From Oasisia sp. SBJ-2009 (lineage: Eukaryota; Annelida; Polychaeta; Sabellida; Siboglinidae): a stretch of 64,000 nt of DNA. The stretch is taken from assembly GCA_964017155.1 (NCBI GenBank), contig OZ024861.1, forward strand, positions 53,334,309 to 53,398,308. Direction: 5' to 3'. Within the stretch, counting starts at the first letter, position 1. Each line of letters begins with the position of its first letter. Under the pieces are notes generated by a model. The model had not been told where the DNA came from and searched no databases. It saw nothing but the letters and a program-made list of their open reading frames with translations. A program made the translations under genes and the position numbers. Below, in pieces: positions 1-64,000 of the stretch.

Positions 1-103
1 TCAGTATTTTTGCCAACATTTGATACTTGATTAAATTAATTCATTCAATTATAATCATCTTGCGCGTATATATGTTTTATAAACAGCGCGTCTTGGCAAA
101 CTT

Positions 104-394
104 TTGAGGTCGAAAAGACAGCGCGAATTGTGCCAGTCGCAAGCGCAGAGGTGCATGTTACTGCGCTGTGCATATGAAATGAGCGATAAACAGTTTGTTT
201 ATGCCGACCACGTATACTCTCAATTTGTTTTCAGTATTTCACTATTTGGCACTTATGTACAAGTCGGACCCACCTCAATGTTCCTATTATATCAGTATTT
301 TTGCCAACATTTGATACTTGATTAAATTAATTCATTCAATTATAATCATCTTGCGCGTATTTATGTTTCATAAACAGCGCGTCTTGGCAAAGTT
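104..394 (+). repeat. Satellite A short unit S (representative copy)
   Basis: This 291-bp monomer runs from the TTGAGGTCGAAAAGACAGCG box through the ATGAAATGAGCGATAAACAG core, the CACGTATACTCTC segment and the TGCCAACATTTGATACTTG segment to the next GCGCGTCTTGGCAAACTT box. The core holds two small perfect hairpins. ATAAACA pairs with TGTTTAT across a 3-base loop at about 185-201. AGCGCAG pairs with CTGCGCT around a 12-base loop at about 143-170. S is the simpler and presumably ancestral form, because L can be derived from it by one insertion. Nothing suggests translation. Confidence 0.9.
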
Positions 395-670
395 TTGAGG
401 TCGAAAGTACAGCACGATTTGTGCCAGTTGCAAGCGCAGCGGTGCATGTTACTGCGCTGAGCATATGAAATGAGCGATAAACAGTTTGTTTATGCCGACC
501 GCGCTGTCTTTTCGACCTCAAAAGTCTGCTAAGACGCGCTGTATATAAAACATAAATATGCGCAAGATGAATATAATTGATTGAATTAACAAAATCAAGT
601 ATGAAATGTTGGCAAAAATACAGTTATAATACCAAAGTTGAGGTGGGCCCGACTTGTACATAAGTGCCAA
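246..670. repeat. Large inverted repeat (hairpin) in each L unit
   Basis: The left arm (246-413) begins TTGGCACTTATGTACAAGTC and the right arm (503-670) ends with its complement GACTTGTACATAAGTGCCAA. Each arm is about 168 bp and the spacer is 89 bp (414-502). Within the arms the GCGCGTCTTGGCAAAGTTTTGAGG and TTTGATACTTGATTAAATTAA parts reappear as diverged complements, at roughly 85-90 % identity by eye. The same structure recurs in every L unit of both A arrays, so the window holds about sixty such fold-backs. The arms are long enough for a stable cruciform or, if transcribed, a long double-stranded RNA. Confidence 0.93.
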
Positions 671-902
671 CACTTGCGGACGCGTACCTTCACGCGCACT
701 CTCTCATAAATAAAATCACGTATACTCTCAATTTGTTTTCAGTATTTCACTATTTGGCACTTATGTACAAGTCGGAAACACCTCAATGTTGCTATTATAT
801 CAGTATTTTTGCCAACATTTGATACTTGATTAAATTAATTCATTCAATTATAATCATCTTGCGCGTATATATGTTTTATAAACAGCGCGTCTTGGCAAAC
901 TT
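395..902 (+). repeat. Satellite A long unit L, alpha subtype (508 bp)
   Basis: This is an S unit with a 217-bp insert placed after the GCCGACCGCG core and before CACGTATACTCTC. Alpha is recognised by GTACAGCACGATTTGTGCC near its start, GCTGAGCATATG in the core, ACATAAATATGCGCAAGATGAA in two parts in the inverted arm, GGACGCGTACCTTCACGCGC, and ATAAATAAAATCACG at the insert end. Most L units between 5390 and 14174 are alpha, and alpha alternates with beta in the 18-25-kb stretch. The 4-bp difference from beta lies in the ATAAATAAAATCACG versus ATAAAAGCACG segment. Confidence 0.88.
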
Positions 903-1193
903 TTGAGGTCGAAAAGACAGCGCGAATTGTGCCAGTCGCAAGCGCAGAGGTGCATGTTACTGCGCTGTGCATATGAAATGAGCGATAAACAGTTTGTTTA
1001 TGCCGACCACGTATACTCTCAATTTGTTTTCAGTATTTCACTATTTGGCACTTATGTACAAGTCGGACCCACCTCAATGTTGCTATTATATCAGTATTTT
1101 TGCCAACATTTGATACTTGATTAAATTAATTCATTTAATTATAATCATCTTGCGCGTATTTATGTTTTATAAACAGCGCGTCTTGGCAAACTT

Positions 1194-1697
1194 TTGAGGT
1201 CGAAAAGACAGCGCGAATTGTGCCAGTCGCAAGCGAAGAGGTGCATGTTACAGCGCTGTGCATATGAAATGAGCGATAAACAGTTTGTTTATGCCGACCA
1301 CGCTGTCTTTTCGACCTCAAAAGTCTGCTAAGACGCGCTGTATATAAAACATTAATATGCGCAAGATGATTATAATTGATTGAATTAACAAAATCAAGTA
1401 TCAAATGTTGGCAAAGATAGAGTTATATTACCAAAATTGAGGTGGGCCCGACTTGTACATAAATGCCTACACTTGCGGGCGCGCAACTTCACGCGCACTC
1501 TCTCATAAAAGCACGTATACTCTCAATTTGTTTTCAGTATTTCACTATTTGGCACTTATGTACAAGTCGGAAACACCTCAATGTTGCTATTATATAAATA
1601 TTTTTGCCAACATTTGATACTTGATTAAATTAATTCATTCAATTATAATCATCTTGCGCGTATATATGTTTTATAAACAGCGCGTCTTGGCAAACTT
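1194..1697 (+). repeat. Satellite A long unit L, beta subtype (504 bp)
   Basis: Beta differs from alpha by AAGACAGCGCGAATTG and GCGAAGAGGTGC in the first part, ACATTAATATGCGCAAGATG in the inverted arm, AAAGATAGAGTTATATTACC, GCCTACACTTGCGGGCGCGC and ATAAAAGCACG. The insert relative to S is 1303-1515 (213 bp). Both its ends abut CACG (GACCACG on the left, AGCACG on the right), while S has a single CACG at that place. Other beta copies include 1989, 3292, 14466, 15261, 17653, 19247, 21640, 23234 and 24828. Beta-like 504-bp L units dominate the right array. Confidence 0.88.
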
Positions 1698-4594
1698 TTG
1701 AGGTCGAAAAGACAGCGCGAATTGTGCCAGTCGCAAGCGCAGAGGTGCGTGTTACTGCGCTGTGTATATGAAATGAGCGATAAACAGTTTGTTTATGCCG
1801 ACCACGTATACTCTCAATTTGTTTTCAGTATTTCACTAATTGGCACTTATGTACAAGACGGACCCACCTCAATGTTGCTATTATATCAGTATTTTTGCCA
1901 ACATTTGATACTTGATTAAATTAATTCATTCAATTATAATCATCTTGCGCGAATTTATGTTTTATAAACAGCGCGTCTTGGCAAACTTTTGAGGTCGAAA
2001 AGACAGCGCGAATTGTGCCAGTCGCAAGCGAAGAGGTGCATGTTACTGCGCTGTGCATATGAAATGAGCGATAAACAGTTTGTTTATGCCGACCACGCTG
2101 TCTTTTCGACCTCAAAAGTCTGCTAAGACGCGCTGTATATAAAACATTAATATGCGCAAGATGATTATAATTGATTGAATTAACAAAATCAAGTATCAAA
2201 TGTTGGCAAAGATAGAGTTATATTACCAAAATTGAGGTGGGCCCGACTTGTACATAAATGCCTACACTTGCGGGCGCGCAACTTCACGTGCACTCTCTCA
2301 TAAAAGCACGTATACTCTCAATTTGTTTTCAGTATTTCACTATTTGGCACTTATGTACAAGTCGGACCCACATCAATGTTGCTATTATATCAGTATTGTT
2401 GCCAACATTTGATACTTGATTAAATTAATTCATTCAATTATAATCATCTTGCGCGTATTTATGTTTCATAAACAGCGCGTCTTGGCAATCTTTTGAGGTC
2501 GAAAGTACAGCACGATTTGTGCCAGTCGCAAGCGCAGCGGTGCATGTTACTGCGCTGAGCATATGAAATGAGCGATAAACAGTTTGTTTATGCCGACCGC
2601 GCTGTCTTTTCGACCTCAAAAGTCTGCTAAGACGCGCTGTATATAAAACATAAATATGCGCAAGATGAATATAATTGATTGAATTAACAAAATAAAGTAT
2701 CAAATGTTGGCAAAAATACAGTTATAATACCAAAATTGAGGTGGGCCCGACTTGTACATAAGTGCCAACACTTGCGGACGCGTACCTTCACGCGCACTCT
2801 CTCATAAATAAAATCACGTATACTCTCAATTTGTTTTCAGTATTTCACTATTTGGCACTTATGTACAAGTCGGACCCACCTCAATGTTGCTATTATATAA
2901 ATATTTTTGCCAACATTTGATACTTGATTAAATTAATTCATTCAATTATAATCATCTTGCGCGTATATATGTTTTATAAACAGCGCGTCTTGGCAAACTT
3001 TTGAGGTCGAAAAGACAGCGCGAATTGTGCCAGTCGCAAGCGCAGAGGTGCGTGTTACTGCGCTGTGCATATGAAATGAGCGATAAACAGTTTGTTTATG
3101 CCGACCACGTATACTCTCAATTTGTTTTCAGTATTTCACTATTTGGCACTTATGTACAAGTCGGACCCACCTCAATGTTGCTATTATATCAGTATTTTTG
3201 CCAACATTTGATACTTGATTAAATTAATTCATTTAATTATAATCATCTTGCGCGTATTTATGTTTTATAAACAGCGCGTCTTGGCAAACTTTTGAGGTCG
3301 AAAAGACAGCGCGAATTGTGCCAGTCGCAAGCGAAGAGGTGCATGTTACTGCGCTGTGCATATGAAATGAGCGATAAACAGTTTGTTTATGCCGACCACG
3401 CTGTCTTTTCGACCTCAAAAGTCTGCTAAGACGCGCTGTATATAAAACATTAATATGCGCAAGATGATTATAATTGATTGAATTAACAAAATCAAGTATC
3501 AAATGTTGGCAAAGATAGAGTTATATTAACAAAATTGAGGTGGGCCCGACTTGTACATAAATGCCTACACTTGCGGGCGCGCAACTTCACGCGCACTCTC
3601 TCATAAAAGCACGTATACTCTCAATTTGTTTTCAGTATTTCACTATTTGGCACTTATGTACAAGTCGGACCCACCTCAATGTTGCTATTATATCAGTATT
3701 TTTACCAACATTTGATACTTGATTAAATTAATTCATTCAATTATAATCATCTTACGCGTATTTATGTTTCATAAACAGCGCGTCTTGGCAAACTTTTGAG
3801 GTCGAAAGTACAGCACGATTTGTGCCAGTCGCAAGCGCAGCGGTGCATGTTACTGCGCTGAGCATATGAAATGAGCGATAAACAGTTTGTTTATGCCGAC
3901 CGCGCTGTCTTTTCGACCTCAAAAGTCTGCTAAGACGCGCTGTATATAAAACATAAATATGCGCAAGATGAATATAATTGATTGAATTAACAAAATCAAG
4001 TATCAAATGTTGGCAAAAATACAGTTATAATACCAAAATTGAGGTGGGCCCGACTTGTACATAAGTGCCAACACTTGCGGACGCGTACCTTCACGCGCAC
4101 TCTCTCATAAATAAAATCACGTATACTCTCAATTTGTTTTCAGTATTTCACTATTTGGCACTTATGTACAAGTCGGACCCACCTCAATGCTGCTATTATA
4201 TAAGTATTTTTGCCAACATATGATACTTGATTAAATTAATTCATTCAATTATAATCATCTTGCGCGTATATATGTTTTATAAACAGCGCGTGTTGGCAAA
4301 CTTTTGAGGTCGAAAAGACAGCGCGAATTGTGCCAGTCGCAAGCGCAGAGGTGCATGTTACTGCGCTGTGCATATGAAATGAGCGATAAACAGTTTGTTT
4401 ATGCCGACCACGTATACTCTCAATTTGTTTTCAGTATTTCACTATTTGGCACTTATGTACAAGTCGGACCCACCTCAATGTTGCTATTATATCAGTATTT
4501 TTGCCAACATTTGATACTTGATTAAATTAATTCATTCAATTATAATCATCTTGCGCGTATTTATGTTTCATAAACAGCGCGTCTTGGCAAACTT

Positions 4595-5098
4595 TTGAGG
4601 TCGAAAGTACAGCTCGATTTGTGCCAGTCGCAAGCGCAGCGGTGCATGTTACTGCGCTGAGCATATGAAATGAGCGATAAACAGTTTGTTTATGCCGACC
4701 GCGCTGTCTTTTCGACCTCAAAAGTCTGCTAAGACGCGCTGTATATAAAACATAAATATGCGCAAGATGAATATAATTGATTGAATTAACAAAATCAAGT
4801 ATCAAATGTTGGCAAAAATACAGTTATAATACCAAAATTGAGGTGGGCCCGACTTGTACATAAATGCCTACACTTGCGGACGCGTACCTTCACGCGCACT
4901 CTCTCATAAAAGCACGTATACTCTCAATTTGTTTTCAGTATTTCACTATTTGGCACTTATGTACAAGTCGGAAACACCTCAATGTTGCTATTATATCAGT
5001 ATTTTTGCCAACATTTGATACTTGATTAAATTAATTCATTCAATTATAATCATCTTGCGCGTATATATGTTTTATAAACAGCGCGTCTTGGCAAACTT
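4595..5098 (+). repeat. Recombinant L unit, alpha 5' part and beta 3' part
   Basis: The first two thirds carry alpha marks (GTACAGCTCGATTTG, GCTGAGCATATG, ATAAATATGCGC). After the GGGCCCGACTTGTACATAA segment near 4850-4862 the sequence changes to the beta marks AATGCCTACACTTGCGG and ATAAAAGCACG, so the unit is 504 bp long. The GGACGCGTACC mark inside the 3' part is alpha-like, so the switch is patchy, as in gene conversion. A similar hybrid lies at 12073-12576. Confidence 0.75.
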
Positions 5099-6188
5099 TT
5101 GAGGTCGAAAAGACAGCGCGAATTGTGCCAGTCGCAAGCGCAGAGGTGCATGTTACTGCGCTGTGCATATGAAATGAGCGATAAACAGTTTGTTTATGCC
5201 GACCACGTATACTCTCAATTTGTTTTCAGTATTTCACTATTTGGCACTTATGTACAAGTCGGACCCACCTCAATGTTGCTATTATATCAGTATTTTTGCC
5301 AACATTTGATACTTGATTAAATTAATTCATTCAATTATAATCATCTTGCGCGTATTTATGTTTCATAAACAGCGCGTCTTGGCAAACTTTTGAGGTCGAA
5401 AGTACAGCACGATTTGTGCCAGTCGCAAGCGCAGCGGTGCATGTTACTGCGCTGAGCATATGAAATGAGCGATAAACAGTTTGTTTATGCCGACCGCGCT
5501 GTCTTTTCGACCTCAAAAGTCTGCTAAGACGCGCTGTATATAAAACATAAATATGCGCAAGATGAATATAATTGATTGAATTAACAAAATCAAGTATCAA
5601 ATGTTGGCAAAAATACAGTTATAATACCAAAATTGAGGTGGGCCCGACTTGTACATAAGTGCCAACACTTGCGGACGCGTACCTTCACGCGCACTCTCTC
5701 ATAAATAAAATCACGTATACTCTCAATTTGTTTTCAGTATTTCACTATTTGGCACTTATGTACAAGTCGGACCCACCTCAATGTTGCTATTATATAAGTA
5801 TTTTTGCCAACATTTGATACTTGATTAAATTAACTCATTCAATTATAATCATCTTGCGCGTATATATGTTTTATAAACAGCGCGTGTTGGCAAACTTTTG
5901 AGGTCGAAAAGACAGCGCGAATTGTGCCAGTCGCAAGCGCAGAGGTGCGTGTTACTGCGCTGTGCATATGAAATGAGCGATAAACAGTTTGTTTATGCCG
6001 ACCACGTATACTCTCAATTTGTTTTCAGTATTTCACTATTTGGCACTTATGTACAAGTCGGACCCACCTCAATGTTGCTATTATATCAGTATTTTTGCCA
6101 ACATTTGATACTTGATTAAATTAATTCATTTAATTATAATCATCTTGCGCGTATTTATGTTTTATAAACAGCGCGTCTTGGCAAACTT

Positions 6189-6696
6189 TTGAGGTCGAAA
6201 AGACAGCGCGAATTGTGCCAGTCGCAAGCGAAGAGGTGCATGTTACTGCGCTGTGCATATGAAATGAGCGATAAACAGTTTGTTTATGCCGACCACGCTG
6301 TCTTTTCGACCTCAAAAGTCTGCTAAGACGCGCTGTATATAAAACATTAATATGCGCAAGATGAATATAATTGATTGAATTAACAAAATCAAGTATGAAA
6401 TGTTGGCAAAAATACAGTTATAATACCAAAATTGAGGTGGGCCCGACTTGTACATAAGTGCCAACACTTGCGGACGCGTACCTTCACGCGCACTCTCTCA
6501 TAAATAAAATCACGTATACTCTCAATTTGTTTTCAGTATTTCACTATTTGGCACTTATGTACAAGTCGGAAACACCTCAATGTTGCTATTATATCAGTAT
6601 TTTTGCCAACATTTGATACTTGATTAAATTAATTCATTCAATTATAATCATCTTGCGCGTATATATGTTTTATAAACAGCGCGTCTTGGCAAACTT
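6189..6696 (+). repeat. Recombinant L unit, beta 5' part and alpha 3' part
   Basis: This is the reciprocal type of hybrid. Beta marks (AAGACAGCGCGAATTG, GCGAAGAGG, ACATTAATATGCG) run to about 6362. From ATGAATATAATTG onward the marks are alpha (GGACGCGTACC, ATAAATAAAATCACG), and the unit is 508 bp. A second beta-to-alpha hybrid is at 20841-21348, with the switch earlier, near GGCGACCGCGCTGTC at about 20940. Confidence 0.75.
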
Positions 6697-9600
6697 TTGA
6701 GGTCGAAAAGACAGCGCGAATTGTGCCAGTCGCAAGCGCAGAGGTGCATGTTACTGCGCTGTGCATATGAAATGAGCGATAAACAGTTTGTTTATGCCGA
6801 CCACGTATACTCTCAATTTGTTTTCAGTATTTCACTATTTGGCACTTATGTACAAGTCGGACCCACCTCAATGTTGCTATTATATCAGTATTTTTCCCAA
6901 CATTTGATACTTGATTAAATTAATTCATTCAATTATAATCATCTTGCGCGTATTTATGTTTCATAAACAGCGCGTCTTGGCAAACTTTTGAGGTCGAAAG
7001 TACAGCACGATTTGTGCCAGTCGCAAGCGCAGCGGTGCATGTTACTGCGCTGAGCATATGAAATGAGCGATAAACAGTTTGTTTATGCCGACCGCGCTGT
7101 CTTTTCGACCTCAAAAGTCTGCTAAGACGCGCTGTATATAAAACATAAATATGCGCAAGATGAATATAATTGATTGAATTAACAAAATCAAGTATCAAAT
7201 GTTGGCAAAAATACAGTTATAATACCAAAATTGAGGTGGGCCCGACTTTTACATAAGTGCCAACACTTGCGGACGCGTACGTTCACGCGCACTCTCTCAT
7301 AAATAAAATCACGTATACTCTCAATTTGTTTTCAGTATTTCATTATTTGGCACTTATGTACAAGTCGGACCCACCTCAATGTTGCTATTATATAAGTATT
7401 TTTGCCAACATTTGATACTTGATTAAATTAATTCATTCAATTATAATCATCTTGCGCGTATATATGTTTTATAAACAGCGCGTCTTGGCAAACTTTTGAG
7501 GTCGAAAATACAGCGCGAATTGTGCCAGTCGCAAGCGCAGAGGTGCGTGTTACTGCGCTGTGCATATGACATGAGCGATAAACAGTTTGTTTATGCCGAC
7601 CACGTATACTCTCAATTTGTTTTCAGTATTTCACTATTTGGCACTTATGTACAAGTCGGACCCACCTCAATGTTCCTATTATATCAGTATTTTTGCCAAC
7701 ATTGGATACTTGATTAAATTAATTTACTCAATTATAATCATCTTGCGCGTATTTATGTTTCATAAACAGCGCGTCTTGGCAAAGTTTTGAGGTCGAAAGT
7801 ACAGCACGATTTGTGCCAGTCGCAAGCGCAGCGGTGCATGTTACTGCGCTGAGCATATGAAATGAGCGATAAACAGTTTGTTTATGCCGACCGCGCTGTC
7901 TTTTCGACCTCAAAAGTCTGCTAAGACGCGCTGTATATAAAACATAAATATGCGCAAGATGAATATAATTGATTGAATTAACAAAATCAAGTATGAAATG
8001 TTGGCAAAAATACAGTTATAATACCAAAATTGAGGTGGGCCCGACTTGTACATAAGTGCCAACACTTGCGGACGCGTACCTTCACGCGCACTCTCTCATA
8101 AATAAAATCACGTATACTCTCAATTTGTTTTCAGTATTTCACTATTTGGCACTTATGTACAAGTCGGAAACACCTCAATGTTGCTATTATATCAGTATTT
8201 TTGCCAACATTTGATACTTGATTAAATTAATTCATTCAATTATAATCATCTTGCGCGTATATATGTTTTATAAACAGCGCGTGTTGGCAAACTTTTGAGG
8301 TCGAAAAGACAGCGCGAATTGTGCCAGTCGCAAGCGCAGAGGTGCATGTTACTGCGCTGTGCATATGAAATGAGCGATAAACAGTTTGTTTATGCCGACC
8401 ACGTATACTCTCAATTTGTTTTCAGTATTTCACTATTTGGCACTTATGCACAAGTCGGACCCACCTCAATGTTGCTATTATATCAGTATTTTTGCCAACA
8501 TTTGATACTTGATTAAATTAATTCATTCAATTATAATCATCTTGCGCGTATTTATGTTTCATAAACAGCGCGTCTTGGCAAACTTTTGAGGTCGAAAGTA
8601 CAGCACGATTTGTGCCAGTCGCAAGCGCAGCGGTGCATGTTACTGCGCTGAGCATATGAAATGAGCGATAAACAGTTTGTTTATGCCGACCGCGCTGTCT
8701 TTTCGACCTCAAAAGTCTGCTAAGATGCGCAGTATATAAAACATAAATATGCGCAAGATGAATATAATTGATTGAATTAACAAAATCAAGTATCAAATGT
8801 TGGCAAAAATACAGTTATAATACCAAAATTGAGGTGGGCCCGACTTGTACATAAGTGCCAACACTTGCGGACGCGTACCTTCACGCGCACTCTCTCATAA
8901 ATAAAATCACGTATACTCTCAATTTGTTTTCAGTATTTCACTATTTGGCACTTATGTACAAGTCGGAAACACCTCAATGTTGCTATTATATCAGTATTTT
9001 TGCCAACATTTGATACTTGATTAAATTAATTCATTCAATTATAATCATCTTGCGCGTATATATGTTTTATAAACAGCGCGTCTTGGCAAACTTTTGAGGT
9101 CGAAAAGACAGCGCGAATTGTGCCAGTCGCAAGCGCAGAGGTGCATGTTACTGCGCTGTGCATATGAAATGAGCGATAAACAGTTTGTTTATGCCGACCA
9201 CGTATACTCTCAATTTGTTTTCAGTATTTCACTATTTGGCACTTATGTACAAGTCGGACCCACCTCAATGTTGCTATTATATCAGTATTTTTGCCAACAT
9301 TTGATACTTGATTAAATTAATTCATTCAATTATAATCATCTTGCGCGTATTTATGTTTCATAAACAGCGCGTCTTGGCAAACTTTTGAGGTCGAAAGTAC
9401 AGCACGATTTGTGCCAGTCGCAAGCGCAGCGGTGCATGTTACTGCGCTGAGCATATGAAATGAGCGATAAACAGTTTGTTTATGCCGACCGCGCTGTCTT
9501 TTCGACCTCAAAAGTCTGCTAAGACGCGCTGTATATAAAACATAAATATGCGCAAGATGAATATAATTGATTGAATTAACAAAATCAAGTATCAAATGTT

Positions 9601-9892
9601 GGCAAAAATACAGTTATAATACCAAAATTGAGGTGGGCCCGACTTGTACATAAGTGCCAACACTTGCGGACGCGTACCTTCACGCGCACTCTCTCATAAA
9701 TAAAATCACGTATACTCTCAATTTGTTTTCAGTATTTCACTATTTGGCACTTATGTACAAGTCGGAAACACCTCAATGTTGCTATTATATCAGTATTTTT
9801 GCCAACATTTGATACTTGATTAAATTAATTCATTCAATTATAATCATCTTGCGCGTATATATGTTTTATAAACAGCGCGTCTTGGCAAACTT

Positions 9893-10474
9893 TTGAGGTC
9901 GAAAAGACAGCGCGAATTGTGCCAGTCGCAAGCGCAGAGGTGCATGTTACTGCGCTGTGCATATGAAATGAGCGATAAACAGTTTGTTTATGCCGACCAC
10001 GTATACTCTCAATTTGTTTTCAGTATTTCACTATTTGGCACTTATGTACAAGTCGGACCCACCTCAATGTTGCTATTATATCAGTATTTTTGCCAACATT
10101 TGATACTTGATTAAATTAATTCATTCAATTATAATCATCTTGCGCGTATATATGTTTTATAAACAGCGCGTCTTGGCAAACTTTTGAGGTCGAAAAGACA
10201 GCGCGAATTGTGCCAGTCGCAAGCGCAGAGGTGCATGTTACTGCGCTGTGCATATGAAATGAGCGATAAACAGTTTGTTTATGCCGACCACGTATACTCT
10301 CAATTTGTTTTCAGTATTTCACTATTTGGCACTTATGCACAAGTCGGACCCACCTCAATGTTGCTATTATATCAGTATTTTTGCCAACATTTGATACTTG
10401 ATTAAATTAATTCATTCAATTATAATCATCTTGCGCGTATTTATGTTTCATAAACAGCGCGTCTTGGCAAACTT
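9893..10474 (+). repeat. S-S doublet in left array
   Basis: Two S units (9893-10183 and 10184-10474) follow each other without an intervening L, the only such case in the left array. The second S and the following L share private changes with 8295-9093: CACTTATGCACAAG at about 8449 and 10332, and AAGATGCGCAGTATATAAAAC at about 8723 and 10612 (spacing 1889 bp = 2 x 799 + 291). The doublet therefore marks the join of a recent duplication. Confidence 0.8.
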
Positions 10475-13400
10475 TTGAGGTCGAAAGTACAGCACGATTT
10501 GTGCCAGTCGCAAGCGCAGCGGTGCATGTTACTGCGCTGAGCATATGAAATGAGCGATAAACAGTTTGTTTATGCCGACCGCGCTGTCTTTTCGACCTCA
10601 AAAGTCTGCTAAGATGCGCAGTATATAAAACATAAATATGCGCAAGATGAATATAATTGATTGAATTAACAAAATCAAGTATCAAATGTTGGCAAAAATA
10701 CAGTTATAATACCAAAATTGAGGTGGGCCCGACTTGTACATAAGTGCCAACACTTGCGGACGCGTACCTTCACGCGCACTCTCTCATAAATAAAATCACG
10801 TATACTCTCAATTTGTTTTCAGTATTTCACTATTTGGCACTTATGTTCAAGTCGGAAACACCTCAATGTTGCTATTATATCAGTGTTTTTGCCAACATTT
10901 GATACTTGATTAAATTAATTCATTCAATTATAATCATCTTGCGCGTATATATGTTTTATAAACAGCGCGTCTTGGCAAACTTTTGAGGTCGAAAAGACAG
11001 CGCGAATTGTGCCAGTCGCAAGCGCAGAGGTGCATGTTACTGCGCTGTGCATATGAAATGAGCGATAAACAGTTTGTTTATGCCGACCACGTATACTCTC
11101 AATTTGTTTTCAGTATTTCACTATTTGGCACTTATGTACAAGTCGGACCCACCTCAATGTTGCTATTATATCAGTATTTTTGCCAACATTTGATACTTGA
11201 TTAAATTAATTCATTCAATTATAATCATCTTGCGCGTATTTGTGTTTCATAAACAGCGCGTCTTGGCAAACTTTTGAGGTCGAAAGTACAGCACGATTTG
11301 TGCCAGTCGCAAGCGCAGCGGTGCATGTTACTGCGCCGAGCATATGAAATGAGCGATAAACAGTTTGTTTATGCCGACCGCGCTGTCTTTTCGACCTCAA
11401 AAGTCTGCTAAGACGCGCTGTATATAAAACATAAATATGCGCAAGATGAATATAATTGATTGAATTAACAAAATCAAGTATCAAATGTTGGCAAAAATAC
11501 AGTTATAATACCAAAATTGAGGTGGGCCCGACTTGTACATAAGTGCCAACACTTGCGGACGCGTACCTTCACGCGCACTCTCTCATAAATAAAATCACGT
11601 ATACTCTCAATTTGTTTTCAGTATTTCACTATTTGGCACTTATGTACAAGTCGGAAACACCTCAATGTTGCTATTATATCAGTATTTTTGCCAACATTTG
11701 ATACTTGATTAAATTAATTCATTCAATTATAATCATCTTGCGCGTATATATGTTTTATAAACAGCGCGTCTTGGCAAACTTTTGAGGTCGAAAAGACAGC
11801 GCGAATTGTGCCAGTCGCAAGCGCAGAGGTGCATGTTACTGCGCTGTGCATATGAAATGAGCGATAAACAGTTTGTTTATGCCGACCACGTATACTCTCA
11901 ATTTGTTTTCAGTATTTCACTATTTGGCACTTATGTACAAGTCGGACCCACCTCAATGTTGCTATTATATCAGTATTTTTGCCAACATTTGATACTTGAT
12001 TATATTAATTCATTCAATTATAATCATCTTGCGCGTATTTATGTTTCATAAACAGCGCGTCTTGGCAAACTTTTGAGGTCGAAAGTACAGCACGATTTGT
12101 GCCAGTCGCAAGCGCAGCGGTGCATGTTACTGCGCTGAGCATATGAAATGAGCGATAAACAGTTTGTTTATGCCGACCGCGCTGTCTTTTCGACCTCAAA
12201 AGTCTGCTAAGACGCGCTGTATATAAAACATAAATATGCGCAAGATGAATATAATTGATTGAATTAACAAAATCAAGTATCAAATGTTGGCAAAAATACA
12301 GTTATAATACCAAAATTGAGGTGGGCCCGACTTGTACATAAATGCCTACACTTGCGGGCGCGCAACTTCACGCGCACTCTCTCATAAAAGCACGTATACT
12401 CTCAATTTGTTTTCAGTATTTCACTATTTGGCACTTATGTACAAGTCGGAAACACGTCAATGTTGCTATTATATCAGTATATTTGCCAACATTTGATACT
12501 TGATTAAATTAATTCATTCAATTATAATCATCTTGCGCGTATATATGTTTTATAAACAGCGCGTCTTGGCAAACTTTTGAGGTCGAAAAGACAGCGCGAA
12601 TTGTGCCAGTCGCAAGCGCAGAGGTGCATGTTACTGCGCTGTGCATATGAAATGAGCGATAAACAGTTTGTTTATGCCGACCACGTATACTCTCAATTTG
12701 TTTTCAGTATTTCACTATTTGGCACTTATGTACAAGTCGGACCCACCTCAATGTTCCTATTATATCAGTATTTTTCCCAACATTTGATACTTGATTAAAT
12801 TAATTTATTCAATTATAATCATCTTGCGCGTATTTATGTTTCATAAACAGCGTGTCTTGGCAAACTTTTGAGGTCGAAAGTACAGCACGATTTGTGCCAG
12901 TCGCAAGCGCAGCGGTGCATGTTACTGCGCTGAACATATGAAATGAGCGATAAACAGTTTGTTTATGCCGACCGCGCTGTCTTTTCGACCTCAAAAGTCT
13001 GCTAAGACGCGCTGTATATAAAACATAAATATGCGCAAGATGAATATAATTGATTGAATTAACAAAATCAAGTATCAAATGTTGGCAAAAATACAGTTAT
13101 AATACCAAAATTGAGGTGGGCCCGACTTTTACATAAGTGCCAACACTTGCGGACGCGTACCTTCACGCGCACTCTCTCATAAATAAAATCACGTATACTC
13201 TCAATTTGTTTTCAGTATTTCACTATTTGGCACTTATGTACAAGTCGGACCCACCTCAATGTTGCTATTATATAAGTATTTTTGCCAGCATTTGATACTT
13301 GATTAAATTAATTCATTCAATTATAATCATCTTGCGCGTATATATGTTTTATAAACAGCGCGTCTTGGCAAACTTTTGAGGTCGAAAATACAGCGCGAAT

Positions 13401-16400
13401 TGTGCCAGTTGCAAGCGCAGAGGTGCGTGTTACTGCGCTGTGCATATGAAATGAGCGATAAACAGTTTGTTTATGCCGACCACGTATACTCTCAATTTGT
13501 TTTCAGTATTTCACTATTTGGCACTTATGTACAAGTCGGACCCACCTCAATGTTCCTATTATATCAGTATTTTTGCCAACATTGGATACTTGATTAAATT
13601 AATTCATTCAATTATAATCATCTTGCGCGTATTTATGTTTCATAAACAGCGCGTCTTGGCAAAGTTTTGAGGTCGAAAGTACAGCACGATTTGTGCCAGT
13701 CGCAAGCGCAGCGGTGCATGTTACTGCGCTGAGCATATGAAATGAGCGATAAACAGTTTGTTTATGCCGACCGCGCTGTCTTTTCGACCTCAAAAGTCTG
13801 CTAAGACGCGCTGTATATAAAACATAAATATGCGCAAGATGAATATAATTGATTGAATTAACAAAATCAAGTATGAAATGTTGGCAAAAATACAGTTATA
13901 ATACCAAAATTGAGGTGGGCCCGACTTGTACATAAGTGCCAACACTTGCGGACGCGTACCTTCACGCGCACTCTCTCATAAATAAAATCACGTATACTCT
14001 CAATTTGTTTTCAGTATTTCACTATTTGGCACTTATGTACAAGTCGGAAACACCTCAATGTTGCTATTATATCAGTATTTTTGCCAACATTTGATACTTG
14101 ATTAAATTAATTCATTCAATTATAATCATCTTGCGCGTATATATGTTTTATAAACAGCGCGTCTTGGCAAACTTTTGAGGTCGAAAAGACAGCGCGAATT
14201 GTGCCAGTCGCAAGCGCAGAGGTGCGTGTTACTGCGCTGTGCATATGAAATGAGCGATAAACAGTTTGTTTATGCCGACCACGTATACTCTCAATTTGTT
14301 TTCAGTATTTCACTATTTGGCACTTATGTACAAGTCGGACCCACCTCAATGTTGCTATTATATCAGTATTTTTGCCAACATTTGATACTTGATTAAATTA
14401 ATTCATTTAATTATAATCATCTTGCGCGTATTTATGTTTTATAAACAGCGCGTCTTGGCAAACTTTTGAGGTCGAAAAGACAGCGCGAATTGTGCCAGTC
14501 GCAAGCGAAGAGGTGCATGTTACTGCGCTGTGCATATGAAATGAGCGATAAACAGTTTGTTTATGCCGACCACGCTGTCTTTTCGACCTCAAAAGTCTGC
14601 TAAGACGCGCTGTATATAAAACATTAATATGCGCAAGATGATTATAATTGATTGAATTAACAAAATCAAGTATCAAATGTTGGCAAAGATAGAGTTATAT
14701 TACCAAAATTGAGGTGGGCCCGACTTGTACATAAATGCCTACACTTGCGGGCGCGCAACTTCACGCGCACTCTCTCATAAAAGCACGTATACTCTCACTT
14801 TGTTTTCAGTATTTCACTATTTGGCACTTATGTACAAGTCGGAAACACCTCAATGTTGCTATTATATCAGTATTTTTGCCAACATTTGATACTTGATTAA
14901 ATTAATTCATTCAATTATAATCATCTTGCGCGTATATATGTTTTATAAACAGCGCGTCTTGGCAAACTTTTGAGGTCGAAAAGACAGCGCGAATTGTGCC
15001 AGTCGCAAGCGCAGAGGTGCATGTTACTGCGCTGTGCATATGAAATGAGCGATAAACAGTTTGTTTATGCCGACCACGTATACTCTCAATTTGTTTTCAG
15101 TATTTCACTATTTGGCACTTATGTACAAGTCGGACCCACCTCAATGTTCCTATTATATCAGTATTTTTGCCAACATTTGATACTTGATTAAATTAATTCA
15201 TTTAATTATAATCATCTTGCGCGTATTTATGTTTTATAAACAGCGCGTCTTGGCAAACTTTTGAGGTCGAAAAGACAGCGCGAATTGTGCCAGTCGCAAG
15301 CGAAGAGGTGCATGTTACAGCGCTGTGCATATGAAATGAGCGATAAACAGTTTGTTTATGCCGACCACGCTGTCTTTTCGACCTCAAAAGTCTGCTAAGA
15401 CGCGCTGTATATAAAACATTAATATGCGCAAGATGATTATAATTGATTGAATTAACAAAATCAAGTATCAAATGTTGGCAAAGATAGAGTTATATTACCA
15501 AAATTGAGGTGGGCCCGACTTGTACGTAAATGCCTACACTTGCGGGCGCGCAACTTCACGCGCACTCTCTCATAAAAGCACGTATACTCTCAATTTGTTT
15601 TCAGTATTTCACTATTTGGCACTTATGTACAAGTCGGAAACACCTCAATGTTGCTATTATATCAGTATTTTTGCCAACATTTGATACTTGATTAAATTAA
15701 TTCATTCAATTATAATCATCTTGCGCGTATATATGTTTTATAAACAGCGCGTCTTGGCAAACTTTTGAGGTCGAAAAGACAGCGCGAATTGTGCCAGTCG
15801 CAAGCGCAGAGGTGCATGTTACTGCGCTGTGCATATGAAATGAGCGATAAACAGTTTGTTTATGCCGACCACGTATACTCTCAATTTGTTTTCAGTATTT
15901 CACTATTTGGCACTTATGTACAAGTCGGACCCACCTCAATGTTCCTATTATATCAGTATTTTTGCCAACATTTGATACTTGATTAAATTAATTCATTCAA
16001 TTATAATCATCTTGCGCGTATTTATGTTTCATAAACAGCGCGTCTTGGCAAAGTTTTGAGGTCGAAAGTACAGCACGATTTGTGCCAGTTGCAAGCGCAG
16101 CGGTGCATGTTACTGCGCTGAGCATATGAAATGAGCGATAAACAGTTTGTTTATGCCGACCGCGCTGTCTTTTCGACCTCAAAAGTCTGCTAAGACGCGC
16201 TGTATATAAAACATAAATATGCGCAAGATGAATATAATTGATTGAATTAACAAAATCAAGTATGAAATGTTGGCAAAAATACAGTTATAATACCAAAGTT
16301 GAGGTGGGCCCGACTTGTACATAAGTGCCAACACTTGCGGACGCGTACCTTCACGCGCACTCTCTCATAAATAAAATCACGTATATTCTCAATTTGTTTT

Positions 16401-17361
16401 CAGTATTTCACTATTTGGCACTTATGTACAAGTCGGAAACACCTCAATGTTGCTATTATATCAGTATTTTTGCCAACATTTGATACTTGATTAAATTAAT
16501 TCATTCAATTATAATCATCTTGCGCGTATATATGTTTTATAAACAGCGCGTCTTGGCAAACTTTTGAGGTCGAAAAGACAGCGCGAATTGTGCCAGTCGC
16601 AAGCGCAGAGGTGCATGTTACTGCGCTGTGCATATGAAATGAGCGATAAACAGTTTGTTTATGCCGACCACGTATACTCTCAATTTGTTTTCAGTATTTC
16701 ACTATTTGGCACTTATGTACAAGTCGGACCCACATCAATGTTGCTATTATATCAGTATTTTTGCCAACATTTGATACTTGATTAAATTAATTCATTCAAT
16801 TATAATCATCTTGCGCGTATTTATGTTTCATAAACAGCGCGTCTTGGCAATCTTTTGAGGTCGAAAGTACAGCACGATTTGTGCCAGTCGCAAGCGCAGC
16901 GGTGCATGTTACTGCGCTGAGCATATGAAATGAGCGATAAACAGTTTGTTTATGCCGACCGCGCTGTCTTTTCGACCTCAAAAGTCTGCTAAGACGCGCT
17001 GTATATAAAACATAAATATGCGCAAGATGAATATAATTGATTGAATTAACAAAATAAAGTATCAAATGTTGGCAAAAATACAGTTATAATACCAAAATTG
17101 AGGTGGGCCCGACTTGTACATAAGTGCCAACACTTGCGGACGCGTACCTTCACGCGCACTCTCTCATAAATAAAATCACGTATACTCTCAATTTGTTTTC
17201 AGTATTTCACTATTTGGCACTTATGTACAAGTCGGACCCACCTCAATGTTGTATTATATAAGTATTTTTGCCAACATTTGATACTTGATTAAATTAATTC
17301 ATTCAATTATAATCATCTTGCGCGTATATATGTTTTATAAACAGCGCGTCTTGGCAAACTT

Positions 17362-20300
17362 TTGAGGTCGAAAAGACAGCGCGAATTGTGCCAGTCGCAA
17401 GCGCAGAGGTGCGTGTTACTGCGCTGTGCATATGAAATGAGCGATAAACAGTTTGTTTATGCCGGCCACGTATACTCTCAATTTGTTTTCAGTATTTCAC
17501 TATTTGGCACTTATGTACAAGACTGACCCACCTCAATGTTGCTATTATATCAGTATTTTTGCCAACATTTGATACTTGATTAAATTAATTCATTCAATTA
17601 TAATCATCTTGCGCGAATTTATGTTTTATAAACAGCGCGTCTTGGCAAACTTTTGAGGTCGAAAAGACAGCGCGAATTGTGCCAGTCGCAAGCGAAGAGG
17701 TGCATGTTACTGCGCTGTGCATATGAAATGAGCGATCAACAGTTTGTTTATGCCGACCACGCTGTCTTTTCGACCTCAAAAGTCTGCTAAGACGCGCTGT
17801 ATATAAAACATTAATATGCTCAAGATGATTATAATTGATTGAATTAACAAAATCAAGTATCAAATGTTGGCAAAGATAGAGTTATATTACCAAAATTGAG
17901 GTGGGCCCGACTTGTACATAAATGCCTACACTTGCGGGCGCGCAACTTCACGCGCACTCTCTCATAAAAGCACGTATACTCTCAATTTGTTTTCAGTATT
18001 TCACTATTTGGCAGTTATGTACAAGTCGGAAACACCTCAATGTTGCTATTATATCAGTATTTTTGCCAACATTTGATACTTGATTAAATTAATTCATTCA
18101 ATTATAATCATCTTGCGCGTATATATGTTTTATAAACAGCGCGTCTTGGCAAACTTTTGAGGTCGAAAAGACAGCGCGAATTGTGCCAGTCGCAAGCGCA
18201 GAGGTGCATGTTACTGCGCTGTGCATATGAAATGAGCGATAAACAGTTTGTTTATGCCGACCACGTATACTCTCAATTTGTTTTCAGTATTTCACTATTT
18301 GGCACTTATGTACAAGTCGGACCCACATCAATGTTGCTATTATATCAGTATTGTTGCCAACATTTGATACTTGATTAAATTAATTCATTCAATTATAATC
18401 ATCTTGCGCGTATTTATGTTTCATAAACAGCGCGTCTTGGCAATCTTTTGAGGTCGAAAGTACAGCACGATTTGTGCCAGTCGCAAGCGCAGCGGTGCAT
18501 GTTACTGCGCTGAGCATATGAAATGAGCGATAAACAGTTTGTTTATGGCGACCGCGCTGTCTTTTCGACCTCAAAAGTCTGCTAAGACGCGCTGTATATA
18601 AAACATAAATATGCGCAAGATGAATATAATTGATTGAATTAACAAAATCAACTATCAAATGTTGGCAAAAATACAGTTATAATACCAAAATTGAGGTGGG
18701 CCCGACTTGTACATAAGTGCCAACACTTGCGGACGCGTACCTTCACGCGCACTCTCTCATAAATAAAATCACGTATACTCTCAATTTGTTTTCAGTATTT
18801 CACTATTTGGCACTTATGTACAAGTCGGACCCACCTCAATGTTGCTATTATATAAATATTTTTGCCAACATTTGATACTTGATTAAATTAATTCATTCAA
18901 TTATAATCATCTTGCGCGTATATATGTTTTATAAACAGCGCGTCTTGGCAAACTTTTGAGGTCGAAAAGACAGCGCGAATTGTGCCAGTCGCAAGCGCAG
19001 AGGTGCGTGTTACTGCGCTGTGTATATGAAATGAGCGATAAACAGTTTGTTTATGCCGACCACGTATACTCTCAATTTGTTTTCAGTATTTCACTAATTG
19101 GCACTTATGTACAAGACGGACCCACCTCAATGTTGCTATTATATCAGTATTTTTGCCAACATTTGATACTTGATTAAATTAATTCATTCAATTATAATCA
19201 TCTTGCGCGAATTTATGTTTTATAAACAGCGCGTCTTGGCAAACTTTTGAGGTCGAAAAGACAGCGCGAATTGTGCCAGTCGCAAGCGAAGAGGTGCATG
19301 TTACTGCGCTGTGCATATGAAATGAGCGATAAACAGTTTGTTTATGCCGACCACGCTGTCTTTTCGACCTCAAAAGTCTGCTAAGACGCGCTGTATATAA
19401 AACATTAATATGCGCAAGATGATTATAATTGATTGAATTAACAAAATCAAGTATCAAATGTTGGCAAAGATAGAGTTATATTACCAAAATTGAGGTGGGC
19501 CCGACTTGTACATAAATGCCTACACTTGCGGGCGCGCAACTTCACGCGCACTCTCTCATAAAAGCACGTATACTCTCAATTTGTTTTCAGTATTTCACTA
19601 TTTGGCACTTATGTACAAGTCGGAAACACCTCAATGTTGCTATTATATCAGTATTTTTGCCAACATTTGATACTTGATTAAATTAATTCATTCAATTATA
19701 ATCATCTTGCGCGTATATATGTTTTATAAACAGCGCGTCTTGGCAAACTTTTGAGGTCGAAAAGACAGCGCGAATTGTGCCAGTCGCAAGCGCAGAGGTG
19801 CATGTTACTGCGCTGTGCATATGAAATGAGCGATAAACAGTTTGTTTATGCCGACCACGTATACTCTCAATTTGTTTTCAGTATTTCACTATTTGGCACT
19901 TATGTACAAGTCGGACCCACATCAATGTTGCTATTATATCAGTATTTTTGCCAACATTTGATACTTGATTAAATTAATTCATTCAATTATAATCATCTTG
20001 CGCGTATTTATGTTTCATAAACAGCGCGTCTTGGCAATCTTTTGAGGTCGAAAGTACAGCACGATTTGTGCCAGTCGCAAGCGCAGCGGTGAATGTTACT
20101 GCGCTGAGCATATGAAATGAGCGATAAACAGTTTGTTTATGCCGACCGCGCTGTCTTTTCGACCTCAAAAGTCTGCTAAGACGCGCTGTATATAAAACAT
20201 AAATATGCGCAAGATGAATATAATTGATTGAATTAACAAAATAAAGTATCAAATGTTGGCAAAAATACAGTTATAATACCAAAATTGAGGTGGGCCCGAC

Positions 20301-23300
20301 TTGTACATAAGTGCCAACACTTGCGGACGCGTACCTTCACGCGCACTCTCTCATAAATAAAATCACGTATACTCTCAATTTGTTTTCAGTATTTCACTAT
20401 TTGGCACTTATGTACAAGTCGGACCCACCTCAATGTTGCTATTATATAAATATTTTTGCCAACATTTGATACTTGATTAAATTAATTCATTCAATTATAA
20501 TCATCTTGCGCGTATATATGTTTTATAAACAGCGCGTCTTGGCAAACTTTTGAGGTCGAAAAGACAGCGCGAATTGTGCCAGTCGCAAGCGCAGAGATGC
20601 GTGTTACTGCGCTGTGCATATGAAATGAGCGATAAACAGTTTGTTTATGCCGACCACGTATACTCTCAATTTGTTTTCAGTATTTCACTAATTGGCACTT
20701 ATGTACAAGACGGACCCACCTCAATGTTGCTATTATATCAGTATTTTTGCCAACATTTGATACTTGATTAAATTAATTCATTCAATTATAATCATCTTGC
20801 GCGAATTTATGTTTTATAAACAGCGCGTCTTGGCAAACTTTTGAGTTCGAAAAGACAGCGCGAATTGTGCCAGTCGCAAGCGAAGAGGTGCATGTTACTG
20901 CGCTGTGCATATGAAATGAGCGATAAACAGTTTGTTTATGGCGACCGCGCTGTCTTTTCGACCTCAAAAGTCTGCTAAGACGCGCTGTATATAAAACATA
21001 AATATGCGCAAGATGAATATAATTGATTGAATTAACAAAATCAACTATCAAATGTTGGCAAAAATACAGTTATAATACCAAAATTGAGGTGGGCCCGACT
21101 TGTACATAAGTGCCAACACTTGCGGACGCGTACCTTCACGCGCACTCTCTCATAAATAAAATCACGTATACTCTCAATTTGTTTTCAGTATTTCACTATT
21201 TGGCACTTATGTACAAGTCGGACCCACCTCAATGTTGCTATTATATAAAAAAATTTGCCAACATTTGATACTTGATTAAATTAATTCATTCAATTATAAT
21301 CATCTTGCGCGTATATATGTTTTATAAACAGCGCGTCTTGGCAAACTTTTGAGGTCGAAAAGACAGCGCGAATTGTGCCAGTCGCAAGCGCAGAGGTGCG
21401 TGTTACTGCGCTGTGTATATGAAATGAGCGATAAACAGTTTGTTTATGCCGACCACGTATACTCTCAATTTGTTTTCAGTATTTCACTAATTGGCACTTA
21501 TGTACAAGACGGACCCACCTCAATGTTGCTATTATATCAGTATTTTTGCCAACATTTGATACTTGATTAAATTAATTCATTCAATTATAATCATCTTGCG
21601 CGAATTTATGTTTTATAAACAGCGCGTCTTGGCAAACTTTTGAGGTCGAAAAGACAGCGCGAATTGTGCCAGTCGCAAGCGAAGAGGTGCATGTTACTGC
21701 GCTGTGCATATGAAATGAGCGATAAACAGTTTGTTTATGCCGACCACGCTGTCTTTTCGACCTCAAAAGTCTGCTAAGACGCGCTGTATATAAAACATTA
21801 ATATGCGCAAGATGATTATAATTGATTGAATTAACAAAATCAAGTATCAAATGTTGGCAAAGATAGAGTTATATTACCAAAATTGAGGTGGGCCCGACTT
21901 GTACATAAATGCCTACACTTGCGGGCGCGCAACTTCACGCGCACTCTCTCATAAAAGCACGTATACTCTCAATTTGTTTTCAGTATTTCACTATTTGGCA
22001 CTTATGTACAAGTCGGAAACACCTCAGTGTTGCTATTATATCAGTATTTTTGCCAACATTTGATACTTGATTAAATTAATTCATTCAATTATAATCATCT
22101 TGCGCGTATATATGTTTTATAAACAGCGCGTCTTGGCAAACTTTTGAGGTCGAAAAGACAGCGCGAATTGTGCCAGTCGCAAGCGCAGAGGTGCATGTTA
22201 CTGCGCTGTGCATATGAAATGAGCGATAAACAGTTTGTTTATGCCGACCACGTATACTCTCAATTTGTTTTCAGTATTTCACTATTTGGCACTTATGTAC
22301 AAGTCGGACCCACATCAATGTTGCTATTATATCAGTATTTTTGCCAACATTTGATACTTGATTAAATTAATTCATTCAATTATAATCATCTTGCGCGTAT
22401 TTATGTTTCATAAACAGCGCGTCTTGGCAATCTTTTGAGGTCGAAAGTACAGCACGATTTGTGCCAGTCGCAAGCGCAGCGGTGCATGTTACTGCGCTGA
22501 GCATATGAAATGAGCGATAAACAGTTTGTTTATGCCGACCGCGCTGTCTTTTCGACCTCAAAAGTCTGCTAAGACGCGCTGTATATAAAACATAAATATG
22601 CGCAAGATGAATATAATTGATTGAATTAACAAAATCAACTATCAAATGTTGGCAAAAATACAGTTATAATACCAAAATTGAGGTGGGCCCGACTTGTACA
22701 TAAGTGCCAACACTTGCGGACGCGTACCTTCACGCGCACTCTCTCATAAATAAAATCACGTATACTCTCAATTTGTTTTCAGTATTTCACTATTTGGCAC
22801 TTATGTACAAGTCGGACCCACCTCAATGTTGCTATTATATAAATATTTTTGCCAACATTTGATACTTGATTAAATTAATTCATTCAATTATAATCATCTT
22901 GCGCGTATATATGTTTTATAAACAGCGCGTCTTGGCAAACTTTTGAGGTCGAAAAGACAGCGCGAATTGTGCCAGTCGCAAGCGCAGAGGTGCGTGTTAC
23001 TGCGCTGTGCATATGAAATGAGCGATAAACAGTTTGTTTATGCCGACCACGTATACTCTCAATTTGTTTTCAGTATTTCACTAATTGGCACTTATGTACA
23101 AGACGGACCCACCTCAATGTTGCTATTATATCAGTATTTTTGCCAACATTTGATACTTGATTAAATTAATTCATTCAATTATAATCATCTTGCGCGAATT
23201 TATGTTTAATAAACAGCGCGTCTTGGCAAACTTTTGAGGTCGAAAAGACAGCGCGAATTGTGCCAGTCGCAAGCGAAGAGGTGCATGTTACTGCGCTGTG

Positions 23301-25331
23301 CATATGAAATGAGCGATAAACAGTTTGTTTATGCCGACCACGCTGTCTTTTCGACCTCAAAAGTCTGCTAAGACGCGCTGTATATAAAACATTAATATGC
23401 GCAAGATGATTATAATTGATTGAATTAACAAAATCAAGTATCAAATGTTGGCAAAGATAGAGTTATATTACCAAAATTGAGGTGGGCCCGACTTGTACAT
23501 AAATGCCTACACTTGCGGGCGCGCAACTTCACGCGCACTCTCTCATAAAAGCACGTATACTCTCAATTTGTTTTCAGTATTTCACTATTTGGCACTTATG
23601 TACAAGTCGGAAACACCTCAATGTTGCTATTATATCAGTATTTTTGCCAACATTTGATACTTGATTAAATTAATTCATTCAATTATAATCATCTTGCGCG
23701 TATATATGTTTTATAAACAGCGCGTCTTGGCAAACTTTTGAGGTCGAAAAGACAGCGCGAATTGTGCCAGTCGCAAGCGCAGAGGTGCATGTTACTGCGC
23801 TGTGCATATGAAATGAGCGATAAACAGTTTGTTTAAGCCGACCACGTATACTCTCAATTTGTTTTCAGTATTTCACTATTTGGCACTTATGTACAAGTCG
23901 GACCCACATCAATGTTGCTATTATATCAGTATTTTTGCCAACATTTGATACTTGATTAAATTAATTCATTCAATTATAATCATCTTGCGCGTATTTATGT
24001 TTCATAAACAGCGCGTCTTGGCAATCTTTTGAGGTCGAAAGTACAGCACGATTTGTGCCAGTCGCAAGCGCAGCGGTGCATGTTACTGCGCTGAGCATAT
24101 GAAATGAGCGATAAACAGTTTGTTTATGCCGACCGCGCTGTCTTTTCGACCTCAAAAGTCTGCTAAGACGCGCTGTATATAAAACATAAATATGCGCAAG
24201 ATGAATATAATTGATTGAATTAACAAAATCAAGTATCAAATGTTGGCAAAAATACAGTTATAATACCAAAATTGAGGTGGGCCCGACTTGTACATAAGTG
24301 CCAACACTTGCGGACGCGTACCTTCACGCGCACTCTCTCATAAATAAAATCACGTATACTCTCAATTTGTTTTCAGTATTTCACTATTTGGCACTTATGT
24401 ACAAGTCGGACCCACCTCAATGTTGCTATTATATAAATATTTTTGCCAACATTTGATACTTGATTAAATTAATTCATTCAATTATAATCATCTTGCGCGT
24501 ATATATGTTTTATAAACAGCGCGTCTTGGCAAACTTTTGAGGTCGAAAAGACAGCGCGAATTGTGCCAGTCGCAAGCGCAGAGGTGCGTGTTACTGCGCT
24601 GTGCATATGAAATGAGCGATAAACAGTTTGTTTATGCCGACCACGTATACTCTCAATTTGTTTTCAGTATTTCACTAATTGGCACTTATGTACAAGACGG
24701 ACCCACCTCAATGTTGCTATTATATCAGTATTTTTGCCAACATTTGATACTTGATTAAATTAATTCATTCAATTATAATCATCTTGCGCGAATTTATGTT
24801 TTATAAACAGCGCGTCTTGGCAAACTTTTGAGGTCGAAAAGACAGCGCGAATTGTGCCAGTCGCAAGCGAAGAGGTGCATGTTACTCCGCTGTGCATATG
24901 AAATGAGCGATAAACAGTTTGTTTATGCCGACCACGCTGTCTTTTCGACCTCAAAAGTCTGCTAAGACGCGCTGTATATAAAACATTAATATGCGCAAGA
25001 TGATTATAATTGATTGAATTAACAAAATCAAGTATCAAATGTTGGCAAAGATAGAGTTATATTACCAAAATTGAGGTGGGCCCGACTTGTACATAAATGC
25101 CTACACTTGCGGGCGCGCAACTTCACGCGCACTCTCTCATAAAAGCACGTATACTCTCAATTTGTTTTCAGTATTTCACTATTTGGCACTTATGTACAAG
25201 TCGGAAACACCTCAATGTTGCTATTATATCAGTATTTTTGCCAACATTTGATACTTGATTAAATTAATTCATTCAATTATAATCATCTTGCGCGTATATA
25301 TGTTTTATAAACAGCGCGTCTTGGCAAACTT
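17362..25331 (+). repeat. Domain of 1594-bp S-Lalpha-S'-Lbeta repeats
   Basis: Here two S variants alternate. S' has CACTAATTGGCACTTATG and ACAAGACGGACCC instead of CACTATTTGG and ACAAGTCGGACCC. S is followed by L alpha with CACATCAATG upstream, and S' is followed by L beta with GCGCGAATTTATG. Four-part blocks are at 18157-19750, 19751-21348, 22144-23737 and 23738-25331 (1594 bp, once 1598 bp). The run is broken once: S' at 20550 with a hybrid L is followed directly by another S' at 21349. This pattern is a second-level higher-order repeat. Confidence 0.82.
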
Positions 25332-26927
25332 TTGAGGTCGAAAAGACAGCGCGAATTGTGCCAGTCGCAAGCGCAGAGGTGCATGTTACTGCGCTGTGCA
25401 TATGAAATGAGCGATAAACAGTTTGTTTATGCCGACCACGTATACTCTCAATTTGTTTTCAGTATTTCACTATTTGGCACTTATGTACAAGTCGGACCCA
25501 CATCAATGTTGCTATTATATCAGTATTTTTGCCAACATTTGATACTTGATTAAATTAATTCATTCAATTATAATCATCTTGCGCGTATTTATGTTTCATA
25601 AACAGCGCGTCTTGGCAATCTTTTGAGGTCGAAAGTACAGCACGATTTGTGCCAGTCGCAAGCGCAGCGGTGCATGTTACTGCGCTGAGCATATGAAATG
25701 AGCGATAAACAGTTTGTTTATGCCGACCGCGCTGTCTTTTCGACCTCAAAAGTCTGCTAAGACGCGCTGTATATAAAACATAAATATGCGCAAGATGAAT
25801 ATAATTGATTGAATTAACAAAATCAAGTATCAAATGTTGGCAAAAATACAGTTATAATACCAAAATTGAGGTGGGCCCGACTTGTACATAAGTGCCAACA
25901 CTTGCGGACGCGTACCTTCACGCGCACTCTCTCATAAATAAAATCACGTATACTCTCAATTTGTTTTCAGTATTTCGCTATTTGGCACTTATGTACAAGT
26001 CGGACCCACCTCAATGTTGTATTATATAAGTATTTTTGCCAACATTTGATACTTGATTAAATTAATTCATTCAATTATAATCATCTTGCGCGTATATATG
26101 TTTTATAAACAGCGCGTCTTGGCAAACTTTTGAGGTCGAAAAGACAGCGCGAATTGTGCCAGTCGCAAGCGCAGAGGTGCGTGTTACTGCGCTGTGCATA
26201 TGAAATGAGCGATAAACAGTTTGTTTATGCCGACCACGTATACTCTCAATTTGTTTTCAGTATTTCACTATTTGGCACTGATGTACAAGTCGGACCCACA
26301 TCAATGTTGCTATTATATCAGTATTTTTGCCAACATTTGATACTTGATTAAATTAATTCATTCAATTATAATCATCTTGCGCGTATTTATGTTTCATAAA
26401 CAGCGCGTCTTGGCAATCTTTTGAGGTCGAAAGTACAGCACGATTTGTGCCAGTCGCAAGCGCAGCGGTGCATGTTACTGCGCTGAGCATATGAAATGAG
26501 CGATAAACAGTTTGTTTATGCCGACCGCGCTGTCTTTTCGACCTCAAAAGTCTGCTAAGACGCGCTGTATATAAAACATAAATATGCGCAAGATGAATAT
26601 AATTGATTGAATTAACAAAATCAAGTATCAAATGTTGGCAAAAATACAGTTATAATACCAAAATTGAGGTGGGCCCGACTTGTACATAAGTGCCAACACT
26701 TGCGGACGCGTACCTTCACGCGCACTCTCTCATAAATAAAATCACGTATACTCTCAATTTGTTTTCAGTATTTCGCTATTTGGCACTTATGTACAAGTCG
26801 GACCCACCTCAATGTTGTATTATATAAGTATTTTTGCCAACATTTGATACTTGATTAAATTAATTCATTCAATTATAATCATCTTGCGCGTATATATGTT
26901 TTATAAACAGCGCGTCTTGGCAAACTT

Positions 26928-27137
26928 TTGAGGTCGAAAAGACAGCGCGAATTGTGCCAGTCGCAAGCGCAGAGGTGCGTGTTACTGCGCTGTGCATATG
27001 AAATGAGCGATAAACAGTTTGTTTATGCCGACCACGTATACTCTCAATTTGTTTTCAGTATTTCACTATTTGGCACTGATGTACAAGACGGACCCACCTC
27101 AATGTTGCTATTATATCAGTATTTTTGCCAACATTTG
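26928..27137 (+). repeat. Truncated S unit at A-to-B junction
   Basis: The last S unit of the left array stops after TGCCAACATTTG and continues as satellite B (CCGTTTTTCTCGATTC). The four bases TTTG at 27134-27137 belong to both families (A: CAACATTTGATAC; B: AACTTTGCCG), a microhomology junction. The last 51 bp of A here (27087-27137) are the same stretch with which A resumes at 43851-43901, with one difference. Confidence 0.9.
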
Positions 27138-27568
27138 CCGTTTTTCTCGATTCTTAGAACTGATCCCCCGCAGACGGATATGACAGTCGTTTTCCTCGAT
27201 TTTCCGAAAGTTGGCCAAATGACGCGCACGGCCATTGCGTTTCCTCGAGAGGGTCGTAGTTACTCCTCGTGCGCGACACACGCCCGAGAAGACCGACCGG
27301 CGCGTCGAACTTTGCCGTTTTTCTCGATTCGCAGAACTGATCCCCCGTAGACGGATAGGACTTAGTCGTTTTTCTCGATTTGTTTCCAAAAGTTGGCAAA
27401 ACGACGCGCACGGCCATTGGGCTTCCTCGGGAGAGTCGTAGTTACTCCCCATGCGCGACACACGCCCGAGAAGACCGACCGGCGCGTCGAACTTTGCCGT
27501 TTTTCTCGATTCGCAGAACTGATCCCCCGTAGACGGATAGGACTTAGTCGTTTTTCTCGATTTGTTTC

Positions 27569-27591
27569 CAAAAGTTGGCAAAACGACGCGC
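27569..27591 (+). repeat. Motif shared by satellites A and B
   Basis: Satellite B module Y has AAAAGTTGGCAAAACGACGC followed by GC, and module X has AAAGTTGGCCAAATGACGCG. Satellite A, on the minus strand of every unit (for example 86-106), has AAAAGTTTGCCAAGACGCGC. The similarity is confined to this ~20-bp box. Otherwise I see no relationship between A and B. It may be a shared protein-binding site, common ancestry of a small piece, or coincidence. Confidence 0.45.
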
Positions 27592-28118
27592 CCGGTCGGT
27601 CATTCGTCTACATGCACAAGTGATCTCTACCGTCGTCGAGTCCGTCTTTCCCGTCTCTCTCCCTCCGCCGGCCCGGGCCGGGCCGCGCCGGGCCGCGCCG
27701 GGCAGTTAACGGCGCCCGGCCGGGCTTCGGAACGCGACCGGTGGCAAGGCTTCGGCGCACACGAGCGGGCCGGGCTTTGCAGGCGACCACCGGCCGGGCT
27801 TCGAAACGCGACCAGGCTTCGGCGCACACGACCGGGCCAGATTTCGCCACGCCGCTTGCTCAACTGATCCCCCGTAGACGGATCGGACTTTGTCGTCCTT
27901 TTCCTCGATTTCTCCAACTATCACCCTGTTAATGTCGCCAAATGCCTCGTCACCTCATCTAGCTAGTGTTTCGTTATTACTCCCGCCATTTACCCGCCGG
28001 TCGGCACGGAATTCTGTTGAAAAGAATGTATACAGACATTTACGCTTCCCCAACTGATCCCCCGTAGACGGATCGGACTTTGACGTCGTTTTCCTCGATT
28101 TCTCCAACTATCACCCTG

Positions 28119-28187
28119 TTAAGGTCGCCAAATGCCTCGTCACCTCATCTAGTTAGTGGTTCCTTATTACTCCCGCCGTTTACCCGC
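28119..28187 (+). pseudogene. 28S rRNA gene fragment around the R2/I-PpoI site (Z module)
   Basis: Positions 28119-28158 read TTAAGGTCGCCAAATGCCTC then GTCACCTCATCTAGTTAGTG. The conserved eukaryotic 28S sequence is TTAAGGTAGCCAAATGCCTC then GTCATCTAATTAGTG, so there are two substitutions and one 5-base insertion. Positions 28167-28185 are the exact complement of GGGTAAACGGCGGGAGTAA, which in 28S lies about 12 bases upstream of TTAAGG. The module thus holds both flanks of the R2 cleavage site, the upstream flank being inverted and placed downstream. The 28S reference is from general knowledge of this highly conserved large-subunit domain IV segment. The fragment is far too short and rearranged to be a functional rRNA. 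Confidence 0.88.
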
Positions 28188-28306
28188 CGGTCGGTACGGA
28201 ATTCTGTTGAAAAGAATGTAGACAGACATTTACGCTTCCCAGACTGATCCCCCGTAGACGGATGGGACTTTGTCGTTTTTCTCAGTTTTTCCGATGTATC
28301 ACCCTG

Positions 28307-28382
28307 TTAAGGTCGCCAAATGCCTCGCTCGTGGTCTAATGATTTTATATTAGAGGTTCCTTATTACTCCCGCCGTTTACCC
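28307..28382 (+). pseudogene. 28S R2-site fragment, second variant (Z3 module)
   Basis: The core is the same TTAAGGTCGCCAAATGCCTC, and the inverted upstream flank at 28364-28382 is the same. Between them the 28S stretch TCATCTAATTAGTG is interrupted differently: CTCGTGGTCTAATGATTTTA then TATTAGAGG here, or TATTAGTGG in other copies. CTAAT and ATTAG form a 5-bp stem around the added bases. Z3 also differs by the GGCACGGCACGGCACGGAAC direct repeat and a GTTTAAACAGAAATTCTCG tail. Confidence 0.8.
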
Positions 28383-28522
28383 ACCGGTCGGCACGGCACG
28401 GCACGGAACTTTGTTGAAACAGGTTTAAACAGAAATTCTCGTTTCCCCAACTGATCCCCCGTAGACGGATCGGACTTTGTCGTTTTCCTCGATTTTCCGA
28501 AAGTTGGCAAAATGACGCGCAC

Positions 28523-28560
28523 GGCCATTGGGCTTCCTCGGGAGAGTCGTAGTTACTCCC
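28523..28560 (-). pseudogene. 28S R2-site fragment in X module
   Basis: Read on the minus strand, this gives GGGAGTAACTACGACTCTC, then CCGAGGAAGCCCAATGGCC. The 28S sequence is GGGAGTAACTATGACTCTC, then TTAAGGTAGCCAAATGCC. The first 19 bases differ once; the following part matches at most but not all positions. Other X copies have CTCTCTCGAGGAAACGCAATG. Unlike Z, the X copy keeps the upstream flank and the site contiguous and unrearranged, so it appears to be an independently derived or older copy. Confidence 0.75.
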
Positions 28561-28810
28561 CGTGCGCGACACACGCCCGAGAAGACCGACCGGCGCGTCG
28601 AACTTTGCCGTTTTTCTCGATTCGTAGAACTGATCCCCCGCAGACGGATATGACTTAGTCGTTTTCCTCGATTTTCCGAAAGTTGGCCAAATGACGCGCA
28701 CGGCCATTGCGTTTCCTCGAGAGGGTCGTAGTTACTCCTCGTGCGCGACACACGCCCGAGAAGACCGACCGGCGCGTCGAACTTTGCCGTTTTTCTCGAT
28801 TCGCAGAACT

Positions 28811-29156
28811 GATCCCCCGTAGACGGATAGGACTTAGTCGTTTTTCTCGATTTGTTTCCAAAAGTTGGCAAAACGACGCGCCCGGTCGGTCATTCGTCTA
28901 CATGCACAAGTGATCTCTACCGTCGTCGAGTCCGTCTTTCCCGTCTCTCTCCCTCCGCCGGCCCGGGCCGGGCCGCGCCGGGCCGCGCCGGGCAGTTAAC
29001 GGCGCCCGGCCGGGCTTCGGAACGCGACCGGCGGCAAGGCTTCGGCGCACACGAGCGGGCCGGGCTTCGGCACGCGACCGCCGGCCGGGCTACGGAACGC
29101 GACCAGGCTTCGGAGCATACGACCTGGCCAGGTTTCGGCACGCCGCTTCCTCAACT
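28811..29156 (+). repeat. Satellite B module Y (GC-rich), representative
   Basis: Y starts with the common head, then AAAAGTTGGCAAAACGACGC and GCCCGGTCGGTCATTCG. Next come a pyrimidine-rich stretch (CTTTCCCGTCTCTCTCCCTC), a 10-bp tandem tract of CCGGGCCGCG, and an internal roughly 80-bp duplication containing GGGCTTCGGAACGCGACC and GGCTTCGGCGCACACGA. Full copies are at 27521-27865, 28811-29156, 30117-30472, 32494-32849, 33795-34140, 35102-35447, 42260-42653 and 43212-43634. A fused copy ends at 31533 and a truncated one at 36315. Length varies with the number of CCGGGCCGCG copies. It resembles the GC-rich subrepeats of rDNA spacers in style, but I cannot confirm homology. Confidence 0.85.
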
Positions 29157-29758
29157 GATCCCCCGTAGACGGATCGGACTTTGTGGTCGTTTTCCTCGAT
29201 TTCTCCAACTATCACCCTGTTAAGGTCGCCAAATGCCTCGTCACCTCATCTAGCTAGTGGTTCCTTATTACTCCCGCCGTTTACCCACCGGTCGGCACGG
29301 AATTATGTTGAAAAGAATGTAGACAGACATTTACGCTTCCCCAACTGATCCCCGTAGACGGATGGGACTTTGTCGTTTTTCTCAGTTTTTCCGACGTATC
29401 ACCCTGTTAAGGTCGCCAAATGCCTCGCTCGTCGTCTAATGATTTTATATTAGTGGTTCCTTATTACTCCCGCCGTTTACCCACCGGTCGGCACGGCACG
29501 GCACGGAACTTTGTTGAAACAGGTTTAAACAGAAATTCTCGTTTCCCCAACTGATCCCCGTAGACGGATGGGACTTTGTCGTTTTTCTCAGTTGTTCCGA
29601 CGTATCACCCTGTTAAGGTCGCCAAATGCCTCGCTCGTCGTCTAATGATTTTATATTAGTGGTTCCTTATTACTCCCGCCGTTTACCCACCGGTCGGCAC
29701 GGCACGGCACGGAACTTTGTTGAAACAGGTTTAAACAGAAATTCTCGTTTCCCCAACT

Positions 29759-31059
29759 GATCCCCCGTAGACGGATCGGACTTTGTCGTTTTCCTCGATT
29801 TTCCGAAAGTTGGCAAAATGACGCGCACGGCCATTGGGCTTCCTTGGGAGAGTCGTAGTTACTCCCCGTGCGCGACACACGCCCGAGAAGACCGACCGGC
29901 GCGTCGAACTTTGCCGTTTTTCTCGATTCGCAGAACTGATCCACCGCAGACGGATATGACTTAGTCGTTTTCCTCGATTTTCCGAAAGTTGGCCATATGA
30001 CGCGCACGGCCATTGTGTTTCCTCGAGAGGGTCGTAGTTACTCCCCGTGCGCGACACACGCCCGAGAAGACCGACCAGCGCGTCGAACTTTGCCGTTTTT
30101 CTCGATTCGCAGAACTGATCCCCCGTAGACGGATAGGACTTAGTCGTTTTTCTCGATTTGTTTCCAAAAGTTGGCAAAACGACGCGCCCGGTCGGTCATT
30201 CGTCTACATGCACAAGTGATCTCTACCGTCGTCGAGTCCGTCTTTCCCGTCTCTCTCCCTCCGCCGGCCCGGGCCGGGCCGCGCCGGGCCGCGCCGGGCC
30301 GCGCCGGGCAGTTAACGGCGCCCGGCCGGGCTTCGGAACGCGACCGGCGGCAAGGCTTCGGCGAACACGAGCGGGCCGGGCTTCGGCAGGCGACCGCCGG
30401 CCGGGCTTCGGAACGCGACCAGGCTTCGGCGCACACGACCGGGCCAGATTTCGCCACGCCGCTTGCTCAACTGATCCCCCGTAGACGGATCGGACTTTGT
30501 CGTCCTTTTCCTCGATTTCTCCAACTATCACCCTGTTAAGGTCGCCAAATGCCTCGTCACCTCATCTAGCTAGTGTTTCGTTATTACTCCCGCCATTTAC
30601 CCGCCGGTCGGCACGGAATTCTGTTGAAAAGAATGTATACAGACATTTACGCTTCCCCAACTGATCCCCCGTAGACGGATCGGACTTTGACGTCGTTTTC
30701 CTCGATTTCTCCAACTATCACCCTGTTAAGGTCGCCAAATGCCTCGTCACCTCATCTAGTTAGTGGTTCCTTATTACTCCCGCCGTTTACCCGCCGGTCG
30801 GTACGGAATTCTGTTGAAAAGAATGTAGACAGACATTTACGCTTCCCAGACTGATCCCCCGTAGACGGATGGGACTTTGTCGTTTTTCTCAGTTTTTCCG
30901 ATGTATCACCCTGTTAAGGTCGCCAAATGCCTCGCTCGTGGTCTAATGATTTTATATTAGAGGTTCCTTATTACTCCCGCCGTTTACCCACCGGTCGGCA
31001 CGGCACGGCACGGAACTTTGTTGAAACAGGTTTAAACAGAAATTCTCGTTTCCCCAACT
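29759..31059 (+). repeat. Satellite B unit 3
   Basis: X 29759-29937, X 29938-30116, Y 30117-30472 (one extra CCGGGCCGCG copy), Z 30473-30662, Z 30663-30852, Z3 30853-31059. Nearly identical in module order and private changes to unit 5. Confidence 0.9.
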
Positions 31060-32135
31060 GATCCCCCGTAGACGGATCGGACTTTGTCGTTTTCCTCGAT
31101 TTTCCGAAAGTTGGCCAAATGACGCGCACGGCCATTGGGCTTCCTCGAGAGAGTCGTAGTTACTCCCCGTGCGCGACACACGCCCGAGAAGACCGACCGG
31201 CGCGTCGAACTTTGCCGTTTTTCTCGATTTGTTTCCAAAAGTTGGCAAAACGACGCGCCCGGTCGGTCATTCGTCTACATGCACAAGTGATCTCTACCGT
31301 CGTCGAGTCCGTCTTTCCCGTCTCTCTCCCTCCGCCGGCCCGGGCCGGGCCGCGCCGGGCCGCGCCGGGCAGTTAACGGCGCCCGGCCGGGCTTCGGAAC
31401 GCGACCGGCGGCAAGGCTTCGGCGCACACGAGCGGGCCGGGCTTCGGCACGCGACCGCCGGCCGGGCTTGGGAACGCGACCAGGCTTCGGCGCATACGAC
31501 CTGGCCAGGTTTCGGCACGCCGCTTGCTCAACTGATCCCCCGTAGACGGATCGGACTTTGTGGTCGTTTTCCTCGATTTCTCCAACTATCACCCTGTTAA
31601 GGTCGCCAAATGCCTCGTCACCTCATCTAGCTAGTGGTTCCTTATTACTCCCGCCGTTTACCCACCGGTCGGCACGGAATTCTGTTCAAAAGAATGTAGA
31701 CAGACATTTACGCTTCCCCAACTGATCCCCGTAGACGGATGGGACTTTGTCGTTTTTCTCAGTTTTTCCGACGTATCACCCTGTTAAGGTCGCCAAATGC
31801 CTCGCTCGTCGTCTAATGATTTTATATTAGTGGTTCCTTATTACTCCCGCCGTTTACCCACCGGTCGGCACGGCACGGCACGGAACTTTGTTGAAACAGG
31901 TTTAAACAGAAATTCTCGTTTCCCCAACTGATCCCCGTAGACGGATGGGACTTTGTCGTTTTTCTCAGTTGTTCCGACGTATCACCCTGTTAAGGTCGCC
32001 AAATGCCTCGCTCGTCGTCTAATGATTTTATATTAGTGGTTCCTTATTACTCCCGCCGATTACCCACCGGTCGGCACGGCACGGCACGGAACTTTGTTGA
32101 AACAGGTTTAAACAGAAATTCTCGTTTCCCCAACT
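31060..32135 (+). repeat. Satellite B unit 4, with X-Y fusion
   Basis: One X and Y are fused at 31060-31533: the X tail TTTGCCGTTTTTCTCGATT runs straight into the Y segment TGTTTCCAAAAGTTGG at about 31230. Z 31534-31723, Z3 31724-31929 and Z3 31930-32135 follow. The unit is about 230 bp shorter than its neighbours. TTTTTCTCGATT occurs both in the X tail and in the Y head, so recombination between these copies removes exactly the missing X and Y head. Confidence 0.88.
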
Positions 32136-33436
32136 GATCCCCCGTAGACGGATCGGACTTTGTCGTTTTCCTCGATTTTCCGAAAGTTGGCAAAATGACG
32201 CGCACGGCCATTGGGCTTCCTTGGGAGAGTCGTAGTTACTCCCCGTGCGCGACACACGCCCGAGAAGACCGACCGGCGCGTCGAACTTTGCCGTTTTTCT
32301 CGATTCGCAGAACTGATCCACCGCAGACGGATATGACTTAGTGGTTTTCCTCGATTTTCCGAAAGTTGGCCATATGACGCGCACGGCCATTGTGTTTCCT
32401 CGAGAGGGTCGTAGTTACTCCCCGTGCGCGACACACGCCCGAGAAGACCGACCAGCGCGTCGAACTTTGCCGTTTTTCTCGATTGGCAGAACTGATCCCC
32501 CGTAGACGGATAGGACTTAGTCGTTTTTCTCGATTTGTTTCCAAAAGTTGGCAAAACGACGCGCCCGGTCGGTCATTCGTCTACATGCACAAGTGATCTC
32601 TACCGTCGTCGAGTCCGTCTTTCCCGTCTCTCTCCCTCCGCCGGCCCGGGCCGGGCCGCGCCGGGCCGCGCCGGGCCGCGCCGGGCAGTTAACGGCGCCC
32701 GGCCGGGCTTCGGAACGCTACCGGCGGCAAGGCTTCGGCGCACACGAGCGGGCCGGGCTTCGGCAGGCGACCGCCGGCCGGGCTTCGGAACGCGACCAGG
32801 CTTCGGCGCACACGACCGGGCCAGATTTCGCCACGCCGCTTGCTCAACTGATCCCCCGTAGACGGATCGGACTTTGTCGTCCTTTTCCTCGATTTCTCCA
32901 ACTATCACCCTGTTAAGGTCGCCAAATGCCTCGTCACCTCATCTAGCTAGTGTTTCGTTATTACTCCCGCCATTTACCCGCCGGTCGGCACGGAATTCTG
33001 TTGAAAAGAATGTATACAGATATTTACGCTTCCCCAACTGATCCCCCGTAGACGGATCGGACTTTGACGTCGTTTTCCTCGATTTCTCCAACTATCACCC
33101 TGTTAAGGTCGCCAAATGCCTCGTCACCTCATCTAGTTAGTGGTTCCTTATTACTCCCGCCGTTTACCCGCCGGTCGGTACGGAATTCTGTTGAAAAGAG
33201 TGTAGACAGACATTTACGCTTCCCAGACTGATCCCCCGTAGACGGATGGGACTTTGTCGTTTTTCTCAGTTTTTCCGATGTATCACCCTGTTAAGGTCGC
33301 CAAATGCCTCGCTCGTGGTCTAATGATTTTATATTAGTGGTTCCTTATTACTCCCGCCGTTTACCCACCGGTCGGCACGGCACGGCACGGAACTTTGTTG
33401 AAACAGGTTTAAACAGAAATTCTCGTTTCCCCAACT
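32136..33436 (+). repeat. Satellite B unit 5
   Basis: X 32136-32314, X 32315-32493, Y 32494-32849, Z 32850-33039, Z 33040-33229, Z3 33230-33436. Module order matches units 1, 3 and 7. Confidence 0.9.
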
Positions 33437-34743
33437 GATCCCCCGTAGACGGATCGGACTTTGTCGTTTTCCTCGATTTTCCGAAAGTTGGCAAAATGAC
33501 GCGCACGGCCATTGGGCTTCCTCGGGAGAGTCGTAGTTACTCCCCGTGCGCGACACACGCCCGAGAAGACCGACCGACGCGTCGAACTTTGCCGTTTTTC
33601 TCGATTCGTAGAACTGATCCCCCGCAGACGGATATGACTTAGTCGTTTTCCTCGATTTTCCGAAAGTTGGCCAAATGACGCGCACGGCCATTGCGTTTCC
33701 TCGAGAGGGTCGTAGTTACTCCTCGTGCGCGACACACGCCCGAGAAGACCGACCGGCGCGTCGAACTTTGCCGTTTTTCTCGATTCGCAGAACTGATCCC
33801 CCGTAGACGGATAGGACTTAGTCGTTTTTCTCGATTTGTTTCCAAAAGTTGGCAAAACGACGCGCCCGGTCGGTCATTCGTCTACATGCACAAGTGATCT
33901 CTACCGTCGTCGAGTCCGTCTTTCCCGTCTCTCTCCCTCCGCCGGCCCGGGCCGGGCCGCGCCGGGCCGCGCCGGGCAGTTAACGGCGCCCGGCCGGGCT
34001 TCGGAACGCGACCGGCGGCAAGGCTTCGGCGCACACGAGCGGGCCGGGCTTCGGCACGCGACCGCCGGCCGGGCTACGGAACGCGACCAGGCTTCGGCGC
34101 ATACGACCTGGCCAGGTTTCGGCACGCCGCTTGCTCAACTGATCCCCCGTAGACGGATCGGACTTTGTGGTCGTTTTCCTCGATTTCTCCAACTATCACC
34201 CTGTTAAGGTCGCCAAATGCCTCGTCACCTCATCTAGCTAGTGGTTCCTTATTACTCCCGCCGTTTACCCACCGGTCGGCACGGAATTCTGTTCAAAAGA
34301 ATGTAGACAGACATTTACGCTTCCCCAACTGATCCCCGTAGTCGGATGGGACTTTGTCTTTTTTTCTCAGTTTTTCCGACGTATCACCCTGTTAAGGTCG
34401 CCAAATGCCTCGCTCGTCGTCTAATGATAATATATTAGTGGTTCCTTATTACTCCCGCCGTTTACCCACCGGTCGGCACGGCACGGCACGGAACTTTGTT
34501 GAAACAGGTTTAAACAGAAATTTTCGTTTCCCCAACTGATCCCCGTAGACGGATGGGACTATGTCGTTTTTCTCAGTTTTTCCGACGTATCACCCTGTTA
34601 AGGTCGCCAAATGCCTCGCTCGTCGTCTAATGATTTTATATTAGTGGTTCCTTATTACTCCCGCCGTTTACCCACCGGTCGGCACGGCACGGCACGGAAC
34701 TTTGTTGAAACAGGTTTAAACAGAAATTCTCGTTTCCCCAACT
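33437..34743 (+). repeat. Satellite B unit 6
   Basis: X 33437-33615, X 33616-33794, Y 33795-34140, Z 34141-34330, Z3 34331-34537, Z3 34538-34743. Module order matches units 2 and 4. One Z3 has AATGATAATATATTAGTG in place of AATGATTTTATATTAGTG. Confidence 0.9.
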
Positions 34744-36034
34744 GATCCCCCGTAGACGGATCGGACTTTGTCGTTTTCCTCGATTTTCCGAAAGTTGGCA
34801 AAATGACGCGCACGGCCATTGGGCTTCCTTGGGAGAGTCGTAGTTACTCCCCGTGCGCGACACACGCCCGAGAAGACCGACCGGCGCGTCGAACTTTGCC
34901 GTTTTTCTCGATTCGCAGAACTGATCCACCGCAGACGGATATGACTTAGTGGTTTTCCTCGATTTTCCGAAAGTTGGCCATATGACGCGCACGGCCATTG
35001 TGTTTCCTCGAGAGGGTCGTAGTTACTCCCCGTGCGCGACACACGCCCGAGAAGACCGACCAGCGCGTCGAACTTTGCCGTTTTTCTCGATTCGCAGAAC
35101 TGATCCCCCGTAGACGGATAGGACTTAGTCGTTTTTCTCGATTTGTTTCCAAAAGTTGGCAAAACGACGCGCCCGGTCGGTCATTCGTCTACATGCACAA
35201 GTGATCTCTACCGTCGTCGAGTCCGTCTTTCCCGTCTCTCTCCCTCCGCCGGCCCGGGCCGGGCCGCGCCGGGCCGCGCCGGGCAGTTAACGGCGCCCGG
35301 CCGTGCTTCGGAACGCGACCGGCGGCAAGGCTTCGGCGCACACGAGCGGGCCGGGCTTCGGCAGGCGACCGCCGGCCGGGCTTCGGAACGCGACCAGGCT
35401 TCGGCGCACACGACCGGGCCAGATTTCGCCACGCCGCTTGCTCAACTGATCCCCCGTAGACGGATCGGACTTTGTCGTCCTTTTCCTCGATTTCTCCAAC
35501 TATCACCCTGTTAAGGTCGCCAAATGCCTCGTCACCTCATCTAGCTAGTGTTTCCTTATTACTCCCGCCATTTACCCACCGGTCGGCACGGAATTCTGTT
35601 GAAAAGAATTTATACAGACATTTACGCTTCCCCAACTGATCCCCCGTAGACGGATCGGACTTTGTCGTCGTTTTCCTCGATTTCTCCAACTACCACCCTG
35701 TTAAGGTCGCCAAATGCCACGTCACCTCATCTAGTTAGTGGTTCCTTATTACTCCCGCCGTTTACCCGCCGGTCGGTACGGAATTCTGTTGAAAAGAATG
35801 TAGACAGACATTTACGCTTCCCAGACTGATCCCCCGTAGACGGATGGGACTTTGTCGTTTTTCTCAGTTTTTCCGATGTATCACCCTGTTTAGGTCGCCA
35901 AATGCCTCGCTCGTGGTCTACTGATTTTATATTAGTGGTTCCTTATTACTCCCGCCGTTTACCCACCGGTCGGCACGGCACGGCACGGAACTTTGTTGAA
36001 ACAGGTTTAAACAGAAATTCTCGTTTCCCCAACT
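34744..36034 (+). repeat. Satellite B unit 7
   Basis: X 34744-34922, X 34923-35101, Y 35102-35447, Z 35448-35637, Z 35638-35827, Z3 35828-36034. This is the last complete unit before the rearranged part of the block. Confidence 0.9.
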
Positions 36035-36315
36035 GATCCCCGTAGACGGATCGGACTTTGTCGTCGTTTTCCTCGATTTCTCCAACTACCACCCTGTTAA
36101 GGTCGCCAAATGCCTCGTCACCTCATCTAGTTAGTGGTTCCTTATTACTCCCGCCGTTTACCCGCCGGTCGGTACGGAATTCTGTTGAAAATAATTTTTT
36201 TTTTCTCGATTTGTTTCCAAAAGTTGGCAAAACGACGCGCCCGGTCGGTCATTCGTCTACATGCACAAGTGATCTCTTCCGTCGTCGAGTCCGTCTTTCC
36301 CGTCTCTCTCCCTCT
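36035..36315 (+). repeat. Broken satellite B unit 8: Z fused to partial Y
   Basis: A Z module (from 36035) breaks off within GAATTCTGTTGAAAATAAT. It joins a run of ten T (36195-36204) that leads into the Y segment TCTCGATTTGTTTCCAAAAG. Y then stops at the pyrimidine-rich CCCGTCTCTCTCCCTC near 36315, before its GC-rich part. Immediately afterwards the array is in the opposite orientation. Confidence 0.85.
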
Positions 36316-37897
36316 CCTGCAATGGCCGCAATGGCCTGCGCCTCATTTGGCCAACATTCGGAAAATCGAGGAAAACGACTAAGTCCGATCCGTCTGCGGG
36401 GGATCAGTTCTGCGAATCGAGAAAAACGGCAAAGTTCGACGCGCCGGTCGGTCTTCTCGGGCGTGTGTCGCGCACGGGGAGTAACTACGACTCTCCCGAG
36501 GAAGCCCAATGGCCGTGCGCGTCATTTTGCCAATTTTCGGAAAATCGAGGAAAACGACAAAGTCCGATCCTTCTATAGGGGATCAGTTGGGGAAACGAGA
36601 ATTTCTGTTTAAACCTGTTTCAACAAAGTTCCGTGCCGTGCCGTGCCGACCGGTGGGTAAACGGCGGGAGTAATAAGGAACCACTAATATAAAATCATTA
36701 AACGACGAGCGAGGCATTTGGCGACCTTAACAGGGTGATAGTCGGAAAAACTGAGAAAAACGACAAAGTCCCATCCGTCTACGGGGGATCAGTTGGGGAA
36801 GGGTAAATGTCTGTCTACATTCTTTTCAACATAATTCCGTAACGACCGGCGGGTAAACGGCGGGAGTAATAAGGAACCACTAACTAGATGAGGTGACGAG
36901 GCATTTGGCGACCTTAACAGGTTGATAGTTGGAGAAATCGAGGAAAACGACGACAACGTCCCATCCGTCTACGGCGGATCAGTTGGGGAAACGAGAATTT
37001 CTGTTTAAACCAGTTTCAACAAAGTTCCGTGCCGTGCCGACCGGTGGGTAAACGGCGGGAGTAATAAGGAACCACTAATATAAAATCATTAGACGACGAG
37101 CGAGGCATTTGGCGACTTTAACAGGGTGATAGTCGGAAAAACTGAGAAAAACGACAAAGTCCCATCCGTCTACGTGGGATCAGTTGGGGAAGCGCAAATA
37201 TCTGTCTACATTCTTTTCAACATAATTCCGTACCGATCGGCGGGTAAACGGCGGGAGTAATAAGGAACCACTAACTAGATGAGGTGACGAGGCATTTGGC
37301 GACCTTAACAGGGTGATGGTTGGAGAAATCGAGGGAAACGACGACAAAGTCCGATCCGTCTACGGGGGATCAGTTGGGGAAGCGTAAATGTCTGTCTACA
37401 TTCTTTTCAACAGAATTCCGTGCCGACCGGAGGGTAAACGGCGGGAGTAATAAGAAACCACTAGCTAGATGAGGTGACGAGGCATTTGGCGACCTTATCA
37501 AGGTGATAGTTGGAGAGATCGAGGAAAACGACGACAAAGTCCTATCCGTCTACGGGGGATCAGTTCTGCGAATCGAGAAAAACGGTAAAGTTCGACGCGC
37601 CTGTCGGTCTTCTCGGGCGTGTGTCGCGCACGGGGAGTAACTACGACTCTCTCGAGGAAATGCAATGGCCGTGCGCGTCATTTGGCCAACTTTTGGAAAA
37701 TCGAGGAAAACGACAAAGTCCGATCCGTCTACGGCGGATCAGTTCGGGAAGCGTAAATGTCTGTCTACATTCTTTTCAACAGAATTCCGTACCGACCGGC
37801 TGGTAAACGGCGGGAGTAATAAGGAACCACTAACTAGATGAGGTGACGAGGCATTTGGCGACCTTAACAGGGTGATAGTTGGAGAAATCGAGGAAAT
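36316..37897 (-). repeat. Satellite B, inverted block
   Basis: From 36316 the modules read in the minus direction, ending in CGGGGGATCAGTT on the plus strand. Plus-strand order: partial X 36316-36405, X 36406-36584, Z3 36585-36790, Z 36791-36980, Z3 36981-37181, Z 37182-37371, Z 37372-37561, X 37562-37740, truncated Z 37741-37897. No Y is present, and the X positions differ from the regular forward order. The first bases (TCCTGCAATGGCCGCAATGG) contain a small local duplication of AATGGCC at the inversion point. The block ends at the left terminus of the 4-kb TIR element. Confidence 0.92.
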
Positions 37898-37934
37898 TCC
37901 CTTACCAAAAAATACCATTCAAATACCATTGAAT
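37898..37934 (+). repeat. Left terminal inverted repeat
   Basis: TCCCTTACCAAAAAATACC followed by ATTCAAATACCATTGAAT. It pairs with 41864-41900 with mismatches only at TIR positions 9 and 14. The outermost T could be chance, in which case the element starts at CCC (37899). Confidence 0.82.
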
Positions 37935-38240
37935 GGTACTAGGGGGTATAATGGCCAATGGTATTTGAATGGTATTTGAATGGTACTTCAATGGTATTTT
38001 GGTGGTCTGCGTATATAAACAGTTGAATGGTATTTGAATGGTATTTGAATGGTCCTAGGGGGTATAATGGCCAATGGTATTTGAATGGTACTTCAATGGT
38101 ACTTTGGTGGTCTGTGTATATAAACAGTTGAATGGTATTTGAATGGTAATTGAATGGTCCTAGTGGGTATAATGGCCAATGGTATTTGAATGGTACTTCA
38201 ATGGTACTTTGGTGGTCTCTGTATATAAACAGTTGAATGG
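37935..38240 (+). repeat. Left subterminal tandem repeat, ~105-116 bp x 3
   Basis: GGGTATAATGGCC recurs at about 37944, 38060 and 38165. Each is followed by AATGGTATTTGAATGGTAC, TTCAATGGTA, TTTTGGTGGTCTG and GTATATAAACAGTTGAATGG. The 116 versus 105 spacing comes from one extra TATTTGAATGG copy. GTATATAAACAG resembles a TATA box but recurs in each copy; I do not call it a promoter. Confidence 0.8.
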
Positions 38241-38523
38241 TATTTGAATGGTACTAGGAATACTGTTCAGTGGTATCTGAATGGTACTTGACTGAATGGT
38301 ATTCTGAATGGTCCAATGGTATTCTGAATGGTACTTATAAGAAACGTTTCAGCTTCTTCGTCAATGGTATTCTGAATGGTATACCATGCAGAATATCATT
38401 GACGAAGAAGCTGAAGAGCTTCTTATAAGTACCATTCAGAATATAACTGGACCATTCAGAATACCATTCAGTCAAGTACCATTCAGATACCACTGCACAT
38501 TATTCCTAGTAACATTCAAAATA
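38240..38523. repeat. Near-perfect palindrome, ~140-bp arms, no spacer
   Basis: The centre is ATGGTATACCAT (38376-38387). Reading outward, both arms contain TCAATGGTATTCTGAATGG or its complement, CAGCTTCTTCGTC, GTACTTATAAGAA, GGTACTTGACTGAATGGTA, TCAGTGGTATCTGAATGG and TACTAGGAAT, with only scattered mismatches. There is essentially no loop. Such a structure extrudes readily as a cruciform and is normally unstable in cloning or long-read assembly. Confidence 0.88.
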
Positions 38524-38775
38524 CCATTGACAAATACCATTCAAAGGATAAACTAATTAATATATTCCCAGCTTCACAGAGATCATATGCACATATAGAT
38601 CAAACTGAAAACATGGTCAAGATAAATTAACAATGTTTTAATACGTTAAGTCTGCTGCTCTCGAACGTACATAATTATATACATGCACATCAAATCTGAA
38701 ATATCATAAAATATTATGTCCGTCGATCAATCTTCACATTTGTCTTGATTTGTGTTCACTTTGGACAGCTTTGTC

Positions 38776-38893
38776 CTACGCGTCCATGGTAACCTCAAAG
38801 CCTTTCTTCTGGTCTTCGCCCAGAAGTGGGTATACTTCTCGAATATATTCTGGGAGAAAAGATTTATCAATCACTAGCTCGAATGAAATGTTT
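38776..38893 (-). pseudogene. Possible terminal exon of unknown protein
   Basis: Read on the minus strand, a frame of about 38 codons runs from just after an ACAG (38894-38897, possible splice acceptor, though preceded by A-rich rather than pyrimidine-rich sequence) to a TAG at 38776-38778. It contains FLPEYIREVYPLLGEDQKK and ends near GFEVTMDA. The mixed, charged composition and locally higher GC than the surroundings look protein-like. There is an in-frame TAA just upstream of the acceptor, so without splicing it would be a very short frame. I do not recognise a family. A chance frame remains possible. Confidence 0.3.
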
Positions 38894-39140
38894 CTGTTTT
38901 TTTAAACATTGTACAATTAATGCAGCTATGAAGTGGTTTTCCATGAAATTATATTATACATGTTATGATAATTATATAATACAAATACAATAATGGAACT
39001 TGGTTTCATATTTGTTATGGCCACAATTCACTTCTAGCTAGATATTTTTCTTTATAAAATCTTCATACAATTGCAAAAGTACATTAATTATAAATTGATT
39101 GAGCCATAATAATAAAGCAAAGAAGTAAAAATAATAATAA

Positions 39141-39193
39141 AAGCACACTATGTTTTTCAATCTATGTTAACCAAAATATGTTATAGTGTGCTT
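39141..39193. repeat. Small hairpin in TIR-element interior
   Basis: AAGCACACTA (39141-39150) pairs perfectly with TAGTGTGCTT (39184-39193) across a 33-base AT-rich spacer. It might be the ends of a tiny decayed insertion or a chance hairpin. Confidence 0.5.
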
Positions 39194-39440
39194 GGAATAT
39201 ATTATAAAATATTAGCAGTTTTTGGATATATATAACAAATACATATATTTTGTTATTTGATTAATCAGGCATTGACAGTAATTTTAAAGAAAAAGTGTTA
39301 CTAGCATACAGTCAAATTTAATTTAACTTATTTAGAAAAACACATTTAGAAGGTAAACAAGTATGCAATTTTTTCAAGATATACAATCACGGTTTCGTTA
39401 ATTCGTTTTCAAACAATCCCTCACAGATTAAACAGTTATG

Positions 39441-39746
39441 CCGTCGAGTCAATGTAAACAAGCCGATGTCCACACCACAGGGCCAGGCGCATATCAAGAC
39501 CGCAAAGGCGATGTCTTGCGATTTATGAATAAATCCCCAAAACTAAGGCCACATCATTAATAGTTATTCTGTATCACGCAGATTTATTGTTTAAATTTTA
39601 AATGTATATAATGTTGCTAATTGTTTCTATTTCGACTTCGCAATGCACACGCAAGACGTCGCCTTTGCGGCTCTGATGCATCTGGGATACGTTAACTGCT
39701 GTTAGTGAATGACATCGCCACGGCTTGTTTACGTCGACTCGATACG
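39441..39746. repeat. Nested imperfect inverted repeat
   Basis: The left arm (39441-39521) has GTCGAGTCAATGTAAACAAGC near its outer end and ACCGCAAAGGCGATGTCTTG near its inner end. The right arm (about 39645-39746), read on the minus strand, has ATCGAGTCGACGTAAACAAG and GCCGCAAAGGCGACGTCTTG in the same order. The spacing differs by about 20 bases. The arms are GC-richer than the surroundings. This may be a small fold-back insertion nested in the larger element, or an inverted duplication of a captured fragment. Confidence 0.7.
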
Positions 39747-39865
39747 ACTTACCTCAACACAATTTAACAAATAATATCTTACTTCTTTGTACCGGAAATG
39801 ATATAGAATGACATTCCGAATACATACACATTGAAAACAGGTGATAAAACGTTTAGAAAAGGCCG

Positions 39866-40018
39866 TCATAATTTAGGCCAGTTAACTGGAAGATTACCGA
39901 GCTTTCCGTCAGTTGCCGAATCCAAGTCGACGTCGAAAGTGGTCACTTATTCAATATTGACAATCTGTGTCGTGTTGTCATCCTCAAAATTTACACAGGC
40001 ATAACACTGTACCTCCAT
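39866..40018 (-). pseudogene. Coding-like segment with an internal stop
   Basis: On the minus strand an ATG at 40016-40018 opens MEVQCYACVNFEDDNTTQ and continues to a TAA at 39947-39949. The same frame resumes at once and includes DSATDGKLGNLPVNWPKL before a TGA at 39866-39868. The composition (acidic, few repeats) and balanced GC resemble real protein more than the flanking AT-rich DNA. TATAAAT lies 30 bases upstream of the ATG. It is on the same strand as, and upstream of, the possible terminal exon at 38776-38893, so both could be remnants of one gene carried or captured by the element. No family is recognised. Confidence 0.33.
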
Positions 40019-40354
40019 TCTGCATCGATGGCGATTTGAGATGTAGATTTATAAGATGTTTATCGTCCAAATTATGTGATCGACGGAACATTGCGAACAC
40101 AAGTTCATTTTATACAGATTCAAATATCCCACGATGAGGCCCGCAGAAATCAGCTGTCGTATTCTGATTGGTTTATTATTTGTAGACTTAAATACGATTA
40201 CACATTCAATAAGATAGGGTAATCAGTTATAATAGAAAATAAAAAATAACAATAATGTATCCCAATTGAAAATGAAGAATACATAAAATATATAACTATG
40301 TAACAACAATTGATTAATCAAGTGAGCTGCTGCGAACACGAAGTCATGTGTGGT

Positions 40355-41863
40355 TCAATGGTATCGAATGGTATTCTTAAATACCATTGGGAGTACCATT
40401 GAAGCCTGATTATATCATTGAACGGTCCAATGGTATTGAATGGTACTTTTATATACCATTGAGCGTACCGCTAAAAATGCTTTAACACTGGATGGTCCAA
40501 TGGTACATACTGAGTGATATTCTCAAATACCGTTGAGAATACTACTAAAGTCTGATTTATTATTGAACAGTATGGTATTGATAGAATCATTGAAACAAGA
40601 TTTTATTATTGAATAATCCAATATATATATATGGAACTGAATGGTATTCTAAAATACCATTGGAAATACCACTGAAGTCACATTTATTGTTGCACAGTAT
40701 GTTCAAATACCATTGAGAGAACAACTGAAACAAGATGTTATCATTGAATGATCTGATTTATTATTGAAAGGAATGTTCCAATACCGTTTCGAGTACCATT
40801 GATGCCTTATTTTATCATTGAATGGTCCAATGGTACTGAATGGTATTGAATGGTATTACAAATTACCGCTGAGAATACCATTGAGTCCTACTGAAATACC
40901 ATTGAATGGTCCAACGGTACTGAATGGTATTCAATGGTATACTATTGGCTCTTTTTTTGTCAGGGCCATTGGTAGCAATATTGTAATGGTATATTTTGTA
41001 ACATGTCAAAATTAGTCTATGACACTTGAGAATACCACTGATATATATTACTTTAAAAGTTATATTCAGATACCATTGATTTATCTTGATTTATCATTGA
41101 TCTGCACGGTCCAGTGGTACTGAATGGTATATTCAAATATTATTACTTGAGATTACCACTGAGACATCAATATACATTTTACCTTTAAATATTAATTGTA
41201 TGTACCACCGAAACAATATGTATCGTACATGATTACATTTCAAATACCACTGAAACAAGATGTTATCATTGAATGGTCCAATGGTATTCCCAAATACCAT
41301 TGAGAAAACCACTGAAGTCTGATTTATTGTTGAAAAGTATGTTCAGATACCATTGGTAGTACCATTGAAACATGATTTATCATTGAGTAGTCCAATGGTA
41401 TTGAACGGTATTCTAAAGTACCATTGAGAATACCACTGAAGTCTGATTTATTGTTGAAAAGTATGTTCCGATACCATTGAGAGTACCATTGAAACAAGTT
41501 TTATCATTGAGTAGTCCAATTGTATTCAATGGTATTCTGAAATACCATTGAGAATACCACTGAAGTCTGATTTATTGTTGGAAAGTATGTTCCGATACCA
41601 TTGACAGTACCACTGAAACAAGCTTTATCATTGAGTAGTCCAATGGTATTCAATGGTATTCTGAAATACCATTGAGAATACCACTGAGAATAATATATAC
41701 CACTGGATTGTCCAATGGTCCTGAATGGTATTACGAATTACCATTCACAGTACCATTGAGTCCAACAGAAATACCATTGAATAGCCCAAAGTACCATTGA
41801 GCCTACTGAAATACCATTGAATGGTCCAATGGTACTGAATGGTATTCAAAGGTATTCAATGGT
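40355..41863. repeat. Right subterminal repeat array of TIR element
   Basis: This is about 1.5 kb dominated by AATGGTATT, AATACCATT and degenerate forms, interspersed with TTTATCATTGAATGGTCC and CTGAAGTCTGATTTATTG phrases. It is over twice as long as the left subterminal region, so the element is asymmetric. A frame at 40818-41015 is composed of these repeats and is not a gene. Confidence 0.82.
41311..41682 (+). repeat. Three direct repeats of exactly 124 bp
   Basis: ACTGAAGTCTGATTTATTGT begins at 41311, 41435 and 41559, and ACTGAGAATAATAT at 41683 marks the end of the third copy. Each copy contains AAGTATGTTC, GATACCATTG, TTTATCATTGAGTAGTCC (TTTATCATTGAATGG-like in older copies) and TTCTGAAATACCATTGAGAA. 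High identity and constant length indicate recent tandem triplication within the subterminal region. Confidence 0.85.
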
Positions 41864-41900
41864 ATTCAATGGTATTTGAATGGTATATTTTTGTAAGGGA
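41864..41900 (-). repeat. Right terminal inverted repeat
   Basis: On the minus strand it reads TCCCTTACAAAAATATACC followed by ATTCAAATACCATTGAAT. The sequence beyond it is satellite B starting within the GATCCCC head. Confidence 0.82.
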
Positions 41901-43850
41901 TCCCCTGTAGACGGATCGGACTTTGTCGTTTTCCTCGATTTTCCGAAAGTTGGCCAAATGACGCGCACGGCCATTGCTTTTCCTCGAGAGAGTCGTAGTT
42001 ACTCCTCGTGCGCGACACACGCCCGAGAAGACCGATCGGCGCGTCGAACTTTGCCGTTTTTCTCGATTCTCAAAACTGATCCCCCGTAGACGGATAAGAC
42101 TTAGTCGTTTTTCTCGATTTGTTCCCAAACGTTGGCCAAATGACGCGCACGACCATTGCGTTTCCTCGAGAGAGTCGTAGTTACTCCACGTGCGCGACAC
42201 ACGCCCGAGAAGACCGACCGGGGAGTCGAACTTTGCCGTTTTTCTCGATTCGCAGAACTGATCCCCCGTAGACGGATAGGACTTAGTCGTTTTTCTCGAT
42301 TTGTTTCCAAAAGTTGGCAAAACGACGCGCCCGGTCGGTCATTCGTCTACATGCACAAGTGATCTCTACCGTCGTCGAGTCCGTCTTTCCAGTCTCTCTC
42401 CCTCCGCTGGCCCGGGCCGGGCCCGGCCTGACCGCACCTCGCCGTGCGGCCGGGCCGGGCCGGGCCGCGCCGGGCCGGGCCGCGCCGATAGGTTACCGGC
42501 GCCCGGCCGGGCTTCGGAACGAGACCGGCGGGAAGGCTTCGGCGCACACGACCGGGCCGGGCTTCGGCATGCGACCGGCGGCCGGGCTTCGGAACGCGAC
42601 CAGGCTTCGGCGCACACGACCGGGCCAGGTTTCGGCACGCCGCTTGCTCAACTGATCCCCCGTAGACGGATCGGACTTTGTCGTCGTTTTCCTCGATTTC
42701 TCCAACTATCACCCTGTTAAGGTCGCCAAATGCCTCGTCACCTCATCTAGCTAGTGGTTCCTTATTACTCCCGCCGTTTACCCACCGGTCGGCATGGCAC
42801 GGCACGGAACTTTGTTGAAACAGGTTTAAACATAAATTCTCGTTTCCCCAACTGATCCCCCGTAGACGGATCGGACTTTGTCGTTTTCCTCGATTTTCCG
42901 AAACTTGGCGAAATGACGCGCACGGCCATTGCGTTTCCTCGAGAGAGTCGTAGTTACTCCCAGTGCGCGACACACGCCCGAGAAGACCGATCGGGGCGTC
43001 GAACTTTGCCGTTTTTCTCGATTCTCAAAACTGATCCCCCGTAGAGGGATAGGACTTAGTCGTTTTCCTCGATTTTCCGAAAGTTGGCCAAATGACGCGC
43101 ACGGCCATTGCGTTTCCTCGAGAGAGTCGCAGTTACTCCACGTGCGCGACACACGCCCGAGAAGACCGACCGGCACGTCGAACTTTGCCGTTTTTCTAGA
43201 TTCGCAGAACTGATCCCCCGTAGACGGATAGGACTTAGTCGTTTTTCTCGATTTGTTTCCAAAAGTTGGCAAAACGACACGCCCGGTTGGTCATTCGTCT
43301 ACATGCACAAGTGATCTCTACCGTCGTCGAGTCCGTCTTTCCAGTCTCTCTCCCTCCGCTGGCCCGGGCCGGGCCCGGCCTGACCGCGCCGGGCCGCGCC
43401 GGGCCGGACCGCATCTCGCCGTGCGGCCGGGCCGGCCGCGCCGGGCCGCGCCGGGCCGGGCCGCGCCGGGCAGTTACCGGCGCCCGGCCGGGCTTCGGAA
43501 CGCGACCGGCGGGAAGGCTTCGGCGCACACGACCGGGCCGGGCTTCGGCATGCGACCGGCGGCCGGGCTTCGGAACGCTACCAGGCTTCGGCGCACACGA
43601 CCGGGCCAGGTTTTGGCACGCCGCTTGCTCAACTGATCCCCCGTAGACGGATCGGACTTTGTCGTCGTTTTCCTCGATTTCTCCAACTATCACCCTGTTA
43701 AGGTCGCCAAATGCCTCGTCACCTCATTTAGCTAGTGGTTCCTTATTACTCCCGCCATTTACCCACCGGTCGGCACGGAATTATGTTGAAAAGAATGTAG
43801 ATAGACATTTACGCTTCCCCAACTGATCCCCCGTAGACGAATCGGACTTT
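41901..43850 (+). repeat. Satellite B, right forward block
   Basis: X 41901-42077 (head truncated at the TIR element), X 42078-42259, Y 42260-42653, Z 42654-42853, X 42854-43032, X 43033-43211, Y 43212-43634, Z 43635-43824, head only 43825-43850. Each unit has a single Z instead of three, giving an approximately 0.8-0.95-kb period. The first Z is a hybrid: type-1 CACCTCATCTAGCTAGTGG core with a Z3-type GGCACGGAACTTTGTTG tail. Both Y copies have expanded GC tracts. The last head passes into satellite A at GTCG (43851-43854). Confidence 0.92.
43365..43475 (+). repeat. Expanded CCGGGCCGCG-type GC tract in Y
   Basis: Nearly pure G+C tandem repeats of CCGGGCCGCG and CGGGCCGGGC, interrupted by CCTGACCGCGC and CGCATCTCGCCGTGCGG. 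The matching tract in the other right-block Y is 42410-42490; in the left block the tract is only about 30-45 bp (for example 27671-27702). Copy-number change here accounts for Y length differences. The tract is likely to form strong secondary structure. Confidence 0.85.
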
Positions 43851-46800
43851 GTCGGACCCACCTCAATGTTGCTATTATATCAGTATTTTTGCCAACATTT
43901 GATACTTGATTAAATTAATTCATTCAATTATAATCATCTTGCGCGTATTTATGTTTTATAAACAGCGCGTCTTGGCAAACTTTTGAGGTCGAAAAGACAG
44001 CGCGATTTGTGCCAGTGGCAAGCGCAGCGGTGCATGTTATTGCGCTGAGCATATGAAATGAGCGATAAACAGTTTGTTTATGCCGACCGCGCTGTCTTTT
44101 CGACCTCAAAAGTCTGCTAAGACGTGCTGTATATAAAACATTAATATGCGCAAGATGATTATAATTGATTAAATTAACAAAATCAAGTATCAAATGTTGG
44201 CAAATATATAGTTATAATACCAAAATTGAGGTGGGCCCGACTTGTACATGAATGTCTACACTTGCGGGCGCGTACCTTCACGCGCACTCTCTCATAAAAG
44301 CACGTATACTCTCAATTTGTTTTCAGTATTTCACTATTTGGCACTGATGTACAAGTCGGACCCACCTCAATGTTGCTATTATATCAGTATTTTTGCCAAC
44401 ATTTGATACTTGATTAAATTAATTCTTTCAATTATAATCATCTTGCGCGTATTTATGTTTTATAAACAGCGCGTCTTGGCAAACTTTTGAGGTCGAAAAG
44501 ACAGCGCGATTTGTGCTAGTCGCAAGCGCAGCGGTGCATGTTACTGCGCTGAGCATATGAAATGAGCGATGAACAGTTTGTTTATGCCGACCACGCTGTC
44601 TTTTCGACCTCAAAAGTCTGCTAAGACGCGCTGTATATAAAACATAAATATGCGCAAGATGATTATAATTGATAGAATTAACAAAATCAAGTATCAAATG
44701 TTGGCAAAGATACAATTATAATACCAACATTGAGGTGGGCCGACTTGTTCTTCAATGCGTACACTTGCGGGCGCGTACCTTCACGCGCACTCTCTGATAA
44801 AAGCACGTATACTCTCAATTTGTTTTCAGTATTTCACTATTTGGCACTTACGTACAAGTCGGACCCACCTCAATGTTGCTATTATATCAGTATTTTTGCC
44901 AACATTTGATACTTGATTAAATTAATTCATTCAATTATAATCATCCTGCGCGTATTTATGTTTTATAAACAGCGCGTCTTGGCAAACTTTTGAGGTCGAA
45001 AAGACAGCGCGATTTGTGCCAGTCGCAAGCGCAGCGGTGCATGTTATTGCGCTGAGCATATGAGATGAGCGATAAACAGTTTGTTTATGCCGACCGCGCT
45101 GTCTTTTCGACCTCAAAAGTCTGCTAAGACGCGCTCTATATAAAACACAAATATGCGCAAGATGATTATAATTGATAGAATTAACAAAATCAAATATCAA
45201 ATGTTGGCAAAGGTACAGTTATAATACCAAAATTGAGGTGGGCCCGACTTGTATATAAGTGCCAACACTTGCGGGCGCGTACCTTCACGCGCACTCTCTC
45301 ATAAAAGCACGTATACTCTCAATTGTTTTCAGTATTTCACTATTTGGCACTTATGTACAAGTCGGACCCACCTCAATGTTGCTATTGTATCACTATTTTT
45401 GCTAACATTTGATACTTGATTAAATTAATTCATTCAATTATAATCATCTTGCGCGTATTTATGTTTGATAAACAGCGCGTCTTGGCAAACTTTTGAGGTC
45501 GACAAGTCAGCGCGATTTGTGCCAGTAGCAAGCGCAGCGGTGCATGTTACTGCGCTGTGCATATGAATTGAGCGATAAACAGTTTGTTTATGCCGACAAC
45601 GCTGTCTTTTCGACCTCAAAAGTCTGCTAAGACGTGCTGTATATAAAACATTAATATGCGCAAGATGATTATAATTGATTAAATTAACAAAATCAAGTAT
45701 CAAATGTTGGCAAATATATAGTTATAATACCAAAATTGAGGTGGGCCCGACTTGTACATAAATGCCTACACTTGCGGGCGCGCAACTTCACGCGCACTCT
45801 CTCATAAAAGCACGTATACTCTCAATTTGTTTTCAGTATTTCACTATTTGGCACTTATGTACAAGTCGGACCCACCTCAATGTTGCTATTATATCAGTAT
45901 TTTTGCCAACATTTGATACTTGATTAAATTAATTCATTCAATTATAATCATCTTGCGCGTATTTGTGTTGTATAAACAGCGCGTCTTGGCAAACTTTTGA
46001 GGTCGAAAAGACAGCGCGAATTGTGCCAGTCGCAAGCGCAGAGGTGCATGTTACTGCGCTGTGCATATGAAAAGAGCGATAAACAGTTTGTTTATGCCGA
46101 CAACGCTGTCTTTTCGACCTCAAAAGTCTGCTAAGACGTGCTGTGTATAAAACATTAATATGCGCAAGATGATTATAATTGATTAAATTAACAAAATCAA
46201 GTATCAACTGTTGGCAAATATATAGTTATAATACCAAAATTGAGGTGGGCCCGACTTGTACATGAATGTCTACACTTGCGGGCGCGTACCTTCACGCGCA
46301 CTCTCTCATAAAAGCACGTATACTCTCAATTTGTTTTCAGTATTTCACTATTTGGCACTGATGTACAAGTCGGACCCACCTCAATGTTGCTATTATATCA
46401 GTATTTTTGCCAACTTTTGATACTTGATTAAATTAATTCTTTCAATTATAATCATCTTGCGCGTATTTATGTTTTATAAACAGCGCGTCTTGGCAAACTT
46501 TTGAGGTCGAAAAGACAGCGCGATTTGTGCTAGTCGCAAGCGCAGCGGTGCATGTTACTGCGCTGAGCATATGAAATGAGCGATGAACAGTTTGTTTATG
46601 CCGACCACGCTGTCTTTTCGACCTCAAAAGTCTGCTAAGACGCGCTGTATATAAAACATAAATATGCGCAAGATGATTATAATTGATAGAATTAACAAAA
46701 TCAAGTATCAAATGTTGGCAAAGATACAATTATAATACCAACATTGAGGTGGGCCGACTTGTTCTTCAATGCGTACACTTGCGGGCGCGTACCTTCACGC

Positions 46801-47003
46801 GCACTCTCTGATAAAAGCACGTATACTCTCAATTTGTTTTCAGTATTTCACTATTTGGCACTTACGTACAAGTCGGACCCACCTCAATGTTGCTATTATA
46901 TCAGTATTTTTGCCAACATTTGATACTTGATTAAATTAATTCATTCAATTATAATCATCCTGCGCGTATTTGTGTTTTATAAACAGCGCGTCTTGGCAAA
47001 CTT
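43851..47003 (+). repeat. L-only domain at start of right A array
   Basis: A partial unit followed by six consecutive L units (43983, 44487, 44990, 45493, 45997, 46501) with a simple 503/504-bp period and no S unit. They share TTGGCAAATATATAG or AAAGATACAATTATA variants and are more diverged from each other than units farther right. 44487-44989 and 46501-47003 are nearly identical (GGGCCGACTTGTTCTTCAAT in both), a duplication 2014 bp apart. Confidence 0.88.
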
Positions 47004-50000
47004 TTGAGGTCGAAAAGACAGCGCGAATTGTGCCAGTCGCAAGCGCATAGGTGCATGTTACTGCGCTGTGCATATGAAATGAGCGATTAACAGTTTGTTT
47101 ATGCCGACCACGTATACTCTCAATTTGTTTTCAGTATTTCACTATTTGGCACTTATGTACAAGTCGGACCCACATCAATGTTGCTATTATATCAGTATTT
47201 TTGCCAACATTTGATACTTGATTAAATTAATTCATTCAATTATAATCATCTTGCGCGTATATATGTTTTATAAACAGCGCGTCTTGGCAAACTTTTGAGG
47301 TCGAAAAGACAGCGCGAATTGTGCCAGTCGCAAGCGCAGAGGTGCATGTTACTGCGCTGTGCATATGAAATGAGCGATAAACAGTTTGTTTATGCCGACC
47401 ACGCTGTCTTTTCGACCTCAAAAGTCTGCTAAGACGCGCTGTATACAAAACATTAATATGCGCAAGATGATTATAATTGATTGATTTAACAAAATCTAGT
47501 ATCAAATGTTGGCAAAGATACAATTATAATACCAACATTGAGGTGGGCCGACTTGTTCTTCAATGCGTACACTTGGGGGCTCGTACCTTCACGCGCACTC
47601 TCTGATAAAAGCACGTATACTCTCAATTTCTTTTCAGTATTTCACTATTTGGCACTTATGTACAAGTCGGACCCACCTCAATGTTGCTATTATATCAGTA
47701 TTTTTGCCAACATTTGATACTTGATTAAATTAATTCATTCAATTATAATCATCTTGCGCGTATTTGTGTTTTATAAACAGCGCGTCTTGGCAAACTTTTG
47801 AGGTCGAAAAGACAGCGCGAATTGTGCCAGTCGCAAGCGCAGAGGTGCATGTTACTGCCCTGTGCATATGAAATGAGCGATAAACAGTTTGTTTATGCCG
47901 ACCACGTATACTCTCAATTTGTTTTCAGTATTTCACTATTTGGCACTTATGTACAAGTCGGACCCACCTCAATGTTGCTATTATATCAGTATTTTTGCCA
48001 ACATTTGATACTTGATTAAATTAATTCATTCAATTATAATCATCTTGCGCGTATATATGTTTTATAAACAGCGCGTCTTGGCAAACTTTTGAGGTCGAAA
48101 AGACAGCGCGAATTGTGCCAGTCGCAAGCGCAGAGGTGCATGTTACTGCGCTGTGCATATGAAATGAGCGATAAACAGTTTGTTTATGCCGACCACGCTG
48201 TCTTTTCGACCTCAAAAGTCTGCTAAGAAGCGCTCTATATAAAACATTAATATGCGCAAGATGATTATAATTAATTGAATTAACAAAATCAAGTATCAAA
48301 TGTTGGCAAAAATACAGTTATAATACCAAAATTGAGGTGGGCCCGACTTGTACATAAGTGCCAACACTTGCGGGCGCGCAACTTCACGCGCACTCTCTCA
48401 TAAAAGCACGTATACTCTCAATTTGTTTTCAGTATTTCACTATTTGGCACTTATGTACAAGTCGGACCAACCTCAATGTTGCTATTATATCAGTATTTTC
48501 GCCAACATTTGATACATGATTAAATTAATTCATTAAATTATAATCATCTTGCGCGTATTTATGTTTTATAAACAGCGCGTCTTGGCAAACTTTTGAGGTC
48601 GAAAAGACAGCGCGAATTGTGCCAGTCGCAAGCGCAGAGGTGCATGTTACTGCGCTGTGCATATGAAATGAGCGATAAACAGTTTGTTTATGCCGACCAC
48701 GCTGTCTTTTCGACCTCAAAAGTCTGCTAAGAAGCGCTGTATATAAAACATTAATATGCGCAAGATGATTATAATTGATTGAATTAACAAAATCAAGTAT
48801 CAAATGTTGGCAAAAATACAGTTATAATACCAAAATTGAGGTGGGCCCGACTTGTACATAAGTGCCAACACTTGCGGGCGCGTTCCTTCACGCGCACTCT
48901 CTCATAAAAGCACGTATACTCTCAATTTGTTTTCAGTATTTCACTATTTGGCACTTATGTACAAGTCGGAAACACCTCAATGTTGCTATTATATCAGTAT
49001 TTTTGCCAACATTTGATACTTGATTAAATTAATTAATTCAATTATAATCATCTTGCGCGTATATATGTTTTATAAACAGAGCGTCTTGGCAAACTTTTGA
49101 GGTCGAAAAGACAGCGCGAATTGTGCCAGTCGCAAGCGCAGAGGTGCATGTTACTGCGCTGTGCATATGAAATGAGCGATAAACAGTTTGTTTATGCCGA
49201 CCACGTATACTCTCAATTTGTTTTCACTATTTCACTATTTGGCACTTATGTACAAGTCGGACCCACCTCAATGTTGCTATTATATCAGTATTTTTGCCAA
49301 CATTTGGTACTTGATTAAATTAATTCATTAAATTATAATCATCTTGCGCGTATTTATGTTTTATAAACAGCGCGTCTTGGCAAACTTTTGAGGTCGAAAA
49401 GACAGCGCGAATTGTGCCAGTCGCAAGCGAAGAGGTGCATGTTACTGCGCTGTGCATATGAAATGAGCGATAAACAGTTTGTTTATGCCGACCACGCTGT
49501 CTTTTCGACCTCAAAAGTCTGCTAAGACGCGCTGTATATAAAACATAAATATGCGCAAGATGATTATAATTGATAGAATTAACAAAATCAAATATCAAAT
49601 GTTGGCAAAGGTACAGTTATAATACCAAAATTGAGGTGGGCCCGACTTGTACATAAATGCCTACACTTGCGGGCGCGCAACTTCACGCGCACTCTCTCAT
49701 AAAAGCACGTATACTCTCAATTTGTTTTCAGTATTTCACTATTTGGCACTTATGTACAAGTCGGACCCACCTCAATGTTGCTATTATATCAGTATTTTTG
49801 CCAACATTTGATACTTGATTAAATTAATTCATTCAATTATAATCATCTTGCGCGTATATATGTTTTATAAACAGCGCGTCTTGGCAAACTTTTGAGGTCG
49901 AAAAGACAGCGCGAATTGTGCCAGTCGCAAGCGCAGAGGTGCATGTTACTGCCCTGTGCATATGAAATGAGCGATAAACAGTTTGTTTATGCCGACAACG

Positions 50001-53000
50001 CTGTCTTTTCGACCTCAAAAGTCTGCTAAGACGTGCTGTATATAAAACATTAATATGCGCAAGATGATTACAATTGATTAAATTAACAAAATCAAGTATC
50101 AAATGTTGGCAAATATATAGTTATAATACCAAAATTGAGGTGGGCCCGACTTGTACATGAATGTCTACACATGCGGGCGCGTACCTTCACGCGCACTCTC
50201 TCATAAAAGCACGTATACTCTCAATTTGTTTTCAGTATTTCACTATTTGGCACTGATGTACAAGTCGGACCCACCTCAATGTTGCTATTATATCAGTATT
50301 TTTGCCAACATTTGATACTTGATTAAATTAACTCATTCAATTATAATCATCCTGCGCGTATTAGTGTTTTATAAACAGCGCGTCTTGGCAAACTTTTGAG
50401 GTCGAAAAGACAGCGCGAATTGTGCCAGTCGCAAGCGAAGAGGTGCATGTTACTGCGCTGTGCATATGAAATGAGCGATAAACTGTTTGTTTATGCCGAC
50501 CACGTATACTCTCAATTTCTTTTCAGTATTTCACTATTTGGCACTTATGTACAAGTCGGACCCACCTCAATGTTGCTATTATATCAGTATTTTTGCCAAC
50601 ATTTGATACTTGATTAAATTAATTCATTCAATTATAATCATCTTGCGCGTATTTATGTTTAATAAACAGCGCGTCTTGGCAAACTTTTGAGGTCGAAAAG
50701 ACAGCGCGAATTGTGCCAGTCGCAAGCGCAGAGGTGCATGTTACTGCGCTGTGCATGTGAAATGAGCGATAAACAGTTTGTTTATGCCGATCACGCTGTC
50801 TTTTCGACCTCAAAAGTCTGCTAAGACGCGCTGTATACAAAACATTAATATGCGCAAGATGATTATAATTCATTGATTTAACAAAATCTAGTATCAAATG
50901 TTGGCAAAAATACAGTTATAATACCAAAATTGAGGTGGGCCCGACTTGTACATCAATGCCTACACTTGCGGGCGCGCAACTTCACGCGCACTCTCTCATA
51001 AAAGCACGTATACTCTCAATTTGTTTTCAGTATTTCACTATTTGGCACTTATGTACAAGTCGGACCCACATCAATGTTGCTATTATATCAGTATTTTTGC
51101 CAACATTTGATACTTGATTAAATTAATTCATTCAATTATAATCATCTTGCGCGTATAAATGTTTTATAAACAGCGCGTCTTGGCAAACTTTTGAGGTCGA
51201 AAAGACAGCGCGAATTGTGCCAGTCGCAAGCGCAGAGGTGCATGTTACTGCGCTGTGCATATGAAATGAGCGATAAACAGTTTGTTTATGCCGACCACGT
51301 ATACTCTCAATTTCTTTTCAGTATTTCACTATTTGGCACTTATGTACAAGTCGGACCCACCTCAATGTTGCTATTATATCAGTATTTTTGCCAACATTTG
51401 ATACTTGATTAAATTAATTCATTCAATTATAATCATCTTGCGCGTATTTGTGTTGTATAAACAGCGCGTCTTGGCAAACTTTTGAGGTCGAAAAGACAGC
51501 GCGAATTGTGCCAGTCGCAAGCGCAGAGGTGCATGTTACTGCGCTGTGCATATGAAAAGAGCGATAAACAGTTTGTTTATGCCGACAACGCTGTCTTTTC
51601 GACCTCAAAAGTCTGCTAAGACGTGCTGTATATAAAACATTAATATGCGCAAGATGATTACAATTGATTAAATTAACAAAATCAAGTATCAAATGTTGGC
51701 AAATATATAGTTATAATACCAAAATTGAGGTGGGCCCGACTTGTACATGAATGTCTACACATGCGGGCGCGTACCTTCACGCGCACTCTCTCATAAAAGC
51801 ACGTATACTCTCAATTTGTTTTCAGTATTTCACTATTTGGCACTGATGTACAAGTCGGACCCACCTCAATGTTGCTATTATATCAGTATTTTTGCCAACA
51901 TTTGATACTTGATTAAATTAATTCATTTAATTATAATCATCTTGCGCGTATTTATGTTTTATAAACAGCGCGTCTTGGCAAACTTTTGAGGTCGAAAAGA
52001 CAGCGCGAATTGTGCCAGTCGCAAGCGAAGAGGTGCATGTTACTGCGCTGTGCATATGAAATGAGCGATAAACAGTTTGTTTATGCCGACCACGCTGTCT
52101 TTTCGACCTCAAAAGTCTGCTAAGACGCGCTGTATATAAAACATAAATATGCGCAAGATGATTATAATTGATAGAATTAACAAAATCAAGTATCAAATGT
52201 TGGCAAAGATACAATTATAATACCAACATTGAGGTGGGCCGACTTGTTCTTCAATGCGTACACTTGCGGGCGCGTACCTTCACGCGCACTCTCTGATAAA
52301 AGCACGTATACTCTCAATTTGTTTTCAGTATTTCACTATTTGGCACTTACGTACAAGTCGGACCCACCTCAATGTTGCTATTATATCAGTATTTTTGCCA
52401 ACATTTGATACTTGATTAAATTAATTCATTCAATTATAATCATCCTGCGCGTATTAGTGTTTTATAAACAGCGCGTCTTGGCAAACTTTTGAGGTCGAAA
52501 AGACAGCGCGAATTGTGCCAGTCGCAAGCGCAGAGGTGCATGTTACTGCCCTGTGCATATGAAATGAGCGATAAACAGTTTGTTTATGCCGACCACGTAT
52601 ACTCTCAATTTGTTTTCAGTATTTCACTATTTGGCACTTATGTACAAGTCGGACCCACATCAATGTTGCTATTATATCAGTATTTTTGCCAACATTTGAT
52701 ACTTGATTAAATTAATTCATTCAATTATAATCATCTTGCGCGTATATATGTTTTATAAACAGCGCGTCTTGGCAAACTTTTGAGGTCGAAAAGACAGCGC
52801 GAATTGTGCCAGTCGCAAGCGCAGAGGTGCATGTTACTGCGCTGTGCATATGAAATGAGCGATAAACAGTTTGTTTATGCCGACCACGCTGTCTTTTCGA
52901 CCTCAAAAGTCTGCTAAGAAGCGCTGTATATAAAACATTAATATGCGCAAGATGATTATAATTAATTGAATTAACAAAATCAAGTATCAAATGTTGGCAA

Positions 53001-56000
53001 AAATACAGTTATAATACCAAAATTGAGGTGGGCCCGACTTGTACATAAGTGCCAACACTTGCGGGCGCGCAACTTCACGCGCACTCTCTCATAAAAGCAC
53101 GTATACTCTCAATTTGTTTTCAGTATTTCACTATTTGGCACTTATGTACAAGTCGGACCCACCTCAATGTTGCTATTATATCAGTATTTTTGCCAACATT
53201 TGATACATGATTAAATTAATTCATTAAATTATAATCATCTTGCGCGTATTTATGTTTTATAAACAGCGCGTCTTGGCAAACTTTTGAGGTCGAAAAGACA
53301 GCGCGAATTGTGCCAGTCGCAAGCGTAGAGGTGCATGTTACTGCGCTGTTCATATGAAATGAGCGATAAACAGTTTGTTTATGCCGACCACGCTGTCTTT
53401 TCGACCTCAAAAGTCTGCTAAGAAGCGCTGTATATAAAACATTAATATGCGCAAGATGATTATAATTGATTGAATTAACAAAATCAAGTATCAAATGTTG
53501 GCAAAAATACAGTTATAATACCAAAATTGAGGTGGGCCCGACTTGTACATAAGTGCCAACACTTGCGGGCGCGTTCCTTCACGCGCACTCTCTCATAAAA
53601 GCACGTATACTCTCAATTTGTTTTCAGTATTTCACTATTTGGCACTTATGTACAAGTCGGAAACACCTCAATGTTGCTATTATATCAGTATTTTTGCCAA
53701 CATTTGATACTTGATTAAATTAATTCATTCAATTATAATCATCTTGCGCGTATATATGTTTTATAAACAGAGCGTCTTGGCAAACTTTTGAGGTCGAAAA
53801 GACAGCGCGAATTGTGCCAGTCGCAAGCGCAGAGGTGCATGTTACTGCGCTGTGCATATGAAATGAGCGATAAACAGTTTGTTTATGCCGACCACGTATA
53901 CTCTCAATTTGTTTTCACTATTTCACTATTTGGCACTTATGTACAAGTCGGACCCACCTCAATGTTGCTATTATATCAGTATTTTTGCCAACATTTGATA
54001 CTTGATTAAATTAATTCATTCAATTATAATCATCCTGCGCGTATTTGTGTTTTATAAACAGCGCGTCTTGGCAAACTTTTGAGGTCGAAAAGACAGCGCG
54101 AATTGTGCCAGTCGCAAGCGCATAGGTGCATGTTACTGCCCTGTGCATATGAAATGAGCGATAAACAGTTTGTTTATGCCGACCACGTATACTCTCAATT
54201 TGTTATCAGTATTTCACTATTTGGCACTTATGTACAAGTCGGACCCACATCAATGTTGCTATTATATCAGTATTTTTGCCAACATTTGATACTTGATTAA
54301 ATTAATTCATTCAATTATAATCATCTTGCGCGTATATATGTTTTATAAACAGCGCGTCTTGGCAAACTTTTGAGGTCGAAAAGACAGCGCGAATTGTGCC
54401 AGTCGCAAGCGCAGAGGTGCATGTTACTGCGCTGTGCATATGAAATGAGCGATAAACAGTTTGTTTATGCCGACCACGCTGTCTTTTCGACCTCAACAGT
54501 CTGCTAAGACGCGCTGTATACAAAACATTAAAATGCGCAAGATGATTATAATTGATTGATTTAACAAAATCTAGTATCAAATGTTGGCAAAAATACAGTT
54601 ATAATACCAAAATTGAGGTGGGCCCGACTTGTACATCAATGCCTACACTTGCGGGCGCGCAACTTCACGCGCACTCTCTCATAAAAGCACGTATACTCTC
54701 AATTTGTTTTCAGTATTTCACTATTTGGCACTTATGTACAAGTCGGACCCACCTCAATGTTGCTATTATATCAGTATTTTTGCCAACATTTGATACTTGA
54801 TTAAATTAATTCATTCAATTATAATCATCTTGCGCGTATTTGTGTTTTATAAACAGCGCGTCTTGGCAAACTTTTGAGGTCGAAAAGACAGCGCGAATTG
54901 TGCCAGTCGCAAGCGCAGAGGTGCATGTTACTGCCCTGTGCATATGAAATGAGCGATAAACAGTTTGTTTATGCCGACCACGTATACTCTCAATTTGTTT
55001 TCAGTATTTCACTATTTGGCACTTATGTACAAGTCGGACCCACATCAATGTTGCTATTATATCAGTATTTTTGCCAACATTTGATACTTGATTAAATTAA
55101 TTCATTCAATTATAATCATCTTGCGCGTATATATGTTTTATAAACAGCGCGTCTTGGCAAACTTTTGAGGTCGAAAAGACAGCGCGAATTGTGCCAGTCG
55201 CAAGCGCAGAGGTGCATGTTACTGCGCTGTGCATATGAAATGAGCGATAAACAGTTTGTTTATGCCGACCACGCTGTCTTTTCGACCTCAAAAGTCTGCT
55301 AAGAAGCGCTGTATATAAAACATTAATATGCGCAAGATGATTATAATTAATTGAATTAACAAAATCAAGTATCAAATGTTGGCAAAAATACAGTTATAAT
55401 ACCAAAATTGAGGTGGGCCCGACTTGTACATAAGTGCCAACACTTGCGGGCGCGCAACTTCACGCGCACTCTCTCATAAAAGCACGTATACTCTCAATTT
55501 GTTTTCAGTATTTCACTATTTGGCACTTATGTACAAGTCGGACCAACCTCAATGTTGCTATTATATCAGTATTTTTGCCAACATTTGATACTTGATTAAA
55601 TTAATTCATTCAATTATAATCATCTTGCGCGTATATATGTTTTATAAACAGAGCGTCTTGGCAAACTTTTGAGGTCGAAAAGACAGCGCGAATTGTGCCA
55701 GTCGCAAGCGCAGAGGTGCATGTTACTGCGCTTTGCATATGAAATGAGCGATAAACAGTTTGTTTATGCCGACCACGTATACTCTCAATTTGTTTTCACT
55801 ATTTCACTATTTGGCACTTATGTACAAGTCGGACCCACCTCAATGTTGCTATTATATCAGTATTTTTGCCAACATTTGATACTTTATTAAATTAATTCAT
55901 TCAATTATAATCATCCTGCGCGTATTTGTGTTCTATAAACAGCGCGTCTTGGCAAACTTTTGAGGTCGAAAAACAGCGCGAATTGTGCCAGTCGCAAGCG

Positions 56001-57548
56001 CAGAGGTGCATGTTACTGCGCTGTGCATATGAAATGAGCGATAAACAGTTTGTTTATGCCGACCACGTATACTCTCAATTTCTTTTCAGTATTTCACTAT
56101 TTGGCACTTATGTACAAGTCGGACCCACCTCAATGTTGCTATTATATCAGTATTTTTGCCAACATTTGATACTTGATTAAATTAATTCATTCAATTATAA
56201 TCATCTTGCGCGTATTTATGTTTAATAAACAGCGCGTCTTGGCAAACTTTTGAGGTCGAAAAGACAGCGCGAATTGTGCCAGTCGCAAGCGCAGAGGTGC
56301 ATGTTACTGCGCTGTGCATATGAAATGAGCGATAAACAGTTTGTTTATGCCGACCACGCTGTCTTTTCGACCTCAAAAGTCTGCTAAGACGCGCTGTATA
56401 CAAAACATTAATATGCGCAAGATGATTATAATTCATTGATTTAACAAAATCTAGTATCAAATGTTGGCAAAAATACAGTTATAATACCAAAATTGAGGTG
56501 GGCCCGACTTGTACATCAATGCCTACACTTGCGGGCGCGCAACTTCACGCGCACTCTCTCATAAAAGCACGTATACTCTCAATTTGTTTTCAGTATTTCA
56601 CTATTTGGCACTTATGTACAAGTCGGACCCACATCAATGTTGCTATTATATCAGTATTTTTGCCAACATTTGATACTTGATTAAATTAATTCATTCAATT
56701 ATAATCATCTTGCGCGTATATATGTTTTATAAACAGCGCGTCTTGGCAAACTTTTGAGGTCGAAAAGACAGCGCGAATTGTGCCAGTCGCAAGCGCAGAG
56801 GTGCATGTTACTGCGCTGTGCATATGAAATGAGCGATAAACAGTTTGTTTATGCCGACCACGTATACTCTCAATTTCTTTTCAGTATTTCACTATTTGGC
56901 ACTTATGTACAAGTCGGACCCACCTCAATGTTGCTATTATATCAGTATTTTTGCCAACATTTGATACTTGATTAAATTAATTCATTCAATTATAATCATC
57001 TTGCGCGTATTCATGTTTAATAAACAGCGCGTCTTGGCAAACTTTTGAGGTCGAAAAGACAGCGCGAATTGTGCCAGTCGCAAGCGCAGAGGTGCATGTT
57101 ACTGCGCTGTGCATATGAAATGAGCGATAAACAGTTTGTTTATGCCGACCACGCTGTCTTTTCGACCTCAAAAGTCTGCTAAGACGCGCTGTATACAAAA
57201 CATTAATATGCGCAAGATGATTATAATTGATTGATTTAACAAAATCTAGTATCAAATGTTGGCAAAAATACAGTTATAATACCAAAATTGAGGTGGGCCC
57301 GACTTGTACATCAATGCCTACACTTGCGGGCGCTCAACTTCACGCGCACTCTCTCATAAAAGCACGTATACTCTCAATTTGTTTTCAGTATTTCACTATT
57401 TGGCACTTATGTACAAGTCGGACCCACATCAATGTTGCTATTATATCAGTATTTTTGCCAACATTTGATACTTGATTAAATTAATTCATTCATTTATAAT
57501 CATCTTGCGCGTATTTGTGTTTTATAAACAGCGCGTCTTGGCAAACTT

Positions 57549-58421
57549 TTGAGGTCGAAAAGACAGCGCGAATTGTGCCAGTCGCAAGCGCAGAGGTGCA
57601 TGTTACTGCCCTGTGCATATGAAATGAGCGATAAACAGTTTGTTTATGCCGACCACGTATACTCTCAATTTGTTTTCAGTATTTCACTATTTGGCACTTA
57701 TGTACAAGTCGGACCCACATCAATGTTGCTATTATATCAGTATTTTTGCCAACATTTGATACTTGATTAAATTAATTCATTCAATTATAATCATCTTGCG
57801 CGTATATATGTTTTATAAACAGCGCGTCTTGGCAAACTTTTGAGGTCGAAAAGACAGCGCGAATTGTGCCAGTCGCAAGCGCAGAGGTGCATGTTACTGC
57901 GCTGTGCATATGAAATGAGCGATAAACAGTTTGTTTATGCCGACCACGTATACTCTCAATTTGTTTTCACTATTTCACTATTTGGCACTTATGTACAAGT
58001 CGGACCCACCTCAATGTTGCTATTATATCAGTATTTTTGCCAACATTTGATACTTGATTAAATTAATTCATTCAATTATAATCATCCTGCGCGTATTTGT
58101 GTTTTATAAACAGCGCGTCTTGGCAAACTTTTGAGGTCGAAAAGACAGCGCGAATTGTGCCAGTCGCAAGCGCATAGGTGCATGTTACTGCCCTGTGCAT
58201 ATGAAATGAGCGATAAACAGTTTGTTTATGCCGACCACGTATACTCTCAATTTGTTTTCAGTATTTCACTATTTGGCACTTATGTACAAGTCGGACCCAC
58301 ATCAATGTTGCTATTATATCAGTATTTTTGCCAACATTTGATACTTGATTAAATTAATTCATTCAATTATAATCATCTTGCGCGTATATATGTTTTATAA
58401 ACAGCGCGTCTTGGCAAACTT
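57549..58421 (+). repeat. S-S-S triplet
   Basis: Three consecutive S units at 57549, 57840 and 58131, the only triplet in the window. They are distinguishable: the first has CTGCCCTGTGC, the second TTTTCACTATTTCAC, the third GCGCATAGGTGC. S doublets of matching types lie at 53788/54079 and 60012/60303. Confidence 0.87.
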
Positions 58422-60011
58422 TTGAGGTCGAAAAGACAGCGCGAATTGTGCCAGTCGCAAGCGCAGAGGTGCATGTTACTGCGCTGTGCATATGAAATGA
58501 GCGATAAACAGTTTGTTTATGCCGACCACGCTGTCTTTTCGACCTCAACAGTCTGCTAAGACGCGCTGTATACAAAACATTAACATGCGCAAGATGATTA
58601 TAATTGATTGATTTAACAAAATCTAGTATCAAATGTTGGCAAAAATACAGTTATAATACCAAAATTGAGGTGGGCCCGACTTGTACATCAATGCCTACAC
58701 TTGCGGGCGCGCAACTTCACGCGCACTCTCTCATAAAAGCACGTATACTCTCAATTTGTTTTCAGTATTTCACTATTTGGCACTTATGTACAAGTCGGAC
58801 CCACCTCAATGTTGCTATTATATCAGTATTTTTGCCAACATTTGATACTTGATTAAATTAATTCATTCAATTATAATCATCTTGCGCGTATTTGTGTTTT
58901 ATAAACAGCGCGTCTTGGCAAACTTTTGAGGTCGAAAAGACAGCGCGAATTGTGCCAGTCGCAAGCGCAGAGGTGCATGTTACTGCCCTGTGCATATGAA
59001 ATGAGCGATAAACAGTTTGTTTATGCCGACCACGTATACTCTCAATTTGTTTTCAGTATTTCACTATTTGGCACTTATGTACAAGTCGGACCCACATCAA
59101 TGTTGCTATTATATCAGTATTTTTGCCAACATTTGATACTTGATTAAATTAATTCATTCAATTATAATCATCTTGCGCGTATATATGTTTTATAAACAGC
59201 GCGTCTTGGCAAACTTTTGAGGTCGAAAAGACAGCGCGAATTGTGCCAGTCGCAAGCGCAGAGGTGCATGTTACTGCGCTGTGCATATGAAATGAGCGAT
59301 AAACAGTTTGTTTATGCCGACCACGTATACTCTCAATTTCTTTTCAGTATTTCACTATTTGGCACTTATGTACAAGTCGGACCCACCTCAATGTTGCTAT
59401 TATATCAGTATTTTTGCCAACATTTGATACTTGATTAAATTAATTCATTCAATTATAATCATCTTGCGCGTATTCATGTTTAATAAACAGCGCGTCTTGG
59501 CAAACTTTTGAGGTCGAAAAGACAGCGCGAATTGTGCCAGTCGCAAGCGCAGAGGTGCATGTTACTGCGCTGTGCATATGAAATGAGCGATAAACAGTTT
59601 GTTTATGCCGACCACGCTGTCTTTTCGACCTCAAAAGTCTGCTAAGACGCGCTGTATACAAAACATTAATATGCGCAAGATGATTATAATTGATTGATTT
59701 AACAAAATCTAGTATCAAATGTTGGCAAAAATACAGTTATAATACCAAAATTGAGGTGGGCCCGACTTGTACATCAATGCCTACACTTGCGGGCGCTCAA
59801 CTTCACGCGCACTCTCTCATAAAAGCACGTATACTCTCAATTTGTTTTCAGTATTTCACTATTTGGCACTTATGTACAAGTCGGACCCACATCAATGTTG
59901 CTATTATATCAGTATTTTTGCCAACATTTGATACTTGATTAAATTAATTCATTCAATTATAATCATCTTGCGCGTATTTGTGTTTTATAAACAGCGCGTC
60001 TTGGCAAACTT

Positions 60012-61097
60012 TTGAGGTCGAAAAGACAGCGCGAATTGTGCCAGTCGCAAGCGCAGAGGTGCATGTTACTGCGCTGTGCATATGAAATGAGCGATAAACA
60101 GTTTGTTTATGCCGACCACGTATACTCTCAATTTGTTTTCACTATTTCACTATTTGGCACTTATGTACAAGTCGGACCCACCTCAATGTTGCTATTATAT
60201 CAGTATTTTTGCCAACATTTGATACTTGATTAAATTAATTCATTCAATTATAATCATCCTGCGCGTATTTGTGTTTTATAAACAGCGCGTCTTGGCAAAC
60301 TTTTGAGGTCGAAAAGACAGCGCGAATTGTGCCAGTCGCAAGCGCATAGGTGCATGTTACTGCCCTGTGCATATGAAATGAGCGATAAACAGTTTGTTTA
60401 TGCCGACCACGTATACTCTCAATTTGTTTTCAGTATTTCACTATTTGGCACTTATGTACAAGTCGGACCCACATCAATGTTGCTATTATATCAGTATTTT
60501 TGCCAACATTTGATACTTGATTAAATTAATTCATTCAATTATAATCATCTTGCGCGTATATATGTTTTATAAACAGCGCGTCTTGGCAAACTTTTGAGGT
60601 CGAAAAGACAGCGCGAATTGTGCCAGTCGCAAGCGCAGAGGTGCATGTTACTGCGCTGTGCATATGAAATGAGCGATAAACAGTTTGTTTATGCCGACCA
60701 CGCTGTCTTTTCGACCTCAACAGTCTGCTAAGACGCGCTGTATACAAAACATTAACATGCGCAAGATGATTATAATTGATTGATTTAACAAAATCTAGTA
60801 TCAAATGTTGGCAAAAATACAGTTATAATACCAAAATTGAGGTGGGCCCGACTTGTACATCAATGCCTACACTTGCGGGCGCGCAACTTCACGCGCACTC
60901 TCTCATAAAAGCACGTATACTCTCAATTTGTTTTCAGTATTTCACTATTTGGCACTTATGTACAAGTCGGACCCACCTCAATGTTGCTATTATATCAGTA
61001 TTTTTGCCAACATTTGATACTTGATTAAATTAATTCATTCAATTATAATCATCTTGCGCGTATTTATGTTTAATAAACAGCGCGTCTTGGCAAACTT
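60012..61097 (+). repeat. 1086-bp S-S-L block duplicated from 57840-58925
   Basis: S 60012 (TTTTCACTATTTCAC), S 60303 (GCGCATAGGTGC, CTGCCCTG) and L 60594 (ACATTAACATGCGC, CGACCTCAACAGTCTGC) repeat the same three variant units at 57840, 58131 and 58422, exactly 2172 bp away. An older relative lies at 53788-54873. Shared private changes show recent segmental exchange. Confidence 0.8.
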
Positions 61098-64000
61098 TTG
61101 AGGTCGAAAAGACAGCGCGAATTGTGCCAGTCGCAAGCGCAGAGGTGCATGTTACTGCGCTGTGCATATGAAATGAGCGATAAACAGTTTGTTTATGCCG
61201 ACCACGCTGTCTTTTCGACCTCAAAAGTCTGCTAAGACGCGCTGTATACAAAACATTAATATGCGCAAGATGATTATAATTCATTGATTTAACAAAATCT
61301 AGTATCAAATGTTGGCAAAAATACAGTTATAATACCAAAATTGAGGTGGGCCCGACTTGTACATCAATGCCTACACTTGCGGGCGCGCAACTTCACGGGC
61401 ACTCTCTCATAAAAGCACGTATACTCTCAATTTGTTTTCAGTATTTCACTATTTGGCACTTATGTACAAGTCGGACCCACATCAATGTTGCTATTATATC
61501 AGTATTTTTGCCAACATTTGATACTTGATTAAATTAATTCATTCAATTATAATCATCTTGCGCGTATATATGTTTTATAAACAGCGCGTCTTGGCAAACT
61601 TTTGAGGTCGAAAAGACAGCGCGAATTGTGCCAGTCGCAAGCGCAGAGGTGCATGTTACTGCGCTGTGCATATGAAATGAGCGATAAACAGTTTGTTTAT
61701 GCCGACCACGTATACTCTCAATTTCTTTTCAGTATTTCACTATTTGGCACTTATGTACAAGTCGGACCCACCTCAATGTTGCTATTATATCAGTATTTTT
61801 GCCAACATTTGATACTTGATTAAATTAATTCATTCAATTATAATCATCTTGCGCGTATTCATGTTTAATAAACAGCGCGTCTTGGCAAACTTTTGAGGTC
61901 GAAAAGACAGCGCGAATTGTGCCAGTCGCAAGCGCAGAGGTGCATGTTACTGCGCTGTGCATATGAAATGAGCGATAAACAGTTTGTTTATGCCGACCAC
62001 GCTGTCTTTTCGACCTCAAAAGTCTGCTAAGACGCGCTGTATACAAAACATTAATATGCGCAAGATGATTATAATTGATTGATTTAACAAAATCTAGTAT
62101 CAAATGTTGGCAAAAATACAGTTATAATACCAAAATTGAGGTGGGCCCGACTTGTACATCAATGCCTACACTTGCGGGCGCGCAACTTCACGCGCACTCT
62201 CTCATAAAAGCACGTATACTCTCAATTTGTTTTCAGTATTTCACTATTTGGCACTTATGTACAAGTCGGACCCACATCAATGTTGCTATTATATCAGTAT
62301 TTTTGCCAACATTTGATACTTGATTAAATTAATTCATTCAATTATAATCATCTTGCGCGTATTTGTGTTTTATAAACAGCGCGTCTTGGCAAACTTTTGA
62401 GGTCGAAAAGACAGCGCGAATTGTGCCAGTCGCAAGCGCAGAGGTGCATGTTACTGCCCTGTGCATATGAAATGAGCGATAAACAGTTTGTTTATGCCGA
62501 CCACGTATACTCTCAATTTGTTTTCAGTATTTCACTATTTGGCACTTATGTACAAGTCGGACCCACATCAATGTTGCTATTATATCAGTATTTTTGCCAA
62601 CATTTGATACTTGATTAAATTAATTCATTCAATTATAATCATCTTGCGCGTATATATGTTTTATAAACAGCGCGTCTTGGCAAACTTTTGAGGTCGAAAA
62701 GACAGCGCGAATTGTGCCAGTCGCAAGCGCAGAGGTGCATGTTACTGCGCTGTGCATATGAAATGAGCGATAAACAGTTTGTTTATGCCGACCACGCTGT
62801 CTTTTCGACCTCAAAAGTCTGCTAAGAAGCGCTGTATATAAAACATTAATATGCGCAAGATGATTATAATTAATTGAATTAACAAAATCAAGTATCAAAT
62901 GTTGGCAAAAATACAGTTATAATACCAAAATTGAGGTGGGCCCGACTTGTACATAAGTGCCAACACTTGCGGGCGCGCAACTTCACGCGCACTCTCTCAT
63001 AAAAGCACGTATACTCTCAATTTGTTTTCAGTATTTCACTATTTGGCACTTATGTACAAGTCGGACCAACCTCAATGTTGCTATTATATCAGTATTTTTG
63101 CCAACATTTGTTACTTGATTAAATTAATTCATTCAATTATAATCATCTTGCGCGTATTTATGTTTTATAAACAGCGCGTCTTGGCAAACTTTTGAGGTCG
63201 AAAAGACAGCGCGAATTGTGCCAGTCGCAAGCGAAGAGGTGCATGTTACTGCGCTGTGCATATGAAATGAGCGATAAACATTTTGTTTATGCCGACCACG
63301 CTGTCTTTTCGACCTCAAAAGTCTGCTAAGACGCGCTGTATATAAAACATTAATATGCGCAAGATGATTATAATTGATTGAATTAACAAAATCAAGTATC
63401 AAATGTTGGCAAAAATACAGTTATAATACCAAAATTGAGGTGGGCCCGACTTGTACATCAATGCCTACACTTGCGGGCGCGCAACTTCACGCGCACTCTC
63501 TCATAAAAGCACGTATACTCTCAATTTGTTTTCAGTATTTCACTATTTGGCACTTATGTACAAGTCGGACCCACATCAATGTTGCTATTATATCAGTATT
63601 TTTGCCAACATTTGATACTTGATTAAATTAATTCATTCAATTATAATCATCTTGCGCGTATTTGTGTTTTATAAACAGCGCGTCTTGGCAAACTTTTGAG
63701 GTCGAAAAGACAGCGCGAATTGTGCCAGTCGCAAGCGCAGAGGTGCATGTTACTGCCCTGTGCATATGAAATGAGCGATAAACAGTTTGTTTATGCCGAC
63801 CACGTATACTCTCAATTTGTTTTCAGTATTTCACTATTTGGCACTTATGTACAAGTCGGACCCACATCAATGTTGCTATTATATCAGTATTTTTGCCAAC
63901 ATTTGATACTTGATTAAATTAATACATTCAATTATAATCATCTTGCGCGTATATATGTTTTATAAACAGCGCGTCTTGGCAAACTTTTCAGGTCGAAAAG

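What the first reader, a model, noticed from the sequence alone, without database searches (positions are those of the whole stretch)
27866..43824. A satellite built from the 28S rDNA R2/I-PpoI target site, with the two flanks rearranged head-to-tail
About thirty Z modules contain TTAAGGTCGCCAAATGCCTC plus a TTAGTG end, nearly the exact downstream flank of the R2 cleavage site. This is followed by the exact complement of GGGTAAACGGCGGGAGTAA, the upstream flank. Homology to the downstream flank starts at TTAAGG, within a few bases of the cleavage point used by R2 retrotransposons and the I-PpoI homing endonuclease. A breakpoint at that point suggests the fragment arose through cleavage or repair at the site, or by a target-specific element leaving rDNA with both flanks. 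The array could also act as a sink for such enzymes. The match is direct; the mechanism is inference.
Basis: partly seen in the sequence, partly recalled or inferred. Interest (0 to 1): 0.87.

Follow-up and report, generated by a model that had tools for sequence, protein, structure and literature searches.

The report
Satellite DNA containing folded-back 28S fragments
This repeat array carries 49 altered, partly inverted copies of one short stretch of the large ribosomal RNA gene around the spot cut by R2 jumping elements, but the ribosomal sequence runs unbroken through that spot, so the array is likely a by-product of DNA repair and repeat amplification rather than of R2 cutting.

The parts
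27134..37897 (.). [not shown]
   Evidence: module segmentation by backbone hits; tandem repeats; sequence read
41897..43854 (+). [not shown]
28054..28243 (+). [not shown]
28106..28158 (+). [not shown]
   Evidence: alignments; substitution table
28159..28166 (+). Z spacer GTTCCTTA; its CCTTA may be a minus-strand remnant (-1 to -5)
   Evidence: weak test
28167..28187 (-). [not shown]
   Evidence: motif definition from PMC10499050 passages
28451..28629 (+). representative Y module (19 Y cores in the window)
28507..28521 (+). Y plus-strand 28S remnant: in the consensus GCCAAATG joined to TGACGCGCA (+3..+10 and +28..+36, helix 71 missing); this copy reads GCAAAATGACGCGCA
   Evidence: two-block test on the consensus and listing of 19 copies
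28524..28560 (-). Y minus-strand 28S block, about -25 to +12, across the R2 nick
28809..29154 (+). representative X module: shares the backbone and the Y left part, then a G+C-rich spacer without detectable 28S
37898..41900 (.). 4-kb insert with 37-nt terminal inverted repeats (95%), no ORF of 120 aa or more wholly inside; it separates minus-oriented from plus-oriented modules

Best explanation
The array is a composite satellite whose Z modules hold the two halves of one 28S stretch (helices 68-71) in opposite orientation and whose Y modules hold the same stretch, likely two eroded forms of a single folded-back 28S fragment that was captured by a pre-existing repeat and amplified by unequal exchange. 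Shown: 28S identity, opposite orientation of the two Z blocks, homology running through the R2 nick in Z and Y, the higher-order repeat order, a shared backbone. Inferred: one ancestral fold-back (plus arm to at least +36, then a minus arm back to about -38); loss of helix 71 from the Y plus arm between two TG dinucleotides; loss of 12 nt (-17 to -6) from the Z minus arm; template switching or hairpin-primed repair as the cause; capture by an older repeat; passive spread with no function for R2.
Confidence: 0.6

Rival explanations
1. R2-linked origin: nicking or target-primed reverse transcription at the 28S site produced a broken end that was repaired by fold-back, and later mutation blurred the junction.
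For: The captured stretch lies around the R2 target. The Z spacer ends in CCTTA, the minus strand starting exactly at the nick. Lamprey Germ1 is a precedent in which a germline repeat joins truncated 28S exactly at the R2 3' junction (PMC9734144, passages). Some R2 RNAs are reported or predicted to keep 9 to 36 nt of upstream 28S (PMC3774820, abstract and passages), a range that includes the Z break at -17/-18.
Against: Homology crosses the nick in both module types. The CCTTA hint is reached by 300 of 20000 shuffles. None of the 26 ORFs of 120 aa or more looks like a reverse transcriptase (by eye); of 7 of them given to Pfam, 6 had no match and one a sub-threshold match to an unrelated domain. 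The stretch is also among the most conserved of the large rRNA (recalled), which favours its being recognised whatever the mechanism.
Confidence: 0.15
2. The array is a displaced piece of the rDNA intergenic spacer that itself contained a duplicated 28S remnant; the G+C-rich X module would be spacer sequence.
For: IGS-derived satellites are well documented (PMC12692304, passages). X is G+C-rich with short internal repeats.
Against: X shows no match above chance to the two rDNA-bearing loci (best scores 24-25; shuffle 95% point 27 against L002). Spacers evolve fast and the host rDNA was not available, so this weighs little.
Confidence: 0.2
3. The array is a sink or decoy for R2-type proteins or an I-PpoI-like homing enzyme.
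For: In the array the R2Bm upstream motif is found as 24 exact 14-mers and TTAAGGT 26 times, against 30 Z cores.
Confidence: 0.04

Closest known systems
rDNA-derived satellite DNAs (IGS- and 5S-derived satellites of plants, fish and frogs; PMC12692304, passages read)
   Same: tandem repeats built from a piece of an rRNA locus
   Different: here the piece is 28S coding sequence (helices 68-71), found in two module types and partly inverted; the examples in the passages seen are IGS- or 5S-derived
Germ1, the germline repeat of lampreys (PMC9734144, passages read)
   Same: amplified repeat that contains truncated 28S around the R2 target
   Different: in Germ1 the 28S boundary is said to be identical to the R2 3' junction; here 28S runs through the nick and is partly inverted
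R2 non-LTR retrotransposons and their 28S target (PMC10499050 and PMC3774820, passages read)
   Same: the 28S piece is the R2 target region and holds its recognition motifs
   Different: no R2 protein was recognised and no complete target site was found in the Z and Y modules; R2 ends of the host are unknown

Membership tests
rDNA-derived satellite DNA | tandem, head-to-tail repeat organisation | tested here: met
   higher-order repeat of X, Z and Y modules, (orientation is reversed between about 36.3 and 37.9 kb)
rDNA-derived satellite DNA | repeat unit homologous to a part of an rRNA locus beyond chance | tested here: met
   [not shown]
rDNA-derived satellite DNA | derivation from the host's own rDNA | not testable with these tools
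   The genome search unanswered in 13 requests
R2 insertion footprint / R2-derived repeat | 28S homology begins or ends at the R2 nick | tested here: not met
   homology crosses the nick in Z and Y; only a 5-nt hint in the Z spacer
R2 insertion footprint / R2-derived repeat | R2 sequence (protein, 3' UTR or HDV-like ribozyme) next to the 28S piece | tested here: inconclusive
   no Rfam ribozyme match at gathering threshold or up to E 10 in 26500-44000; 7 of 26 long ORFs scanned with Pfam, no reverse transcriptase; host R2 UTRs unknown
functional R2/I-PpoI target (sink) | upstream motif and cleavage motif in the right order and spacing, or an intact I-PpoI site | tested here: not met
   no such site in the Z and Y modules; native sites recovered in L001 and L002. 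The R2 rule is that of the Bombyx protein; other R2 clades may differ

The most novel reading that the evidence does not exclude
The array separates the two halves of the R2 address, the binding motif and the cutting motif, turns one round and stores them in 30 Z modules, while Y carries a cut-proof version: a chromosomal decoy that would bind R2-type proteins without being cut or invaded, kept because it protects the rDNA.
Probability: 0.03. Interest if true: 0.9.

Novelty: new variant of a known kind. Interest (0 to 1): 0.42.

Why it matters
If the fold-back reading holds, it shows a few dozen bases of 28S coding sequence, rather than spacer or 5S, being rearranged and spread as satellite DNA, with breaks in or next to the DNA forms of rRNA hairpins 69 and 71. 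It also warns that nearness to the R2 site alone does not implicate R2, because this stretch is so conserved (recalled) that it is the 28S piece most likely to be recognised. Z and Y would be ready test DNA for asking whether R2 proteins bind target halves in the wrong geometry.

Full report

Fold-back. The Y consensus just left of its minus-strand block reads GCCAAATGACGCGCACGG. This is 28S plus strand GCCAAATG (+3 to +10) and TGACGCGCA (+28 to +36) with helix 71 lost between two TG dinucleotides. A two-block score as high occurs in 38 of 20000 shuffles on the plus strand and in 15 of 5000 on either strand; among 242 windows along L002 only the two at the site reach it. Against this: the plain gapped alignment is not significant (score 11, p 0.77), I chose the test after seeing the match, and GCCAAATG is exact in 8 of 19 copies only. 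The Z spacer ends in CCTTA, which fits a minus arm (-1 to -5) with 12 nt missing; this is weak (300 of 20000 shuffles; 20 of 1232 windows). Together these suggest that both modules descend from plus-arm/minus-arm fold-backs. Hairpin-primed copying or template switching near the helix-71 palindrome is the inferred cause.

R2 and I-PpoI. R2Bm needs an upstream motif (consensus A-31 WWWGCNNNA-22) and TTNANNT at -6 to +1 at fixed spacing (one extra base tolerated); changing T+1 to A abolishes cleavage (PMC10499050, 12 of 37 passages shown). A relaxed pattern finds the native site in L002 (2612) and in L001 (1400, minus strand; L001 has 16 further matches in a repeat tract at 6247-6846, so the pattern is not specific) and no place in the Z and Y modules; the single match between 27100 and 43900 is at 39523 in the 4-kb insert. 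The array keeps 24 exact upstream 14-mers and 26 TTAAGGT, but on opposite strands within Z. Y has +1 T>A in 19 of 19. The I-PpoI 15-mer (recalled) is absent at 2 or fewer mismatches and found at 29 places with 3. The 54 strict matches of the R2Bm pattern on the plus strand of the window all lie outside 27100-43900; one chance match in a repeated unit would explain them (112 of 3000 shuffled 510-bp stretches have one).

Relatives. Translating one array ORF finds 97 database proteins, from 48 different longest-contig lengths by my count of that table. They are repeat translations: 16461 of 16577 residues align to this array at E below 1e-3. A second search added 19 more, a third none. The Z block-B peptide occurs in 23 of 116 proteins and the block-A/spacer peptide in 35 of 116; in the one frame tested none shows block A followed by sense block B in native order. 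P0093 and P0095 share a backbone-like peptide without the Z or Y peptides. Sources carry no species names, so neither the species nor the number of species is known. Seven of the 26 ORFs of 120 aa or more were scanned with Pfam: six without a match, one with a sub-threshold match (RL domain, 14.7 bits against a cut-off of 22.8).

Limits. The host genome could not be searched. No host 28S, IGS or R2 was seen, no transcription data were at hand, and the origin steps are inference.

Noticed in passing
window 1-27133 and 43855-64000: Flanking satellite of 291-bp units with longer units containing an inverted copy; 54 strict plus-strand matches to the degenerate R2Bm target pattern lie outside the 28S array, ATATGCGCAAGATGAATATAATTGATTGAATT being the commonest (24). 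112 of 3000 shuffled 510-bp stretches have a match, so chance is enough.
   Followed up: partly
window 37898-41900: 4-kb insert with 37-nt terminal inverted repeats (TCCCTTACCAAAAAATACC...), full of AATGGTATT repeats, with a palindrome of two 139-nt arms (92% complementary, no spacer) at 38243-38520; no target-site duplication seen by eye, and it sits between oppositely oriented modules.
   Followed up: partly
window 36318-36340: Orientation switch of the array with a local GCAATGGCC duplication, inside Y-like sequence: possibly another fold-back event.
   Followed up: partly
window about 27134 and 43854: Junctions with the flanking satellite show short shared words by eye (TTTGCC-like on the left, GTCGGAC-like on the right), as in microhomology joining.
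   Followed up: no
L001 312-5655 and L002 1-3101: Two prokaryote MAG records (labelled Proteobacteria and Gammaproteobacteria) contain eukaryotic rDNA, apparently contamination.
   Followed up: no
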